A DNA stretch of 64,000 bases from Roseithermus sacchariphilus (GTDB lineage: Bacteria; Bacteroidota; Rhodothermia; Rhodothermales; MEBIC09517). How positions within the stretch are numbered: position 1 is the stretch's first letter; every line of letters starts with the position of its first letter. The position numbers and the translations under genes were made by a program. Location of the stretch: contig CP030158.1 in the NCBI GenBank assembly GCA_003285105.1, forward strand, positions 3,392,664 through 3,456,663, read 5' to 3'. The notes beneath the pieces are model-generated. The model ran no database searches. It was not told the origin of the DNA and saw nothing but the letters and a program-made list of their open reading frames with translations. Positions 1-64,000 of the stretch are shown here, piece by piece.

Positions 1-133
1 TGCCCCACCTTTTCGCCCTTTCCCTGTTCGAGCGCATTCGCTCCGTCCTATTTCCCGTGCGTACGTAGGCCGTACTGGTATTCGGGCCATCGCACGGTTT
101 TACTCGTCCACCCCACAACCCCACGAACGGCAT
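1..133. other. 5' edge, no gene seen
   Basis: This leader before the SusC gene holds no convincing coding frame. It is probably the upstream untranslated and promoter region. I see no clear promoter or Shine-Dalgarno motif in it. Confidence 0.4.
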
Positions 134-3100
134 ATGAATCGGTTGAGACTATGCTTCCTTGCGGTCCTCTGTCTGGGCACGGCGCTTCATGCGGCGGCTC
201 AGGGGACGATCAGCGGTACCGTGCGCGATGCCAACACCGGTGAGGTTATCATCGGTGCGCAGGTCGTGCTCACGGCGTCCAACATCGGGGCCGTCACCGA
301 CATCGACGGGAACTACACGATCGCCAACGTGCCGGCCGGTACGTACGACATCCAGGCCCGGTACATCGGGTATCGTTCCCAGACCAAACAGGTCACCGTG
401 ACGAGTGGTGAGACGGCCACGGTGGACTTCGACCTGGCCGAGAGCGCCATCAACCTCGACGAGGTCGTCGTGACCGGAGCGGGCGGGCCCGTCGAGAAGC
501 GCAAGCTGGGCAACTCCATCTCCACGATCGACGCGGAGGCGCTCCAGGAGGCCCCCATCGCCACGTTCTCGGACGTCCTGCAGGGGCGTGAGCCGGGGCT
601 CGTGGGGCTGCCCTCGGGGGGACAGACGGGGGAGGGGACGCGGATTCGGATTCGCGGCTCCGCCTCGCTCTCGCAGAGCAACGAGCCGATCGTCTACATC
701 GACGGCGTGCGCGTCAACAACGGGGGCGGGCTTTCCGGCCTCAACGGCGGCGGCGCACCGTCCCGCCTGGACGACATCAGCCCGGATGCCATCGAGCGGG
801 TGGAGATCCTGAAGGGGGCGGCTGCGGCCACGCTCTACGGCACGGAAGCCTCCAACGGCGTCATCCAGATCTTCACGAAGCAGGGGGCCGTCGGGCCGCC
901 GCGCTTCACGTTCCAGACCACGCAGACCGCGCTGGCCTACCCGAAGGTGTACAAGGCCAACACCGGCTTCGCCCGCACCGCCGCCCGGGCCGACACCATG
1001 TCCAAGTACTTCGGCGGGACGATCCGGCCCTACCAGCTCGTCCAGAAGGAGTTCATGGAGGAGCTCTACGAGACGGGCTATGCCCAGACGTACTCGGCCT
1101 CGGTCAGCGGGGGGACGCCCGGCATCACCTACTACGTCAGCGCGCGCTGGCAGGACGAAGACGGGCCCTTCGGCGGTAAGGAGGGGCGCCGCTACCCGCC
1201 CGGCGCCAAGACGCTGGTGCAGGACATCGTCAAACGTGCCCAGGCCACGGCCACGCTCAACATCTTCCCGACCGAGCGCTTGCAGTTCCGGCTCTCGACG
1301 TCCTACACGGACATGAGCCTGGAGACGATGGACTCCAACAACAACATCTACGGCGTGCCGTCCCTGGCGCAGTTCTCGAAGCCCGAACTGGTGGCCTACA
1401 ACAACCAGACGGGCACGATCGCCTTCGCCACGGTCAACGAGGCCATGCAGCAGGTGCTCGCCCAGGAGGTGAACCGCTTCGTCGGCAGCTTCGGCTTCAA
1501 CTACCGGCCGCTGGACATGCTCACCATCGACGGGACCTTCGGGGTGGACTTCACCTCGCAGCAGGATACCGACGTGCGGCCGTTCGGCTGGGCCATCGAC
1601 AACTTCGCCGCCCGGCTCGATCCGCCCGGCGGTTCTGAACCGTTCGGCAGCCGGGACCTGATCACGACGACGAACCTGCAGACGACCTTCGACGTCAAGG
1701 CGACCCTGCGTAACCAGATCGGGCGGGACTTCGAATCGACCCTGCTCGTCGGCGGGCAGGGCTTCATCTCCAACATCCGGCAGCAGGCCTCCTACGGCGA
1801 ACGCTTCCCGGGGCCCGGCTTCAACGTGACGAGTGCCACGTCCGTCCGGGACCTTTTCGAGTCCTACGAAGAGGTCATCAACGCGGGGCTGTTCGCCCAG
1901 GAGCAGCTGGGCTTCCGGAACTACCTGTTCCTGACCCTGGGCGGGCGCCTGGATGCCAACTCGGCCTTCGGGTCTGACTTCGAGGCGGTCTTCTACCCGA
2001 AGGTGTCGGCCTCGTTCATCCCGTCGGACGCGCCCTTCTGGCGGCCGCTCGGGCCGGTGTCCTCGCTGCGGCTGCGGGCCGCCATCGGGCAGTCCGGCCT
2101 GCAGCCCGGCGCCTTCGACGCGCTGACGACGTACCTGGCGCTCAACTCGATCAACGGCCCCGGCGTGGCGCCGGACAACCTGGGTAACCCCAACCTCAAG
2201 CCGGAGGTCTCCACCGAGTGGGAGGTGGGCGTGGAAACCGGGCTGTTCCTGGACCGCCTCGGCCTGGAGGCGACCTACTGGGACCGCACCGTCAGCGATG
2301 CCCTCGTGGCGCGGCAGTTCCCCGTCACCGGCGGCTTCCGCGGGACGCAGCTCGACAACATCGGCGAGCTGTCGGCCAAGGGCGTCGAGCTGGGGCTGAA
2401 TGCGCTCGTGTACAACTCGGCGGCGACCGAGGTCAACCTGTTCGCCAACGCCGCCTACCTGTGGGAGCAGGTGACCGACATGGGCGGTGCGCCGCCGATC
2501 AAGGTGGGCGGTAGCTACCAGCGCTACCGCAACTACCTGATCGAAGGCTATGCGCCCGGTGCCAACTTCGGCGCGCAGCTGCTCGAGGTCGAGGACGGCT
2601 TCCTGCCGGTGGACTTCAACGGAGACGGCAACCCGGACAGCCGGGATTTCCTGCTCGACTACCTGGGCGGCCTCACCCCGGATGATGCCCGCCTGCCCAC
2701 CAGCACCGCGCAGGTGCTCCTGGCCGGCGATCCGAACCCGAACGACGCGCTCATCGGCAACCTGACCCACTACCTGGGTAAGCCGACGCCCGACTGGAGC
2801 GGGTCCTTCGGCGGCTCCGTGCGGTTCCTGACGAACTTCACGCTCTCGACGCTCTTCGAGTATCGCTTCGGCAACTACGTGGTGAACAACCTCACCGATG
2901 CCTTCCGCAACTCGCATCCCTCCATCGGGCGGAACACGCCGAAGGCGGCCGAAGCGGAGCGGGACTTCATCACGGGCGGCGTCGATGCCAACTACAACCC
3001 GCAGAACAGCGGGGCGGTGCGGCTGGAGGCGCTCGAGACGTGGCTCTACGAGCTGCTGGCCCTGCAGCCCTTCAGCGGCCTCAACACGCTCAAGCAGGCG

Positions 3101-3367
3101 GACTTCCTGCGCTGGCGCGAGCTGAGCCTGACCTACAACCTGCCCCGTGCCTACGTGCAACGTCTCGGCGTGCGGGATCTGTCCTTCACGCTCTCCGGGC
3201 GTAACCTGGCGCTCTTCACCAAGTACGACGGCGTCGACCCCGAGTTGAACGCCATCGGGCGTGGAGGCTCAGGGAGCACGCTGGATACCAACTTCCTCGA
3301 CGGCGTCGAGGCGTTCGGTTTCGCGGTGCCGCGCCGGTTCATCTTCACGATGCGCATGGGCTTCTAG
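134..3367 (+). CDS. SusC/RagA family TonB-linked outer-membrane receptor
   Basis: Large outer-membrane beta-barrel (1077 aa) predicted to import oligomeric nutrients using TonB energy, with the SusD lipoprotein encoded next as its lid. Seen in the sequence: a signal peptide ending near residue 22 (AAAQ), a carboxypeptidase-regulatory-like beta-sandwich at about 24-103, a TonB-box-like stretch DEVVVTG at 109-115, a plug domain to about 247 containing the family-typical RIRIRGSASL, and a long beta-rich barrel ending in aromatic/glycine strands (MRMGF at the C-terminus). This order is diagnostic of SusC. The length is normal for the family. The substrate cannot be read from the sequence. No polysaccharide-degrading gene is directly adjacent, so a peptide or sugar substrate are both possible. 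The upstream region shows no clear Shine-Dalgarno sequence. Confidence 0.95.
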   Translation: MNRLRLCFLAVLCLGTALHAAAQGTISGTVRDANTGEVIIGAQVVLTASNIGAVTDIDGNYTIANVPAGTYDIQARYIGYRSQTKQVTVTSGETATVDFDLAESAINLDEVVVTGAGGPVEKRKLGNSISTIDAEALQEAPIATFSDVLQGREPGLVGLPSGGQTGEGTRIRIRGSASLSQSNEPIVYIDGVRVNNGGGLSGLNGGGAPSRLDDISPDAIERVEILKGAAAATLYGTEASNGVIQIFTKQGAVGPPRFTFQTTQTALAYPKVYKANTGFARTAARADTMSKYFGGTIRPYQLVQKEFMEELYETGYAQTYSASVSGGTPGITYYVSARWQDEDGPFGGKEGRRYPPGAKTLVQDIVKRAQATATLNIFPTERLQFRLSTSYTDMSLETMDSNNNIYGVPSLAQFSKPELVAYNNQTGTIAFATVNEAMQQVLAQEVNRFVGSFGFNYRPLDMLTIDGTFGVDFTSQQDTDVRPFGWAIDNFAARLDPPGGSEPFGSRDLITTTNLQTTFDVKATLRNQIGRDFESTLLVGGQGFISNIRQQASYGERFPGPGFNVTSATSVRDLFESYEEVINAGLFAQEQLGFRNYLFLTLGGRLDANSAFGSDFEAVFYPKVSASFIPSDAPFWRPLGPVSSLRLRAAIGQSGLQPGAFDALTTYLALNSINGPGVAPDNLGNPNLKPEVSTEWEVGVETGLFLDRLGLEATYWDRTVSDALVARQFPVTGGFRGTQLDNIGELSAKGVELGLNALVYNSAATEVNLFANAAYLWEQVTDMGGAPPIKVGGSYQRYRNYLIEGYAPGANFGAQLLEVEDGFLPVDFNGDGNPDSRDFLLDYLGGLTPDDARLPTSTAQVLLAGDPNPNDALIGNLTHYLGKPTPDWSGSFGGSVRFLTNFTLSTLFEYRFGNYVVNNLTDAFRNSHPSIGRNTPKAAEAERDFITGGVDANYNPQNSGAVRLEALETWLYELLALQPFSGLNTLKQADFLRWRELSLTYNLPRAYVQRLGVRDLSFTLSGRNLALFTKYDGVDPELNAIGRGGSGSTLDTNFLDGVEAFGFAVPRRFIFTMRMGF

Positions 3368-3372
3368 CCCGG

Positions 3373-3387
3373 GGGGCGTCCCGCCCC
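3373..3387 (+). terminator. short GC hairpin between susC- and susD-like genes
   Basis: A perfect 6-bp stem (GGGGCG / CGCCCC, 3-nt loop) lies 5 nt after the SusC stop codon. It has no T tract. It is more likely an attenuation or mRNA-processing hairpin than a full terminator, since the SusD gene follows at once. Confidence 0.35.
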
Positions 3388-3474
3388 GTTCGAATCGCCG
3401 TGGCGCGGGGGCGGACTCGCCTCCGCTCCCGCGCACGCTCTTTCCCGAGATTCACAAGCACGGATCGCTTGATT

Positions 3475-4809
3475 ATGTCTGGACGCTGGAACTTGACCCT
3501 GCCCGCCCTGCTCGTGGTGGGCCTCATCGGGGCACCGCTGGCCGGTTGTAACCTGCTGGAGGCGGAAAACCCCAACAACCTCATCGAAGAGGACCTGAGC
3601 AATCCTCAGGCCGCCACGCCCATGGCCAACGGCGCCGAGGGCACGGTGACGCGGGCCCTCAACGCCGTCATGGGGCCCTTCTCCACGGCGACGGACGAAG
3701 TCACCTGGGTGGGCTCGCGGAACGCCTGGCAGGAACTCGACCAGGGCTTCGTCGATCGGGAACTGAACGAGTTCTCCGATGCCGCCTTCCCCTTCGTGGG
3801 CGAAGCCCGCTGGACCGTCGACAACTACGTCGAGCGCCTCGAAGCCTTCCGGGCCGACGGGGCCTCGGTGGCGGTGCCGCTGGCGCGCGTATACCTCTAC
3901 AAGGCGATCATCTATGCCACGATCGCGGACATGTTCGACAACTTTGCCTTCTCGGACCGGACCGAGCCGGGCCCGGCCATCGGCGAGGAGAACATGGTCA
4001 CGCTCTACGACCAGGCGCTCGACGCCGTCAACAAAGGGCTCGCGCTGAACGTGGGCGGCAACTGGGACGTGGCACTGACTGCCATGCGGGCCAGCCTGAA
4101 GTACCGCAAGGCGCTCTGGCAGAAGCTCAACCCCACCGTGAATACGGCCAACCCGCTCGTCGGTGGGGCGGAGCTGATCCAGGATGCCCTGGCCGCCATC
4201 GACCTGATGGGCCTGGGATCGGACTGGCGCTTCGTGCTCGAGATGGATCCCTCCCTGGATGATCTCGTGGCCGACAACCCGGAGGTCGGGCTGGCCTACA
4301 ACATCAACCAGCGCAACGAACTCCGCATCGGCGCCACGTACGTCGAGCCGAACCCGGTGGACGGCGGCAAGACCTATTCGGCCATCACCTTCACGGACAT
4401 CATCGACACGGACACCGTCAATCCGTTTCTGGAAGCCTTCCTGACGCAGTTCACGGATGATGCGCAGTATGGCGATGTCATCAGCCTGTCGGAGCGGGAG
4501 ATGCACCTGATCGCCGCCGAGGCCGAGCTGGCGGCGGGGAACGTCCCCGGCTTCACCACGCACATCAACCACATCCGGGCGATGGACGACCTGACGCCCT
4601 ACAGCGGGCAGGTCGAGCCGCTGGAGATGCTCAAGCATGCGCGGCAGGTGAACCTGTTCCTCCAGGGCCGCCGCCTGGCCGATCACTACCGGTTCCAGGA
4701 GCCCTCGCCGGAGTGGGTGCCCTCCAGCACGGCCATGCAGCAGCCCGGCACGTTCCTGCCGATCACCTTCATCGAACTCAGCGCCAACCCGCTGCTGGGA
4801 GGAGGCTGA
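3475..4809 (+). CDS. SusD/RagB family nutrient-binding outer-membrane lipoprotein
   Basis: Surface lipoprotein of 444 aa expected to cap the SusC barrel encoded upstream and bind its substrate. The ATG at 3475 was chosen because it gives a clean lipoprotein signal: a hydrophobic stretch followed by the lipobox PLAGC with the lipidated Cys at residue 25. An in-frame ATG at 3400 would add 25 Arg-rich residues before it. The body is helical and TPR-like, as in the SusD family. It ends with the family-typical RRLADHYRF region, in which SusD proteins list an Arg-rich turn near the C-terminus. It is somewhat short for SusD (usually about 450-600 aa). It lies 107 bp after the SusC gene, consistent with one operon. 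Confidence 0.9.
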   Translation: MSGRWNLTLPALLVVGLIGAPLAGCNLLEAENPNNLIEEDLSNPQAATPMANGAEGTVTRALNAVMGPFSTATDEVTWVGSRNAWQELDQGFVDRELNEFSDAAFPFVGEARWTVDNYVERLEAFRADGASVAVPLARVYLYKAIIYATIADMFDNFAFSDRTEPGPAIGEENMVTLYDQALDAVNKGLALNVGGNWDVALTAMRASLKYRKALWQKLNPTVNTANPLVGGAELIQDALAAIDLMGLGSDWRFVLEMDPSLDDLVADNPEVGLAYNINQRNELRIGATYVEPNPVDGGKTYSAITFTDIIDTDTVNPFLEAFLTQFTDDAQYGDVISLSEREMHLIAAEAELAAGNVPGFTTHINHIRAMDDLTPYSGQVEPLEMLKHARQVNLFLQGRRLADHYRFQEPSPEWVPSSTAMQQPGTFLPITFIELSANPLLGGG

Positions 4810-4836
4810 ACCCGGAATCCGCCCGGTAAGACCGCA

Positions 4837-4866
4837 GAGCCGCTCCCGACGCCCCGGGGGCGGCTC
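4837..4866 (+). terminator. hairpin after the SusC/SusD pair
   Basis: GAGCCGC pairs perfectly with GCGGCTC, with a further inner CCCG/CGGG pairing. It lies 27 nt after the SusD stop. There is no T tract, so it is terminator-like only by position and stability. Confidence 0.4.
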
Positions 4867-4957
4867 GCGGCGTTTCGGGGGAACCGGAGATCCTCGCCAG
4901 AACGTTTCCCATGACGGCCTCCCGTCCTCAAATTGCTACGATGTACGCGGATCAGGT

Positions 4958-5428
4958 ATGAAACGACCGAAGATGGTGTGCCGGTGGCTGGCGCTTGCGC
5001 TGGTGCTGGCGTTGCCGGGGGGATGCAGCCTGCTGGGCGAGGACGAGCCGGATGAAGCCCGTATCGTCCTGGAAGGCAACGCCGGGACGCCCGCCCGCCT
5101 GATCGTCTCCCGCAACTTCCTCTCGCAACGCCGGGCCGTCTACGACGACGAAGGCGTGTTCCTGCGCGATTCCGTGCTGGTCCTCCTGGTCGAAGCCGAT
5201 ACGCTGGCCCTGAGCCTGCCCTTCGACCAGACGTACGACATCCGCACCTACCGGCAGATCTATGCCCGCCTGCTGCGGCAGGATTCGACGGGCGAGGCGC
5301 TGACGCTGCGGCTCCTGATCGACGGAAAGACACGGGCCGAAGAACAACTCCAGCCCGGTCAGGATTCGCTCGTGGTGCTGTACAACTACCGCAACCGCCC
5401 GCTGCGGGAGGAGCCGGATGACGTCTGA
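4958..5428 (+). CDS. small lipoprotein of unknown function
   Basis: Protein of 156 aa not recognised by family. It starts with a basic N-terminus and a hydrophobic helix ending in the lipobox LPGGC (Cys at residue 23), so it should be a lipid-anchored envelope protein. The rest is predicted mostly beta strand, rich in charged residues, without cysteines after the lipobox and without a motif I can name. Its last 11 bases overlap the start of the glycerate kinase gene, so the two are probably translationally coupled. The SusC/SusD pair lies 148 bp upstream across a hairpin. It might be an accessory to that transporter, but nothing in its own sequence shows this. Confidence 0.8.
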   Translation: MKRPKMVCRWLALALVLALPGGCSLLGEDEPDEARIVLEGNAGTPARLIVSRNFLSQRRAVYDDEGVFLRDSVLVLLVEADTLALSLPFDQTYDIRTYRQIYARLLRQDSTGEALTLRLLIDGKTRAEEQLQPGQDSLVVLYNYRNRPLREEPDDV

Positions 5429-6794
5429 CGGGCACGGCGGTGACGTGCGGCCGGAGGACGAGCGCCGGCTGGCGGCGGATGCCGAGGCCGTCTTCGAAGC
5501 CGGTGTGCGCGGGGTGCAGGCCGATGCGCTGCTCGGCCGGCTCGACCTGGAGCGGCTGGCCTTCCGGCCGCTGGAGGCATACCGCCGCATCCGGGTGGTC
5601 GGGATCGGCAAGGCAGCGCTGGCCATGGGCTGCGTGCTGGAACCACACCTGGAGCACCTGCCGGTCGAGGGCGTCCTCGTCGTCCCCCACGGGTATCCCG
5701 AGACGCTCCCGTCGCGGTTCGTCCGCCCGAAGCGGCTGGCCGTTCACACCGCCGGGCATCCCATGCCCGATGCGTCGAGCGTCGAGGCAGCGGAAACCGT
5801 GCTGCGCCTGGCCGACGCGTGCGGGGAGGACGACCTGCTGATCGTGCTCGTCTCCGGCGGTGGGACGGCGCTGTGCACGGCCTTCGTCGAGCCGATCCGG
5901 CTGGAGGAGGCCCGGGAGACGTTCGATCTGCTGCTGCGGGCCGGGGCGGACATCCATGAGATGAACGCGGTGCGCCGGCAACTGTCGCGGGTGGGCGGGG
6001 GGCGGCTGGCCCGGGCGGCGGCCCCGGCCGAGGTGCAGGCGCTGGTCGTCTCGGACGTCGTCGGGGACGACCTGTCGGTGATTGCCAGCGGCCCCACGGT
6101 ACCCGATCCGACGACGTGCGCCGAGGCTCGCCGGATGCTGGTGCGCACCGGGCTCTGGCGGCGCGTGCCGGCGTCGGTGCGTGCCGTCCTCGAAGACGGC
6201 GAGCGCCACCCGGAGCGGGACACCCCGAAGCCGGGCGATCCCGTCTTCCGGCGCGTGCGCACCCGGCTGCTGGCGAACAACCGGCGGGCGCTCGCAGCGG
6301 CTGCCCGGGAGGCCGAGCGGCGGGGCTATGCCGTGGCGGTCGTGGCGGACGACGTGACCGGCGAGGCGCGGGAGGTGGCGCCTCGTCAGATCGCCGAGGC
6401 GCGGGCTCGTGCGGGACCCGGACCGGCGTGTCTGTTGTGGGGCGGGGAGACGACCGTGACGGTGCGGGGCCGGGGCCGGGGCGGGCGTAACCAGGAGTGG
6501 GCGCTGGCTGCGGCGCTGGCGCTCGACGGTGCGCCGCGGCCGGTCGTGGCCCTCAGTGGAGGGACCGATGGGCGGGATGGCCCGACGGACGCGGCCGGGG
6601 CCTGGGCTTCGCCGCAGACCGTCATGCGGGCTCGGGCGCTGCGGATGGACCCGCTGGCGTTCCTGGAGGACAACGACGCGTATACCTTCTTCCTGCGGTT
6701 GCAGCAGCTGCTGCACATGGGGCCGACGCACACCAACGTGATGGATCTGCAGGTGGTGCTCCTGGGTGCGGAGGACCCGCCTGCCCGGCCGTAA
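5418..6794 (+). CDS. glycerate 2-kinase, GckA/MOFRL family
   Basis: Cytoplasmic kinase (458 aa) predicted to convert D-glycerate and ATP to 2-phosphoglycerate, feeding lower glycolysis. Motifs of the DUF4147/MOFRL fold are visible: VGIGKAA at about 61-67, the glycine-rich VLVSGGGTAL, NAVRRQLSRVGGGRLA, the acidic SDVVGDDLSVIASGPT, and the C-terminal MOFRL region with GGETTV, GGRNQEWAL and SGGTDGRDGPTDAAG. The length fits the family. A strong GGGAGGAG Shine-Dalgarno sequence sits 4 nt before the ATG, inside the upstream lipoprotein gene, so the start is well supported and coupling is likely. The family name is secure. The exact substrate (glycerate against a related hydroxy acid) is inferred from the family. 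Confidence 0.93.
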   Translation: MTSDGHGGDVRPEDERRLAADAEAVFEAGVRGVQADALLGRLDLERLAFRPLEAYRRIRVVGIGKAALAMGCVLEPHLEHLPVEGVLVVPHGYPETLPSRFVRPKRLAVHTAGHPMPDASSVEAAETVLRLADACGEDDLLIVLVSGGGTALCTAFVEPIRLEEARETFDLLLRAGADIHEMNAVRRQLSRVGGGRLARAAAPAEVQALVVSDVVGDDLSVIASGPTVPDPTTCAEARRMLVRTGLWRRVPASVRAVLEDGERHPERDTPKPGDPVFRRVRTRLLANNRRALAAAAREAERRGYAVAVVADDVTGEAREVAPRQIAEARARAGPGPACLLWGGETTVTVRGRGRGGRNQEWALAAALALDGAPRPVVALSGGTDGRDGPTDAAGAWASPQTVMRARALRMDPLAFLEDNDAYTFFLRLQQLLHMGPTHTNVMDLQVVLLGAEDPPARP

Positions 6795-6890
6795 CGAAGC
6801 CGCGTCGGCGCGGGGGGAGGGGATGAACGGACGCCCGCGGTTTCGTATACTCCGACGGCCCACCCCTGCGATCAATGCCGTTATTGCAAT

Positions 6891-9473
6891 ATGCTGTTCA
6901 TGACCCTTCGCCGTACGACCATGAAGGTCGGGTTGCTGCTGTGGCTGGCGGCCGGGCTGGCCGGCCCGGCGGCGGCCCAGACGTTGCCGCTGACCATCGA
7001 CACGCCGGTGCCCGGCGTGACCGCCTACGACCCCGCCATCCCGACGCCGATGGAGGTGCTGGGGCACACGATCGGGGAGAAGCACACCCCGCCCCACGAG
7101 GTCGTCACCTACTTCCAGGCTGTAGCGGCGGCGAGTGATCGCGTGGTGCTCGGGACGCACGGGCGGACGTATGAGGGGCGGCCCCTGATCCATGCCTTCA
7201 TCACCAGCCCGGCCAACCACGCCCGCCTGGAGGACATCCGCCGGGCGAACGTGCGCCTCTCGGAGGAGCCCACCGCCGTCCGGGATGCCGACCTCGCCGC
7301 GCAGCCGGCCGTGGTGTACATGGGCTACAGCATCCACGGCAACGAGGCCAGCGGCACCGAGGCCGGCCTGCTGCTGCTCTATCACCTCGCCGCCGGGCAG
7401 GGCCCGGGCGTCGAGGCCGTGCTCTCCAACACCGTCGTCATCCTCGACCCGCTGTTCAACCCCGACGGCCGCGATCGCTTTGCCGACTGGGTCAACCGCA
7501 ACCGGGGTGGTGTGCCCACCTCCGACCCCCAGGACCGCGAGCACAACGAGCCCTGGCCCGGCGGCCGCACCAACCACTACTGGTTCGACCTCAACCGGGA
7601 CTGGCTCCCGGCCGCCCATCCCGAGTCGCGTGGTCGCATCGAGCTCTTCCACCGCTGGCGCCCGCAGGTGCTGACGGATTACCACGAAATGGGAAGCGAC
7701 GCGACGTATTTCTTCCAGCCGGGCATCCCGAGCCGCACGAACCCCAACACGCCCGCTCTGAACCAGGAACTCACCGCCGAGATCGCCGCCTACCACGCCC
7801 GCTACCTCGACCGCATCGGCTCGCTCTACTACACCGAGGAGTCGTTCGACGACTTTTACTACGGCAAGGGCTCGACCTTCCCGGACGTCAATGGCGCCGT
7901 GGGCATCCTCTTCGAGCAGGCCTCGTCGCGCGCCCTGCAGCGGGAGACGGAGAACGGCCTGCTAACCTACGCCTTCACGGTGCGCAACCAGTTCACCGCC
8001 TCGCTCTCGACGCTCGAAGCCGTCGTCAACCTGCGGGAGCGGCTCTTGCGCTACCAGCGCGACTTCTACGCGCAGGCGCCGGAGGTGGCCCGGTCGAGCC
8101 CCGTCAAGGGCTACGTCGTCAGCCTCGCCGAGGGGCGGACGCGCGCGCAACGCCTGGCACAGATGCTCCAGCAGCACCGCATCCGGGTGCACGACCTCGC
8201 CCGCCGCGTCGAAGTCGACGGTGTCACCTACGAGCCCGGCGAAGCCTACATCGTCCCGGTCGATCAGCCCCAGGCTCGGCTGATCAAGGGCATCATGGAA
8301 ACGATGACGACCTTCGAGGATTCGCTCTTCTACGACGTCTCGACGTGGACGCTGCCGCTGGCCTTCAACGTCACCTACGCCGAGCTGCGGGAGAACGTGG
8401 CGCGGCTCGTCGGACCGGAGCAGCCGCCGGTGGATCTGGACGGAGGGCGGCTCGTGGGAGGACGCACGAACTATGCGTACCTGATCGAGTGGGGCCGCTA
8501 CTTAACCCCGCGCGCGCTGTATCGCCTGCAGGACGCCGGCGTGCGGGTGCGGCTGATGCGTGAGGCGTTCTCGGCCGTGACGGGCGGCGAGCGGCGCACC
8601 TTCTCCGCCGGGACGCTCGTCGTGCCCGTCCTCCAGCAAGAGGTGCCGGCCGATGAGATCCACCGGCTCATCGAGCAGGCGGTGGCAGAGGATCACGTCG
8701 TCGTCTACGCCACGGAAACGGGGCTGACGCCGGGCGGCCCGGACCTGGGTAGCCGCAACTCGCTCGTCCTCGAAAAACCCTCCATCGCGCTGCTGACCGG
8801 CTCCGGGACGTCGTCGTACAACGCCGGGGAGGTCTGGCACCTGCTCAGCGAGCGGTTCCGCGTCCCTGTGTCGCTGCTGGACGTCGAGGACGTGGCCCGG
8901 GCGGATCTGGGACGCTACAACACCCTGGTTCTAGCCGGTGGCTCCTATGCCGGGCTGCCGGCGGACAAGGTGCGGGACTGGGTGCGGGGCGGGGGCCGCC
9001 TCGTGGCCCTGACCAGCGGGGCCGACTGGGCCGTGCGCAACGGCCTGGCCGACCTGGAGGCCCGGGAAGCGGATCTGGACTCGCTGCTGCGGGGGCTCCC
9101 TTACGACCAGCTGGAGCGGGCCCGCGGTGCGCAGGCCGTCGGGGGCGCCATCTTCGAAGCCCGCGTCGATCCCACCCATCCGCTGGCGTACGGGTACGGC
9201 CCGCGCGTGCCGCTCTTCCGCAACGACAGCGGCTTCTACGCCCCCTCGGACGAACCCGGCGCCAACGTGGCCGTCTACACCGACGACCCGCTGCTCAGCG
9301 GCTACATCTCGGAAGAACGCCTCGCCGAGTTGCGCGGGAGCGCGGCCATCGTCGGTCAGCGCCTGGGCCGTGGACGGGTCATCCTCATCATGGACAACCC
9401 GAACTTCCGGGCCTTCTGGTACGGTACGAACGGCTTCTTCCTGAATGCCGTGTTCCTCGGCGGGGCGTTCTGA
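6891..9473 (+). CDS. secreted M14 family zinc carboxypeptidase
   Basis: Exported metallopeptidase of 860 aa, predicted to remove C-terminal residues from peptides outside the cytoplasm. A signal peptide ends near AAAQ (residue 30). The M14 zinc site is visible: H149-G-N-E152 in the motif SIHGNEASG and the third ligand H265 in TDYHEMGS. Supporting motifs are NPDGRDRF and FDLNRDW between them and GILFEQASSR after them, where the catalytic Glu is expected. The catalytic domain spans roughly 50-390. The remaining C-terminal half contains a region resembling a class I glutamine-amidotransferase-like fold, as in several large Bacteroidota M14 proteins. In-frame ATGs at 6900 and 6921 are possible alternative starts and all keep the signal helix. 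Confidence 0.9.
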   Translation: MLFMTLRRTTMKVGLLLWLAAGLAGPAAAQTLPLTIDTPVPGVTAYDPAIPTPMEVLGHTIGEKHTPPHEVVTYFQAVAAASDRVVLGTHGRTYEGRPLIHAFITSPANHARLEDIRRANVRLSEEPTAVRDADLAAQPAVVYMGYSIHGNEASGTEAGLLLLYHLAAGQGPGVEAVLSNTVVILDPLFNPDGRDRFADWVNRNRGGVPTSDPQDREHNEPWPGGRTNHYWFDLNRDWLPAAHPESRGRIELFHRWRPQVLTDYHEMGSDATYFFQPGIPSRTNPNTPALNQELTAEIAAYHARYLDRIGSLYYTEESFDDFYYGKGSTFPDVNGAVGILFEQASSRALQRETENGLLTYAFTVRNQFTASLSTLEAVVNLRERLLRYQRDFYAQAPEVARSSPVKGYVVSLAEGRTRAQRLAQMLQQHRIRVHDLARRVEVDGVTYEPGEAYIVPVDQPQARLIKGIMETMTTFEDSLFYDVSTWTLPLAFNVTYAELRENVARLVGPEQPPVDLDGGRLVGGRTNYAYLIEWGRYLTPRALYRLQDAGVRVRLMREAFSAVTGGERRTFSAGTLVVPVLQQEVPADEIHRLIEQAVAEDHVVVYATETGLTPGGPDLGSRNSLVLEKPSIALLTGSGTSSYNAGEVWHLLSERFRVPVSLLDVEDVARADLGRYNTLVLAGGSYAGLPADKVRDWVRGGGRLVALTSGADWAVRNGLADLEAREADLDSLLRGLPYDQLERARGAQAVGGAIFEARVDPTHPLAYGYGPRVPLFRNDSGFYAPSDEPGANVAVYTDDPLLSGYISEERLAELRGSAAIVGQRLGRGRVILIMDNPNFRAFWYGTNGFFLNAVFLGGAF

Positions 9474-9512
9474 CCCCTGAGGAGGCCGCCAGGCCGGATC
9501 GTGCGTGTAGAT

Positions 9513-9531
9513 CCCGGCGTTTCCCGCCGGG
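9513..9531. terminator. 7-bp hairpin between M14 peptidase and DUF255 genes
   Basis: CCCGGCG pairs with CGCCGGG around a 5-nt loop, 39 nt after the peptidase stop. No T tract follows. This is a weak terminator candidate. Confidence 0.3.
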
Positions 9532-9583
9532 CACCGGGTTCATCGTGTCGATACGATAATCTGTCGCCTTCGAGCCTCCTGCC

Positions 9584-11698
9584 ATGCCTAACCGCCTTGC
9601 CGGGTCGGACAGCCCCTACCTGCTTCAGCATCGGGACAACCCGGTGGACTGGTTTCCCTGGGGGGACGAAGCGTTCGAGAAGGCGCGCCGGGAGGACAAA
9701 CCCGTCTTCCTCTCCATCGGCTATGCCACCTGCCACTGGTGCCACGTGATGGCCCATGAGTCGTTCGAGGACCCGGAGGTGGCGGCGCTCCTCAACGAAG
9801 GCTTCGTCTCGATCAAGGTCGACCGCGAGGAACGGCCGGACATCGACCAGATCTACATGACCGTCTGCCAGCTGGCGACGGGGCAGGGTGGGTGGCCGCT
9901 GACGGTCGTGATGACGCCGGACAAGCGCCCGTTCTTCGTGGCGACGTACCTCCCGAAGCGGTCCCGCCTGCAACGGATCGGGATGATGGAGCTGCTCCCG
10001 CGCCTGCGGGCGGCCTGGGAGGCGAACCGCACGGAGGTGCTGGCGGCGGCGGACGACCTCACGGGCGCGCTGCGGCAGATGAGCGCGGCGGACGCCGGCG
10101 GGGAGGCGCCGGGCCTGGCCTGGCTGGACGCGGCCTTCGGGGAACTGGCCCGGCGGTACGACCCCGAGCACGGCGGCTTCGGGCAGGCACCCAAGTTCCC
10201 ATCGCCGCATCACCTGCTCTTTCTGCTGCGCTACGCCGAGCGTACGGGCCGGGACGACGCCCTTCGCATGGTCACCCACACCCTCGACCGGATGCGGATG
10301 GGGGGCATCTACGACCACGTCGGCTTCGGCTTCCACCGCTACGCCACCGACCGGACGTGGACGCTGCCGCACTTCGAAAAGATGCTCTACGACCAGGCCA
10401 TGCTGTCCATGGCCTACACCGAGGCCTATCAGGCCACGGGACGGCTCCGCTTCCGACGTACCGCCGAGGAGATCCTGACCTACGTCCTGCGCGACCTGAC
10501 GGACCCGGAAGGGGGCTTCTACTCGGCCGAGGATGCCGACAGCGAGGGCCGCGAGGGGGCGTTTTATCTCTGGACGGTGGACGAGCTGCGGGTGGTGCTG
10601 GGGGAGGACGATGCGCGCCGGGCGATCGAGTGGTTCAACGTAGAACCCCGCGGCAACTTCGAGGAGGAGGCCACGCGGCGGCGGACGGGCGAGAACGTGC
10701 TGTTCCGCCGCCCGGCGACCGGGGAGGCATCCGACGGGGAGGCGGACGACGGGGAGGCCGGCGAGCGGGCCGAGCGGCTGGAGGCGATCCGCCGGAGGCT
10801 CTTCGCCGCCCGTGAGCAACGCCCCCGCCCCCTCCGGGACGACAAGATCCTGACCGACTGGAACGGGCTCATGATCGCCGCGCTGGCCCTGGCCGGCCGC
10901 GTCCTGGAGGACGCGCGCTACACCGGGGCCGCCGCCCGGGCGGTCGGCTTCATCCGGCGCTTCCTGTGGCGCGAGGATGGCCGCCTCTGGCATCGCTACC
11001 GGCAGGGCCGGGCCGGCCTGCAGGCCAACCTGGACGATTATGCCTTCCTGTGCTGGGGGCTGCTGGAGTGCTATGAGACGACGTTCGAGCCGCACTACCT
11101 GCGTGAGGCCGTGCACCTGGCCGAGCAGATGATCGCCCTCTTCGAGGACGCCGAACGCGGCGGGTTCTTCTTCACCCCGAGCGACGGCGAGCCCCTGATC
11201 GTCCGCCCGAAGGAGCCCTACGACAACGCCTACCCGTCCGGCCATTCCGTGGCGGTGCTGGTCCTGATCCGGCTGGCCCGGATGCTGGGGCGGCCGGCGT
11301 GGGAGGACCGGGCGATCCGGGCGGCCCGGGCCTACGGCGAGGCCGTCCGCCGGCACCCTTCGGCCTTCACCGCGCTGCTGACCGGGCTGGACCTGGCGAT
11401 CGGGCCGTCCGTCGAGGTGGTCATCGCCGGGGATCCGGCGGCGGCCGACACGCGGGCGATGGTGGCGGCGCTGCACCGGCCCTACCTGCCCCGCAAGGTG
11501 GTGATGCTCCGCCCCGCAGACGACACGCTCGCGGCCGAGGATGCGCCCGACGCATGCTTCGATCTCGCGCCGTACCTTGTCCACCAGCGCAGCCTGGAGG
11601 GTCGGGCGACGGCCTACGTCTGCCGCAACCTGCAGTGCGATCAGCCCACCACCGACCCCGCGGTCATGCTCGCCCGGCTCCAGGAGGCGCCGGCGTAG
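9584..11698 (+). CDS. DUF255 thioredoxin-fold protein, YyaL/SPATA20 family
   Basis: Protein of 704 aa joining an N-terminal thioredoxin-like domain (about 1-165) to a C-terminal (alpha/alpha)6-barrel of the glycosidase/epimerase type. The family signature is clear: SPYLLQH..NPVDW at the N-terminus, then the CxxC pair C50-H-W-C53 in ATCHWCHVM, then DREERPDID. Later the family motifs [10 protein letters not shown] and [10 protein letters not shown] are present. No signal peptide is seen, so it is cytoplasmic. The biochemical role of this widespread family is not settled and I do not assign one. The polyphosphate kinase gene begins 29 bp downstream and may be cotranscribed. Confidence 0.9.
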
Positions 11699-11727
11699 CC
11701 CGCGGCGCTCCTCATCCCCCCGTGCCG

Positions 11728-12621
11728 ATGTTCGAAGCCGTCTCCAGCCCCTACCTCGTCCCCTTCGACGGCACCTTCCGCGTGGCCGATGCCCCCACGC
11801 GCCCGCCGCGAAAGCACCGTTCCCGGCGTGCCAACAAGGCCCGCCTGGCCGAGTGCCGAAAGGCGCTCTACGACCTCCAGCGCATCCTCTACGCCCACGA
11901 CCGCCGGGCCGTGCTGCTCGTCTTTCAGGCGATGGACGCGGCCGGAAAGGACAGCACCATCCGGCACGTCCTCTCCGGCGTCAACCCGGCCGGATGCCGG
12001 GTCTATTCCTTCAAAAAACCCTCGGCCGAAGAACTGGAGCACGACTTCCTCTGGCGGACGACCTGCCGCCTGCCCGAGCGGGGGCTGATCGGCGTCTTCA
12101 ACCGCAGCTACTACGAGGAGGTGCTGGTCGTCCGCGTCCACCCCGAGCTGCTGGATCACCAGATGGTGCCTCGTCCTTCCGACCTCGGCCTCCTCTGGCA
12201 GGAGCGCTTCGAGTCCATCCGGGACCACGAGCGCCACCTGGCCCGCAACGGCGTGGTGATCCTGAAATTCTGGCTCAACGTGTCGAAGGACGAGCAGCGC
12301 CGTCGCTTCCTGGATCGTCTGGAACAGCCCCACAAGAACTGGAAGTACGAGCCCAACGACGTCCGGGAGCGGCAGTTCTGGGATCAGTACATGGCCGCCT
12401 ACGAGGACGCGCTCCGGGCCACGTCCCGGCCCTGGGCGCCCTGGTATGCCATCCCGGCCGACGACAAGCCCTTCATGCGGGCCTGTGTGGCCGACCTCAT
12501 CGTACGGAGTCTCCAGACGCTGGATCTGCAGTATCCGCGCCTCGACCCGGAGGTGGCCCGCACGCTCGATGCGATGCGCCGCCACCTGCGCGAAGAAGGA
12601 CCAGAGGCGCCCCCGGCCTAG
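11728..12621 (+). CDS. ppk2: polyphosphate kinase 2 family protein
   Basis: Cytoplasmic phosphotransferase of 297 aa that uses polyphosphate to phosphorylate nucleotides. The P-loop region is FQAMDAAGKDSTIRH (about 66-80, with K74), followed by GVNPAG, the KPSAEEL lid segment and the Walker-B-like GVFNRSYYE, all typical of PPK2. The ATG at 11728 gives a protein of normal single-domain length. The open frame extends much further upstream, but that part lies antisense-free inside the DUF255 gene and is not coding. The lack of an N-terminal extension and the motif wording recall class III PPK2 enzymes (which phosphorylate AMP and ADP). That class call is tentative. Confidence 0.9.
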   Translation: MFEAVSSPYLVPFDGTFRVADAPTRPPRKHRSRRANKARLAECRKALYDLQRILYAHDRRAVLLVFQAMDAAGKDSTIRHVLSGVNPAGCRVYSFKKPSAEELEHDFLWRTTCRLPERGLIGVFNRSYYEEVLVVRVHPELLDHQMVPRPSDLGLLWQERFESIRDHERHLARNGVVILKFWLNVSKDEQRRRFLDRLEQPHKNWKYEPNDVRERQFWDQYMAAYEDALRATSRPWAPWYAIPADDKPFMRACVADLIVRSLQTLDLQYPRLDPEVARTLDAMRRHLREEGPEAPPA

Positions 12622-12640
12622 CCCGCCGTCCCGTCGTCGT

Positions 12641-12898
12641 TCAGCCCTTGCGCGTCTGCAGGCGCCGGTAGAGGAACAGCAGCAGCACCGCCCCGCCGAT
12701 CGCGATCAGGAAGCTGCCCAGGTTGAAGCCCGTGACCGGGCCGAAGCCGAGCAGGCTGCCGATGAACCCGCCGACGACCGCCCCCGCGATGCCGATCAGG
12801 ATGGTGATGATCCAGCCACCGGGATCGGGGCCGGGCATGAGCCATTTGGCGACGGCACCGGCGATCAAGCCGAACAGGATCCAGGCGAGAATGCCCAT
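12641..12898 (-). CDS. GlsB/YeaQ/YmgE-type small membrane protein
   Basis: Integral inner-membrane protein of 85 aa with about three hydrophobic helices and glycine-rich packing motifs (GLIAGAVAKWLMPG, GIAGAVVGGFIGSLLGFG). This matches the transglycosylase-associated protein / YeaQ family, often linked to stress responses; the molecular role is unknown. The start at 12898 opens directly with the first helix, MGILAWILFG. It is read opposite to ppk2 and divergent from alaS. The family assignment is confident. Any stress function is by family association only. Confidence 0.9.
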   Translation of the reverse strand: MGILAWILFGLIAGAVAKWLMPGPDPGGWIITILIGIAGAVVGGFIGSLLGFGPVTGFNLGSFLIAIGGAVLLLFLYRRLQTRKG

Positions 12899-13006
12899 AC
12901 GTGCCTCCAGACGAAGATTCGACGAAGGGGACGCCGCAGCCTCCCCACATGCGTTATACGCTTCCTTCATAGTACGACCGCGCCGCCCTTCAATCAACAG
13001 CCCTTC

Positions 13007-15859
<2,853 letters not shown>

Positions 15860-16059
15860 CCGTCGCCGGCCCGTCGCCGGCACGACGCAGCCCCCGGTGC
15901 GACAGGTGATGGCCGATCCCTCCATGTCTTTTAGCAGTTCTTCACGCAGGCCGGTGAGAACCGGAGTCGTCGTCGGCTGTATATTCTCCCTTCCTGACAC
16001 GGTGATCGCGTGTGACCATGGCTGCGGTGCCGTCCTGTGGGACGCATCGCGCCCGGCTC

Positions 16060-16147
<88 letters not shown>

Positions 16148-16151
16148 CAAA

Positions 16152-16182
16152 GGCTCCCGGGGCTGCCCGGGGGCCTTTTTTC
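16152..16182 (+). terminator. Rho-independent terminator after tRNA-Ser
   Basis: A perfect 10-bp stem (GGCTCCCGGG / CCCGGGGGCC, one G-U pair) with a GCTG loop, followed at once by seven T residues. This is the clearest intrinsic terminator in the window. Confidence 0.95.
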
Positions 16183-16201
16183 GTAGACACCTCTGGCGGT
16201 C

Positions 16202-19141
16202 ATGAAGCACGGCACGTTAGCGAACCGGGGCCGCACCACCATGGCGCTGCTGCTGGCAGCGGCGCTCGCGCTGCCGCTCGCGGTGCCGCTCCGGGCGCAG
16301 GTGCCGATCTATGACGTCCTCTACCGCCCGCCGGGGGTCGATTACCGCGTCCTCCGCAGCCCGCACTTCGACATCATCTTCCAGGTGGGCCTGGAGGCGG
16401 AAGCCCGCGAGGCGGCGGCGGTCCTGGAAGGCACGCTGCCCGGCACGCGCGAGCTCGTCGGCCTGCGTCGGCCGCTGCGCATGCCGGTGGTGCTCAACCG
16501 CTTCAACGATCGCTCCAACGGCTACGTCACCCCGCTGCCGTTCAAGCAGGAGATCGAAGGGGTCAGCCTCAAGGGGAAGGCGCTCTCGCCCCGCCATGCG
16601 AGCTGGATCGAGGTGGTGGCCGCGCATGAGCTGGTCCATGCCGCCCATGCCGAGCTCGACCCCGGCTTCGGCGTCGGCCGGGTCGTGCGGTGGTTCGCCC
16701 CGGACGTGAGCCGGTCGATCAACCTGTCGGCGCCCTCGGGGCTGACCGAAGGCGTGGCGGTCTACCGCGAGAGCCGGCTGGACGGGCCCCACGCGGCCGG
16801 CCGGCTGCATTTCTCGCTCTTCAACATGGCCTACCGCGCCGCGATGCTGTCGGACGACCCCTGGAGTCTGGCGCAGGTGCTGGAGCGCTCGGCGTACACG
16901 TGGCCCTATAACCGCCACTACATCGGGGGCGCGCACCTCTACCAGCACCTGGCCGGGGCGGACGGCGGGGCGTTCTTTCGGCGGGCCACGCGCTGGTACT
17001 ACCGCTTCCCGTTCCTCGGTTTCGGGGTGGCGCTGTGGCACGGCGCGGGGCAGTCTCCGCGTCGGATCGAGCAGGCGTTTCGAGCACGTGCCCGGGCGGA
17101 GGAGCAGACGCGGCTGGAGGCGCTCGGCCCGCTGACGCAGCCGCACCGCGTGGCCGGCGGCACGCGCGGCGTCGCCTACCGCCACCCGGCCTGGCTGGAC
17201 GCGCACACGCTGCTGGTCTACGCCTACGGCTACGCGCTGCGTCCGGGCTTCTACCGCGTGGACATGCGCACCGGCGCGCGTCGCCTCGTGCGGGCGCAGT
17301 CCAACACGGAGGAGCCGTACTTCGCGCTCCGCCCGGACGGCCGGGCCGTGGCGGCGGCGCGGTATGTGCCGGATCCGTTCAGCCCCCTGCGGGCCGTCTC
17401 GGAGGTGGAGGAGCTGGACCTCGCCACCGGGCGGGTAACGCGGCGGACGTCGGGCGGCCGGGTGCTGGCCCCGGCCTACGGCCCCGACGGGACGCTGTGG
17501 GCGCTCCAGAACGACGGCCAGTACAACCACTGGGTGCGGATCACGCCCGACGGCGGCACCGAACGCCTCTCCCGGCAGGAGGGGGTGCTGTTCCGCTCGT
17601 TGCATCCCTCGCCCGACGGCGCGCTCGTGGCGGTGGTGCTCAACGTCCGGGGCACGCAGGGCCTCTTCCGGGCACGCCTCGACGCGCCGGACGGCTTGCG
17701 TCTGGAGCCCTGGGTGCTCTTCGCCGATGCGTCGGTCTACGACGCCGCCTGGAGCGCCGACGGCCGCTACCTCGTGTTCTCGGCCGATCCGGGCGGCATC
17801 GCCAACCTCTTCGTGCTGGAGCGGCAGACAGGGCGCGTCCGGCAGGTCACCCGCGCCGCGTTCGGGGCGATGGAGCCCCGGCCCTCGCCCGACGGCCGGC
17901 AGCTGGCGTACGTCGACTACCAGCACGAACGCTACGACCTGGTGACGATCCCGTTCGAGCCGGCCGCCTACCCGCTCGTCGACCCGGCGCTGCTCCGGCC
18001 GCCGGAGGCCTTTGCCTGGCCGCTGCCGACGGTGCCGACCTCGGGCGTGGCGTTCGCGACCGAACCCTACCGGTCGTGGCGCTATGCCGCGCCGCGGGTC
18101 GTCTACCCGACGCTGCATTACACCGGAGAGCCGCGGGATCGGACGCTGGACCCCCGGCTGGCCGAGCGGTTCGAGACCCGCCTCGGGCTCGGCCTCGGCC
18201 TCGGCTTCCAGGGCACGGACCCGCTGCAGAGCTGGCGCTACATGGGCGAGGCGTTCGTCCGCAACGGCCGCCCCTGGGGCCGCGCCACGCTCGAACTCGG
18301 CACGTCCGTGCTCCGCCCGGCGCTGACGCTCTACGACGAGCCGGAAACCGCCGAGGTCGGCGTCACCGTGCTCTCCGGCAACGGGTCGGCGGTGGATACC
18401 TCGGTCGTCGGCATTCGGATGGGGGTGGAGCAGCGCGGGATGGTGCTGGGGGTGCGGACACCGATCACGCTGCGCTCGAACGTCTTCGAGTCGCGCCTGA
18501 CGCTGGGGATGCAGGGGGTGTACGAGCAGGTGCGGCTCTTCAACGACGCCAACGAGACGGTGCGCGGCTTCCTGGGCCGGCTGACGCTCCGGCCCTACCT
18601 GATCTGGCTACACCGGATCCAGGCCAACCCGCGCGACATCGTGCCCAACAGCGGCCTCGTCGGGACGCTGACGACGGAGCTGGACGTGTGGCGGGAGGGG
18701 GGCGGCCGGCGCCGGGCGCTGATCGGGCGGCTCTCGCTCTACCTGCCGCTGCTGCGGGCGCACAACATCGGCCTGCGCGTCGGCGGGGGGATGCTGGTGC
18801 AAAACCGCGGCGCCGTCTTCGACCTGGACACGTTCCTGCCGCGCGGCTACGCCGGGCGCACGCTCGGCGCCGGCACGTTTCTCCGCTACGACGCCGAGTA
18901 CACCCAGCCGCTCTGGTTCATCGACGACGGGCTGGTGCTCCTGCCGGCCTACTTCCAGGCCCTCTACGGCTTCGTCTTCGGCGAGACGCTGCATCCCGCC
19001 GAGGACCCGGCGGCGCGGCTCTCGTCCGTGGGCGCGGGGCTGGGCCTGCGGATGCGCTTCGCCTCGCTCTGGAACCTGCACCTGCGCCTGGCCGCCTCCT
19101 ACCAGGTCGAAGCGGGCACGTGGGACGTCGTGCTGCGCTGA
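16202..19141 (+). CDS. envelope protein: gluzincin-like domain, beta-propeller and outer-membrane barrel
   Basis: Exported protein of 979 aa with three apparent parts. After a signal peptide (ending near RAQ, residue 33) comes a peptidase-MA-like domain with H142-E-L-V-H146 and a candidate third zinc ligand E183 in GLTEG, a gluzincin pattern. Residues about 310-620 contain repeated WD40-like/PD40 blades (for example DGRYLVFSADPGG, PRPSPDGRQLAYVDY). The C-terminal third, about 650-979, is rich in alternating strands and ends like an Omp85/D15-type barrel (SYQVEAG near the end). The catalytic residues look intact, so it may be a protease tethered at the outer membrane, but no substrate can be given. 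Met14 is an alternative start. Confidence 0.8.
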   Translation: MKHGTLANRGRTTMALLLAAALALPLAVPLRAQVPIYDVLYRPPGVDYRVLRSPHFDIIFQVGLEAEAREAAAVLEGTLPGTRELVGLRRPLRMPVVLNRFNDRSNGYVTPLPFKQEIEGVSLKGKALSPRHASWIEVVAAHELVHAAHAELDPGFGVGRVVRWFAPDVSRSINLSAPSGLTEGVAVYRESRLDGPHAAGRLHFSLFNMAYRAAMLSDDPWSLAQVLERSAYTWPYNRHYIGGAHLYQHLAGADGGAFFRRATRWYYRFPFLGFGVALWHGAGQSPRRIEQAFRARARAEEQTRLEALGPLTQPHRVAGGTRGVAYRHPAWLDAHTLLVYAYGYALRPGFYRVDMRTGARRLVRAQSNTEEPYFALRPDGRAVAAARYVPDPFSPLRAVSEVEELDLATGRVTRRTSGGRVLAPAYGPDGTLWALQNDGQYNHWVRITPDGGTERLSRQEGVLFRSLHPSPDGALVAVVLNVRGTQGLFRARLDAPDGLRLEPWVLFADASVYDAAWSADGRYLVFSADPGGIANLFVLERQTGRVRQVTRAAFGAMEPRPSPDGRQLAYVDYQHERYDLVTIPFEPAAYPLVDPALLRPPEAFAWPLPTVPTSGVAFATEPYRSWRYAAPRVVYPTLHYTGEPRDRTLDPRLAERFETRLGLGLGLGFQGTDPLQSWRYMGEAFVRNGRPWGRATLELGTSVLRPALTLYDEPETAEVGVTVLSGNGSAVDTSVVGIRMGVEQRGMVLGVRTPITLRSNVFESRLTLGMQGVYEQVRLFNDANETVRGFLGRLTLRPYLIWLHRIQANPRDIVPNSGLVGTLTTELDVWREGGGRRRALIGRLSLYLPLLRAHNIGLRVGGGMLVQNRGAVFDLDTFLPRGYAGRTLGAGTFLRYDAEYTQPLWFIDDGLVLLPAYFQALYGFVFGETLHPAEDPAARLSSVGAGLGLRMRFASLWNLHLRLAASYQVEAGTWDVVLR

Positions 19142-19245
19142 TCGGGGACCTTCGGCGTGCCTGGGACGTCCCAGACCCTGGGCCACCTCCGCGGAGGCCG
19201 GTCCGTGTTCTCCGCACCTCCCGCTCCGGTCGACTCCCTCCTGTC

Positions 19246-19671
19246 ATGTCCTCTCGCCCCGCTCCGGCGAACCGGTCGTCCTCCGAGCCCCGCCCGCGCC
19301 GGCCCGGCGGGGACCCGCGCCTGGCCAGCCACCTGCTGCTGCGCTCGAACCGCTTCCGCTACGCCGGCCGCCGCACGCCGTTCGGTCGTGCCTACCTCTA
19401 CGGCGACCGCATCGAACTGCACCACTGGACGTGGCGCGGGCGTGCCGTCCGCCGCATCCCGCTGGCGCAGATCCTCGACCTGGACTATCACCCGCTCGAC
19501 GGCCAGGGCAACCTCACGCTCGAACTGGAGCCGGGACGGACGCTGCACCTGGTCCTCGACGAGGCCCACCGCTGGCGGGAATACTTCGAGCAATGGCTGA
19601 GCTATGCCGTGCTGCCCAGCGCCAAGCTCCTCGGGTCCGACGGCGACCAGGCCGCATCGGTGTCCGGATGA
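19246..19671 (+). CDS. hypothetical protein, possible PH-like domain
   Basis: Protein of 141 aa that I do not recognise. The first 25 residues are rich in Pro, Arg and Ser and probably disordered. The remainder alternates short beta strands and ends with a helix (HRWREYFEQWLSYAVLP), an arrangement like a bacterial PH domain. No signal peptide or membrane helix is present. The ATG at 19246 is the first after a non-coding stretch following the upstream envelope gene. The frame stays open upstream only because of high GC in the overlapped gene. Confidence 0.65.
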   Translation: MSSRPAPANRSSSEPRPRRPGGDPRLASHLLLRSNRFRYAGRRTPFGRAYLYGDRIELHHWTWRGRAVRRIPLAQILDLDYHPLDGQGNLTLELEPGRTLHLVLDEAHRWREYFEQWLSYAVLPSAKLLGSDGDQAASVSG

Positions 19672-19757
19672 GCTTCCCCGCGGCTTCACGAACCCCGGCG
19701 GCCTTCGTTCGTTAGCCGCGTCCCCGTTCCCTCGAATCACAGCATGCGAGCAGGCCC

Positions 19758-20135
19758 ATGGAACCGTTGCTGTGCAAGACCTGTGGCGCTCTGTCCCTGG
19801 TTCCGATGGAGGTCGTCATCGACCCGGAGGATCCCCGGGAATCGCCCTGGAGCCCCGGGGCGGAGTCGCGCTTTTACTCGTGCCACGTCTGTGGCGACAA
19901 CTGGCTGCGCGTCAAGGAGGATCAGGACGGGGTGGTTCAGGTGACGTTCGTCCATCAGATGGGGATGGAGCCGACGCTCAAGCGCGTCGCCCATCTGCAT
20001 GCGCCGGTGTACCTGGGTGAGGATGCGCTCGACGGCTGGCGCTACTACGTCGATGACGAGCCGACGGACGAACGACGCTGGCGCAAGAAGCTGGCCGGCC
20101 GCCGCCGCATCCTGAAGTCCGTCTGCTGCAACTGA
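19758..20135 (+). CDS. small zinc-ribbon protein of unknown function
   Basis: Protein of 125 aa with two knuckles, C6-K-T-C9 and C42-H-V-C45, that should form one zinc ribbon. The C-terminal half is basic (RRWRKKLAGRRR) and ends in SVCCN, with two more cysteines. No export signal is present, so it is cytoplasmic, perhaps nucleic-acid binding; this is inference from the ribbon and the basic tail. It is convergent with the SCO-family gene. I do not recognise a named family. Confidence 0.75.
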   Translation: MEPLLCKTCGALSLVPMEVVIDPEDPRESPWSPGAESRFYSCHVCGDNWLRVKEDQDGVVQVTFVHQMGMEPTLKRVAHLHAPVYLGEDALDGWRYYVDDEPTDERRWRKKLAGRRRILKSVCCN

Positions 20136-20165
20136 GCGCCGGGAGCAGGCCGTCGGCCCGCCCTC

Positions 20166-21032
20166 TCAGCCCGCTTCCATCAGCCGGTGCACGGCGGCGA
20201 GCACGTCGTCCGGCGTCCAGCCGTTGCCGCGCCAGATCTCCACGACCCGCCCGTCCGGGCCGATGAGCGCGGTGGCGAGGGTGTGGTCGATCGTCTGGCC
20301 GTCCCCGGTGGTGGCGTAGACCCCGAACAGGTGCGTGACGCGGGCGATCTGTTCGGGCGTGCCGGTGGCGAAGACCCATTGCCGCGTGTTGGTGGTGTAG
20401 CGGGCGGCGTAGTCGCGGAGGACGGCCGGGGTGTCGTGCGCCGGGTCGAAGCTGATGCTCAACTGCCGCACGGCTTCCCCGTAGCGCGCGGTGAGCGAGT
20501 CCTGAAGCGTGGCGAAGTGGCGCGACATCCGCGGGCAGAAGTCGGGAATGGGGCAGCGCGTGTAGATGAAGGTGAGCAGGAGCGGCTGCCCCTCGAAGTC
20601 CGAGAGCGCGAGCGGCGCGCCGTCCTGGTCGATCAGCGCGACGGGCGGGACCGGATCGCCGGGCTGGAGGATGGGTAGCTCGCCCGGGGCCGGGCGAGGC
20701 CGGGTGTCGGCGCCGGCCGGGTGGCGCGGGAGGGCGTCGTCCGGCAGCACCTCGACGTCCCGGATCCAGGAGCTATCCCGGGTGACGATGAAGGTGAAGC
20801 GGATGGCCTGGCCGGGTTGCAGCGCCTGTACGTCCACCGAGGCATCCGCGTTGAACGGCATCGTCATGGCCGGCATGAGGCCAGGGATGGCTTCATGCTC
20901 GACGATCACGGTGCGCCCGTCGTCCCCGAAGCCGACGACGCGGCCGCGCACGTCGTAGGAGCGGCTGCATCCGGACAGCACCGGCAGCAGCGCGATCAGC
21001 ACGAACAGCGGGCGGAGGTGACGGGACGGCAT
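20166..21032 (-). CDS. SCO1/SenC-family lipoprotein with N-terminal CusF-like copper domain
   Basis: Copper-handling lipoprotein of 288 aa, probably for cytochrome oxidase Cu(A) assembly or copper stress. The signal ends in a lipobox LSGC (Cys22). Residues about 26-96 resemble a CusF-type copper-binding domain, with H46 and the Met-rich MPAMTMPF (M53, M56, M58). Residues about 120-288 form the thioredoxin-like SCO domain with C160 and C166 (five residues between, where classical SCO has CxxxC) and the conserved His, H250, in DHTLATAL. All copper ligands expected of both domains appear present. It stands alone, read opposite to the zinc-ribbon gene. Confidence 0.88.
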   Translation of the reverse strand: MPSRHLRPLFVLIALLPVLSGCSRSYDVRGRVVGFGDDGRTVIVEHEAIPGLMPAMTMPFNADASVDVQALQPGQAIRFTFIVTRDSSWIRDVEVLPDDALPRHPAGADTRPRPAPGELPILQPGDPVPPVALIDQDGAPLALSDFEGQPLLLTFIYTRCPIPDFCPRMSRHFATLQDSLTARYGEAVRQLSISFDPAHDTPAVLRDYAARYTTNTRQWVFATGTPEQIARVTHLFGVYATTGDGQTIDHTLATALIGPDGRVVEIWRGNGWTPDDVLAAVHRLMEAG

Positions 21033-21182
21033 GGCAGGGAAAGGGGGAAGCGAGCAGGTGCGACGGGTGATCCTACCGCCCTTCGATCCTCCGGGTGCCC
21101 CGGGTCCGGGTCTTCCGCACCCGGATTGATCCCGAATTAACAGACCCCCGCCCGGGCACCCCGTCGCCGTCGGAAACGCCCG

Positions 21183-23333
21183 TCAGAAACGAACACGGGC
21201 CTGCACCCGCACCTCGCGGAGGCGGTTGCCGGGCACCTCGTCCAGGCCGGAGCCGACCGTCGAGGCGTGTTCGTAGCGGGTGCCGGCGTATTTGATCTGG
21301 AACAGGAAGCCGGGGCGGGGTTCGAGGTGGAGCAGCAGGTAGCCTCGTTCGCCCTGCCCGTCGAAGGCCGGGACGGAGAAGGTGTAGAGCAGGTCGCGTT
21401 CGTAGGCGTAGATGCGGGCCTCGAAGGCGTCTACGTCGAACACGGCCAGGCGGGCATCCACGCGGAGCCAGGGGCGAGCCTGCCAGCGGAGGTCCTGGAA
21501 GAGCAGCAGCCCGTGGGCGGTGCGTGTGCCGGGGGCGGCGAAGCGGGCGCCCTCGACGCGGGCTCGCAGCTCCAGCGCCCGGCTGAACCGGTACTGCCCC
21601 TCCACCCGGAGCGACTGCCGCGTCTCGGGGCGCACGCCCGCGAGCCAGCGCCCGGCGGCGTCCCGGTAGCGGTAGCCCTCCTCGCGCGTCTCCGTCCGGC
21701 CCTGCACGGTGAGCGACAGCCAGGGGCGCGGGTCGTACTCGATCAGCCCCAGCGCGTCGTGGCCCGAGGTGGGCCGGGGCGTGCCGAACCGGAGCCAGGG
21801 GAAGCGGTACTGATCCACGTAGGCGCCGACGCGCCAGCGGCGACTCAGGCGGACGGCGAGGCCGGTGTAGAACCCCGATTCGTTGCGGGTGACGCCGTTC
21901 CGCTCGCCGAAGGCGGCTCCGTAGAAGCTGTTGAAGTCCTCCGGGTAGACGCGCGCCAGCACCAGCGCCTCGGCCCGGCCGCGCAGGTAGAGCTCCAGCC
22001 CACCGAGGGCGGCCCACACGGCCTCCGGCCCGCGGGCCACTTCGCCGAAGAGCACGAAATCCCGCTGCGTCGTCTGGCCGTAGAGGCTGACCAGCGACGC
22101 CCTGCGGCCGCGGAAGTCGTAGCGCCGGTAGGCCTCCGCGTCCGGCGCCAGAGGGTACTCGAAGCGCGTGTGGTACCCCACCAGGCCCACGTCCGTGTTG
22201 CGGAGTGACACCGAGAGTGCGCCGCCGTAGAGCGAGGCGCCGAGGGCCTGCCGGCGGCTGCGTTCCAGCGGCGTCCGGTGCAGTCCATCCGCGGGCAACG
22301 ACCGGACGCGCGGGGCGGACGTCGTCGAATCGGGTGGATGCAGGGAGGCGTCCAGCCTCCGCCGGGAGACGAAGCCCGAGAGGGCGAGGGCGGGCGTCAG
22401 CGCCACGGTGGCGGCCCCGCCGCGGAAGAACCGTGCCTCATCCGTCGATCCGTACGGGCGGAGGCCCTCGCCGCGGCGGACGAGCGGGCGGACGGGCTCG
22501 CGGCCCTTGCCGAAGGCATAGCCGCTCCACAGGATCAGGCCCTGCCCGAACTCCGCCCCGAAGTCGCCCAGGATCAGGCGGCGCAGGCGGCCGACGTCGC
22601 GCAGCGCCGCGTGCAGGGTCACGTGGTCGAAGCCGTAGGCGCCGCGGGCCGGGTCCCAGGCCAGGGCCTCGCCGGGGTCCTTCTCCAGCGTCAGGTTGAG
22701 CGACACCTGCCGGCCGTAGCGGGCCCGGAGCCGGGTGTAGAGCCGCTCCGGCGAGCCGAGGTAGCGCGTGGCGGACGTATCGGCGTCGTAGCCGCGCCCG
22801 AGGTCCAGGCGGCGCGTGACGCGCTGGATGGCGTCGAAGCGCAGCCCGCGGAGCACCGTGCGGACGGAGGGCACGGGGGCGAAGCGAGGCGGGCGGGGAG
22901 CCGCGACGGCCGGGCTTGGCCCGATGGTCAGGTAGGGCCGGCTGCGCAGGTAGACGTCTTCGGTCAGCCCCTCGATGCGCAGCAACGTGGGGATCGACGG
23001 GAAGGCGCCGGCCGAGTCGCGGAAGGCGACGATGCGGCGGGCCAGCACCGGCCCCAGCCAGGGAATCTGCGCCAGCTCCTCGGCCGAGGCCGTGTTGATG
23101 TCCAGCGGCTGCTCCGCCAGCGCCGTCAGCCGCTCGACCAGGTCGACGGCCCCGCCGGCATCGTCGCCGGCCTCCTCCAGGAGCCACTCCAGGTCCGGGG
23201 CGGCGGTCGTGTCCGGAGGCGTCTGTGCCGCGGCCGGCCGGGCGATGCCGCCCGCGGCCAGGAGCCAGGCCGCCGGGAGGAGCGTCGCCAGGAGCCGCCT
23301 GCGGCTCCGGCCCGGTCTGCGCCCTCGTCCCAT
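21183..23333 (-). CDS. helix-hairpin-helix outer-membrane protein
   Basis: Exported protein of 716 aa. The signal peptide ends near RPAAAQ (residue 37). A short helix-hairpin-helix domain follows at about 77-125 (DINTASAEELAQIP, LARRIVAFRD), a ComEA-like element. The long remainder is a chain of beta strands with many Arg/Tyr/Gly residues, closing with QARVRF, typical of an outer-membrane barrel. Such HhH-plus-barrel proteins occur in Bacteroidota; their role is unknown to me. The start is 2 nt beyond the stop of the PorV-like gene, so the two are coupled. An ATG 15 bp upstream (23348) would overlap that stop. Whether the HhH binds DNA outside the cell is open. Confidence 0.8.
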   Translation of the reverse strand: MGRGRRPGRSRRRLLATLLPAAWLLAAGGIARPAAAQTPPDTTAAPDLEWLLEEAGDDAGGAVDLVERLTALAEQPLDINTASAEELAQIPWLGPVLARRIVAFRDSAGAFPSIPTLLRIEGLTEDVYLRSRPYLTIGPSPAVAAPRPPRFAPVPSVRTVLRGLRFDAIQRVTRRLDLGRGYDADTSATRYLGSPERLYTRLRARYGRQVSLNLTLEKDPGEALAWDPARGAYGFDHVTLHAALRDVGRLRRLILGDFGAEFGQGLILWSGYAFGKGREPVRPLVRRGEGLRPYGSTDEARFFRGGAATVALTPALALSGFVSRRRLDASLHPPDSTTSAPRVRSLPADGLHRTPLERSRRQALGASLYGGALSVSLRNTDVGLVGYHTRFEYPLAPDAEAYRRYDFRGRRASLVSLYGQTTQRDFVLFGEVARGPEAVWAALGGLELYLRGRAEALVLARVYPEDFNSFYGAAFGERNGVTRNESGFYTGLAVRLSRRWRVGAYVDQYRFPWLRFGTPRPTSGHDALGLIEYDPRPWLSLTVQGRTETREEGYRYRDAAGRWLAGVRPETRQSLRVEGQYRFSRALELRARVEGARFAAPGTRTAHGLLLFQDLRWQARPWLRVDARLAVFDVDAFEARIYAYERDLLYTFSVPAFDGQGERGYLLLHLEPRPGFLFQIKYAGTRYEHASTVGSGLDEVPGNRLREVRVQARVRF

Positions 23334-23335
23334 CG

Positions 23336-24157
23336 TCACCACCGCCATCCGACGTCCACCCCGGGCGACCAGCCCAGCGCGTAGTGTCGCTCGGCGGCGA
23401 CGGCGGCCTCCAGCGGGCCGAGGCGGAGGCCGACCCCGGTGGCGAAGCGCACGGGGGCCGAGGCCACGCCCACGCGCAGCGCCAGCGCCTGCACGGGCGT
23501 CACCTCCAGGCCGCCGCGCCACGAGGCGGGAAAGCGTACGTCCTTGAGCACGTCCGCCATCACCGTGAGGCCCGGGGCCGGGGCGTAGCTCAGCCCCAGG
23601 GCGAAGGTGCGGGGCAGCTCGGCGTCCGCGGCGTAGCGGGGCCGGTTGAGGTGGGTGGCGTGGAAGCCCGCATGCAACGTGGGCAGGAGCGCCACCAGCC
23701 ATCCCACCGACACGCCGGGAGCCCCGCGCGCGCCGTACCGCGCCACCGTCACGCGGGCGTAGTCGAGCGTCAGCCCCACGTAGAACCGGCGGGACGTGTC
23801 CAGGCGGAAGCCCCGCGCGAGGCCCAGCCGGTAGACGCCTTCGCGGAACTCGTCGAAGCCGAAGGTGCGGGCCAGCGCGGCCACGGTGGCCAGGCGCGTG
23901 GGGACGACCCCCAGCGCCGCACCCAGGCGCAGCTCCGACAGCCCGTAGGCCTGGGCCGCGAAGAGCGACACCGCCGGGCCGGTGAGCGTGCCCCAGGCCG
24001 CCGGGTTGGACTGCCCCCAGACCTCCCCCGGCAATGCCGTCGTGGCCCCGCCCACGGCAGCCGCCCGCGCCCCGCCCGTCATCGGCTGGGCCACGGCCTC
24101 CGTGCCCACCGCCCCGGCGAGCACCAGGAGTAGGAGCGGAACGAGCCGTTGAGACAT
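23336..24157 (-). CDS. PorV/PorQ-like outer-membrane barrel protein
   Basis: Barrel protein of 273 aa. The signal peptide ends at AVAQ. The mature N-terminus has the motif GGARAAAVGGATTALPGEVW followed by SNPAAWG, the recognisable opening of the PorV/PorQ (UPF0164-like) family of FadL-fold barrels that take part in type IX secretion in Bacteroidota. The rest is alternating amphipathic strands ending in an aromatic residue. It is divergent from the PorD-like gene and coupled to the HhH-barrel gene downstream. Family membership is likely; whether it is the functional PorV or PorQ cannot be told here. Confidence 0.75.
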   Translation of the reverse strand: MSQRLVPLLLLVLAGAVGTEAVAQPMTGGARAAAVGGATTALPGEVWGQSNPAAWGTLTGPAVSLFAAQAYGLSELRLGAALGVVPTRLATVAALARTFGFDEFREGVYRLGLARGFRLDTSRRFYVGLTLDYARVTVARYGARGAPGVSVGWLVALLPTLHAGFHATHLNRPRYAADAELPRTFALGLSYAPAPGLTVMADVLKDVRFPASWRGGLEVTPVQALALRVGVASAPVRFATGVGLRLGPLEAAVAAERHYALGWSPGVDVGWRW

Positions 24158-24194
24158 AGGCAAGACCTGCGTGGGATCGAACCCCGGAGCCCCC

Positions 24195-24207
24195 GGGTGC
24201 AGCACCC
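24195..24207. promoter_or_regulatory. inverted repeat in divergent promoter region
   Basis: GGGTGC-A-GCACCC is a perfect 13-nt inverted repeat between the divergently read PorV-like and PorD-like genes, 38 bp and 140 bp from their starts. It could be an operator shared by both. No regulator is known. Confidence 0.3.
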
Positions 24208-24346
24208 AATCTACGTCCTCGGAACCACAATGGCATCCCGGGGTCAGGGCGCGGTCGGGGCGGCTGCCGACGGCTCCGTCGGGAAACCGCCTCGGGTTCG
24301 CCGGGTACCACGCTCCCACCGGTTGCGGCTTATCTCCCCTCTGGAC

Positions 24347-25270
24347 ATGATGCGTGAATGCGTGTGCTCGCCGCGGCAGCGGGTCCTCCTCGTGCTGGGG
24401 CTGTTGCTGGCGGCTCTGCCGTTCGGTCGGTCGGCGGCCGCTCAGGAGTTGAACTGCTCCGTCTCGGTCAACTACACCCAGCTCTCCGGGTCGGATTACG
24501 GCTACCTCCAGGAGCTCGAGCAATTCATCCATGAGTACCTGAACGAGTACGCCTGGACGGAGGACACCTTTCGAGAGTACGAGCGCATCGACTGTAGCGT
24601 CCAGCTGTTTTTTCTGGAAGCGGTGACCCTGACCAGCTTCCGCGCGCGCCTGGTGGTGGCCTCCCGCCGTCCGATCTACGGCACCGCCCAGTCTACCACC
24701 GTCGTTCAGCTGAGCGATACCGACCTGCAGTTCACCTACGCACGCGGGACTCCGCTCATCCACGACATCGAGCGCTACGACCCGCTGACGTCCGTCCTCG
24801 ACTTCTACGCCTACGTCCTGCTGGGGATGGACTACGACACGTTCAGCGAGATGGGTGGGACGCCGCACTTCGAGCGCGCCCGGCGGATCGCCGACATCGC
24901 CCAGGCGCAGAACGCCCCCGGCTGGACGCAACTCGGGGGGGACCGGGGACGGTCTAACCTGATCTCGCAACTGCTCGACCCCCGCTTCCGGCCGGTGCGC
25001 GAGGCCGCCTTCGCCTATCATTTCTACGGCCTCGATCACTTCGTCGCCGATCCGGACGCGGCGAGGGAGCGGGTGCTGGAGATCCTGAACCGGCTCGAGG
25101 CGCTCCAGCAGGAGCTCGGCCGGCAGTACCTGCTCGATCTCTTCTTCTCCGCCAAGTCGGGCGAGCTGGCGGCGCTCTTCCTCAACTCCAACCTGAGCAG
25201 CCAGGCCTACGACCTCCTCAGCGTGCTGGACCCCTCCAACCTGAACCAGTACAGCCCGCTCGTGAATTAG
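24347..25270 (+). CDS. DUF4835 family protein, PorD-like T9SS component
   Basis: Exported protein of 307 aa. A hydrophobic helix (about 13-26) ends in SAAAQ, and the mature part opens with ELNCSVSVNYTQLSG, the characteristic start of DUF4835, the family to which PorD of the type IX secretion system belongs. It continues with LEQFIHEYLNEYAWT and other conserved acidic/aromatic blocks, and has the usual length. Two adjacent ATGs (24347, 24350) are possible. It is divergent from the PorV-like gene, and a T9SS-exported xylanase follows downstream. Together these suggest a T9SS-linked locus. Its precise role in secretion is not established by sequence. Confidence 0.75.
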   Translation: MMRECVCSPRQRVLLVLGLLLAALPFGRSAAAQELNCSVSVNYTQLSGSDYGYLQELEQFIHEYLNEYAWTEDTFREYERIDCSVQLFFLEAVTLTSFRARLVVASRRPIYGTAQSTTVVQLSDTDLQFTYARGTPLIHDIERYDPLTSVLDFYAYVLLGMDYDTFSEMGGTPHFERARRIADIAQAQNAPGWTQLGGDRGRSNLISQLLDPRFRPVREAAFAYHFYGLDHFVADPDAARERVLEILNRLEALQQELGRQYLLDLFFSAKSGELAALFLNSNLSSQAYDLLSVLDPSNLNQYSPLVN

Positions 25271-25534
25271 CGGCAAGACGAAGCGGCCCGGTGGCTCGCG
25301 CGTGGTTCGCACGTTGACGGCGGCCGGACACCGGCTTCCCGGGTGGTGGCATCTCCTTCCGGCCGGCACGTTACACCCGCCGCCCGACCGCGCTTCCAGC
25401 CGGTCCGGGGCCGACCGCTGAGTGCGACCCCATCCGCACCACGTCCCCATCGCGGGTGGTTCCGTCTCCCCTCGCAGCGTCCGCGGCGGCTCCGAGAAGG
25501 CCCGCGGCGACCCCGGAAAAAATGTAAAAAACCC
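25271..25534. other. intergenic region, no gene seen
   Basis: High-GC stretch with no convincing coding frame and no strong hairpin. It turns abruptly AT-rich at about 25515, where the xylanase promoter region begins. Confidence 0.5.
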
Positions 25535-25563
25535 TTTGCATTTGAATCGTAAAGTGATAATAT
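25535..25563 (+). promoter_or_regulatory. candidate promoter of the xylanase gene
   Basis: TTTGCA (25535-25540) and TAATAT (25558-25563) are spaced by 17 bp in an AT-rich island. The match to sigma-70 consensus is partial. The -10-like element lies inside the first palindrome, which fits repression. Inferred only. Confidence 0.4.
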
Positions 25564-25588
25564 CACTTCAGTAATGTTATATTATCAC
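25552..25588. promoter_or_regulatory. two operator-like palindromes upstream of GH10 xylanase
   Basis: AAGTGATAATATCACTT (25552-25568) is a perfect 17-nt palindrome. A second copy, GTTATATTATCAC (25576-25588), differs from the core GTGATA-n-TATCAC at one arm position apart from the centre. The centres are 22 bp apart, about two helical turns, so a dimeric regulator could bind both on one face. It overlaps the candidate -10 element. A LacI-, GntR- or XylR-type repressor is possible; none is encoded in the window. Confidence 0.6.
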
Positions 25589-25697
25589 AAGATGAGCAGG
25601 GCGACCGGGATTGCCGGGCCTGCAAGGGGAGGCGGGGCGGCCCCTACTCTGCCACACCATCCACACCACACCATCCACAACAGGGAGACGTCAACCC

Positions 25698-28139
25698 ATG
25701 TCAACGGATACGATGCGGGGGCGCCGGCCGGGCGCCCGGAAAAGCGCTTTCTGGAGCAGCCTCCTGCTGCTCGTTCTGTTCATCGGCGTCGAAGCTCGTG
25801 CGCAGAGCAACACCAACGGGAGCTTCGAGGAAACCCCCGTCGGCGTCGTCACCGATCTCGGAGGCGGCATCGCGGGGTGGACGCTGAACGTCGGCACGGA
25901 CGTCGATCCCGCGCCGGTGTTCGAGATCGTCGAGGGGGACGTCCCTGATGGCAGCAAGGCACTCGCCATCACGATCAACGCGGTGGGAGCCAATGCCTGG
26001 CACATCGAAGCCACGGCGTTCCCCGTGGTGGTGGAGCCCGGGGTGACCTACACGTACTCGGTGTGGGCGCGGGCGGCGCAGGACGGTGCCGTGGCCAGCT
26101 TCACCGTGGGCAACCAGTCTTTCCAGGAGTACGGACGCCTGCATGAGCAGTCCATTTCCACCACCTGGCAGGAGTACACGTTCGAGTTCACGGTCACCGA
26201 CGAGGAGACGGAGATCCGCGCGCCCATGCATTTCAGCCTGGCGGCCAACGTGGGCAACACCATTTACATCGACCATCTCCGCATCGTGAACCCCCTGGCG
26301 GGAGCGCCGCCCGTCGTCGTAGAGGCTGAAAGCGGGACGCTCGGGTCGGAGTTTGCCACGGAGACGGAGGGGGACGTGACCTACATCACGATCACCACCG
26401 ACTACAACGAAACCACGGGCGACGGCGACCATCCCGGTGAAAACCGGACGGCCTCGTACGAGGTGACGTTTACCGAGCCGGGCTGGTACGACCTCTACGC
26501 GCGCGTCTACGTGGGCAGCGGGTCGTTCAATGACGACAGCTTCTTCTATGCCGACTCCTTCGGCGTGAAGGATCCGGAGTTGCCCGACGACTGGATCGTT
26601 GCCAACCAGCTGGCCTCGGCGGGATACACCGAGCCGGACGAGTACGTGATCGGGCTCGGCGCGGCGGGGGCCGAGGTCTGGAAGTGGGTGAACCTCTCGG
26701 AGAACAGCTTCAATGACGTGCCCTCGGATTCCTTCTACGTCTCCCCGGAAGCCCTTACGTTGACCTTCCAGATCGGCGCGCGGGAGAACGGGTTGCGCAT
26801 CGACAAGCTGGCCTTCGGGCGATCGGATCTGTACTTCACCGTCGCCAACCTCGACAACGGCGAGCCGGGATCGCCGGTGATGGAGGGGCCGGCGGTGGAG
26901 CTGCCGGAGCAGCCGCTGGCCGCGGGTCTGGACAAGTTCCTCGGCAACATCTACAGCACCTCTCAGGTCGAGAACTTCGAGTACTACTGGAACTACGTCA
27001 TCCCCGAGAACGCCGGAAAGTGGGGCAGCGTGGAGGCGACACGGGACGAGATGAACTGGGCGGGTCTGGATGCCGCCTATGCACTGGCACAGGAGCACGG
27101 GATGGGCTTCAACTTTCACGTGCTGGTCTGGGGCAGCCAGCAGCCCGCGTGGATCTCGGAGCTGACGCCGGCCGAGCAGCTCGAAGAGATCCGGGAGTGG
27201 TTCGAGGCCGTGGCGGAGCGCTATCCCAGCATGGACGTGGTGCAGGTGGTGAATGAGCCGCTGCCGGGGCACAACCCGCCCGACGGCGGCAACGGGCGCG
27301 CCAACTACATCGAGGCGCTGGGAGGAGCCGGCGAGACGGGCTGGGACTGGGTGATCACGGCCTTCGAACTGGCGCGGGAGATCTTCCCGGAAGGGACGCG
27401 GCTCATGCTCAACGACTACGGCATCCTGAGCAGCACCGGCAGCGCGCAGAGCTATCTGGAGATCATCGAACTGCTCCAGGCGCGTGACCTCATCGACGTG
27501 ATCGGGGTGCAGGGGCATGCCTTCTCGACGCGCCCCGGTGCGCCCATCGAGGACGTGCTGGATCTGCTCGCCGCCACGGGGTTGCCCATCCAGGTGACGG
27601 AGCTGGACATCGACGGCAACCCGAACCGCGATCCCTTCGTCACGCCGGCGCAGTCGGATCAGAATCAGTTGAACGACATCCAGCGAATCTTCCCGGTGAT
27701 CTGGGAGCACCCGGCCGTGGAGGGCATCACCTTCTGGGGATGGCGGCCCGGGCTGTGGCGCAACGAGGAGGAGGCCTATCTGGTGCACGCCAACGGGGAA
27801 GAGCGCCCGGCCATGGTCTGGTTGCGGGAATACATGACCTCGTATCGCACCCCGGTGGAGTCCCGGGAGGAACTGCCCTCGGACCTCACGGTGGAGGCCT
27901 GGCCGAATCCGTCCACCGGTGCGACGCAGTTCCGCTACACCCTGACGGAACCGGCGCCGGTGACGCTGCGCGTCTATGACCTCATGGGGCGGGAGGTGGC
28001 CACGGTGGTGTCGGAGTGGCAGGCAGCCGGGACGCACGAGGTGCGGTTCGATCCGGACGGCCTGGGCAGCGGCCTCTATGTGTATCGGCTCGATGCCGGC
28101 CACCACCGGCAGAGCGGCCGATGGGTACTGGTCCGCTAG
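25698..28139 (+). CDS. secreted GH10 endo-1,4-beta-xylanase with CBM4_9 and T9SS sorting domain
   Basis: Cleaves beta-1,4-xylan outside the cell. The ATG at 25698, after a GGGAGA element, gives 813 aa with a signal peptide ending at ARAQ. Domains: CBM4_9-like module about 25-200; a second beta-rich CBM6/35-like module about 205-375 (opens [14 protein letters not shown], ends [10 protein letters not shown]); GH10 catalytic barrel about 400-710; T9SS type A C-terminal domain about 728-813 (EAWPNPSTG ... VLVR). Catalytic acid/base E520 lies in VVNEPL and nucleophile E635 in [18 protein letters not shown] and the EGITFWGW motif are also GH10-typical. Length and layout match what I recall of XynRA2 from Roseithermus sacchariphilus RA. 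An AT-rich promoter region with two palindromes precedes it. Confidence 0.95.
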
Positions 28140-28149
28140 GTTGTCCTAC

Positions 28150-28185
28150 GGCTCCCGCACCTGCGGCTGCACGGGTGCGGGAGCC
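28150..28185 (+). terminator. strong hairpin between xylanase and TonB receptor genes
   Basis: GGCTCCCGCACC pairs perfectly with GGTGCGGGAGCC (12 bp, 12-nt loop) 11 nt after the xylanase stop. Only a weak T-rich tail follows (CCTCGTTCAT). It may end most transcripts or set a lower level for downstream genes. Confidence 0.6.
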
Positions 28186-28261
28186 CCTCGTTCATCGGGC
28201 GCCTCCGTGCCTGGGAAAGAAGGTGTGAGGGGTGCCGCTCAACCTGTAGTGATCAAGGTTC

Positions 28262-31231
28262 ATGAGAGTCCTACGCCGTTTCCTGTGGTTTCTCATCTGC
28301 TGTGCGCTGAGTCCCGCGGTCTACGCGCAGACCGGTCGCATCGTCGGCACCGTCGTCGATGCCACCAACGGCGATCCGCTGCCCGGCGCGAACGTCCTGG
28401 TTGCCGGCACGCGCCTGGGAGCCGCCACCGACGTGGAGGGGCGCTTCCTCATCCCCGGTGTGCCGTCGGGGGCGCAGACCCTGGTGGTGTCCTATATCGG
28501 GTATGATCGCCAGGAGGTGCCGGTGCAGGTCGAACCCGATGCCGAGGTCACGGTGCGTGTCGAGATGGTCTGGGCCGGACTGGAGAGCGAAGAGGTGGTC
28601 ATCACGGCCCAGGCGCAGGGGCAGTTGCAGGCCATCAACGAGCAACTCAGCGCCCGTACGATCAAGAACGTGGTCTCGGCCGAGCGCATCCGCGAATTGC
28701 CCGATGAGAGCGCCGCAGCGGCCGTCAGCCGCCTGCCCGGCGTGTCCCTGCAGAATGGCGACCAGATCGTCATCCGGGGCATCGAAGCCAAGTTCAACAC
28801 GGTGGCGGTCAACGGCATTCAGTTGCCTTCGACGACGACCAACCGCACGACGGGGCTGGGCTTCATCTCCTCGAACATGCTTTCGGGCATCGAAGTCTCG
28901 AAGACCGTGACCCCGGCCATGGATGCCAACTCCATCGGCGGCAACGTGAACCTGCGGCTGCGCGAGGCCCCGGAGGGGCTGCACTACGATGCCATGCTCC
29001 AGGGCGATTACAACACGCAGGACCACACCGCGGATAACTACCGCATCTGGGCCAGTGTGAGCAACCGCTTCTGGGGCGGCCGCCTGGGCGCGTTCCTGCA
29101 GGGCAATGCCCGGCGGTTCAACGGCGGGGGGGACATCGCCTCGGCCACCTGGACGCCCCTGCCGCAGGCCGACGAGGTGGCCGGCCGCCGTCCCTACGCG
29201 CTCAGCCAGTATGACCTGGAGGACCAGGTCAACGTGGACAACGAGTACGGCGCCAGCCTGCTGCTGGACCTCCGCCTGCCCGGCAACGGCAAGCTGATCC
29301 TGCAGAATGCCTACTCCTCCGAGCGCTTCGACAACGCCCGCCTGATCGACCGCCTCTTTCTGACGACCGGGAACCGGGAGTTTCGTATCAACCGGACCCG
29401 GGGCACGCGGTATCTCCTGGTGAACGCGTTGCAGGGCGAGCATCAACTGGGCGGCATCGGGGTGGACTGGTCGCTCTCCCACGCGCGCAGCCAGCGCAAG
29501 GACGACCTCGGCTACGAAACGACGTTCATCGGCACGGGCTACTTCGAGGGGCGTCCCCTGCCGACCTGGCTTTCCGAGGAGCAGGTGTTCGACATCGCCC
29601 TGACCGAGGGCACGCCGGGGGCCGTCGGTGACGGCTTCACCACGTACGAAGACTTCGGCGAGCGGCGGCTCGTCGGCGCCGTCAACGTGAGCGTGCCCCT
29701 CATCGCCGGCCCTCTCTTCGGGCGAATCCAGGGGGGCGGCAAGTACACCCGCCTCAATCGGGACCGCGACCTGCTGCAGTACTACCGCCGCCTGGCCGAT
29801 GGGGGTGGGCAGAACACCGGAGCCGCCGATTTCCTTCAGGAGATCGGCGCCGATCCGGCCGCTGCGCTCAACCTGAGCGTCTTCAAGGACGATGCGTACG
29901 CCGACGGACGCGGGCAGTATTACCTGGACGGGCGGTGGCCATTCACCGGAGCGCTGAACGTCGATTACCTGGACACGTATTTCCGCCTGGCCCAGACCGG
30001 CTGGGCCACCCCGGCGCTGGCGCAGTCCAACCGCTTCGATTACGTGGCCGAAGAGTCCGTGGCCGCCGGGTATCTCATGGCCGACCTCGACGTGGGGCGG
30101 TACCTCACGCTCCTCGGAGGGGTCCGCTACGAAGCCTTCCGGTTCGACAACCGCGCCCCGTTCGTCAACCAGACGCTCTACGACGGGCAGGGAGACGTGC
30201 GGGACACGTTGCAGGTGTCGCGCTCGATGGGGCACTGGTTCCCCAACCTGCAGGTGCAGATCAAGCCGCTGGAGTGGCTGGACCTGCGCCTGGCCTACAC
30301 GCGCACGACCTCCCGGCCGGATTATCAGTACCTGCTGCCCAACACCTGGGTGGACTCCGGCGAGCGGGGGCAGGCCGGCAACCCCAACCTGCTGCCGACG
30401 CTGGCGGACAACTACGACGCCTACCTCTCGCTGCATCACAACCGCATCGGGCTCTTCACGGTGGGCGTCTTCCGCAAGGTGCTCGCCCACATCGTGCGTC
30501 CCGTGTCGATCCAGCGACGCACGCTGGACAACTTCGAGGGCACGTTCTGGGCACCCGTCCATGCCGGCTACCCCGAGTGCGAAGACGGCCGGGTACGCAT
30601 CGCGTGCCCGGACGGCGCCCTCGTGCCGGACATCAACCCGGTCGGCCTGATCGAGACGTACGTGAACAACCCGGACGACGGCGTCATCCAGGGCTTCGAG
30701 GTGGACTGGCAGACCAACTTCTGGTACCTGCCCCGGCCCTTCAACAGCCTGGTGCTCAACGTCAACTACACCCGCCTGCATTCTGAGATGGATTACCAGT
30801 CCATCTTTCTGACGCCGGAGCCGGGCTGCACCTTCTTCTGCAGCCTCGTCCAGGTCGATACGGTGCGCACCGGGCGGCTCTTCCAGCAAGCCGACGACGT
30901 GGTCAACGTCGCCGTCGGCGTCGACGTCGGCGGGTTTTCCGGGCGGCTGTCGTTCCGCTATCAGGGGGAGATCCTGGCGAGCCTGGACCAGCGCGATCCG
31001 GCCAATGACGCCTTCACGCGGCCGGTCTATGGCTGGGACTTCTCCCTGCGCCAGCGGCTGCCCGTCGAAGGCCTGTCTCTCTTCTTCAACGGCGTCAACA
31101 TCACGCATCCGGCCAGCTACAACTACCGGACGCTGGTCGTCGGCCCGGAGGCCACGGCGCCGTCGGAGGCCATCACCCAGATCGCCTACTACCCCCGCCG
31201 GTTCCAGCTCGGCATCCGGTACGGCATCTGA
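28262..31231 (+). CDS. TonB-dependent outer-membrane receptor
   Basis: Outer-membrane barrel of 989 aa for TonB-driven uptake. The signal peptide ends at VYAQ (residue 22). A carboxypeptidase-regulatory-like domain spans about 23-100 (GRIVGTVVDATNGDPLPGAN). The plug follows at about 125-240 with RIRELPDESAAAAVSRLPGV and NSIGGNVNLRLR, wording typical of oligosaccharide-type TonB receptors, not of the SusC subfamily. A long beta-barrel closes with FQLGIRYGI. No SusD partner is encoded beside it. It follows the xylanase by 122 bp across a strong hairpin and is itself followed by a secreted beta-helix protein, so uptake of xylan products is a reasonable inference. A short AAGG lies 5 nt before the ATG. 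Confidence 0.92.
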   Translation: MRVLRRFLWFLICCALSPAVYAQTGRIVGTVVDATNGDPLPGANVLVAGTRLGAATDVEGRFLIPGVPSGAQTLVVSYIGYDRQEVPVQVEPDAEVTVRVEMVWAGLESEEVVITAQAQGQLQAINEQLSARTIKNVVSAERIRELPDESAAAAVSRLPGVSLQNGDQIVIRGIEAKFNTVAVNGIQLPSTTTNRTTGLGFISSNMLSGIEVSKTVTPAMDANSIGGNVNLRLREAPEGLHYDAMLQGDYNTQDHTADNYRIWASVSNRFWGGRLGAFLQGNARRFNGGGDIASATWTPLPQADEVAGRRPYALSQYDLEDQVNVDNEYGASLLLDLRLPGNGKLILQNAYSSERFDNARLIDRLFLTTGNREFRINRTRGTRYLLVNALQGEHQLGGIGVDWSLSHARSQRKDDLGYETTFIGTGYFEGRPLPTWLSEEQVFDIALTEGTPGAVGDGFTTYEDFGERRLVGAVNVSVPLIAGPLFGRIQGGGKYTRLNRDRDLLQYYRRLADGGGQNTGAADFLQEIGADPAAALNLSVFKDDAYADGRGQYYLDGRWPFTGALNVDYLDTYFRLAQTGWATPALAQSNRFDYVAEESVAAGYLMADLDVGRYLTLLGGVRYEAFRFDNRAPFVNQTLYDGQGDVRDTLQVSRSMGHWFPNLQVQIKPLEWLDLRLAYTRTTSRPDYQYLLPNTWVDSGERGQAGNPNLLPTLADNYDAYLSLHHNRIGLFTVGVFRKVLAHIVRPVSIQRRTLDNFEGTFWAPVHAGYPECEDGRVRIACPDGALVPDINPVGLIETYVNNPDDGVIQGFEVDWQTNFWYLPRPFNSLVLNVNYTRLHSEMDYQSIFLTPEPGCTFFCSLVQVDTVRTGRLFQQADDVVNVAVGVDVGGFSGRLSFRYQGEILASLDQRDPANDAFTRPVYGWDFSLRQRLPVEGLSLFFNGVNITHPASYNYRTLVVGPEATAPSEAITQIAYYPRRFQLGIRYGI

Positions 31232-31261
31232 CCGGCGGTGCCTCCAAGTCTGCGCCGCCGG
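31232..31261 (+). terminator. hairpin after TonB receptor gene
   Basis: CCGGCGGTGC pairs with GCGCCGCCGG (10 bp with one G-U) directly after the receptor stop codon, with CTCTGTTTCC following. It is a weak terminator or attenuator, second of its kind in this cluster. Confidence 0.45.
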
Positions 31262-31303
31262 CTCTGTTTCCCATCCACCATCATGCAACCTGACCGAACC
31301 GCC

Positions 31304-33262
31304 ATGAGACGAACGCTAAGCCTGTTGCTCGTGCTGGCCTGCGGGGCGTCCGCCGCGCTGGCCCAGAACCCCTTGCAGGACTACGTCCTGGAAGTCCGGG
31401 GAGATACTCTTGTCATTGCCGACTTCTTCGACGCCGGTGGCCGGGCCAGCACGCTCGGGGCCGTCATCCAGGCCGATACCGACGCCGGTAACGTGCCGCC
31501 GGGGCGGGTCTACATGCTGAAGAAGGGTTCCAACGGCACCCTCCAGTCCGGCAACATGTCCCTCTACCTGTTCGACGCCTCCATCCCCGAGCAGGGCCGC
31601 CCGATCACGATCGTCGGGGAGTACTGCGGGCAGATCGTCAGCAGCGGGGATCCCGATTGCCGCCCCCCGACGATCGCCGGGTACCAGGATGCCTCGGGCA
31701 ACCCGGTGCTGGCGACGATCAACATCGACGACGACCTGACGATGAAGAACCTCCACTTCACCAGCGCCCACATCCAGGGCCAGGCCAACTGGAGCTTTGT
31801 CAACATCAACGGGGACAACGTCACGGTGACCTGGGAGAACGTGCTCGGTGAGCACAACCGCTGGGTCTGGGTCAACTCCAACGACAACCCCGGCACCTCG
31901 CTCATCATCCGGGACAGCTACTTCCTCAATGCCACCGACCAGCCCTCGCGTCGTAACGGAGGTGTCTATGACGCCGTCGGGGTGCCCACAGAGATGGTCT
32001 GGGTCGAGAACACGACCCACGTCCAGAACCAGGGAATGCAGTACAAGTTCAGGAGCTACGCGCCGTCGCAGGTGGTCTTCAACCACAACACGTTCGTCAA
32101 TGCGGCGGGCCAGCTGTTCCTCGGCTTCGGCTACCTGACCCACTTCGTCGTCACGAACAACCTGTTCGTCAACAGCAACTTCCAGCCCTACTATCCGGGC
32201 CTGGATTTCTCCGAGATGTACAGCGATGCCACGGCCGTCGAGGAATTCCAGCCGCATGGCATCATCAACCTCAACTACCTGCCCCGCGATGAGAACGGCA
32301 ACACGTACGCGATTACGGCGGCGGCCTGGCCGGAGGTGCAGCCCTTCGACGAGGCCGACCGCAAGGTGCTCGTGGACCTGAACGCCGCCTACTGGGATCC
32401 GCTGCTGCTGACCATCGCCGACAACCTCAACGCGGCCGGGGTGGAAGGCGACGTCTGTGAGAGCGACGGCTGTGTGCAGGGCGATGCATCGCTGAACTGG
32501 ACCTCGCAGGCCATCCTGGCCAACGAGCGCACGCTGGCGATGTTTGCCGACGATCAGCAGTTCCCGTACCTGACCTGGGGCACCTGGTACGAGGCCGGAC
32601 CGCCCAACTTCACCGATGGGCCGGGCATGGTGCAGGAGCTCTACGACTGGGGCTACGACTCGGCCAACAGCGGGATCACCGTCCAGCAGCTGCTGCCCAA
32701 GGTCCGCGAGCCCGGCAACGAGGCCGGCAACGAGATCGACGACGAGAACACGAACAACTGGATCGTGTTCGACTGGCCGCTGGCGGTCGACCTGACGTAT
32801 TCGAACGAGACGTACCTGAACGGCGGATACAACGGCTTTCCGCTGGGGGACCTGAACTGGTATCCGGAGCAGAAGGCGGCGTGGCTGGCACAGCGCGAGG
32901 CGGAGTATGCCGCCATCGAAGCCGCGCTGAATGCCGGGACCACGATCAGCACGTCGGTGGAGGAGGTCCGGGGTGAGGTGCCGTCTCGGATGCAACTGGA
33001 TCAGAACTACCCGAACCCGTTCAACCCGAGCACGAACATCCGGTTTGCGCTGGATGAGCCGGGGCGGGTAGAGCTGGCCGTGTACGACGTGCTAGGCCGC
33101 CGCGTCGCCACGCTCGTCGACCAGCACCTGGCCGCCGGGGTCTACCAGGTGGCCTGGAGCGCCAGGGATGAAGCCGGGCTGCCCGTCAGCAGCGGGGTCT
33201 ACTTCTACACCCTGCGCGCCGGGGATCGGGTCGAGACGCGTCAGATGGTCTTCCAGAAGTGA
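31304..33262 (+). CDS. secreted beta-helix-like protein with T9SS sorting domain
   Basis: Extracellular protein of 652 aa. The ATG at 31304 starts a clean signal peptide (MRRTLSLLLVL ... ALAQ); another in-frame ATG lies at 31283. The central part shows Asn-rich rungs with repeated patterns such as VNINGDNVTVTWENV, IIRDSYFLNAT, VFNHNTFVNA and FVVTNNLFVNS, which is typical of a right-handed parallel beta-helix. The C-terminus at about 564-652 is a T9SS type A domain with NYPNPFNPSTNIRFAL and SGVYFYTLRAGD. Many beta-helix proteins are polysaccharide lyases or pectinases, but I see no catalytic signature to choose one. Position between a TonB receptor and a chaperone gene suggests a surface glycan-binding or -cleaving role. 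Its last bases overlap the open frame of the isomerase gene. Confidence 0.85.
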   Translation: MRRTLSLLLVLACGASAALAQNPLQDYVLEVRGDTLVIADFFDAGGRASTLGAVIQADTDAGNVPPGRVYMLKKGSNGTLQSGNMSLYLFDASIPEQGRPITIVGEYCGQIVSSGDPDCRPPTIAGYQDASGNPVLATINIDDDLTMKNLHFTSAHIQGQANWSFVNINGDNVTVTWENVLGEHNRWVWVNSNDNPGTSLIIRDSYFLNATDQPSRRNGGVYDAVGVPTEMVWVENTTHVQNQGMQYKFRSYAPSQVVFNHNTFVNAAGQLFLGFGYLTHFVVTNNLFVNSNFQPYYPGLDFSEMYSDATAVEEFQPHGIINLNYLPRDENGNTYAITAAAWPEVQPFDEADRKVLVDLNAAYWDPLLLTIADNLNAAGVEGDVCESDGCVQGDASLNWTSQAILANERTLAMFADDQQFPYLTWGTWYEAGPPNFTDGPGMVQELYDWGYDSANSGITVQQLLPKVREPGNEAGNEIDDENTNNWIVFDWPLAVDLTYSNETYLNGGYNGFPLGDLNWYPEQKAAWLAQREAEYAAIEAALNAGTTISTSVEEVRGEVPSRMQLDQNYPNPFNPSTNIRFALDEPGRVELAVYDVLGRRVATLVDQHLAAGVYQVAWSARDEAGLPVSSGVYFYTLRAGDRVETRQMVFQK

Positions 33263-33330
33263 GCAGCCCGCCCGCCGTGGCCGTGGCCCGCACGGGTCGC
33301 GGCCGGCGGCGGCGGGAGGCGGTGGTGTCT

Positions 33331-35118
33331 ATGCCGATGAACGGGCCGATGAACGGAAAAGCGCGGACGGAGCGCAGGCGGCGGGTGTGGCGGATGTGGA
33401 TGCTCGGGCTGGTGATGGCGATGGGAGGGGGGAGCGTGTTGTACGCCCAGCCCGTGGAGGATCCCGGGGCGGGCGTCGTGGCCCTGGTGGCGGAGCAGAT
33501 CCCCATCACGGCGGCGGACCTGTCGGCGTATCTGGCCGAGCGGCCGCATCTGGTTGCCACGCAGCCGAGGGCCGAGGCCTACCGGCAGGCGCTGGACGCG
33601 CTGGTGACGGCGGCCCTGAAGCGAGTGGATCTGTTTGCCTCGGGCCTGGCGGCGGATAGCGCGTTGCTGCGCCAGGTGCATCGCATCGCCACGGAGGAAC
33701 TGGTGCTGGCCTATGCGCGCCATCGATACGAGGAAGCCTACCTGAACGAGGAAGCCATCGGCCGGGAGCACGCGCTGATGGGGCGCGTCGTGCACGCCCG
33801 CCAGCTCGTCCTGCCCCGTCCCGCCGGGGCGTCCGACGCCGCCCTGGATTCGCTGCGTGCCGTGGTGGAGGGCGTCCAGCAGGCGCTCGAAGCGGGAACC
33901 CCCTTCGAAACGCTTCGCCTTCGCTACGCGGCGGGCCAGACCGCCCCGCGGACGCTGCGCATCACCTGGGAGATGACCGCCCGGAACCCGCGGGCCTACC
34001 ATCTTTTCCGTCTCGCTCCGGGCGACGTGCGGAGCTTCGAGGAGCCGCACCGCTTCAGCGTGGTTCAGATCGAGCGCATCGAGCGGCACGACCCGCCCCC
34101 GATGGCCGAGGCCCGCCCCCGGATCGTCGAAGCCCTGCAGGGTCGGCACGCCGCGGCGGCCACGCGGGCGTACCGGCAGGAGTGGCTGGCCCTGGTGGAC
34201 ACCCTGGCGCTCCGCTGGAATGCAGCCGCGCTGGATCGGCTCGTCGCCTGGGCCAACACGCCGGGCTTCTTCGAGGGCCGCTATACGGAGACGGTCCGGG
34301 CCTACCTGGCGGACCACCCCGATGCCGTTCTCCTGGACGACGGCCGGGGGGCGCTCCGCCTCAGCGACCTGCCTCGCCTTTTCGATGAGGTCCTGACCCT
34401 CCGGCGTTCCGGTGGGCGGACGGTGGCGTATATGCAGGACTTCCTCCTGGAAGCGGTGCGCACACGCCGGCTCGCCGAACGCGCCCGGGCGCTGGGCTAC
34501 TGGGATCGGGTCTGGCGGCCGGACACCCCCAGCCCGATCCTGGCCGGGGCCTTCGTCCGGTACTACGACGAACACGTCATCGCGGCTCGCCTGCCTCACC
34601 CCACGATGGCGGACCTGCAGGCCTTCTACCAGGCCCATCTCGATTCGCTGTTCTATCAGCCGGCGCGGGTGTACACAGAGATCATCACCCGGAGCCGCTG
34701 CGCCGAGGTGGCGGCGCTCCGGGATCGGATTCTCCAGGGCGTGCCGTTCGAGGAAGCCTCCCATCGCCGGCTGATCCGTTCCTACGAACGCACGCGCTCG
34801 GGCCAGATCGTCACCCGAAACAGCCGGGAGCCCGCCTACTTCGGGGCGCTTGCCTTTGGCCTGGCCGAAGGGGAGGTATCCGAGCCGGTTGCCTATGAGG
34901 ACCCGCGGGAAGGGCCGCGCTGTGCCCTGGTGCGGGTGACCCGGCGCCTGCCCGAAGGTCCCCGACCGTTCGATAAGATCCGCGACGAGGTGGTCGATGC
35001 CTTCACCGCACACCACCGGCAGCGCCTCGAACGGGAGGTGGCGGCGTCACTCCGAGCCCGCTATCCGGTGACGGTCTACCCCCAGGTGCTGCATGCCCTG
35101 GCCGACGGCGCGCTGTGA
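33331..35118 (+). CDS. periplasmic SurA/PpiC-like peptidyl-prolyl isomerase
   Basis: Envelope folding factor of 595 aa. The ATG at 33331 follows a GGAGG at 33315-33319. A very basic N-terminus and a hydrophobic segment (about 19-39, ending LYAQ) act as signal peptide. A SurA-N-like helical region (about 45-150, VALVAEQIPITAADLSAYL) precedes a first parvulin-like domain (about 155-255, VVHARQLVLPRP ... LRLRYAAG) and a second, clearer one near 445-550 (TEIITRSRCAEVAALRDRI, EGEVSEPVAYED). Two degenerate rotamase domains are usual for SurA-like proteins. It lies between two genes for T9SS-exported proteins and the reading frames nearly touch on both sides, so it is probably in their operon and may help fold their products. 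Confidence 0.85.
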   Translation: MPMNGPMNGKARTERRRRVWRMWMLGLVMAMGGGSVLYAQPVEDPGAGVVALVAEQIPITAADLSAYLAERPHLVATQPRAEAYRQALDALVTAALKRVDLFASGLAADSALLRQVHRIATEELVLAYARHRYEEAYLNEEAIGREHALMGRVVHARQLVLPRPAGASDAALDSLRAVVEGVQQALEAGTPFETLRLRYAAGQTAPRTLRITWEMTARNPRAYHLFRLAPGDVRSFEEPHRFSVVQIERIERHDPPPMAEARPRIVEALQGRHAAAATRAYRQEWLALVDTLALRWNAAALDRLVAWANTPGFFEGRYTETVRAYLADHPDAVLLDDGRGALRLSDLPRLFDEVLTLRRSGGRTVAYMQDFLLEAVRTRRLAERARALGYWDRVWRPDTPSPILAGAFVRYYDEHVIAARLPHPTMADLQAFYQAHLDSLFYQPARVYTEIITRSRCAEVAALRDRILQGVPFEEASHRRLIRSYERTRSGQIVTRNSREPAYFGALAFGLAEGEVSEPVAYEDPREGPRCALVRVTRRLPEGPRPFDKIRDEVVDAFTAHHRQRLEREVAASLRARYPVTVYPQVLHALADGAL

Positions 35119-35177
35119 CGTCCTCCGGCCAGACTCATCCGCGTCGTCCGCCCGGGCGGTGCGCCAACCCGAACGCC

Positions 35178-36887
35178 ATGACACCATGCTTGCGCCGTGC
35201 CGGTGTGTTGCTCGCCGGTCTGATGCTGACGCTGCCCGCCCGGGCCCAGTTCGGGCCGGCGCCTCCCGTGCCGGACGTGCCGGGCGTGACCATCCGTGAG
35301 GTGGCGCGGATCCCGGGACCGTACCGTCCGGTCCGCATCGCGCAGGACCCCACCGACGGGGCGCTGTACGTGCTGGCGACCACGCGGCCCGACGGCACGG
35401 AGCCGTCTACCAGCACCCTCTTCCGCCTCGACCCGGATGGAGACGGCACCTTCACGCCGACGCCCGTCCTGCAGGACCACGAGTTCGGGGCCCCACGGGC
35501 CATCGGGCTGGCGTTTGCGGGGGACGGTACGCTGTTCATCCTGGGCAATGAGGAGGTAGGGAGCACCCACACCCGCATCGTCATCCAGCGGGGACGTCGC
35601 CAGGAGGGGAACTGGGTCTGGGAGAACGTGGCGACGTCGGAGCCCTACCTGCTCAGTCACACCTGGTTCGACCATCGGGCCAATGCCCTCGTCGTGTCGC
35701 CGGACGGCGCTACGTTGCTCGTCAACTCCGGCTCCCGGACGGATCACGGGGAGATGTACGGCGGGGTTCGGGAAGAGGGCCTCACGGCGCTCATCCTGCA
35801 GATCCCGGCCGATGCCACCGAACGCGTATTGCCCAACGACCGGGAGGCCCTCCGCGCGGCCGGTTATGTCTATGCCGAAGGGACGCGCAACACGGCCGAT
35901 CTCGCTTTCGCCCCCAATGGCGATCTGTTCGGCCCCGATAACGCGGGCGACCGGGACGACAGCGAGGAACTGAACTGGCTGCGCGAGGGCCAGCACTACG
36001 GATTTCCCTGGCGCATCGGCACGAGCATCACCCCGATGCAGTTCGCGGGCTACGACCCCGACCGGGATCCGTTCGTGCAGCGGGACCGCAACCCCACCAA
36101 TCGGGCCGATACCGGGTGGTACTTCAGCAACGACCCGACCTTCCCGCCGCCGCCCGAGGGGGTCACGTTCGTCGATCCCATCCCCAACGTGGGTCCCTAC
36201 GCAGACCGGTACCGGGATCCGGAGACGGGGGACGTGCTCGACGCCAGCGACACCGGGACGACGATCGGTACGTTCACGGGACACCGGTCCCCGCTGGGGC
36301 TCGTCTTCGACGCCGACTCGGTCGTGGCCGAGCCGATGCGAGGAGGCGCGTTCCTCCTCAGTTTCAATAGCGATGCAGATCTGATGCTCAGCCGGCTGGG
36401 CGGGACGGGAGAGGACCTGCTGTATCTGGATCTGGAGAAGGACGAGGGGGCGTACACCGTTTCGGCCGAACGGGTGGCACACGGGTTCGTGCACCCGGTC
36501 GATGCCGTCATGGTCGAACACACGATCTACGTCATCGAGTACGGGAGCTGGAACGACGTCGGAGATCGGCGGGCGGTGCATGCGGTGACGCTACCGCGCC
36601 ATGTCGGCACGGCCCTCGGAGAGGCCCCGGATCATGCTGCGGCGGTCGTCGAGGTGTATCCGAATCCCGCCGGCGAGCGCCTGACACTCTGGTACCGGTT
36701 GCCGGAAGCGGCCGAGGTGGGGGTGGAGCTGTTCGACCTGCTGGGGCGGCGCGTGCAGGCCAGGACAGGCCTGGGGCGCGAGGGGCGCGTGCATCTGCCC
36801 ACTGACGGGCTTCCTGCCGGCGTCTATATCGTGCGCCTGACGGCGGGTGATCGCCACGTGTCCCGGCGCGTCCACGTCGTTCGATGA
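35178..36887 (+). CDS. PQQ-dependent sugar-dehydrogenase-like beta-propeller with T9SS sorting domain
   Basis: Secreted protein of 569 aa. The signal peptide ends at PARAQ (residue 24). A six-bladed propeller of the glucose/sorbosone dehydrogenase type spans about 35-470, seen in GVTIREVARIPGPYRPVRIA, GLAFAGDGTLFILGN, RNTADLAFAPNGDLF and SEELNWLREGQHYGFPW, the last two close to the PQQ-dehydrogenase core pattern. The C-terminus (about 490-569) is a T9SS type A domain with VEVYPNPAGERLTLWY and GVYIVRLTAGD. It may oxidise sugars released outside the cell, but the cofactor ligands cannot be confirmed by eye. It begins 59 bp after the isomerase stop in the same direction. Confidence 0.85.
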   Translation: MTPCLRRAGVLLAGLMLTLPARAQFGPAPPVPDVPGVTIREVARIPGPYRPVRIAQDPTDGALYVLATTRPDGTEPSTSTLFRLDPDGDGTFTPTPVLQDHEFGAPRAIGLAFAGDGTLFILGNEEVGSTHTRIVIQRGRRQEGNWVWENVATSEPYLLSHTWFDHRANALVVSPDGATLLVNSGSRTDHGEMYGGVREEGLTALILQIPADATERVLPNDREALRAAGYVYAEGTRNTADLAFAPNGDLFGPDNAGDRDDSEELNWLREGQHYGFPWRIGTSITPMQFAGYDPDRDPFVQRDRNPTNRADTGWYFSNDPTFPPPPEGVTFVDPIPNVGPYADRYRDPETGDVLDASDTGTTIGTFTGHRSPLGLVFDADSVVAEPMRGGAFLLSFNSDADLMLSRLGGTGEDLLYLDLEKDEGAYTVSAERVAHGFVHPVDAVMVEHTIYVIEYGSWNDVGDRRAVHAVTLPRHVGTALGEAPDHAAAVVEVYPNPAGERLTLWYRLPEAAEVGVELFDLLGRRVQARTGLGREGRVHLPTDGLPAGVYIVRLTAGDRHVSRRVHVVR

Positions 36888-36913
36888 ACGACCCCGGCGG
36901 CGAGGGGAGAAGG

Positions 36914-36997
36914 TGCGAAAGGGGGGACTCGAACCCCCACGGGTGTTACCCCACCAGATCCTAAGTCTGGCGCGTCTGCCAATTCCGCCACTTTCGC
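36914..36997 (-). tRNA. tRNA-Leu (anticodon UAG)
   Basis: Class II tRNA with a long variable arm. The acceptor stem GCGAAAG/CTTTCGC pairs fully (36991-36997 with 36915-36921). The anticodon arm CCAGA-CTTAGGA-TCTGG gives UAG. The T arm has GGGGGTTCGAGTCCCCC. The discriminator is A; CCA is incomplete in the DNA. Confidence 0.97.
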
Positions 36998-37162
36998 AGG
37001 AATCAGGGTCCGTGGTATTCCCGGGGCGCAAACCGGGTTCCTGGAGCGGGAACGGGGCCGGAAACGCACGGCCATGCCGTGAGTTAGCAGGGGTCGGCTG
37101 CCTCGCCGCATGCCGATCCTTCTGCCTCATCCATGGACGCATCCACCGTCCCCGCCCTGCTC

Positions 37163-39448
37163 ATGCCCTCTTCCCGTCTCCGCCCGGCCGTGCTGGCCGT
37201 CCTGCTCGTGCTCGTGGGGGTGCTCCCCGGTTGCTCCGGCGCCGAACGCTCGACCGCCCGGGTCGTGCCCGAACGGGCCGTCATCAGCGAAGCCCCCGCC
37301 CCGATCACGGAAGCCCCCTCCGGGCAGGCCGCCGCTGCCGTGCTGGATCTGCCCTCGCTGGAGGAGCTGGTGCCGAAACCGCGCCTGGACACGGTGCAGG
37401 CCCGGCCCTTCGATACCGGGCGGATGTGGACGTTCGAGTACCCGCCGCTGGACTACTTCGAGCAGGCCTACGGCTTCCGGCCGGATTCCGCCTGGCTCAA
37501 CCGGGCTCGCCTCGCTGCGCTGCGCATCCCCGGCTGCTCGGCCTCGTTCGTCTCGTCGCACGGGCTGATGCTGACCAACCACCACTGTGGCCGTGGCTAC
37601 CTGCCGGCCCTCAGCGGCCCGGAGGAAAACCTGCTGGAAGACGGCTTCCTGGCGACGACGCTGGCCGAGGAACGCCCCGTCGCCGGGCTCTATGCCGAGC
37701 AGCTGGTGGCCATTACCGACGTGACGGCGGAGGTGGCCGAGGTGCTGGATGCCGCGGAAACCGCGGCCGAGCGATCCGCCGCGCTGGACTCGGTGGAAGC
37801 GGCGCTGGCCGAACGGCTCCTGGCGCCCTACGGTGGCCCGGAGGCGGGCTACCGCCTGCAACTCATCACGCTCTATCACGGCGGCCGCTACTCGGCCTAT
37901 ACCTTCCGCCGCTACGACGACGTCCGGCTCGTCTTCGCGCCGGAGCTCCAGCTGGGCTACTTCGGAGGCGACCCGGACAACTTCACCTACCCCCGCTACA
38001 ACCTGGACATGATGCTCTTCCGGGTCTATGAGGACGGACGCCCGTTGTCGTCCCCTCACTATTTCCCCTGGTCCAACCGGGGCGTGCGTGAGGGCGATGC
38101 CGTCTTCGTCATCGGCAACCCGGGGACGACCTACCGGCTGGAGACGATGGCGCAGTTGCGCTACCGCGCGGCCGTGCGGGAGCCGGCGCTGCTGCGTTTC
38201 TACCGGACGCGCCGGGAGGCGCTCACGCGCGTCTACGAGCAGACGGGCGAGGAGGCCGTGCGCAACATGGCTTTCAGCCTCTCCAACGGGGAGAAGGCCT
38301 ACGAGGGGTTCGTGAAGACGCTGCGGGATCCCTACATCATGGCCCGGCTCGAAGACGGAGAACGGCGCTTCCGGGCCGCCCTCGCGGCGGACTCGGCGCT
38401 GCAGGCACGCTACGGGGATCTGCACGAGCACATGGCCGAGATCCAGCAGGAGAAGACGGCGCTGGGCCAGGCCTACGGGGCGTTTCTGCTGTTGCAGCCG
38501 GGCACGCCCTACGGCGCGGTGCTGATGCAGCGCGCCCTGCTGGCCTGGCAGTGGCTCACCCGGCAGGAGGAGGGGGCTTCCGCCGAGGCCCTGGATGCCC
38601 TCCGTACGTCCCTGCTGGCGCTGGAGGACCGCGACCCCGCGCTGGAGCAGGCCTTCGTGGCGCTGCGCCTGGAGGACCTCCGGCACTATCTCGGAGCCGG
38701 CCACCCGGCCGTGCGTGGCCTGCTGGAGGGCCGGTCCCCGTCGGAAGCCGCCGCCGACCTGCTGGCGTCCTCGGTGCTGGCGACGCAGGACGGTCTGGCG
38801 GCGGCGCTCGAGGCCGGCACCCTCGCGCGCACCGATCCGGCGATCCGGGTGATCGACGCCCTGCAGCCGGCCTACCGGGATTTCCAGAGCGCCCAGGCCG
38901 GGCTGGCCGCCGAGGAAGCCGAGCTGGCCCGCCGCCTCGGTCAGGCTCGCTTCGCCGTCTATGGCACCGCCATCCCGCCCGATGCCACCTTCTCGCTGCG
39001 CCTGGCCGACGGGGTGGTGAAGTCCTACCCCTACAACGGCACCGTCGCCCCCGCCTTTACGACGTTCGATGGGCTGTACGACCGCTACTACGCGCACGGC
39101 GGGGCCGGCACCCCCTGGGATCTGCCCGAGCGCTGGCTCGACCCGCCCGCCACGTTCGACCGCACGACGCCCTATAACTTCGTCTCGACCAACGACATCG
39201 TGGGGGGGAACTCCGGCTCGCCGGTCGTGAACCGCGCCCTCGAGCTCGTCGGGGTCGCCTTCGACGGCAACATCGAGAGCCTCTCGGGACGCTACATCTT
39301 CCGCACCGACGGCCCACGCGCCGTGTCGGTCGATGCCCGCGGCATGCTGGAGGCGCTCGATGAGATCTACGAGGCCGATCGGCTCGTGATCGAGCTGATG
39401 ACGGGCGCGGTGCCGGAGGCGGAGGCCGACCCCTCCAGCCGCCCCTGA
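37163..39448 (+). CDS. S46 family dipeptidyl-peptidase, lipoprotein (DPP7/DPP11 type)
   Basis: Releases dipeptides from the N-terminus of peptides in the periplasm or at the cell surface. From ATG 37163 it has 761 aa and a lipobox VLPGC (Cys24); an ATG at 37133 is an alternative. The S46 catalytic pieces are visible: His140-His141 in TNHHCG, Asp282 in FTYPRYNLD and Ser684 in GGNSGSP. Eighteen residues after the Ser, at the position known to govern P1 choice in DPP7/DPP11, is Gly702 (FDGN), as in DPP7-type enzymes that favour hydrophobic P1 residues. The middle helical domain is intact. A closely related S46 gene follows 42 bp later, so this is a tandem pair. Confidence 0.93.
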   Translation: MPSSRLRPAVLAVLLVLVGVLPGCSGAERSTARVVPERAVISEAPAPITEAPSGQAAAAVLDLPSLEELVPKPRLDTVQARPFDTGRMWTFEYPPLDYFEQAYGFRPDSAWLNRARLAALRIPGCSASFVSSHGLMLTNHHCGRGYLPALSGPEENLLEDGFLATTLAEERPVAGLYAEQLVAITDVTAEVAEVLDAAETAAERSAALDSVEAALAERLLAPYGGPEAGYRLQLITLYHGGRYSAYTFRRYDDVRLVFAPELQLGYFGGDPDNFTYPRYNLDMMLFRVYEDGRPLSSPHYFPWSNRGVREGDAVFVIGNPGTTYRLETMAQLRYRAAVREPALLRFYRTRREALTRVYEQTGEEAVRNMAFSLSNGEKAYEGFVKTLRDPYIMARLEDGERRFRAALAADSALQARYGDLHEHMAEIQQEKTALGQAYGAFLLLQPGTPYGAVLMQRALLAWQWLTRQEEGASAEALDALRTSLLALEDRDPALEQAFVALRLEDLRHYLGAGHPAVRGLLEGRSPSEAAADLLASSVLATQDGLAAALEAGTLARTDPAIRVIDALQPAYRDFQSAQAGLAAEEAELARRLGQARFAVYGTAIPPDATFSLRLADGVVKSYPYNGTVAPAFTTFDGLYDRYYAHGGAGTPWDLPERWLDPPATFDRTTPYNFVSTNDIVGGNSGSPVVNRALELVGVAFDGNIESLSGRYIFRTDGPRAVSVDARGMLEALDEIYEADRLVIELMTGAVPEAEADPSSRP

Positions 39449-39490
39449 GCCGACCCTGCCGCCGTCCTCCCGCCCACCCTTTTCGACCAC

Positions 39491-41725
39491 ATGCTCCCCA
39501 TGAATCGGACGTTCCCGTTTCGCCTCCGTCCCGCCTGGTGGCCGGTCCTGCTGTTCGTCGGCCTCGTGCCCGGCATCGCCCGCGCGCAGGAGGCCCCCCC
39601 GGCCGAAGGAGCCCGGGCCGTGCAGCAGGCCGCCGCAATCGACGTCGATGTGCCACCGGTCGACAGCGTGGGGCGCTTCGACCTGGGCAAGATGTGGACC
39701 TTCGACAACCCGCCGCTGGACTACTTCGAGGAGGCCTACGGCTTCCGGCCGGATTCGGCCTGGTTCCGCAGGGCCCGGCTCGGCGCGCTGCGCATCCCCG
39801 GCTGCTCGGCCTCGTTCGTCTCGCCCGCCGGCCTCGTCATGACCAACCACCATTGCGTGCGCGAGTACGTCACCAAGGTCAGCCGGCCCGGTGAGACGTT
39901 GCTCGACGACGGGTTCTATGCCGCGTCGCTGGACGAAGAACGGGCCGTCGAGGGCGTCCATGCCGATCAACTCATCGCCATCGAGGACGTGACGGACCGG
40001 ATCGTGGGCGACCTCACCCGGATTCGCTCGGACCGCCAGGCCGAGATGGTCGAGCAGCGCGTCGAGCGCCTCGCCGAGCGGATGACGGCGGCGGCCAAGA
40101 TGCGCGACACGACGCTGTTCGTGGAGATCATCGCGCTCTATGACGGCGGACAGTATTCCGCCTACACGTTCAAGCGCTTTCACGACGTCCGCCTCGTGAT
40201 GGCGCCGGAGGTGCAGATCGGCTTCTTCGGGGGGGATCTGGACAACTTCACCTACCCGCGCTACAACCTGGACGTCTCGTTTCTGCGGATCTACCAGGAC
40301 GGAGCGCCCTACGAGCCGGAGGTGCACTTCCCCTTCAACCCGCAGGGTGCCGGGCCGGGTGAAGCCGTCTTCGTGGTCGGCAATCCCGGTACCACCAGCC
40401 GGCTCAACACGCTGAGTCAGTTGCTCTTCGAGCGGGACTACGACCTGCCGTATCAACTCGACGCCCTGCGCCGCCGCGCGGCCTTGCTGGCCGAGTACCT
40501 GGCGGCTCACCCCGAGGACGCCGAGCGCTATGATCTGCGCAACACCTACTTCTCGATGATGAACTCGATCAAGGCCTACACGGGCCAGCTCGAGGGGTTG
40601 AAGGACCCGGATCTGCTGGCGGCTCGCCTCGACAACGAGCGGCAGCTGCGCCGGGCGATCCAGTCCAGCGATTCGCTGCGTGCGCTCTACGGCGACGTCT
40701 TCGACCGCATCGAGGATCTGCAGCAGGCCAAGAAGGCGACCGTGCGGCAAGGGGCGGCGCTGCTGTTCTACACGACCTCGCTCGGCTCGCACGTGCTGAC
40801 GCGGGCGGCCTACGGCTATCTCTACGACCGGCTGCGGCAGCGCAACTACCCGGCGCCCCGCCTCGCCGACATCCGCAAGGACGCCCTGAAGGTGGAAGAC
40901 CTGCCGCCGGACGTCGAGGAAGCCCTGATCCGTGCGCGTCTGGAAGATCTGCAAACCTATCTGGGACCCAACGACCCCACGTTGCGGCGGGTGCTCGCGG
41001 GCCGCACCATCGAGGAGACGGCCGCCTACATCGCGCACAACACGGCGCTGATCGACACGACCGGCTTCGTGCGGCTGCTCGACGAAGGCTTTCTCAACAG
41101 CGGCGACCCGACGGTGGTCATCGCCGAGGCGCTGACGCCGCTCTACTTCACGCTCGGTCAGCAGCAGAGCAGCTTCGAGGAACGGGAAAAGGCGCTGAAC
41201 GCCCGGCTGGCCCGCGCCCGATTCGCCATCTATGGCAAACGCTTCCCCCCGGATGCCACCTTCTCGCTGCGCATCAGCGACGGCGTCGTGCGGGGCTATC
41301 CGTACAACGGCACGCAGGCGCCCGCCTTCACCACGTTCTACGGCCTCTACGACCGCTTCAACACCTTCGGCCCCGGCACGGACTGGGCGCTGCCGCCGCG
41401 CTGGACGCAGCCGGCCCCGGGCTTCGAGCCGGCCACCCCGCTCAACCTGGTGACCACCAACGACATCACCGGGGGCAACTCCGGCTCGCCCCTCCTGAAC
41501 CGGGATCTGGAGGTCGTCGGCCTCATCTTCGACAGCAACATCGAGGCGCTGCCGAACGAGTACCTCTACACCGACGAAACGGCGCGGGCGGTGGCGGTGG
41601 ACGTGCGCGGCATCCTGGAAGCCCTCGACGATGTCTACGATGCCGATCGGCTGGTGCTCGAGCTGACCTCCGGCCGCGTGTTCGCCACCGAGGCGGAGGC
41701 CGACGCGGCCATGGCTCAGGACTGA
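39491..41725 (+). CDS. S46 family dipeptidyl-peptidase, secreted paralogue
   Basis: Second S46 peptidase, 744 aa, with a cleavable signal ending at IARAQ and not a lipobox. Catalytic elements match its neighbour: His120-His121 in TNHHCV, the Asp in FTYPRYNLD, and Ser664 in GGNSGSP. The N-terminal blocks are nearly the same as in the upstream copy (PPLDYFE.AYGFRPDSAW, IPGCSASFVS). The residue 18 after the Ser is Ser682 (FDSN) where the upstream copy has Gly, which suggests a shifted P1 preference; this is inference from family work on DPP7 and DPP11. ATG 39500 is an alternative start. It ends 11 bp from the convergent metalloenzyme gene. Confidence 0.93.
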   Translation: MLPMNRTFPFRLRPAWWPVLLFVGLVPGIARAQEAPPAEGARAVQQAAAIDVDVPPVDSVGRFDLGKMWTFDNPPLDYFEEAYGFRPDSAWFRRARLGALRIPGCSASFVSPAGLVMTNHHCVREYVTKVSRPGETLLDDGFYAASLDEERAVEGVHADQLIAIEDVTDRIVGDLTRIRSDRQAEMVEQRVERLAERMTAAAKMRDTTLFVEIIALYDGGQYSAYTFKRFHDVRLVMAPEVQIGFFGGDLDNFTYPRYNLDVSFLRIYQDGAPYEPEVHFPFNPQGAGPGEAVFVVGNPGTTSRLNTLSQLLFERDYDLPYQLDALRRRAALLAEYLAAHPEDAERYDLRNTYFSMMNSIKAYTGQLEGLKDPDLLAARLDNERQLRRAIQSSDSLRALYGDVFDRIEDLQQAKKATVRQGAALLFYTTSLGSHVLTRAAYGYLYDRLRQRNYPAPRLADIRKDALKVEDLPPDVEEALIRARLEDLQTYLGPNDPTLRRVLAGRTIEETAAYIAHNTALIDTTGFVRLLDEGFLNSGDPTVVIAEALTPLYFTLGQQQSSFEEREKALNARLARARFAIYGKRFPPDATFSLRISDGVVRGYPYNGTQAPAFTTFYGLYDRFNTFGPGTDWALPPRWTQPAPGFEPATPLNLVTTNDITGGNSGSPLLNRDLEVVGLIFDSNIEALPNEYLYTDETARAVAVDVRGILEALDDVYDADRLVLELTSGRVFATEAEADAAMAQD

Positions 41726-41736
41726 TCCGCCCCGGT

Positions 41737-42681
41737 TCAGGACGGATCCGCCGCAGTAGCGTCGGGGTTTCGGCCGGCGAGACGGACGATGGCCGGCGCG
41801 ACGTCCGTCAGGTCGGCCGCCTCGGCGAAGGCCGCGGCGCCGTGGCCGAGTGCGATGAGCGGGACCGGATGCCGGGTGTGGCTCCGGGTGGATAGGTCCT
41901 CCAGGTTGCCGTGGTCGCTGGTGATCAGGAGGAGGTCCTCCGCCGGATCGAGGCAGGCGATCAGGTGGGTGAAGAAGCGTTCCAGGGAGCGGAGCACGGC
42001 TTCGGCCCGTTCGAACGACTGGCTGTGCCCGGCCTTGTCGGTCAGGAAGTATTCGAACAGCGTCACGGTGTGGCTCCGGCCGAGGCGGTGGAGACGGCGG
42101 GCGGCTTCGGCCTCGTCGATGGGATGGACGGGCAGGTCGAGCGGAGCCCATCCGTGTCCGGTGAGGTCGGCCGCCAGGGCCTCGCCGCGTTGGAGGTCCT
42201 CGATGCCCCGGAGGCGGACGCCGGCGGCCCGGCAGCAGCGCGTCGTCACCGTCCAGCGATTTCGCTGCCGGGCGTAGGTGAAGAAGCGCGGTGGGTACGC
42301 GTTGGCGAAGGCTGCCGGGTGGGGCTCCTCCGGAGCAGCGGCCCGCAGGTGATGAAACAGGCTCTGCGCGTCCAGCAGCGGGCGTGTTCGGGAGTGCGGA
42401 AACGGCCCGAAGTGTCGCCCGGCGACCCGGGCACAGTTGATGCCGGTGAACAGCGTAGCCTGCCCGGTGCCGCTCTGCGGCAGGCCCTCCACCCCGAGCG
42501 TGGCGTCGAGGGGACGGACGACATGAGACGGCTCGGCACGGACGGGGAGGCGGTCCGTCCAGGCATGGCCGCCACCGAGGCGAGCCAGCGCGGGCAGGTC
42601 GAAGCGGGCCAGGGGGTTGCGGTCCGGGTCGGCCGGTCCGAGCCCGACGCCATCGAGGAAGACGAACAGCAGGTGGGGCAT
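41737..42681 (-). CDS. metalloenzyme of the phosphoglycerate-mutase/alkaline-phosphatase fold
   Basis: Cytoplasmic protein of 314 aa of the two-metal alkaline-phosphatase superfamily. Visible ligand motifs are FLDGVG (D10) at the N-terminus, a nucleophile loop LPQSGTGQATLFTG (about 67-80, S70 or T72), TSDHGNLED and SHTRHPVPL near the C-terminus. It is shorter than cofactor-independent phosphoglycerate mutase (about 510 aa) and lacks its inserted domain, so a phosphomonoesterase or phosphomutase of unknown substrate is more likely. It starts 6 nt after the stop of the DprA-like gene and is probably cotranscribed with it. Confidence 0.8.
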   Translation of the reverse strand: MPHLLFVFLDGVGLGPADPDRNPLARFDLPALARLGGGHAWTDRLPVRAEPSHVVRPLDATLGVEGLPQSGTGQATLFTGINCARVAGRHFGPFPHSRTRPLLDAQSLFHHLRAAAPEEPHPAAFANAYPPRFFTYARQRNRWTVTTRCCRAAGVRLRGIEDLQRGEALAADLTGHGWAPLDLPVHPIDEAEAARRLHRLGRSHTVTLFEYFLTDKAGHSQSFERAEAVLRSLERFFTHLIACLDPAEDLLLITSDHGNLEDLSTRSHTRHPVPLIALGHGAAAFAEAADLTDVAPAIVRLAGRNPDATAADPS

Positions 42682-42687
42682 GGGCCG

Positions 42688-43587
42688 TCAGGAGCGGTGG
42701 CGCACGGCGGCAAGGACCCAGTCGAAGTCGATGGGTTCGCGGAGGGGATGGAGGCGGTCGTCGTCGGGGGGCGAGGCCGAGATGCCGAAGACCGGCCGGT
42801 GGTGGGCGTGGGCCCAGTCCAGCGCGGCCGCCTCGGGGGTGTCCGCCGTGGGCTCGACGAAGACGACGGCGTGGGCGAGAGCGGCCTGGAGGAGGGCCCG
42901 TTCCCGGTCGTCGTGCGAGAACGGGCCGTGATGCAGGGGAAAAGAGGAGAGGCACAGCCCTCCGGCCCGGACCGCGGCGGACACCATCGGGCGGTTCGAG
43001 GGGGCGATGCGTGCCAGGCCACAGGGGGCCACCATCAGGGTCGGGCGGGGCGGTTCGTGCAGGGTGCTCAGCTTGTGGATGACCACGTCGAAGCCCGTCT
43101 GCGTCCCGGTGACCGGCACCACCCCGGCGGCGAGCAGGTGGCGGACGAGCGCCTGGGCCGTCTCGAAGGCGGCTTCCGAGAGCGGGGGCCGGGCCAGCAG
43201 GGCTACACGTGGCTGCTGGAGGATCGCCGTATGCCCGTAGGCATAGAGCAGCACCGGCCGGTCGCTCCCCTCGAGGTCGTCGATGCCGTCCGGCCAGCCG
43301 GGGGAGGGCGGGGCCAGGAGGGTCAGCCGCCGGGCCTGCAACGCCTCCAGCGTCTTCCGGGCGTCTGAGAGAGCTTCCTCCATGGCCGTCCGGTCGAGCA
43401 GGCGCTCGACGAGGCGGTCGGCGCCGGGCACGCCGCGGAGGCGGGTGCGGATCTGCTCCCGGGGATAGCGTCGGAGATCCTCGTAGCCGTCGAACTGGTC
43501 GAGCAGGCGGCGGGTGGTCACCCGGCCCACGCCGTCCAGGCTCAGCAGGGCCAGCGCAAAGGTCAGCGGATCGTCCGGGGCAGGCAT
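42688..43587 (-). CDS. divergent DprA/Smf-like protein
   Basis: Protein of 299 aa with the general plan of DprA, the RecA loader in natural transformation. An N-terminal helix-hairpin-helix region (about 8-70, LSLDGVGRVTTRRLLDQF) is followed by a Rossmann-type domain (about 105-290). The usual signature (VGTR.. and SG.A.GID..AH) is altered: the sequence reads VALLARPPLS and VTGTQTGFDVVIHK, and the later blocks (MVAPCGL, SNRPMVSAAV) are only partly kept. It could be a functional but divergent DprA, a nucleotide-binding paralogue, or a decaying copy. The C-terminal winged helix of many DprAs is absent. It heads a two-gene operon with the metalloenzyme downstream. Confidence 0.65.
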   Translation of the reverse strand: MPAPDDPLTFALALLSLDGVGRVTTRRLLDQFDGYEDLRRYPREQIRTRLRGVPGADRLVERLLDRTAMEEALSDARKTLEALQARRLTLLAPPSPGWPDGIDDLEGSDRPVLLYAYGHTAILQQPRVALLARPPLSEAAFETAQALVRHLLAAGVVPVTGTQTGFDVVIHKLSTLHEPPRPTLMVAPCGLARIAPSNRPMVSAAVRAGGLCLSSFPLHHGPFSHDDRERALLQAALAHAVVFVEPTADTPEAAALDWAHAHHRPVFGISASPPDDDRLHPLREPIDFDWVLAAVRHRS

Positions 43588-43812
43588 GGCGGATCGTCAG
43601 GGGAGGCACGGCACGACCCCGCCAAGGTAGCCAACGGACGGCACAAGCGCAGCCCCGGGGGCACGCTCCGGTGCCGGTGGCTGGCATGTTGCTTGCCGGC
43701 GTGCTATCTACCGGAGGCGGCGTTCGCACCGCCCCGGCGAAACACCGCTTCGTCGGGCGGAACCCACGGGTAGCTCCCGCCATTTTCCGAGCAACGGAAG
43801 ACCCACACGACC

Positions 43813-45066
43813 GTGCTTGACCGCGTACGATCCTACGTTCGCCGCCGGTTTGGACCGCCCTCTCCACCGCCGCTCTCGGCGCTCGTCCTCTCGGGCGGCG
43901 GAGCGCGGGCGGCCTACCAGGCGGGCGTGCTCCACTACATCGCCGAGGCATTCCCCGGCACGAACTTCCCCATCCAGACCGGCGTCTCGGCCGGGGCGAT
44001 CAACATTGCCCACCTGGCCAACCATCCGGGCACCTTCGCCCGGGCGGCCGGCGATCTCGTGGCGAACTGGGAGGAGATCACCGCCGACCACATCTTCCAG
44101 TCCGAGTCCAGCTTCCACTTCCTCAAGCGCGTCGTGCTGGGCAACGGGGATGGCGACGAGGCGACGGACCTGCTGGCGCACCGGCACGGCTTCCTCGACA
44201 CCTCGCCGCTGCGCGCCTATCTGGAGGCGACGCTCTCCACCGTGGACGGCCGTCTGCAGGGGATCACGGACAAGATCATGCGGGGGGACCTGAAGGCCTG
44301 CGCCTTCGTGACGACCAACTACGGCACCGGGCAGACGGTGACATGGGTGCAGGGAGAGGACATCACGCAGTGGGAGCGTCCCTCGCGCGTCAGCATCCAG
44401 ACGACGCTGACCGTCGATCACATCATGGCCTCTACCGCGCTGCCGATCATCTTTCCCGCCATCCGCATCGGCGATGCCTGGTATGGCGACGGAGGTATTC
44501 GTCTGACGGCGCCGCTCTCACCGGCCATCCATCTCGGAGCGAATCGCATCCTGGCCATCTCGACGCGCTACAACCGTTCCCGCGGTGAGGCCGATCAGCC
44601 CGTCATCCACGGCTATCCGCCCACGGCCCAGATCATGGGCATCATGATGAACGCCATCTTCCTGGACATGCTGGACCAGGATGCCGTCACGCTCGGGCGG
44701 ATCAACCAGTTGTTGCGGCGCTTGCCCCCGCGCAAGTGGGACGGGCTCAAGCCCATCCGGCTGTTGCTGCTCCGGCCCTCGCGCGACCTGGGGCGGCTTG
44801 CCAGCGGCTACGAGCTGAAGATCACCGGGGCGCTCCGCCTGCTCACCCGCGGCCTCGGGTCGGACGAGACGAAGAGCCCGGACTGGCTCAGCATGCTGCT
44901 CTTCGACCGCGAGTACATGGCCACGCTCATGAACATCGGCTACGAGGATGGGCGGCGGCAACACGATGTGCTCGAGGCCTTCTTCGACGAGGACGCCCCC
45001 GAGGCGCCGCTGGACGAAAGCGGGGCGCTCTGGTTGACCAAGGGGTCGGCCCAGCTCGTCCATTGA
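43813..45066 (+). CDS. patatin-like phospholipase
   Basis: Lipid acyl hydrolase of 417 aa. The patatin dyad is complete: oxyanion loop SGGGARAAYQAG (about 27-38), nucleophile elbow G57-V-S59-A-G61, and the catalytic Asp226 in YGDGGI. The domain extends to about residue 260, after which the protein has no recognised domain. The start is a GTG at 43813, preceded by GGAAG, and no usable ATG lies upstream. There is no clear signal peptide, so it is cytoplasmic or exported by other means. It is divergent from the DprA-like gene and convergent with the PH-like gene. Confidence 0.92.
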   Translation: MLDRVRSYVRRRFGPPSPPPLSALVLSGGGARAAYQAGVLHYIAEAFPGTNFPIQTGVSAGAINIAHLANHPGTFARAAGDLVANWEEITADHIFQSESSFHFLKRVVLGNGDGDEATDLLAHRHGFLDTSPLRAYLEATLSTVDGRLQGITDKIMRGDLKACAFVTTNYGTGQTVTWVQGEDITQWERPSRVSIQTTLTVDHIMASTALPIIFPAIRIGDAWYGDGGIRLTAPLSPAIHLGANRILAISTRYNRSRGEADQPVIHGYPPTAQIMGIMMNAIFLDMLDQDAVTLGRINQLLRRLPPRKWDGLKPIRLLLLRPSRDLGRLASGYELKITGALRLLTRGLGSDETKSPDWLSMLLFDREYMATLMNIGYEDGRRQHDVLEAFFDEDAPEAPLDESGALWLTKGSAQLVH

Positions 45067-45094
45067 ACCCTGCATTGAAGCCTGGGCGAGGCGT

Positions 45095-45643
45095 TCAGGC
45101 CGGGGGGCGTGCCGGTCCGGCCGAGGGGGCCAGGAACGGGAACAGGTTGTACACGTCGAGCTCCTGCCAGGGGCGGCCGTGTACGTAGACGGGGATGCCG
45201 TAGAACTCCGCATGGCCGAGCGCATGATGGCTCAGCACGGCGAAGTCCGGGAAGAGAAGGGGCACTTCCAGCGATGCCGGAGGGGGCCCGACGAAAAGCA
45301 GGCCGGAGTCCGTCAGTTCGATGCGCTCGATGACGGTCCAGTCCAGCACGGTGCGGCGACGGGCGTAGTCGTAGCCGATGACGCGGCGGTCGGAGAGCTT
45401 GACGCACCAGACGACGCGCCGGAGCTGGCGCAGGCGGTGGATGGTCCAGGCGAGCAGGCCGATCCAGAGCGTCGCCAGCGCGGGCAGCAGCAGGGCCCAG
45501 GGGAGCAGGGCCTCGTGGCCGGCGGCCACCGCGCCCAGGGTGAGGGTGAGGGCGCTCATGGCCAGCACGCCCAGGCGGGCCACCTGCTTGCGGGTCAGGT
45601 AATGAACCTCGTCATTGTCGAAGACCGCATACCATCCGTACAT
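45095..45643 (-). CDS. membrane protein with PH-like C-terminal domain
   Basis: Protein of 182 aa not assigned to a named family. Two transmembrane helices are predicted at about 24-41 and 46-68, followed by a beta-rich part (LSDRRVIGYDYARRRTVLDW, LTDSGLLFVG) that resembles the bacterial PH-domain membrane proteins of the YdbT type. The start at 45643 is supported by a GGAGGG Shine-Dalgarno sequence 4-10 nt upstream and not by the longer frame to 45673. Function is unknown. Confidence 0.7.
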   Translation of the reverse strand: MYGWYAVFDNDEVHYLTRKQVARLGVLAMSALTLTLGAVAAGHEALLPWALLLPALATLWIGLLAWTIHRLRQLRRVVWCVKLSDRRVIGYDYARRRTVLDWTVIERIELTDSGLLFVGPPPASLEVPLLFPDFAVLSHHALGHAEFYGIPVYVHGRPWQELDVYNLFPFLAPSAGPARPPA

Positions 45644-45811
45644 GGCGCCCTCCGTTTGAAGCAGAACAGGCATCGGCCGGTGCGGCCGGCAGGGCTGATC
45701 GCATCCCTTCCATAGAGAAGCGCAACCCTTCGAAAGGTTGCATGCCCGTCTACACCGGGGGCAAAGACCGGACCATCCGATCCGAGCCGGTGCGTTCGCC
45801 TTCGGGGTGGC

Positions 45812-46327
45812 TCAGCCCTCGTGCGGCAGCGGACGAGCCGCTACTTCCAGCCGCCGGGCGATGTCATGGTAACCGTGGCTGCGGGCGATGTCCAGCGCCG
45901 TGCGTCCCAGCGCGTCCGAGGCGGTCGGGTCCGCGCCGTGTTCCAGGAGCAGATCCACCAGGGGCGCGTGCCCGAAGGTGGAGGCCAGCAGCAGCGCCGT
46001 GGCACCGGCCCCGTTCCGGGCATTGACGGCAGCACCGCGCTCCAGCAGGTGCGCCGCCAGGTCGGTATAGCCCTTGAAACAGAGCCCCATCAGCGGGGTG
46101 TTGCCGCTGCGGTCGGGGGCGTCCGGGTCCGCGCCGGCGTCGAGGAGCAGGTCCACCATGGCGTGTCGGTCGTTGTAGGCGGCGATCATCAGGAGCGTAT
46201 ACCCCCGCTCGTCGCGCAGGTCCGGGTCCAGCCCGGCCTGCAGGAACATCGCCATGACCTCCGTATCACCGCGGCGGGCGATCTCATGGAAGTCGACGTC
46301 GAGCGGAGTGGGAGGTGAGCCGTGCAT
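45812..46327 (-). CDS. ankyrin-repeat protein downstream of catalase
   Basis: Protein of 171 aa made almost entirely of ankyrin repeats, with at least four units at about 34-165 (for example DERGYTLLMIAAYND, SGNTPLMGLCFKGY, GATALLLASTFGH, LGRTALDIARSHGY). No signal peptide is visible. It lies 126 bp downstream of the catalase gene on the same strand, across a terminator-like hairpin. In Pseudomonas aeruginosa an ankyrin protein, AnkB, is encoded after katB and is needed for full catalase activity. The same arrangement here suggests a similar helper role. That is analogy, not proof. Confidence 0.88.
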   Translation of the reverse strand: MHGSPPTPLDVDFHEIARRGDTEVMAMFLQAGLDPDLRDERGYTLLMIAAYNDRHAMVDLLLDAGADPDAPDRSGNTPLMGLCFKGYTDLAAHLLERGAAVNARNGAGATALLLASTFGHAPLVDLLLEHGADPTASDALGRTALDIARSHGYHDIARRLEVAARPLPHEG

Positions 46328-46360
46328 GGGAGACGGGAGCAGAGGGTGGGGGGCGTACAG

Positions 46361-46427
46361 AAAAAGGCCGCAGGCTGGCCGGCCCCCCTCACCAGGGGGG
46401 CACCGGGCGGAGGCCGGCCGCCTGCGG
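46361..46427 (-). terminator. nested hairpin plus T tract between catalase and ankyrin genes
   Basis: On the minus strand a 14-nt arm (46414-46427) pairs with 46368-46382 with one small bulge, enclosing an inner CCCCCC/GGGGGG hairpin (46383-46400). Five T residues follow (46361-46365 as AAAAA on the plus strand). It may end or reduce transcription between catalase and the ankyrin gene. Confidence 0.7.
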
Positions 46428-46453
46428 TGGAGGGGTCCCGGGTGGAAGGGACC

Positions 46454-47956
46454 TCAGGATGAGACGGCGTGCTCGTTCGCGGCGGCTTCGGCCGTCTCCG
46501 GGGGGAGCCCCAGGGCCACCGCGACGCGACGGCCATAGTCGGGGTCTGCCCGATGGAAGTGGGCGAGCTGGCGGCGCTGGATGTCCTCGCGTGCCTGTCC
46601 CAGCGAGCGCGCGATGTTCTCGGCCAGGCGCTGCTGCTGCGCCTCGTCGAAGAGCCGGTACAGGTTGCCGGCCTGGGTGTAATCGTCGTGGCCGACGCGA
46701 GAGTCGTGCCGGGCTACGGTGACGCTGCCCAGGTCCCAGTCGGGTTCGCGGTATTCCGGGGCTTCCTTCGGGGCGTCGTCGTAGCTGTTGGGGAAGTAGT
46801 TCGGATGGCCGCTGTCTCTGGGCATGAACATGGGGCCGTCCCGGTGAATGTACGTGTGCGCTTCGCAGGCGCGGGGCTGGTTGACCGGGAGCTGGTGGTA
46901 GTTCGGGCCGATGCGGTAGAGGTGCGTGTCGGCATAGCTCATCAGGCGCGCCTGCAGCATCTTGTCCGGGCTGGGCCCGATGCCGGGCACGAGCGAGCTC
47001 GGCTCGAAGGCCGCCTGCTCGACCTCGGCGAAGTAGTTCTCCGGATTCCGGTTCAACTCCAGCACCCCGACCTCGATCAGGGGGAATTCCGCGTGCGGCC
47101 ACACCTTCGTCAGGTCGAAGGGATTCCAGCGGAAGTCGCGGGCCTGCTCGTCGGTCATCACCTGGATGCAAAACGTCCACCGCGGGTAGTTGCCTTCTTC
47201 GATGGCGTAGAACAGATCGCGCTGGTGCGACTCGCGATCCTGGCCGATGACCTCGGCCGCCTCGGCGTCGGTGTAGAAGGCGTGACCCTCCTGCGTCTTG
47301 AAGTGAAACTTGCACCAGACGCGCTCACCGCGGTCATTGATGAGCGAGTAGGTGTGGCTGCCGTACCCATTCATGTGCCGCAGCGTCCGGGGAATTCCCC
47401 GGTCCGAGAACAGAATCGTGACCTGGTGCAGCGACTCGGGGCAGAGGCTCCAGAAGTCCCACTGCATGTTCATGTCCCGCAGGTTCGTCCTGGGATGACG
47501 CTTCTGCGTGTGGATGAACATCTGGAATTTGTGCGGGTCGCGCACGAAGAACACCGGCGTGTTGTTGCCGACCAGGTCCCAGTTGCCTTCCTCCGTGTAG
47601 AACTTCACCGCAAACCCGCGGACGTCCCGTTCGGCATCGGCGGCACCGCGTTCTCCGGCCACCGTGGAGAAGCGCACGAACACCTCGGTTTCCTTGCCGA
47701 CCTCGGAGAGGAACGCCGCCCGCGTGTACCGGGTGACGTCGTTCGTCACGGTGAAGGTGCCGTAGGCGCCGGAGCCCTTGGCATGGACCACGCGCTCGGG
47801 GATCCGCTCGCGGTTGAAGCGCTGCATCTGTTGCAGGAGCTGGACGTCCTGCATCAACAGCGGCCCGCGCGGTCCGGCCGTGAGGGAATTCTGGTTGTCC
47901 GCAATCGGGGCCCCGGCCAGGGTGGTCAGGGTCTTTCGGCGAGGTTTGTTCTCCAT
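46454..47956 (-). CDS. katA: monofunctional heme catalase, small-subunit type
   Basis: Breaks down hydrogen peroxide to water and oxygen in the cytoplasm. From ATG 47956 it has 500 aa, the length of small-subunit (clade 3) catalases. Catalytic His58 is in [14 protein letters not shown], the distal Asn is N131 or N132 in GNNTPVFF, and the heme ligand Tyr341 is in [21 protein letters not shown]-binding-type residues are typical of the clade but not confirmed. There is no signal peptide; the longer frame to 47995 adds 13 residues before the ATG chosen. It is divergent from oxyR, with a candidate OxyR site between them, and an ankyrin gene lies downstream. Confidence 0.96.
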
Positions 47957-48045
47957 GGCTGTAACAGCGTGGATGGCTGGATAGCAGTGAGGCAAGGTGT
48001 GTGGGTTTATGGCCCTAACCTACCCGCCCCTGTATCATAAATCAA

Positions 48046-48081
48046 ATCAATTGTAACTATGATCTAATAGATGTAGACTAT
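48046..48081. promoter_or_regulatory. candidate OxyR binding site between katA and oxyR
   Basis: ATAG (48067-48070), seven bases, CTAT (48078-48081) matches one half of the OxyR consensus exactly, with another CTAT at 48057-48060, six bases before that ATAG where the consensus has seven. The outer upstream ATAG is degenerate. It sits in an AT-rich region between the divergent genes. Confidence 0.65.
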
Positions 48082-48126
48082 GATTCGATTGCTTTTCCGG
48101 TCTTCCCCGTTCATCCGACGAATTCC

Positions 48127-49068
48127 ATGACCCTGACGCAGCTCGCCTATGTGGTGGCGGTCGACACGTTTCGGCATTTCGGCCGGGCGGCCGCCCATTG
48201 TTGTGTTTCCCAGCCCACGCTCAGCATGCAACTGCAGAAGCTGGAGGAGGAGCTGGGCGTGCGCCTCTTCGATCGCAGCCGCAAGCCGGTGGTCCCTACC
48301 GACATCGGGGCGCAGATCGTGGCCCAGGCACGCGTGGTCCTGCACGAGGTGGACCGCATTCCGGATCTGATCCGGCAGGCTGATGACGTCGTGACCGGGA
48401 CGCTGCACCTGGGCGTCATCCCGACGCTGGCGCCCTACGTGTTGCCGCTGGTCACCGGCCCGTTCGCTGAGCGCTACCCGGGGGTGGACATCGTGGTGCG
48501 CGAATGGACGACCACGCATCTGCTGGAGCATCTGGCCACCGACCAGCTCGACGCGGCGCTGATCGCCTCGGCGGATGCCCCGGCCGGGGTGATCACCCAG
48601 GCGCTGTTCGACGAGCCCTTCGTGGCCTACGTCAGCCCGACGCATCCCCTGAGCGCGCGGGGGCGGCTCCTGCCGGACGAGGTGGACGTGGGTGAGCTGT
48701 GGCTATTGCAGGAAGGGCATTGTTTTCGGGACCAGGTGCTCCAGCTCTGTGGAGCCGATGCCGGGCGGAGTTGCGCCACGCCCCTCCGCTTCGAAAGCGG
48801 CAACCTGGAGACGTTGCGCATTCTGGTGGATCGGACGGGAGGCATGACGCTCCTGCCCTTTCTGGCCACGCTCTTCCTGAGCGATCGGGAACGGGCGCAC
48901 GTTCGGGCATTCCACGCGCCGGCTCCGCACCGCACGGTTCGGCTGGCCTACGGGCGGGCCTACCTCAAGCGGGCGCTCATCAACGCCTTTGCCGGTACGG
49001 TGCGGACGGTCATCGGGCCGCTGCTGGAGCAGGCCGAAGCCCCGGAGGCCGCCGGTGGGGAGGCCTGA
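48127..49068 (+). CDS. oxyR: OxyR, LysR-type peroxide sensor and regulator
   Basis: Transcription factor of 313 aa. The N-terminal winged helix-turn-helix (about 1-60, LTQLAYVVAVDTFRHFG, SQPTLSMQLQKLEEELG) is typical of LysR regulators. The substrate domain carries the two OxyR redox cysteines in GHCFRDQVLQLC: Cys199 and Cys208, the same spacing and even the same numbers as in Escherichia coli OxyR, so disulfide activation by peroxide is expected. The catalase gene is divergent, so it should be a target. The start is the first ATG after the AT-rich region; no strong Shine-Dalgarno sequence is seen. Confidence 0.95.
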   Translation: MTLTQLAYVVAVDTFRHFGRAAAHCCVSQPTLSMQLQKLEEELGVRLFDRSRKPVVPTDIGAQIVAQARVVLHEVDRIPDLIRQADDVVTGTLHLGVIPTLAPYVLPLVTGPFAERYPGVDIVVREWTTTHLLEHLATDQLDAALIASADAPAGVITQALFDEPFVAYVSPTHPLSARGRLLPDEVDVGELWLLQEGHCFRDQVLQLCGADAGRSCATPLRFESGNLETLRILVDRTGGMTLLPFLATLFLSDRERAHVRAFHAPAPHRTVRLAYGRAYLKRALINAFAGTVRTVIGPLLEQAEAPEAAGGEA

Positions 49069-49236
49069 GCGCGTGGAGCGGAGCCGTGCGGATGCCGGGA
49101 ACGGGGGGCGCGTCTTCGGGTCCTATGCAGGCGCTCCGTGCCTGCAGGCGCTCCGGGGCGCGCGTCGTTCCTTCACCGGCAGACCGCTGCCGCCTCCCGC
49201 GTTCGCCGGGGGGGCGGAGGTCTGGAGGCCGTTTCC

Positions 49237-49629
49237 ATGGCACATCTGTTTCGCTTCTGGCTTGTCGTGGTGCTCCTTGCGGGGCCGGGCTGTATCGTCA
49301 TCGTGCAGGAAAACGAGGATTGCATCGGACATCCCCGGCAGGTCATGCCCCTGGAGGACGTGGATCTGACGGTGGGGAAGGTCGTGGAAAAAGACCTGGA
49401 GGCGCCGACGTCACCGGTGTTCATCCACACGGAAGCGCACCGGTTGTCCTACGACGTGATCGTCGAGGAGCCCGGTGTGGCCGAGGTCACGGTAGAGCGA
49501 GGGCGGATGCGGGTGAAAGGGCGTGCGGCGGGGGTCACCGCCGTCACCATCGAGGTCTACGAGGCCGGCTGTCCGGAGGTCGTTCGTGGGCACCTGACGG
49601 TGCGTGTGCAGGCGGCCGGGGCAGCCTGA
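49237..49629 (+). CDS. small lipoprotein with Ig-like (Big2-type) fold
   Basis: Protein of 130 aa with a lipoprotein signal peptide ending in AGPGC (Cys about 19). The mature part has a small disulfide-capable pair and then a beta-sandwich-like section with a VAEVTVERGRMRVKGRAAG pattern resembling bacterial Ig-like group 2 domains. The ATG at 49237 is supported by GGAGG 8 nt upstream; the longer frame has an unlikely Arg/Gly-rich extension. It lies between oxyR and mutS but no functional link is seen. Function is unknown. Confidence 0.7.
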   Translation: MAHLFRFWLVVVLLAGPGCIVIVQENEDCIGHPRQVMPLEDVDLTVGKVVEKDLEAPTSPVFIHTEAHRLSYDVIVEEPGVAEVTVERGRMRVKGRAAGVTAVTIEVYEAGCPEVVRGHLTVRVQAAGAA

Positions 49630-49788
49630 CGGGGCGTGGCACAGCGGCCCGGCGGGACCATGAGGCGGTGGCCGTCTGCGTTGCGATTCGCGCGGGGGGC
49701 TCCTACCTTACCCCGTTCGCGCGGCGCGGGCTTCCGCACCGGCCCGCGGGTCGTTCAAGGGATGCAGCCAACGTGTGAAAAGGCCTGT

Positions 49789-52482
49789 ATGGCAAAGGGG
49801 AAGAAAGGCAGGAAGACCTCTGAGGAGACGCCGCTGATGCGGCAGTACAGCAAGATCAAGGAACGCCATCCGCAGGCGATCCTGCTGTTCCGGCTGGGGG
49901 ATTTTTACGAGGCGTTCGAAGAGGATGCCCGCCTCGTCAGCCAGGTGCTGGGGATCACCCTGACGAAGCGGGCCAACGGCAAGGCCGCCGAGGTGCCGCT
50001 GGCGGGTTTCCCGCATCATGCGCTGGACACGTACCTGCCGCGGCTGGTGCGGGCCGGCCACCGCGTGGCGATCTGCGAGCAGCTGGAGGATCCGAAGTAC
50101 GCCCGGAAGGTCGTCAAGCGCGACGTGGTGGAGGTCGTCACGCCCGGCGTCTCCTTTCACGATACCCTGCTCAACCCCCGCCGGGCCAACTACCTGGCGG
50201 CCATCCACTGGGGCCGCGGACGGGGGGAGGCGGGCCGTGTCGGCTTTGCCTACCTCGACGCCACCACCGGCGAGTTCTGCGTCACCGAAGTACGTGAGGA
50301 GCACCTCGAAGAACTGATCCAGACCGTCGGGCCGGCGGAGGTGTTGATCGACAAGACACAGCGGGAGCGCCTGCAGGAGCTGCGGGACGCCTCGTTCGTC
50401 GTCACGCCTCAGGAAGACTGGTGCTTCGGCTTCGACTTCGCTTACGAGACGCTGCTCCGCCACTTCAAGACGCACTCGCTCAAGGGCTTCGGGGTCGAGG
50501 ATCTGCGCCTCGGCCTCGTGGCGGCGGGGGCGGCGCTCTATTACCTGGGCGAGACGCAGAAGGGGCGTCTGCCGCACATCCACCGCATCACGCGGTACGC
50601 CACCGACGACTACATCGCCCTCGACCCGCAGACGAGGCGCAACCTGGAGCTCGTCGCCTCCATGCAGGACGGAAGCCAGGAGGGGTCGCTCGTGGCGATT
50701 CTGGACGAGACACACACGCCCATGGGGGCGCGGCTGCTGCGCAAGTGGCTGGTGCGGCCGTTGCGCAACGTCGAGGCCATCGGCCAGCGGCTCGATGCGG
50801 TGGAGGCGCTCGTCCTGTCGCGCCGGCTGCGGGAGCAACTCCGCGAGGAATTGCGGTCGATCGGGGACCTGGAGCGGCTGGCGGCCAAGGTGGCTCTGAA
50901 CCGCGCCACGCCCCGCGAACTGGTCCAGCTGCGCCGCTCGCTCCAGCACATCCCGGCCATCCAGACGCTGTTGCAGGACGAGCCGTGCGCCACCCTGCAA
51001 CGGATCGCGGGCAATCTGACGCGCTGCCAGGACGTCGTCGACCGCATCGGGCAGGCGCTGATCGACGAGCCCCCGGCGACGATGCAGGAGGGTGGCTTCA
51101 TCCGCGACGGCTATCACGCCGAACTCGATGAGCTCCGGCACATCGCCCGCTCCGGCAAGGACTGGATCGCGCGGATGCAGAAGAAGGAAAGCGAGCGGAC
51201 GGGCATTCCCTCGCTCAAGGTGGGCTACAACAAGGTCTTTGGCTATTACCTGGAGATCACCAATGCCCACCGCGACAAGGTCCCGGAGGATTACATCCGC
51301 AAGCAGACCCTCGTCAATGCCGAGCGCTACATCACCCCCGAACTGAAGGCCTACGAGGAGAAGATCCTGACGGCCGAGGAGAAGATCGTCGGCCTGGAGA
51401 CGCAGTTGTTCCAGGATCTGCGAACCGCCATCGCCCGGGAGACGGCGGCGCTCCAGCTCAACGCTTCGCTGCTGGCCATGCTGGACGTCTTCGCCGCGCT
51501 GGCGGACGTGGCGGAGCGCTACGGCTACACCCGGCCGGCCGTGACCACGGACCGCACGCTCACCATCGAAGGCGGACGCCATCCGGTGGTCGAGCGCACG
51601 CTTCCCGCCGGGGAGGCCTTCATCCCCAACGACACCACGCTGGACCCGGACACCCAGCAGATCCTCATCATCACCGGACCCAACATGGCGGGGAAGAGCG
51701 TCATCCTCCGTCAGGTCGGGCTGATCGTGCTGATGGCGCAGGTGGGCTCCTTCGTCCCGGCCGATCGGGCCGTCGTGGGCGTGGTGGACCGCATCTTCAC
51801 GCGGGTGGGCGCCTCGGACAACCTGGCCGCGGGCGAGAGCACGTTCCTCGTGGAGATGAACGAGACGGCCAACATCCTGAACAACGCCACCCCGCAGTCG
51901 CTCATCCTGCTCGATGAAGTGGGGCGGGGGACGAGCACGTTCGACGGGCTCTCGATCGCGTGGGCCGTGGTGGAGTACCTCCACGAACACGCCCCGGTGG
52001 CGGCGCGCACGCTCTTTGCCACCCACTACCACGAGCTGAACGAGCTGAGCAGCCGCTATCCGCGGGTGCGAAACTTCCGCGTGCAGGTGCAGGAGCACGA
52101 GGGGCGGGTGATCTTCCTGCGCAAGCTCGTCCCCGGCGGTGCGGATCACTCCTACGGCATCGAGGTGGCCCGGATGGCAGGGCTGCCGGAGCCGGTCATC
52201 GCGCGGGCTCAGCAGATCCTGCGCCAGCTCGAGAGCCAGCATCTGGTGGTGGAAGCCGCCGGGAGCGAAGCGGAGCGAGGCGATGGCGCCGCCCCCCGCC
52301 GCCGCCCCACCGCCGTGCCGGACCTGAACGAGGCGGCGTTCCAGATGTCGCTGTTTCAGGCCCCCCCGGATCCGCTGCTGGACGAACTCCGCGAACGCCT
52401 CCGCCGTGTGGACCCGGACCGCATCACCCCCCTCGAAGCCCTCATCACCCTGTCCGAACTCCGGCGGCTGGTCGACGGGTAA
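49789..52482 (+). CDS. mutS: DNA mismatch repair protein MutS
   Basis: Recognises base mismatches and small loops and starts methyl- or nick-directed repair. From ATG 49789 it has 897 aa. The mismatch-wedge motif F39-Y-E41 lies in LGDFYEAFEEDA, the clamp and lever domains follow, and the ATPase has Walker A G630-P-N-M-A-G-K-S637, the D-loop-type motif DEVGRGTSTFDG and the TLFATHYHEL switch. The C-terminus (about 800-897) includes a helix-turn-helix dimer element and a QMSLFQ-type region. An AAGG sits 6 nt before the start; ATG 49762 is a less well placed alternative. Confidence 0.97.
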   Translation: MAKGKKGRKTSEETPLMRQYSKIKERHPQAILLFRLGDFYEAFEEDARLVSQVLGITLTKRANGKAAEVPLAGFPHHALDTYLPRLVRAGHRVAICEQLEDPKYARKVVKRDVVEVVTPGVSFHDTLLNPRRANYLAAIHWGRGRGEAGRVGFAYLDATTGEFCVTEVREEHLEELIQTVGPAEVLIDKTQRERLQELRDASFVVTPQEDWCFGFDFAYETLLRHFKTHSLKGFGVEDLRLGLVAAGAALYYLGETQKGRLPHIHRITRYATDDYIALDPQTRRNLELVASMQDGSQEGSLVAILDETHTPMGARLLRKWLVRPLRNVEAIGQRLDAVEALVLSRRLREQLREELRSIGDLERLAAKVALNRATPRELVQLRRSLQHIPAIQTLLQDEPCATLQRIAGNLTRCQDVVDRIGQALIDEPPATMQEGGFIRDGYHAELDELRHIARSGKDWIARMQKKESERTGIPSLKVGYNKVFGYYLEITNAHRDKVPEDYIRKQTLVNAERYITPELKAYEEKILTAEEKIVGLETQLFQDLRTAIARETAALQLNASLLAMLDVFAALADVAERYGYTRPAVTTDRTLTIEGGRHPVVERTLPAGEAFIPNDTTLDPDTQQILIITGPNMAGKSVILRQVGLIVLMAQVGSFVPADRAVVGVVDRIFTRVGASDNLAAGESTFLVEMNETANILNNATPQSLILLDEVGRGTSTFDGLSIAWAVVEYLHEHAPVAARTLFATHYHELNELSSRYPRVRNFRVQVQEHEGRVIFLRKLVPGGADHSYGIEVARMAGLPEPVIARAQQILRQLESQHLVVEAAGSEAERGDGAAPRRRPTAVPDLNEAAFQMSLFQAPPDPLLDELRERLRRVDPDRITPLEALITLSELRRLVDG

Positions 52483-52496
52483 CCGGGCCCGTCTCC

Positions 52497-53705
52497 TCAG
52501 GGCTTGTCGAACCGGACACGCTCGAAGTCGTCCCAGTCGATCTTCACCTCGGACCCGTCGGCCAGGGTGACGAAGATGCCGTCGTTCTCGTCGTTGACGT
52601 CGTTGGAATCCCGCAGGTCGAACGAGCGCCCGTCTCGCAGGAAGACGCGCGCCGCACGGGAGGAGAGCCGTTCGATTTCCCGGACGAAGGCGAATTCGAT
52701 GTCGAATTCCAGCCCGTCGAGTTCCCCGTTGAGCAGCTCCCAGGCGTACGCCTCATCGTCGTCCCAGCGGATGACGCCGGTGTACGTCTGTCCGTCGCGC
52801 GTCACCACGGTCCCCTTGAGGAGGCCGCTGCCGAAGAAGTCGTTGTAGGTGATCGGGAAGTCCGGCTCCGAAAAGGTCACCGCCTCGAAGGTATCCCAGT
52901 CCACCTGCACCTGCCCGAGGTACGGATCGAGGACGAGGATGCCCCGGTTCTCGTCGTTGACGTCGTTCGAGCCGCGCAGGACCATCACGTCGCCGCTGCG
53001 GAGGAGGACGCGGCTGCTGCGGCGGCTCTCGCGCTCGATGCGGGCGATGGTGCCGAAGGGAATCTTGCGGTCATAGCCGTTCTCGTCCTCCCCGTCCAGG
53101 ATGTCCTGCGCGAGCACCTCGTCGACGTCCCAGCAGATGTAGCCGGTGAAGGCGTACCCGTTGCGTGTGGTCAGCGTGCCGAAGAGGCGAGGGCCGTAGC
53201 GGGAGGTGGCGGCGTCCCGCGTGGGGCGGAAGTCGATGGCGTCGATGTTGCGCCAGCGCAGTTCGACCTCGCCCCGGGCCGGATCTTCCACGATGATCTC
53301 GCGGACGTCGTTGCCGATGTCGGTGGAGCCGCCCCGGAACTCGACGCGCTGGCCGGAGCGCAGGGTGAGCAGGGCGCGGTTGCTGCCGGTGTTCTCCAGC
53401 CGCTCCAGGTGGCCGAAACGCACGCCGGAGATGCGCGAGCCGGAGGACCCGCCTTCCTCGTACTCGACCACCTCGATGCCGAATATTTCGATGGTGCGGC
53501 GGCGGCGGTCGCCGCTGCGGGTGGTCTTCGACCCGTTCAGAAGGTCGACCCAGCTGGCCTCGTTCTTGTCCCACCGGATCAACCCCTCGAAGGTGTCGCC
53601 CTCCTGCGTGACGACCCGCCCGTAGATGCGATCCGTGTAGGACTGGGCCGGGGCCAGGAGCGGGACCAGGCACAGGCACGTGAGCAGACAACAACGATGG
53701 AGCAT
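52497..53705 (-). CDS. secreted protein with three tandem beta-rich repeats, unknown function
   Basis: Exported protein of 402 aa (signal peptide ending LAPAQ, residue 21) that I cannot place in a family. It is built from three related units at about 28-160, 175-279 and 297-399. Each opens with a G-x-V/L-x-T-x-x-G-x-x-F/Y-x-G-x-I-x-W-D element (for example GTVVTRDGQTYTGVIRWDDD), passes through LLNG or ILDG, then RVLLRSG, then SNDVNDEN or a variant, and closes with VDWDTFEAVTF. Conserved Trp and Asp/Asn residues suggest a repeated fold, perhaps binding sugar or Ca2+; that is inference. It is convergent with mutS. Confidence 0.8.
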   Translation of the reverse strand: MLHRCCLLTCLCLVPLLAPAQSYTDRIYGRVVTQEGDTFEGLIRWDKNEASWVDLLNGSKTTRSGDRRRRTIEIFGIEVVEYEEGGSSGSRISGVRFGHLERLENTGSNRALLTLRSGQRVEFRGGSTDIGNDVREIIVEDPARGEVELRWRNIDAIDFRPTRDAATSRYGPRLFGTLTTRNGYAFTGYICWDVDEVLAQDILDGEDENGYDRKIPFGTIARIERESRRSSRVLLRSGDVMVLRGSNDVNDENRGILVLDPYLGQVQVDWDTFEAVTFSEPDFPITYNDFFGSGLLKGTVVTRDGQTYTGVIRWDDDEAYAWELLNGELDGLEFDIEFAFVREIERLSSRAARVFLRDGRSFDLRDSNDVNDENDGIFVTLADGSEVKIDWDDFERVRFDKP

Positions 53706-53868
53706 GAGACGCTTTCGCAAGAATGGAACGACCGGCAACGGGCGTCATACGGACGAGGATCCGGCGGGTTACGTCGATTGCCCCCTCGGGGCACGCACCC
53801 ACAACCGCCGGGCACCTGCGGCGTTTACGGCCCGCGTATCCGTCTCGTAAACCAGACCCCGTCCCGTC

Positions 53869-54426
53869 ATGATTCGCCCGTTTCTGAATGCCTATCCGGT
53901 CTTCGACGATTCCAACTTCATCGCGTCTTCCGCCGAGGTGATCGGCGACGTGCAACTGGGCGAGGGGGCCAGCATCTGGTTCAACGCGACGGTGCGCGGC
54001 GATGTGAACTGGATCCGCATCGGGCGGGCGTCGAACGTGCAGGACAACGCCGTCGTGCACGTGACCAACCGCACGGCCCCCACCCGTATCGGCGACGAGG
54101 TGACCATCGGGCACAGCGCCGTCGTGCACGGGTGCACCATCGAAGATCGGGTGCTCGTGGGTATCGGCAGCGTCATCCTGGATCACGCCGTGATCGGCTC
54201 GGACAGCATCGTCGGGGCCCGGGCGCTGGTGACGGGGCGGACGGTGATTCCGCCGCGGTCGCTGGTGCTGGGGAGTCCGGCGCGGGTCGTTCGGAGCCTC
54301 ACGGAGGAGGAGGTGGAGAGCATCCGCCGCTATGCCGAGAACTACCTGAAGTACAGCGCGATCTACCGGGGCGAGGTGCGGCCGGAGCGCAACCCGTTCT
54401 ACGACGCCGACCGCGCGCCGCGCTGA
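53869..54426 (+). CDS. gamma carbonic anhydrase family protein
   Basis: Left-handed beta-helix hexapeptide-repeat protein of 185 aa, forming trimers with a metal bound between subunits. The three His ligands of gamma carbonic anhydrases appear as H64 (VVHVTN), H82 (GHSAVV) and H87 (VHGCTI), with the family pattern VRGDVNWIRIG before them. Real carbonic anhydrase activity is not certain, since many relatives (YrdA, PaaY) are weak or inactive. It runs in the opposite direction to the polysaccharide deacetylase gene. Confidence 0.9.
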   Translation: MIRPFLNAYPVFDDSNFIASSAEVIGDVQLGEGASIWFNATVRGDVNWIRIGRASNVQDNAVVHVTNRTAPTRIGDEVTIGHSAVVHGCTIEDRVLVGIGSVILDHAVIGSDSIVGARALVTGRTVIPPRSLVLGSPARVVRSLTEEEVESIRRYAENYLKYSAIYRGEVRPERNPFYDADRAPR

Positions 54427-54435
54427 GGACGGCGG

Positions 54436-55083
54436 CTAGAGGGCCCGAAACCGCCAGCCGGCATCCCGGTACGGCGGCAGGAGCGTTTCCAGGGCCGCCG
54501 GCGTGATGCGGGCGGTGCGGGGGTTGTCGTGCAGCACGATGATGGAGCCGGCTTGCAACCCCCGGCTCACGCGGCGGACGATCTGCGTGGTCGTGGCGCC
54601 GGGGAGGTAGTCCGCCGGCATCACGTCCCACATCGTCAGGCGCTGGCGGCGGAGGCGGCACCAGGCCCGCATCGCGTGGGTGAAGCGGCCATAGGGCGGG
54701 CGCATCCACCGGATGGGGTGCTGGATGAGGTCCTCCAGCAGCGCCGTGGTGTGTTCCAGTTCAGCGATCAGGCGCGATACCGGCGTGCGCCAGGCGTCCG
54801 GGTGGGTGAACGTGTGGTTCCCGATGGTATGGCCGGCGGCGTGGAGGGCCCGGACGAGCCCCGCATCGCGCCGGGCGTGGCTGCCGATCAGGAAGAAGGT
54901 CGCCCGCACGTCGTGCCGATCCAGCAGGTCGATCAGGCGAGCCGTCAGGGAGGGCGTGGGGCCGTCGTCGAACGTGAGGTAGGCCTCGCGGCGGCCATGG
55001 GGCAGGTGCCAGAGGAGGTCGGGGAAATGGCGCCGCAGCAGGCGCGATCCATACGTGGCGGCCAGGGCGGTCAGGTGCGACAT
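54436..55083 (-). CDS. polysaccharide deacetylase (NodB domain)
   Basis: Metal-dependent de-N-acetylase of 215 aa, a CE4 fold. Motif 1 TFDDGP (37-42), metal ligands H90 and H94 in NHTFTH, motif 3 RPPYGR near 127 and a His in LHDN near 185 are all present. No signal peptide is seen, so it may act in the cytoplasm on a lipid-linked glycan or be exported otherwise. Its start overlaps closely the end of the flippase-like gene upstream (6-nt gap), so the two act together, probably in envelope glycan metabolism. Confidence 0.88.
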   Translation of the reverse strand: MSHLTALAATYGSRLLRRHFPDLLWHLPHGRREAYLTFDDGPTPSLTARLIDLLDRHDVRATFFLIGSHARRDAGLVRALHAAGHTIGNHTFTHPDAWRTPVSRLIAELEHTTALLEDLIQHPIRWMRPPYGRFTHAMRAWCRLRRQRLTMWDVMPADYLPGATTTQIVRRVSRGLQAGSIIVLHDNPRTARITPAALETLLPPYRDAGWRFRAL

Positions 55084-55089
55084 GGCAGG

Positions 55090-56088
55090 TCAGCGGGGAT
55101 CATCGGGGGACAGGGCACGTCGGCGCAGCCAGGCCGGCAGCGCAAAGCCCTCCGGCCGCGACACGCGCAACCGGAGCAGGAACGGCAGCCCCAGCGCCGC
55201 CGGGATCAGCAGGTGCAGCGCGAAGACGAGCAGCGACGCCTGCAATCCTACGGCGTCCGGCAGCCCCAGGTGCCCGAAGAAAAAGACCGACGCCCCCTCG
55301 CGGATGCCGAGGTCGAGCAGGGTGATCGAGGGGATCAGAAACTTCGTGTAAAACACGAGCATGACGCCCTGGAGGCTCTCCCACAGCGGGGCATCCGGCA
55401 GAAAAGCGCGAACCAGCACGAAGAACTGCGCGACGTAGCCGGCGTAGCGCAGCAGCCCGAGCCCCAGCAGCGCGGCGATGCGGCCGTGGCGGATGGTGAG
55501 CAGGAAGCCGAGGTGGTGTTGTGCGCGGTGGCCCCGCGGCAGGCGGCCCACCAGCCGGTAGACCGGCCGCGGCATCAGCAGCACGGCGGCCAGCCCCCCG
55601 CCCGTCAGCACCCCCATCAGCAGGAGGGCGGCCCAGGCGTCGGCGAAGGGCAGGGGGCGATGCGCCAGGACCAGCGCCAGCGCGCCGGCACCCGGGATCA
55701 CGACCACCGCCATCGCCGCCATCCGTTCGGCCAGCACCATGGCCGAGAGTGCCCATTTGTCGTCGTGGGGCAGGTAAAACGCCCGCCCGGCGAACTCGCC
55801 CACGCTGGAGGGGGTGAAGAACCCCACGGCGTACCCGCACAGCATCGCCCCGAGGCTACGACGGAACGGCTGATCGGGGATCTCCAGGCGGACCAGCAGG
55901 TGCCACATGCTGCCCTCCAGCAACAGGTTCAGCGGCAGCAGGGCCAGGGCCAGCAGGAGCATCGGCAGCGAAGCGGCCGCGGCCAGCCGCACGATCTGCG
56001 CCGGATCCGCCAGACGGACCAGCAGCACCAGCAGGCCGGCCGTGAGGACGGCCTGCAACAGCCAGGACAGGCGAGGGAGGCGGCGCAC
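55090..56088 (-). CDS. lysylphosphatidylglycerol synthase TM-type flippase (UPF0104)
   Basis: Polytopic inner-membrane protein of 332 aa with roughly eight hydrophobic helices, of the lysylphosphatidylglycerol-synthase transmembrane / UPF0104 family, which in other bacteria moves lipid-linked substrates across the membrane. It opens with a GTG codon at 56088; the next in-frame Met is about 38 residues further. Polar loop signals such as SSVGEFAGRAF and PSITLLDLGIREG match the family. A deacetylase gene follows with a 6-nt gap, suggesting that the pair modifies and transports an undecaprenyl-linked sugar. The substrate is not identifiable. Confidence 0.83.
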   Translation of the reverse strand: MRRLPRLSWLLQAVLTAGLLVLLVRLADPAQIVRLAAAASLPMLLLALALLPLNLLLEGSMWHLLVRLEIPDQPFRRSLGAMLCGYAVGFFTPSSVGEFAGRAFYLPHDDKWALSAMVLAERMAAMAVVVIPGAGALALVLAHRPLPFADAWAALLLMGVLTGGGLAAVLLMPRPVYRLVGRLPRGHRAQHHLGFLLTIRHGRIAALLGLGLLRYAGYVAQFFVLVRAFLPDAPLWESLQGVMLVFYTKFLIPSITLLDLGIREGASVFFFGHLGLPDAVGLQASLLVFALHLLIPAALGLPFLLRLRVSRPEGFALPAWLRRRALSPDDPR

Positions 56089-56229
56089 GGGAAAAGGGGA
56101 CGAAGGACGCGGCAGGACGACGTGGGAGGCGCAGGCTTCGTATCTTACCCGGTACGGCAGGGCGGTGTGCCTGATACCGGTGCTACAGCCGCCCGACGTG
56201 CCCGTTTCGTCACATCAATCCATCGTTTC

Positions 56230-57525
56230 ATGCGCATTCTCATCATCGGTAGTGGAGGGCGAGAGCATGCCTTCGCCTGGGCGCTGGCCCGCAGCCCGCA
56301 ACGGCCCCACCTGTTCGTGGCACCGGGCAACCCCGGTACGGCCGCGCTCGGGACCAACGTCCCCATTCCCGTCACCGACCTCGCGGCGCTGAAAGCCTTC
56401 GCGCTGGAACAGGCGATCGACCTGACCGTCGTGGGCCCGGAGCAGCCGCTCGTGCAGGGGCTGGTCGATGCCTTCCAGGACGCCGGGCTGGCCGTGATCG
56501 GCCCGACGCAGGCGGCGGCACGGCTGGAAGGCAGCAAGGCCTTCGCCAAAGCCTTCATGGAACGCCACGGGATCCCCACCGCCGCCCATCGCACCTTCGG
56601 CGCGGCGCAGTACGACGAGGCCGTGGCCTACCTCGAACGCCGGGGCGCCCCCATCGTCGTCAAGGCCAGCGGGCTCGCCGCCGGCAAAGGCGCCATCGTC
56701 TGCGCCACCCTCCCGGAGGCGCGCGCGGCGCTCGACGAGGTCCTCCGCGACCGGGCCTTCGGCGAGGCCGGGGACGAGGTCGTCATCGAGGACTTCATGG
56801 AGGGCGAGGAGGCCAGCGTGTTCGCCCTGGCCGACGGCGATCGCTACGTCCTGCTCGCGCCCGCGCAGGATCACAAGCGCATCGGCGAAGGGGACACGGG
56901 GCCGAACACGGGGGGCATGGGCGCCTATGCGCCGGCGCCCATCGTCACCGGGCGGCTGCTGAACCGGGTGTGCCGCGAGATCATCGAACCCACGCTGGCC
57001 GGGATGCAGGCCGAGGGGCACCCCTACCGCGGATTCCTCTATGCCGGGCTGATGATCACCGCCGACGGCCCCCGCGTGGTGGAGTTCAACTGCCGCCTGG
57101 GCGATCCCGAAGCGCAGGTCGTCTTGCCCCTGCTGGAGACGGATCTGGTGGAGGTGTTCCGGCTGATGAGCGCCGGCCGCCTGCACGAGGTGGCGCTGCG
57201 GATGCGGCCCGGTGCCGCCGCCTGCGTGGTACTGGCCTCCGAGGGCTATCCCGGCTCCTACCGGCGCGGGGTCCCGATCGAGGGGCTGGACGCCGCCGGC
57301 GCCCGGCCGGACGTCGTGGTGTTCCAGGCCGGCACGCGCCGCGAGGACGGACGCGTGGTGACGGCCGGGGGGCGGGTGCTCGGGGTGACGGGGCTCGGCG
57401 ATGATCTGGGACAGGCGCTGGACCGGGCCTATGAGGCGGTCGCGAAGATCCATTTCGACGGCATGCAGTATCGCCGTGACATCGGACGGAAGGGATTGGC
57501 CCGACTCCAGACGGAAAGCCGGTGA
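56230..57525 (+). CDS. purD: phosphoribosylamine--glycine ligase
   Basis: Second step of purine synthesis: joins phosphoribosylamine and glycine with ATP to make GAR. Protein of 431 aa from the ATG at 56230. The PurD signature GSGGREHAFAWAL is at the N-terminus, followed by the ATP-grasp domain with VVKASGLAAGKGAIV, MEGEEASVFALADG and the conserved FNCRLGDPEAQ near the metal site. Length and order match PurD. The NHL-repeat gene starts 6 nt after its stop and is likely cotranscribed. Confidence 0.97.
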   Translation: MRILIIGSGGREHAFAWALARSPQRPHLFVAPGNPGTAALGTNVPIPVTDLAALKAFALEQAIDLTVVGPEQPLVQGLVDAFQDAGLAVIGPTQAAARLEGSKAFAKAFMERHGIPTAAHRTFGAAQYDEAVAYLERRGAPIVVKASGLAAGKGAIVCATLPEARAALDEVLRDRAFGEAGDEVVIEDFMEGEEASVFALADGDRYVLLAPAQDHKRIGEGDTGPNTGGMGAYAPAPIVTGRLLNRVCREIIEPTLAGMQAEGHPYRGFLYAGLMITADGPRVVEFNCRLGDPEAQVVLPLLETDLVEVFRLMSAGRLHEVALRMRPGAAACVVLASEGYPGSYRRGVPIEGLDAAGARPDVVVFQAGTRREDGRVVTAGGRVLGVTGLGDDLGQALDRAYEAVAKIHFDGMQYRRDIGRKGLARLQTESR

Positions 57526-57531
57526 GGCGCC

Positions 57532-58476
57532 ATGCGGGCACGACCGAAGCGGGGCTGGATCGGGGTGATGCTGCTGCTGGGCGCGGTGGTGTCCGGCCAG
57601 GCACGGCCCGGCCTGGCGCAGCCCGCCGATACCCTTCACCTCGCGGCGCGGCACGTGACTCGGTTCGACGATGCCCGGGCGCTGGCCGCCGATCCCGCCG
57701 GTCGCCTCTACGTGGCGGATGCCGGGCGCGACGTGGTCGTGCGCCTGACCCCGGCAGGGCAGGTGGACGCCACCCTCGGGGGCCCCGGGGCCTCCGAAGG
57801 ACAGTTCGATGAGCCGACGGACATTGACCCGACCAACGGCCTGGTGCTCGTCGTAGCCGACGCCGGAAACGGCCGTCTCCAGCGGTTCTCGCACGAGGGT
57901 CGCTTCCTGGAAGCCTGGCCCGTCCCGGCCGCGACCGACCTGGAAACGGCAATGCCCCCTGCACGCGCCTATCGCCCGGCCGACACGGCCGTCGATGCCC
58001 CGGCCGCCGGCCGGCCCGTGGCCGTCGTCTCGTCCGCGCTGGACGATACCTTCGTCATCGACGAAATCCAGGGACACGTGCTCATGTGGGATGCGTCACG
58101 GCGACTCGTCCAGGTGATCGGCGGCTTCGGGGCCGGACCGGGAGCGCTGCACCGCCCCGTGGCGCTGGCAGCCGACGCGCAGGCCCTGTACGTGGCCGAC
58201 GCCGGGCGGCACGCCATCGTCGTCTACGACCTCAGAGGTCAGTATCTGACCACGTTCGCCGCCGGACAGGCGCGGGACGTGCGAGGGCTGTCGACCGGCC
58301 GCGGGCGGGTCTGGGTCGTCCTGCCGGGGGTGATCCGGGTTTACGACCCGCAGGGCATGCTACGCCGCTCGATCGTCGTCCCCACCGATGCGCCGCTGCG
58401 CGACGTGGCCGTCGTCGGCGAACGGCTCTGGGTGCTCACCGATACCGGCCTCTACGAAACGTTCCTGCCGGAATGA
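57532..58476 (+). CDS. secreted NHL-repeat beta-propeller protein
   Basis: Exported protein of 314 aa. After a signal peptide (about 30 residues, ending near GLAQ) come NHL-type blades, seen in ALAADPAGRLYVADAGRD, GLVLVVADAGNGRLQRF and VALAADAQALYVADAGRHAI, where the ADAGN/ADAGR motif marks repeats. NHL propellers usually bind proteins or ligands; no enzyme motif is seen. It follows purD closely but a shared function is not evident. The ECF sigma gene begins 32 bp later. Confidence 0.85.
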   Translation: MRARPKRGWIGVMLLLGAVVSGQARPGLAQPADTLHLAARHVTRFDDARALAADPAGRLYVADAGRDVVVRLTPAGQVDATLGGPGASEGQFDEPTDIDPTNGLVLVVADAGNGRLQRFSHEGRFLEAWPVPAATDLETAMPPARAYRPADTAVDAPAAGRPVAVVSSALDDTFVIDEIQGHVLMWDASRRLVQVIGGFGAGPGALHRPVALAADAQALYVADAGRHAIVVYDLRGQYLTTFAAGQARDVRGLSTGRGRVWVVLPGVIRVYDPQGMLRRSIVVPTDAPLRDVAVVGERLWVLTDTGLYETFLPE

Positions 58477-58508
58477 CCCCCTCAACCCGTCTGTGATCGA
58501 CAGGCCTT

Positions 58509-59057
58509 ATGCCGGATGAAGGACCGACGCCGCCGGAGCCCCGCGAGGTGGATCTGGATGCGCTCTTTCAGGGGACGTATCAGGAATTGCGCCGGCTTGC
58601 AGCCGTCGTCGGGCGGGGGGATCCGTCAGAGACGCTCAACCCCACGGCGCTGGTCAACGAGGCCTACCTCCGGCTGGCCGAGTCCCTTCGGGTTTCGCCG
58701 GCCAGCACAATGCACTTCAAACGCATCGCTGCTCGTGCCATGCGCCAGGTGCTGGTCGATGCGGCCCGCAGACGGCAGGCGCTCAAGCGGGGTGGAGATG
58801 CGGTGATGGTGACCTTCGATGCGGCCCTCGACGGGGTCCGTGTGGCCCGTTCGGAAGAGGTGCTGGCTCTGGACGAGGCCCTGGCCGGTCTGGCTGCGCT
58901 CGAGCCGCGCCAGGCTCAGATCGTGGAGTTTCGCTTTTTTGGAGGATACAGCCTCGATGAGACGGCCCGGCTGCTCGGAGTCTCCCCCGCCACTGTGCAG
59001 CGCGACTGGCGAGCCGCACGGGCCTGGCTGCTGCTCGAACTCGGACGCCCGGGCTGA
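58509..59057 (+). CDS. ECF-like RNA polymerase sigma factor (TIGR02999/SigX6-like)
   Basis: Alternative sigma factor of 182 aa that would direct RNA polymerase to a set of promoters. Region 2 is seen in TALVNEAYLRLAES and HFKRIAARAMRQVLVDAARRR. Region 4, with its helix-turn-helix, is in LEPRQAQIVEFRFFGGYSLDETARLLGVSP. This wording fits the sigma group often paired with Ser/Thr kinases in Planctomycetes, Acidobacteria and Rhodothermales-type genomes. No anti-sigma gene is adjacent; instead a receptor-like kinase gene starts 40 bp downstream and probably controls it. Confidence 0.88.
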   Translation: MPDEGPTPPEPREVDLDALFQGTYQELRRLAAVVGRGDPSETLNPTALVNEAYLRLAESLRVSPASTMHFKRIAARAMRQVLVDAARRRQALKRGGDAVMVTFDAALDGVRVARSEEVLALDEALAGLAALEPRQAQIVEFRFFGGYSLDETARLLGVSPATVQRDWRAARAWLLLELGRPG

Positions 59058-59097
59058 GCCCCGGCCGTCTCTGCCTGAGACGAACTCGCTTTCTGTC

Positions 59098-61746
59098 ATG
59101 GACGCCGCTCGCTGGTCCCGCTTGCAGGTCCTCTTCCACGACGCACTCTCGGTGCCCGAGTCCGACCGGGAGCGCTGGCTCGATGAGGTCTGTCGCGAGG
59201 ATGCCTCGCTCCGCGACGACCTGCGGCGGCTGCTCGCGGCCGATGCACGGGCCACCTCCTGGCTGGATCGCGGGGCGGCCGGCTCCGCCCGGGCGTTGCT
59301 CGAGCCCGACGTCCATCCCGAGACCATTGGACCCTACCGGATACGCCGGGTGCTCGGGTGCGGCGGCATGGGCGTCGTGTATCTGGCCGAGCGGGAGGAT
59401 CTGGGCTCACATGTGGCCGTCAAGGTGCTGCGTGCCCCGCTGGTGTCCGCTCTGGGACGGACACGCTTCGACGACGAGGCGCGAACCCTGGCCCGCCTCA
59501 ACCATCCGTCCATCGCCCGGCTGTTCGATGCCGGGACGCTGCCCGACGGCACGCCCTACATGGTCATGGAGTACGTGCAGGGGGAGTCGCTGATGGCGTA
59601 TTGCGAACGCGCGCAGTGTGACGTCGAGCAGCGGCTGGATCTGTTCCGGGAGGTTGCCGAAGCCGTCGACTATGCCCACCGTCAGGCCATCATCCACCGG
59701 GATCTCAAGCCGTCCAACATCCTCGTCGCACCGGGTGAGACGGGCGGGGCGCCTGCCGTGAAGCTGCTGGATTTCGGGATCGCCAAGCCCCTCGACCGGC
59801 CGGACCTCTGGCGTACGCAGACCGGGCAGTGGGTGATGACCCCGGCCTATGCCGCGCCCGAGCAACTGCGGGGAGAGGCCGTGGGCGTGTTCACCGACGT
59901 CTACGCGCTGGGGGTCATGCTCTACGAACTGCTGACCGGCACGTCTCCCTACGATCTGACGGACTGCACACCGGGGGAGGTCGAACAGATCGTGCTCGGC
60001 CAGGAGCCCGAGAAGCCTTCCGTCCGGGCTGTTCGGACGGGGCGAGTGGCCTTGCGGTCCTGGCCGGATCGGCAGGCCTGGGCGGACCTGGACGTGCTGT
60101 GCCTCAAAGCCATGCACAAGGACCCGGCCCGGCGCTATGCGTCCGTGGAGGCGCTCCTGCGGGATCTACGGCATGTGCGGCAACGGGAGCCGCTGGAGGC
60201 GCGCCCGGACACGCCGGGCTATCGCCTCGGGCTGTTCGTGCGCCGCAACCGCCGGGCCGTGCTGGCGACCGCGCTCGGGGCCGTGGCGTTCATGGGCGTC
60301 GTGGGCTTCTACACGTGGCGCCTCCGGTCGGCGCGTGACGCGGCCCTGCAGGAAGCCGCCCGGGCGCAGCGGATCGAGCGGTTCATGATGGCGCTCTTCG
60401 AGGACGGGGACGTCTCCGTCGGTCCGCCGGACAGCCTGCGCGTGACGACGCTGTTGGAGCGGGGGGTGCGCGAGGCGCAGATGCTCGAGGCCGAGCCGGA
60501 CGTCCAGACCGAGCTCTACATGACCCTCGGGAGGCTCTACCAGCAGCTCGGGGATCTGGACCGGGCGGACTCGTTGCTCTCGGCGGCTCTGCGGCAGCGG
60601 GAAGGGCGTCTGGGGGCCGGCCATCCGAGCGTGGCGAGGAGCCGGGTGGCGCTGGGGAGGCTGCGGAACGACCAGGCCGCCTTCGAAGAAGCCGAACGAC
60701 TCATCCGGGAAGGCCTCGTCGCGATCCGCCGCCACCTGCCCGCCCGGCACCCGGCCGAGGTCGAAGCGCTCACAGCGCTGGGGCACGCTCTGACGGAACA
60801 AGGCGGATACGACCGGGCCGTCGCCGTCCTGGAGGAAGCCGCACGCCTTCAGACCGACGCCGACCCCGCCTCGCTCAGCGAAACGCTCACGGAACTGGCC
60901 AACGCCCACTTCTACGCCGGACGCTACGCGTCGTCTGATTCGCTGAACCGCCTCGTGCTGGCGCTGGACCAGCGGCACTTCGGCCGGCGGCATCCTCGCG
61001 TAGCCGGCAGCCTGATCAACCTGGGGGCCACGCGCCATCAACTCGGGTACTTCGAAGAGGCCGAGGGCCTCTACCGGCAGGCGCTGGAGATCAACCTGGC
61101 CTATTTCGGCCCGGATCGCGTGGAGACGGCCGCCAACCTGCGCATGCTGGGGCAGACGCTCGCCTTCCAGGGGCGCTACGACGAGGCCCTGGAGGTGCTC
61201 CGCCCGGCGCTCGCCCTGCACGAACGGGTCTACGGCCGCGATCATCCGAACATCGCCAGCCTGCTCAACGAACTGGGCACGGTGGCGCTCCAACAGGATG
61301 ACTTTGCCCGCGCCGAGGCCTTTTTCAGCCGCATGGTCGCCATCTACCGCGCCGTCTATCAAGACGACCACTACTACACCGGGATCGGCCTGGCAAACCT
61401 GGCCAGTGTGTATCTGGCCGAAGGGCGATACGATCGTGCCGAGCCACTCTTCCGGGACGCTCTGGCGCTCTTCACGCGGACGCTGGGGGAGGCCCACATC
61501 CAGACGGGCATCGCGCGGATCAAGCTGGGGCGCGTCCTGCTGCGCTCCGGCCGCCCCGAGGAGGCCACGGGGGAGCTGCGCACGGGCTATGACATCCTGA
61601 ACGCTCAGACCAGTCCTTCCGTGAGCTGGCTACAGGCCGCTCGTGGCGACCTGGCCGAGGCGTATGAACGGCTCGGGAATCCCGAACAGGCAGCCGTCTT
61701 CCGGTCCGAGCGGGCCGCGGCCGAAGCGGCCCACCCGGACCGGTGA
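59098..61746 (+). CDS. membrane Ser/Thr protein kinase with TPR sensor region
   Basis: Single-span membrane kinase of 882 aa. The Hanks-type kinase domain spans about 78-360: glycine loop LGCGGMGVVYLA, catalytic Lys109 in VAVKVL, H200-R-D202 in IHRDLKPSN, and D225-F-G. A transmembrane helix lies at about 385-405 (TALGAVAFMGVVGFYTW). The outer part, about 440-870, is a series of TPR units of the 42-residue kinesin-light-chain type (ALEINLAYFGPDRVETAANL, YGRDHPNIASLLNELG, and others). ATG 59098 was chosen; the frame continues upstream only because it overlaps the sigma gene. It is likely coupled to the sigma factor. Confidence 0.93.
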   Translation: MDAARWSRLQVLFHDALSVPESDRERWLDEVCREDASLRDDLRRLLAADARATSWLDRGAAGSARALLEPDVHPETIGPYRIRRVLGCGGMGVVYLAEREDLGSHVAVKVLRAPLVSALGRTRFDDEARTLARLNHPSIARLFDAGTLPDGTPYMVMEYVQGESLMAYCERAQCDVEQRLDLFREVAEAVDYAHRQAIIHRDLKPSNILVAPGETGGAPAVKLLDFGIAKPLDRPDLWRTQTGQWVMTPAYAAPEQLRGEAVGVFTDVYALGVMLYELLTGTSPYDLTDCTPGEVEQIVLGQEPEKPSVRAVRTGRVALRSWPDRQAWADLDVLCLKAMHKDPARRYASVEALLRDLRHVRQREPLEARPDTPGYRLGLFVRRNRRAVLATALGAVAFMGVVGFYTWRLRSARDAALQEAARAQRIERFMMALFEDGDVSVGPPDSLRVTTLLERGVREAQMLEAEPDVQTELYMTLGRLYQQLGDLDRADSLLSAALRQREGRLGAGHPSVARSRVALGRLRNDQAAFEEAERLIREGLVAIRRHLPARHPAEVEALTALGHALTEQGGYDRAVAVLEEAARLQTDADPASLSETLTELANAHFYAGRYASSDSLNRLVLALDQRHFGRRHPRVAGSLINLGATRHQLGYFEEAEGLYRQALEINLAYFGPDRVETAANLRMLGQTLAFQGRYDEALEVLRPALALHERVYGRDHPNIASLLNELGTVALQQDDFARAEAFFSRMVAIYRAVYQDDHYYTGIGLANLASVYLAEGRYDRAEPLFRDALALFTRTLGEAHIQTGIARIKLGRVLLRSGRPEEATGELRTGYDILNAQTSPSVSWLQAARGDLAEAYERLGNPEQAAVFRSERAAAEAAHPDR

Positions 61747-61790
61747 GGCGGCGTGGGTGCAAGGCGCCAGGGACATCGGCCGGCGGCCGC

Positions 61791-62684
61791 TCAATTCCCG
61801 AAGCGGTAATGGATGCCGGCGCCGAAGATGAACGTGGAGAAGTTGTAATACTGGAAGTTAGCGAAGGCCAGGCCGACCTCCGCATTGACGAAGATCGGAG
61901 GGAAGTCGGCATCGTCGAAGAGGCGTTGCAGGCCGGCTTCGATGCCGGCACCACCACCGAGCCCCAGGACGCTCTCCGTGTCGATCACGTAGTCGTACCG
62001 ATACAGGCTGGCGGCGCCATAGCCGTACAGGTCGTAGTCCACATCTCGCTTGAAGCGGTACCAGACACGGCCTCCGAAGTTGGTCACCGTGCCCAGAAAA
62101 CCGAGAAGGGCCTCGGCAGTCAGCGTTTCGCTGACCTGCATCGTGCCGCTGAGCCCGTAGGCCGGCCAGGACGACGTAACGCCCAGCCCGAAGCGGCCTC
62201 CCTGCAGCCCCACGGTCGTGGCGTCCAGGCTGTCGGCCGCCGCCCGAGGGGAGGCGGTGCGGAGGGAGACCTCGTGGGCTGGAGCGCTGACCGGGCGAAA
62301 CGCCGCTGATTCCGTCCTCGGCGTGCTGTGGTGCTGCGCCTGGAGGCCGGGGACGGTCAACAGCATCAGGCCGCCCAGCACCATCGGAGACAGCAGCGGG
62401 GCCGGGGGTGGGGTCAGGTACCGGCGAGCACCCAGCGCAATGGCCCACAGCACCGCCAGTTGAGCCGTCAGCTGGAGCCAGTGAATGTGGGGCGCCATCC
62501 CGAGATGCTCCCCCAGTACCCCGAGGCGGCTGGACCATTGCGGCCCGGTCAGCAGAAAGGCGTACTCGGTGCCGTTGAACGTCGCATACGGGGGAAAGAG
62601 CAGCATGAAGACGGTCAACACCCCGGCGACGTAGGAGAAGAAGCGGGCGGTGCGGGTCGGTGAGGAGGGCATGGCAGCAGACAT
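61791..62684 (-). CDS. composite membrane protein with C-terminal barrel-like domain
   Basis: Protein of 297 aa that looks like two pieces in one. Transmembrane helices are likely at about 14-32 and 67-86, followed by a third hydrophobic stretch at 99-116 (MVLGGLMLLTVPGLQAQ) that resembles a signal peptide with its cleavage site. From about 155 on the sequence is beta-rich and ends HYRFGN, like an outer-membrane barrel (GAGIEAGLQRLFDDA, IFVNAEVGLAF). It may be one protein anchored by N-terminal helices or two fused reading frames. Start at 62684; the frame to 62738 adds 18 residues without support. I do not recognise a family. Confidence 0.65.
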   Translation of the reverse strand: MSAAMPSSPTRTARFFSYVAGVLTVFMLLFPPYATFNGTEYAFLLTGPQWSSRLGVLGEHLGMAPHIHWLQLTAQLAVLWAIALGARRYLTPPPAPLLSPMVLGGLMLLTVPGLQAQHHSTPRTESAAFRPVSAPAHEVSLRTASPRAAADSLDATTVGLQGGRFGLGVTSSWPAYGLSGTMQVSETLTAEALLGFLGTVTNFGGRVWYRFKRDVDYDLYGYGAASLYRYDYVIDTESVLGLGGGAGIEAGLQRLFDDADFPPIFVNAEVGLAFANFQYYNFSTFIFGAGIHYRFGN

Positions 62685-62900
62685 GGCGGTGTTCCGGCTG
62701 GTTGTGAAATCGGCCCGGATGGGGCCACCTGTCTGCATTGCGTAAGAAGCGCGCCGAAATCGTCATCCTACCCCCGTTTTTTTGGGGGAGGGCGAGAACA
62801 GCAGGCCCAGCAAGGCCCCCGTCCGGTTGCGCGAGGCGGCCGGAACGTGCATACTGTGTTCGTCATCCAGGCCCATCACGATCTGTCAGGAGGGAATGCT

Positions 62901-64000
62901 ATGCTGCGGAATGGCGTGTTCATGTTCATGTGCCTCACCCTGGTGGCGGGGCTCTTCGCTCGGAGCGGGGCTGCGCAGGACCGCCCGATCGCTTTCGTCG
63001 GCGTCAACGTGCTCCCGATGGATGCCGAGCGCGTGCTGGAAGGGTACACCGTCGTCGTCGAGGGCGAGCGCATCGCCGCCGTCGGGCCGCAGGCGACGAC
63101 GGCCGTGCCGGAGGGGGCGCTGCGCATCGACGGGGCGGGGCGGTATCTGATGCCGGGGCTGGCGGAGATGCACGGGCACATCCCGCCACCCACCGCGGAC
63201 CCGGCGTACGTCGAGAACGTCCTGTTCCTCTACGTCGCCAACGGGATCACGACCGTCCGCGGGATGCTCGGGCACGAGGGGCAACTGGACCTGCGGGCAC
63301 GGGCCAACCGCGGGGACGTCCTCGCTCCGACGCTCTATCTGGCCGGCCCCGGCTTCAGCGGTCAGGCGGTCGACTCGCCGGAGCACGCCGCGGCGATGGT
63401 GCGGCGGCAGAAGGCCGAGGGCTGGGATCTGCTGAAGATCTTCCCCGGGCTGTCCCGGGAGGAGTACGATGCCGTGGCGCGTACCGCCCACACGGTCGGG
63501 ATCCGCTTCGCCGGGCACGTGCCGGCCGACGTCGGGGTCCTGCACGCGCTGGAGATGAAGCAGGAGACGATCGACCACATCGACGGCTACATCGAGCACC
63601 TGGGCGGCCAGGCCGGGCCCGTCGATGAAGCCGCCCTGGCCGACCTGGTCTACCGCACCCGGGAAGCCGGTACCTGGATCGTGCCGACGATGGTGCTCTG
63701 GGAAACCCTCCAGGGGACGGCCGACCTGGAGGCGCTCCGGGCCTTCGAGGAACTGCGCTACATGCCTCCCGATCTGGTGGCGTCCTGGACGCGCAGCTTC
63801 GAGCAACGGGTGGGCAGCGACCGGTTCGACCCCGTCGCCGCCCGCCACGTGATCGACAACCGCATGCGGCTGCTTCGTGCGCTGCATGAAGGCGGCGTGC
63901 GGATCCTCCTGGGCACCGACGCCCCGCAGCAGTTCAGCGTACCGGGGTTCTCGCTGCATCGGGAGGTGGTGCGCATGGCCGAGGCCGGGATGTCGCCCTA
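62901..64000 (+). CDS. secreted amidohydrolase family protein (partial, runs off window end)
   Basis: Metal-dependent hydrolase cut off at the window edge after about 366 residues. A clear AGGAGGG Shine-Dalgarno sequence sits 7 nt before ATG 62901. A signal peptide ends at SGAAQ (about 26). The amidohydrolase barrel carries H91-G-H93 in AEMHGH, then FAGHVPAD, TIDHIDGY and LLGTDAPQ, so four metal-site positions and the catalytic Asp are present. This looks like the prolidase/imidazolonepropionase-like subgroup of exported amidohydrolases often found in Bacteroidota. Dipeptide or cyclic amide substrates are likely but unproven. Confidence 0.9.
   Translation, partial: MLRNGVFMFMCLTLVAGLFARSGAAQDRPIAFVGVNVLPMDAERVLEGYTVVVEGERIAAVGPQATTAVPEGALRIDGAGRYLMPGLAEMHGHIPPPTADPAYVENVLFLYVANGITTVRGMLGHEGQLDLRARANRGDVLAPTLYLAGPGFSGQAVDSPEHAAAMVRRQKAEGWDLLKIFPGLSREEYDAVARTAHTVGIRFAGHVPADVGVLHALEMKQETIDHIDGYIEHLGGQAGPVDEAALADLVYRTREAGTWIVPTMVLWETLQGTADLEALRAFEELRYMPPDLVASWTRSFEQRVGSDRFDPVAARHVIDNRMRLLRALHEGGVRILLGTDAPQQFSVPGFSLHREVVRMAEAGMSP

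Follow-up and report, generated by a model that had tools for sequence, protein, structure and literature searches.

A TonB-dependent receptor and a T9SS-tailed beta-helix protein as a recurring gene pair, found beside a xylanase gene in Roseithermus sacchariphilus

Genes and boundaries of the cluster

The window analyzed was a 64,000-nucleotide stretch of R. sacchariphilus contig CP030158.1, and all positions refer to it. The cluster consists of five genes on the forward strand. The first encodes a GH10 endo-xylanase of 813 aa (25698..28139), in which the Pfam and NCBIfam profiles identified CBM4_9 and GH10 domains and a T9SS tail (TIGR04183, 31.0 bits versus a cut-off of 23; Pfam PF18962 gave 22.5 bits, under its cut-off of 27). 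In the portion of the published Roseithermus XynRA2 description that was available, 8/8 landmark residues and the length agree with this protein. The second gene encodes a TonB-dependent receptor of 989 aa (28262..31231) with an N-terminal CarboxypepD_reg_2 domain, which scored 340.7 bits against TIGR01782 (curated cut-off 310) and 69.4 bits against the SusC family TIGR04056 (cut-off 368.25). The third encodes a beta-helix protein of 652 aa (31304..33262), hereafter BH, a putative partner of the receptor; its T9SS tail scored 38.4 bits with TIGR04183 (cut-off 23) and 26.0 bits with PF18962, under the cut-off of 27. It is followed by the gene for a probably periplasmic, SurA-like parvulin-type isomerase of 595 aa (33331..35118; PF13145, 51.3 bits versus 27), with a signal peptide judged by eye, and by that for a 569 aa GSDH-like beta-propeller candidate (35178..36887) with a T9SS tail (TIGR04183, 40.3 bits versus 23). 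Export of the xylanase, BH and the GSDH-like protein by the T9SS is predicted from these tails. A tRNA-Leu (tag) gene on the reverse strand, located with ARAGORN at 36912..36997, is the downstream border.

The initial annotation had described a cluster of four same-strand open frames with near-touching boundaries, encoding a TonB-dependent receptor, a parvulin-type isomerase and two T9SS-exported proteins. All four frames and these identities were confirmed, but the cluster had been started one gene late, as the xylanase gene ends 122 nt before the receptor gene. The boundaries nearly touch only if each gene is begun at its earliest GTG. ATG starts are more likely and leave intergenic gaps of 122, 72, 68 and 59 nt, which is still operon-like spacing. 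The absence of SusD holds among the four genes, where BH and no SusD gene stands directly behind the receptor, but not for the window, which contains a SusC/SusD pair ~24 kb before the receptor (plug at about 497-862, SusD at about 4498-4728). This SusD has its own receptor and is the nearest SusD in the own-genome list.

In front of the xylanase gene lies a 13-base perfect palindrome, GTGATAATATCAC (25554..25566), a possible operator, followed 22 bases further on by a second, imperfect copy. Across the 4.8 Mb genome an exact match occurs here alone, and the sole one-mismatch site is the neighboring copy. The palindrome was not seen by eye upstream of the xylanase gene in genome G036, and promoter and terminator scans gave yields no higher than in shuffled sequence.

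The GSDH-like protein had been called a PQQ-like dehydrogenase. Its assignment to the fold family stood (PF07995, 30.0 bits versus a cut-off of 25), but soluble glucose dehydrogenase aligned to it only weakly and over a local stretch (E 0.0005). In a comparison of PQQ-contact residues, the RNPQG of that enzyme appears as RNTAD, with RN kept and PQG not. The profile matched in 3/23 stretches compared.

Gene order was not confined to this strain; confinement to it would have counted against the proposed cluster. Among 114 genomes of the order, the five-gene order was found in three: the R. sacchariphilus genome, G036 (identical) and G047 (with two genes inserted). The receptor orthologues were 77 and 70% identical, and the isomerase orthologues 55 and 45%.

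Pairing of the receptor with the beta-helix protein

Relatives of BH were sought in genome contigs with alignment A9, which gave 234 matches, from which 79 loci were kept; scanning with the window's own BH alone returned no relative, and no BH match was found in plasmids. A tally of 341/341 genomes obtained with alignment A6 was rejected as a count of BHs, as that alignment holds the T9SS tail common to many exported proteins, and only long matches were used.

A same-strand receptor gene stood directly upstream of BH in 101/112 cases in set 1 and 45/50 in set 2, which comprised BHs on contigs not seen before. The median gap was 76 nt, and order and spacing were strict over the FCB group. Every receptor scanned (45/45) matched TIGR01782, T9SS tails were present on 29/29 BHs among the matches listed, and the sole SusD match in 103 stretches was L098_20. 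No receptor preceded 13/113 BHs of set 1 (12/113 if a long overlap is allowed), and therefore BH can exist alone.

As a control, the T9SS tails in the R. sacchariphilus genome were inspected. Of these, 4/88 lay behind a receptor, and two of the four are the genome's two BHs. The receptor and T9SS protein at 1145052 were rejected as a BH pair when the BH profile did not match, and the fourth neighbor, at 1645542, is a 467 aa frame. Receptor and BH trees for 86 pairs were correlated (r = 0.921), and 5000 within-genome partner swaps reached at most 0.709. Congruence of this kind follows from operon inheritance and is no proof of contact.

The TIGR01782 receptor and the T9SS-tailed BH are a recurring pair across the FCB group, more than chance would give. 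A description of such a pair was not found in the open-access literature searched.

Predicted fold of the beta-helix protein, and a clade-specific isomerase

An AlphaFold model of BH built from three sequences had a pLDDT of 35.2 and was not used. The model from a deep alignment (pLDDT 90.9) is a confidently predicted parallel beta-helix, in agreement with the initial annotation. Foldseek on this model at E<0.001 returned the T9SS tail only (PorZ, 5m11); the helix matches come from a second look with VIA-align, in which folds ranked lower by Foldseek cannot appear. The modeled helix matched the two-domain PL6 alginate lyases 7dmk_B (Z 26.3, 294 residues, 2.5 Å) and 5gkd (Z 22.2, 258 residues, 3.1 Å). 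It differs from them in having 17-18% identity, no sequence-profile match, different partner genes and a T9SS tail. DUF4957 was discarded as a family name, since one BH matched it (L096, 1.3e-6), under its cut-off.

Two motifs stand out, both on the forward strand. In GDLNWYP (residues 515-521, 32846..32866), G515 and D516 are invariant over 98 BHs and W519 and P521 nearly so. RRNGG (residues 216-220, 31949..31963) is invariant in 18/18 rows of alignment A9 and marks the isomerase-bearing clade. The invariant charged residues R216, R217, H239, K248 and R250 could form an active site.

PL6 lyases use a Lys and an Arg with a calcium site. BH might be a surface polysaccharide lyase or hydrolase of beta-helix type, acting on chain ends or on side groups that carry glucuronate and trimming them before import, with the product left to the receptor. 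Among solved structures, those nearest in fold are PL6 lyases and further carbohydrate-active helices. The RRNGG clade strongly conserves Arg, Lys, His and Asn residues on its helix, and in L219 a glucuronyl esterase gene adjoins an RRNGG BH. We nevertheless consider an enzymatic role unlikely. The structural match covers the second, C-terminal helix of the PL6 enzymes (residues 426-756), whereas the established active site is in the first domain; no enzyme family in Pfam or NCBIfam matched BH, and profile searching against solved structures gave nothing notable. Across the broader BH collection the charged patch is not conserved, although the pairing with receptors is equally strict there.

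The isomerase gene was found directly behind 28/33 RRNGG BHs, or 30/33 when two with one gene between are counted, compared with 0/106 other BHs. The RRNGG set is a single clade with support of 1.0 in both trees, and the association therefore reflects few events, so that the Fisher value calculated for it cannot be read as a probability. The isomerase goes with the receptor and helix pair of this clade.

The initial annotation had assigned the isomerase to the folding of T9SS cargo. As a general role for such cargo this was not supported, and the narrower version, in which the isomerase folds or holds BH in particular, seems improbable to us. In the window the gene is flanked by two T9SS-tailed genes, in L219 and L223 it stands behind two of them, and the available text of PMC10994853 describes, in the Flavobacterium T9SS translocon, an isomerase subunit of another kind with no known function. 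Yet no BH outside the clade has the isomerase, tails being as general as noted above, and three RRNGG BHs that lack a receptor also lack the isomerase, although these cases are few.

A proposed xylan-uptake system and its relation to known systems

The initial annotation had also suggested a surface oligosaccharide system. This is supported, and can be made specific, because the first gene is the GH10 matching XynRA2 and because the equivalent genes of Rhodothermus marinus belong to Rmar_1067-1081, a putative xylan locus in the part of PMC6987092 available. A GH10 gene was present within 8 kb of 8/39 RRNGG BHs in the stretches fetched, and the clade may therefore not be limited to xylan. Genes for GH43, GH127, GH95, GH2, PL11, GH115 and GH94 enzymes were found near other pairs.

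That the cluster is a loose xylan gene set, in which receptor and BH share regulation only and BH binds the cell wall or serves as an adhesin but takes no part in transport, is a reading we regard as doubtful: BHs without a receptor exist, some beside other sugar enzymes, and the adhesin beta-helix 4mr0 is among the structural matches (Z 13.6), but the strict order and spacing and the partner-specific tree congruence are tighter than such a set would lead one to expect.

The reading we prefer, to which we give an even chance, is an operon for xylan uptake that lacks SusD. The xylanase would be exported by the T9SS, kept at the surface and cut xylan there, and the receptor, energized by TonB, would import the released xylo-oligosaccharides. 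BH would sit on or beside the receptor and capture or gate the oligosaccharides, taking the role that SusD has for SusC though unrelated to SusD. The periplasmic isomerase would be a dedicated chaperone for the receptor of this clade, or for the receptor-helix pair, and the GSDH-like protein a lineage-specific accessory.

The same pair in many related bacteria suggests a second, little-noticed uptake route for plant sugars. We propose more tentatively, rating it somewhat short of even, that T9SS-exported beta-helices are extracellular lids or ligand-catchers of TIGR01782 receptors in the FCB group, an independently evolved second class of SusC/SusD-like system that SusD-based locus finding misses and that has its own chaperone in one clade. 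Polysaccharide utilization loci are usually located by the SusC/SusD pair. If the two pairs are equivalent, many loci in Rhodothermia, Balneolia, Ignavibacteria, Neomarinimicrobiota, Calditrichota and KSB1 are being read as a receptor plus a hypothetical protein. The T9SS would then have a part in nutrient import, as the machinery that delivers the partner of the receptor, and the clade-specific isomerase would gain a testable client. R. marinus, whose xylanase from this locus has been studied in depth, is well suited as a test organism.

Gene order in the R. marinus locus and XynRA2 itself are already published. That locus resembles G036, with a LacI regulator, GH43, Xyn10A, the receptor, three hypothetical proteins and a second GH10, and Table 1 of PMC6987092 gives Rmar_1067-1074 in the order seen in G036. 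It has the five-gene core (GH10, receptor, BH, isomerase, GSDH-like) in common with the window, whose third to fifth genes correspond to Rmar_1071-1073. In the available sections of that paper these three are left as hypothetical, the emphasis is on the SusC/SusD pair further on (Rmar_1077-1078), and Rmar_1070-1071 are not treated as a pair.

Like SurA, the isomerase is a parvulin-type protein, probably periplasmic, with two parvulin domains in its L085 and L223 relatives; it differs in that it is restricted to one clade, where it goes with a single receptor-helix pair, and some relatives appear lipoprotein-like by eye. The TIGR01782 receptors of Xanthomonas and Caulobacter belong to the same subfamily as the window receptor and are sugar-related, without SusD and in some cases for xylan. 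To our knowledge these hosts have no T9SS and no beta-helix partner, and the window receptor differs in its added N-terminal CarboxypepD_reg_2 domain. With the SusC/SusD pairs of Bacteroidota the present pair shares a TonB-dependent receptor, a predicted exported surface protein encoded closely behind it, adjoining sugar-cutting enzymes (here the GH10 at 25698-28139) and many copies in the phylum. It differs in that the receptor is of the TIGR01782 and not the TIGR04056 type, and in that the partner is a beta-helix protein with predicted T9SS export and not a SusD lipoprotein.

Gene cluster in the window

The initial annotation described four genes, whose coordinates agree with the open frames found: a TonB-dependent receptor (28262-31231), a T9SS-exported beta-helix protein (BH, 31304-33262), an isomerase (33331-35118) and a glucose/sorbosone-dehydrogenase-like protein (GSDH-like, PF07995; 35178-36887). 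All four are present, but the true first gene of the cluster, absent from that annotation, lies one gene upstream and encodes a secreted GH10 xylanase (25698-28139), to which Pfam and NCBIfam profiles assigned CBM4_9, GH10 and a T9SS tail. The intergenic gaps from xylanase to GSDH-like gene are 122, 72, 68 and 59 nt when later ATG starts are assumed, and a tRNA-Leu gene on the opposite strand forms the downstream border. Upstream of the xylanase (25554-25591) is a perfect palindrome, GTGATAATATCAC, with an imperfect copy 22 bases on. In a whole-genome site search the palindrome itself occurred once, with this neighbouring copy as its sole near match, and the pair is a possible operator. Two tandem S46 peptidases (37133-39448 and 39491-41725) are located directly past the cluster. 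A SusC-type receptor and SusD gene lie at about 497-4728, some 21 kb upstream of the xylanase; the genome has six receptor-SusD pairs in all, this one included.

The name "PQQ-like dehydrogenase" first given to the last gene product holds as far as the GSDH-like profile match, but alignment with soluble glucose dehydrogenase gives local similarity, with RNTAD in place of the RNPQG of that enzyme. The profile matched in 3 of 23 stretches compared. We regard the protein as an accessory that may be a sugar-binding propeller, and any use of PQQ as putative.

The receptor-BH pair

The 103 stretches compared (part of the window, L049, L050, L083-L102 and L133-L212, fetched around BH relatives) contained 113 BH frames above 60 bits. 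A same-strand receptor was located -200 to 400 nt upstream of 100 of these (median gap 76), and of 101 of 112 when at least 600 nt of upstream sequence was required and overlaps to 320 nt were allowed. A second scan, run on a named collection and with short BH patterns, yielded 79 loci, and on contigs taken as new by their length the receptor preceded BH in 45 of 50 cases. These counts are not circular because loci were picked by BH and not by receptor. Named loci span Rhodothermia, Balneolia, Melioribacter and other Ignavibacteria, Bacteroidales, Neomarinimicrobiota, Calditrichota and KSB1. As a control, 4 of the 88 T9SS tails in the genome holding the window lie behind a receptor; two of the four are its two BHs, and a third is a partner without a BH-profile match.

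All 45 receptors scanned matched TIGR01782, and the window receptor scored 69.4 bits as SusC (TIGR04056) versus a cut-off of 368.25. The sole SusD match across the 103 stretches was L098_20, the profile's own single source sequence, so distant SusDs could escape.

The second pair of the genome is at 2.21 Mb (L098, 6272-11919), where BH carries an added CBM35 and a SusC/SusD pair is close by. At 1.145 Mb (L213, 7032-13268), a receptor is followed by a 1045-aa T9SS-tailed protein, negative for the BH profile and perhaps a further kind of receptor partner. No receptor precedes BH in L086, L090 (16990-18855), L140, L141 and L143, and an alpha-L-fucosidase follows BH in L140. Two or more BHs are in tandem in L095 (4444-8205) and L196. 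A receptor fragment and BH occur in a MAG titled Actinomycetota (L290), more likely through a binning error than through transfer.

Distances in the receptor and BH trees were correlated over 86 full-length pairs (r 0.921, rank correlation 0.825). When partners were exchanged within genomes (55 pairs from 23 genomes with at least two pairs each, 5000 trials), the mean was 0.335 and the maximum 0.709. The observed r is far above that of swapped partners, and the partners therefore stayed together through duplication and spread. Such congruence is expected of a functional pair, but also of inheritance as a single operon; receptor-BH contact, ligand and transport role are putative. In the open-access literature searched, no description was found of the recurring pair, its partner-specific congruence, the BH fold or the clade-bound isomerase.

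BH fold and the isomerase

The initial beta-helix assignment is supported by a confident AlphaFold model of BH (98 sequences, pLDDT 90.9, pTM 0.87) and by VIA-align, in which the best matches to the model were the second helix of two-domain PL6 alginate lyases (7dmk_B, Z 26.3, 294 residues, 2.5 A; 7o77, Z 23.1, 253 residues, 2.7 A; 5gkd_A, Z 22.2, 258 residues, 3.1 A), followed by other carbohydrate-active helices. By sequence, no enzyme family was matched in Pfam, NCBIfam or a profile search of solved structures. GDLNWFP, close to the end of the helix domain, is a signature lasting over 98 BHs, and one clade carries an invariant patch of RRNGG, then H, K and R.

The isomerase is parvulin-type, with two parvulin domains in relatives, which by eye have plain signal peptides or lipoprotein-like starts. 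Among 139 BHs with enough downstream sequence, it is directly behind BH in 28 of 33 with RRNGG versus 0 of 106 without. In L219 and L223 it is one gene further on, a T9SS-tailed glucuronyl esterase sitting between BH and isomerase in L219; L140, L215 and L244 have neither receptor nor isomerase. Both trees place the RRNGG BHs in a single, fully supported clade, and the association therefore reflects few events, so that its Fisher value is not a probability. In 24 triads, isomerase distances track those of BH and those of the receptor to a similar degree (0.85 each; BH-receptor 0.92). The first proposal, a general folding helper for T9SS cargo, is not supported by the BHs outside this clade; the gene contexts fit best with an isomerase that would serve the clade's receptor or receptor-BH pair. 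Two papers of 2025 reported isomerases in Bacteroidota outer-membrane assembly machinery (PMC12611786 and PMC12578637), which makes it plausible that a receptor of this kind has a helper dedicated to it. Similar-looking proteins of about 775 aa are encoded downstream of the isomerase gene, either next to it or with one gene in between, in L084 (17478-19808), L085, L087, L089 and L090, with weak spermidine synthase likeness in L087 and no family in L084.

Substrate and the locus in relatives

GH10 xylanases neighbour the pair in the window and in G036 and G047, two other Rhodothermales genomes. Across the stretches fetched, many of them short, GH10 was within 8 kb of BH for 8 of 39 RRNGG and 10 of 128 other BHs. 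Enzymes near other pairs include GH43, GH127, GH95, GH2, PL11, GH115 and GH94, and given this variety the pair is probably a sugar-uptake module in general. At the window locus the neighbouring genes suggest xylan as substrate, and the positively charged BH patch would suit methylglucuronate-bearing xylan fragments; L219, with its glucuronyl esterase, is one of the loci with this patch.

The gene order recurs in G036. It also recurs in G047, where two genes are inserted ahead of the GSDH-like gene: a GDSL/TPR gene and another that we take to be a GH9-like frame. Compared with the window, G036 and G047 show identities of 77 and 70% for the receptor, 76 and 65% for BH, 55 and 45% for the isomerase and 71 and 58% for the GSDH-like protein. 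Of the 114 genomes of the order, 3, including that of the window, encode comparably close relatives of BH as well as of the isomerase.

The xylanase (813 aa) has all eight residues named for XynRA2 of Roseithermus sacchariphilus in PMC6539836 (Q36, N198, E396, E520, E635, Y712, W735 and V810), which places the window in Roseithermus or in a very close relative. The locus itself is already known in Rhodothermus marinus. The G036 order, assigned by profiles and, for the regulator, by eye, is LacI-like regulator, T9SS-tailed frame, GH10 with CBM4, receptor, BH, isomerase, GSDH-like and second GH10, and matches Rmar_1067-1074 in Table 1 of PMC6987092. There these genes belong to a putative xylan locus in which 1071-1073 are labelled hypothetical, the receptor is predicted to be co-transcribed with Xyn10A, and a SusC/SusD pair is listed further along.

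Follow-up and report, generated by a model that had tools for sequence, protein, structure and literature searches.

A conserved secreted protein family predicted to contain six SH3-like barrels and its possible link to envelope signalling

The gene and its three tandem units

The stretch of DNA analyzed here (the window) comprises 64,000 nucleotides from Roseithermus sacchariphilus. Positions 52497-53705 encode, on the reverse strand, a protein of 402 amino acids; the start codon (ATG at 53705) and the stop codon (TGA at 52499-52497) confirm the coordinates and the strand of the gene. The gene and the main parts of its product are listed below.

52497..53705 (-): whole gene, 402 amino acids plus stop; open reading frame and translation, homologues align over the full length
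53643..53705 (-): predicted signal peptide, residues 1-21; hydrophobic N-terminus ending in APA-Q
53217..53636 (-): unit 1, residues 24-163, barrels 1A and 1B; match to the unit profile, strands of the AlphaFold2 (AF2) model
53439..53522 (-): insert in the strand 3-4 loop of barrel 1A, residues 62-89; pLDDT below 50 for residues 62-90
52860..53198 (-): unit 2, residues 170-282, barrels 2A and 2B; match to the unit profile, AF2 strands
52500..52838 (-): unit 3, residues 290-402, barrels 3A and 3B; match to the unit profile, AF2 model of the unit alone

The N-terminus, MLHRCCLLTCLCLVPLLAPAQS, has the pattern of a signal peptide as judged from the sequence. It is the only hydrophobic segment of the window protein, and a similar hydrophobic stretch (h-region) is found at the N-terminus of 93 of the 95 homologues. 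No transmembrane (TM) helix, lipobox or T9SS sorting domain was detected in the window protein, and Pfam scans of this protein and 20 homologues gave no match to the T9SS C-terminal sorting models Por_Secre_tail and CHU_C. SprA is encoded in the window genome. With a pI of about 4.6 the mature protein is acidic, and the net charge of the whole protein, averaged over 95 proteins, is -31. The signal-peptide pattern supports the view, expressed in a first-pass annotation, that the protein is secreted. A location in the envelope is plausible for the window protein, and for the family the periplasm is the likeliest compartment.

The same annotation had described three tandem units, and these are real. 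Pairwise Smith-Waterman scores between the units are 138 (units 1 and 2), 235 (2 and 3) and 120 (1 and 3), far above those from 1000 shuffles per pair, which averaged about 30 and peaked at 55-66. A unit profile matched the window protein three times with E values from 7e-40 to 1e-36; the profile was built with these units included, so that the matches confirm their position and carry no independent significance. A search of the window genome with this profile returned nothing beyond the three units of this protein. The unit size, previously estimated at roughly 105-130 residues, has to be corrected for unit 1, which at about 140 residues is longer because of the low-confidence, usually basic insert in its first barrel. 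The first part of this insert (residues 60-74) has a mean net charge of +4.2 and is positive in 83% of 95 proteins; such an insert occurs in unit 1 alone, and the rest of the protein is very acidic. The fixed motifs that had been noticed by eye are strict in units 2 and 3 (WDVDE/WDDDE, SNDVNDEN and VDWDTFE/IDWDDFE), but unit 1 deviates from them, its counterparts being WDKNE, GSTDIGND and LRWRNID.

Predicted fold and comparison with known families

An AF2 model of the whole protein, calculated from an alignment of 21 sequences, had a pLDDT of 85 and a pTM of 0.83. Unit 3 modelled alone (pLDDT 88, pTM 0.83) adopted the same topology as in the whole chain. According to DSSP, each unit of the model consists of ten strands in two sets of five, and the same topology, five strands with a short 3-10 turn between strands 4 and 5, recurs six times; in barrel 2B the turn before strand 5 is present and is not called helical by DSSP. 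Five strands and a 3-10 turn are the hallmarks of an SH3-like small barrel, found here in a predicted structure only. Each unit is therefore predicted to be a pair of five-stranded SH3-like small barrels, and the chain to comprise six. The high pTM suggests that the six barrels are held in a fixed mutual arrangement. A sixfold repeat in the sequence was considered and rejected, since profiles of the A barrels and the B barrels do not match each other; the repeat is thus threefold in sequence and sixfold in fold.

Foldseek searches with one unit retrieved mostly small-barrel or LytTR folds. The top match was the ImpE fold of HsiE1 (4uqz), with a probability of 1.00, a query TM score of 0.55-0.56 and an E value of 0.03, albeit at 10% identity and an rmsd of about 8 A. 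The LytTR domain of AgrA was matched with a probability of up to 0.92. Matches of the Sso7d type had a target TM score of 0.54 and an rmsd of 2.0-2.9 A (2.9 A for Sso7d, 2.0 A for the small binder 7c1m). Other neighbours were an SH3 variant and the small lipoprotein chains 3bdu, 2ra2 and 2k57, which we take to be of the YgdI/YgdR type. A comparison of the full-length model with the PDB gave incidental beta-rich matches only (TM below 0.2), and these were set aside. No match reached an E value below 0.001, either for the full-length protein or for the unit, so that the fold assignment is a prediction at the level of the superfold.

Searches of the window protein against Pfam and NCBIfam gave no match above the cut-offs, and no PDB sequence was significantly matched by the window protein or by the family and unit profiles. 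Scans of individual members produced marginal matches scattered over many models, a number of which describe SH3-, Sm- or PH-type barrels (DUF903, YgdI/YgdR, RimP, YcxB, bPH_6). YcxB was matched in 11 of the 21 members, bPH_6 in 8 and the others in 1-4; in the window protein itself YcxB and LppM stayed below the Pfam cut-offs. The best E values of members for DUF903 and YgdI/YgdR ranged from 7e-4 to 6e-3, and the window protein had no Pfam or NCBIfam match to these models. The LytTR matches were marginal (2 of 21 members, best E 0.03). Matches to TIGR02603, ExtJ, NifT and RimP were taken as the common signal of small barrels and not as membership. ImpE was not matched in Pfam by the window protein, the homologues or the units, nor among PDB sequences. 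The RseB model of Pfam did not appear in scans of the window protein (E up to 10) or of 20 homologues (E up to 0.1), and there was no match to SH3b, LysM or carbohydrate-binding Pfam models. Profile searches also yielded no confident match to PQQ, TIG or Kelch, the repeat families to which a confident match had been named as a refutation; Kelch_2 was marginal, with E values of 0.064 in one member and 0.01 in two units. A viral structure library and viral contigs contained no convincing relative, and the literature searched, with incomplete coverage, held no earlier description of the family.

These results place the protein outside the known families, as the first-pass annotation had proposed. 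Its picture of an undescribed repeat fold in the envelope is borne out as regards a secreted protein of three units without a known family; the fold itself is not new, since each half-unit is predicted to be an SH3-like small barrel, a known superfold. If the model is correct, the superfold is ordinary and the fixed arrangement of three pairs of barrels is unusual, the family and its layout being unmatched in the libraries searched.

It is conceivable that the family is a variant of a known SH3-fold family, such as YgdI/YgdR/DUF903, the C-terminal part of ImpE, LytTR or bacterial PH, which the libraries missed. The weak matches to DUF903, YgdI/YgdR, RimP, YcxB and bPH_6 and the Foldseek similarity to ImpE and LytTR point in this direction. 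However, the sequence matches are marginal, below cut-offs or spread over many unrelated models, ImpE and RseB are not matched at all, and a signal peptide followed by three pairs of barrels is unlike any of these families. We therefore consider this explanation very improbable. The ImpE fold of HsiE1 is a 12-stranded beta barrel (PMC4239648). Members of the ImpE/HsiE1/TagJ group (PDB 4uqx-4uqz) include the top Foldseek match of one unit, but HsiE1 is a T6SS accessory protein with an N-terminal TPR domain, whereas members of the present family carry a signal peptide and comprise three units. YgdI/YgdR represents a small barrel in exported proteins and shares with our family the type of barrel predicted here, the export signal and weak sequence and Foldseek matches; it differs in being a single barrel of about 55 residues with a lipid anchor, and a candidate lipobox cysteine occurs in one of the 95 members of our family. 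The LytTR domain (AgrA, ComE) is a Foldseek neighbour of the unit, and a LytTR regulator is linked to the family in two loci; it is, however, a cytoplasmic DNA-binding domain, whereas the present family is secreted and acidic, which makes DNA binding unlikely.

Inside the barrels, 18 positions are occupied by conserved D, E or N (at least 85% of 95 aligned proteins). Sixteen of these lie in the six strand 2-3 loops, one per barrel, which account for 61 of 335 positions (hypergeometric p for enrichment 3e-11), and they coincide with the WDxDE and SNDVNDEN motifs noted earlier. The loops below are defined by the AF2 strands and by conservation over the 95 proteins.

53544..53570 (-): strand 2-3 loop of barrel 1A, DKNEASWVD; conserved D46, E49, D54
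53298..53333 (-): strand 2-3 loop of barrel 1B, GGSTDIGNDVRE; D129 about 100% conserved
53103..53129 (-): strand 2-3 loop of barrel 2A, DVDEVLAQD; D193, E196, D201
52941..52973 (-): strand 2-3 loop of barrel 2B, GSNDVNDENRG; N247, D248, N253
52737..52763 (-): strand 2-3 loop of barrel 3A, DDDEAYAWE; D315, D317, E318, E323
52578..52610 (-): strand 2-3 loop of barrel 3B, DSNDVNDENDG; D369, N374

The presence of six equivalent loops with conserved acidic or amide residues suggests repeated binding sites, although the acidic loops may be structural instead.

Distribution of the family and its gene neighbourhoods

Relatives that share the full length and the layout of the window protein come from Zixibacteria, from a MAG labelled Calditrichaeota, and from Krumholzibacteria and UBP1 records, all with 41-50% identity. 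Others, from some genomes of the order to which the window belongs, show 56-60% identity, except for one with 29%. Profile searches found the family in 90 of 132 genomes of the phylum containing Zixibacteria and in 40 of 80 genomes of a second phylum, that of loci L011, L012 and L015. A single-sequence search among relatives of the window genome detected it in 6 of 60, and its distribution in the wider phylum of the window is patchy (4 of 394 genomes). There is usually one copy per genome. The number of units is exactly three in each of the 95 distinct full-length proteins, and a search of 20 genomes for homologues with a single unit found none. In a tree of the units, units 1, 2 and 3 form separate groups (support 97, 89 and 53), which indicates that the triplication most likely predates the spread of the family. 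The window's order contributes five members, which group in a single clade nested within sequences from Zixibacteria and the second phylum, a position equally compatible with transfer and with deep inheritance. One homologue (L016, 5983-7218) is broken by in-frame stops or a frameshift (first ORF of 104 amino acids; one TGA and one TAA) and represents either a pseudogene or an assembly error.

In the window the gene is convergent with mutS; its other neighbours are purD and the genes for a hexapeptide protein, a polysaccharide deacetylase and an LPG-synthase-like membrane protein. In the four closest relatives from the order mutS always adjoins the gene, and the hexapeptide protein and purD recur in several; no linked regulator lies beside the gene in the window or in these four. 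Many Zixibacteria have the order LysM/SLT, S49 peptidase, HU, BACON/T9SS-tail protein, family gene, TPR, purE and purD. We read this as inherited order, because it includes purine genes and because the BACON gene is missing in some genomes. The latter gene encodes a conserved 960-amino-acid BACON-domain protein with a T9SS-type C-terminal tail (e.g. L007, 3003-5882); it lies about 100 bp before the family gene in many genomes and is missing in L105, L106 and L123. An apparent operon with a 4-bp overlap in L011-L013 and L019 looked like the product of a spurious ORF and was discarded. L105 carries an IS30-like transposase (by eye; relative positions 1466-2473) inserted immediately downstream of the family gene. 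In L120 a two-gene insert lies downstream of the family gene and before the TPR gene (relative positions 1956-3522); by eye, one of its products resembles TIR-like nucleotide-binding proteins and the other is a membrane protein, and the insert may be a defence island.

Six divergent genomes (L167-L171 and L181) have a different arrangement, in which an ECF sigma factor, an anti-sigma factor with one TM segment and the family gene follow each other on the same strand. Pfam confirmed the sigma factor (Sigma70_r2/r4_2) in the two loci scanned; the zinc-finger model zf-HC2 was matched in four of the six anti-sigma factors, and the TM segment was found in the four checked. No other neighbour cluster is common to more than two of these loci, and a related sigma gene is nearby in only one of 73 other loci. 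Full-length matches to the anti-sigma factor were confined to the six linked loci among the 29 genomes searched, and the window genome has no anti-sigma factor homologous over the full length (best E 0.001). All six loci come from one part of the family tree, so that they may reflect a single event kept by descent. After the TM segment, their anti-sigma factors have in common an extracytoplasmic motif, DxRFVxLxxELLxADxRYHxxM.

Two loci in Bacteroidota have the order family gene, kinase, LytTR regulator. In G348 (L028, 7829-12289, -) two copies of the gene flank a LytS-type kinase and a LytTR regulator; on a plasmid of Rufibacter tibetensis (NZ_CP012644.1) the kinase gene lies 17 bp downstream of that for WP_062546193.1 and is followed by the LytTR regulator. 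Both LytS-type kinases have 3-4 TM segments within the first 140 residues, and no extracytoplasmic sensor domain is visible in either. The Rufibacter locus adjoins genes for a pectinesterase, a polysaccharide lyase and a TonB receptor. Furthermore, a CHASE/PAS hybrid kinase is encoded about 90 bp downstream of the family gene in L174 and L176.

Possible roles in the cell envelope

The family is real, widespread and apparently undescribed, and a function in signalling is plausible. Two distant parts of the family are tightly linked to regulators, to sigma/anti-sigma pairs and to kinase/LytTR pairs, i.e. to switches through which bacteria detect disturbances of the outer envelope, and this argues for such a role. 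On the strength of this linkage we see about an even chance that the protein is an extracytoplasmic accessory of membrane signalling, i.e. a secreted, single-copy protein of six barrels that would bind through its loops and act on a membrane partner. A ligand or a component of the envelope would be held by the acidic and polar strand 2-3 loops, through which the state of the envelope would be sensed, and the bound state would be passed to the partner. This could be an anti-sigma factor with one TM segment, contacted in its periplasmic part, or a multi-TM histidine kinase of the LytS type that lacks a sensor. The protein would then work as RseB does on RseA, or in the way that periplasmic binding proteins act on their kinases. 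We infer the contact with the partner, the ligand and the direction of signalling, and also that the window copy does the same job as its linked relatives; since this copy has no linked regulator, its function is extrapolated from theirs.

The gene for RseB belongs to the rpoE operon, and its product binds RseA at the periplasmic domain of the latter (PMC8103513). The six sigma loci resemble the RseB/MucB system in that the gene for a secreted protein follows those for an ECF sigma factor and a membrane anti-sigma factor. The family differs from it in having no RseB Pfam match and, in the window, no linked sigma factor; moreover, RseB has a fold other than the six SH3-like barrels predicted here.

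Linkage to a regulator could equally mark a regulated output, and the main rival to a sensor is a secreted protein for envelope protection or scaffolding, whose gene would be induced by the neighbouring sigma factor or two-component system where one is linked and would rely on a promoter of its own in other genomes. The family gene comes last in the order sigma, anti-sigma, family gene, it stands alone in most genomes including that of the window, and most Zixibacteria carry it whether or not regulators are linked; all of this would suit an output. However, its position ahead of a kinase without an extracytoplasmic sensor domain, in G348 and Rufibacter, would suit a sensing partner, and in G348 two copies flank the kinase/LytTR pair. 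Together, these data lead us to regard an output as somewhat unlikely. The barrels could also act as a multivalent binder at the cell wall or outer surface, holding peptidoglycan, glycan or calcium-bridged polymers, with no part in signalling. Tandem SH3-type barrels are a common means of binding peptidoglycan, LysM/SLT and S49 genes lie upstream in Zixibacteria, and the acidic loops are repeated six times in an acidic mature protein. This role seems quite improbable, as it does not account for the linkage to regulators in two distant parts of the family and no SH3b, LysM or carbohydrate-binding Pfam model is matched.

Whatever its function, this is a conserved and apparently undescribed secreted family, present in most genomes of the phylum containing Zixibacteria and in half the genomes searched from a second phylum; its design is rigid, always with three pairs of barrels, and gene order provides a hypothesis on its partners. 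If it is a sensor, ECF anti-sigma factors and those LytTR systems whose kinases have no obvious sensor domain would receive their input through a new fold; we know of no such fold in this role. A bolder and unlikely proposal is that the family forms a new class of extracytoplasmic signal-input proteins, in which six fused barrels, obligately in three pairs and possibly closed into a pseudo-symmetric ring, would be a shared sensing module plugged into unrelated switches (anti-sigma factors, LytS-type kinases and CHASE/PAS kinases).

Two other loci in the window were recorded. At 58509-61746 (+), about 5 kb from the gene and probably unrelated to it, the gene for what by eye is an ECF-type sigma factor precedes that for a Ser/Thr kinase with TPR repeats. 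A putative secreted protein of 163 amino acids with no Pfam match is encoded upstream of mutS, at 49138-49629 (+).
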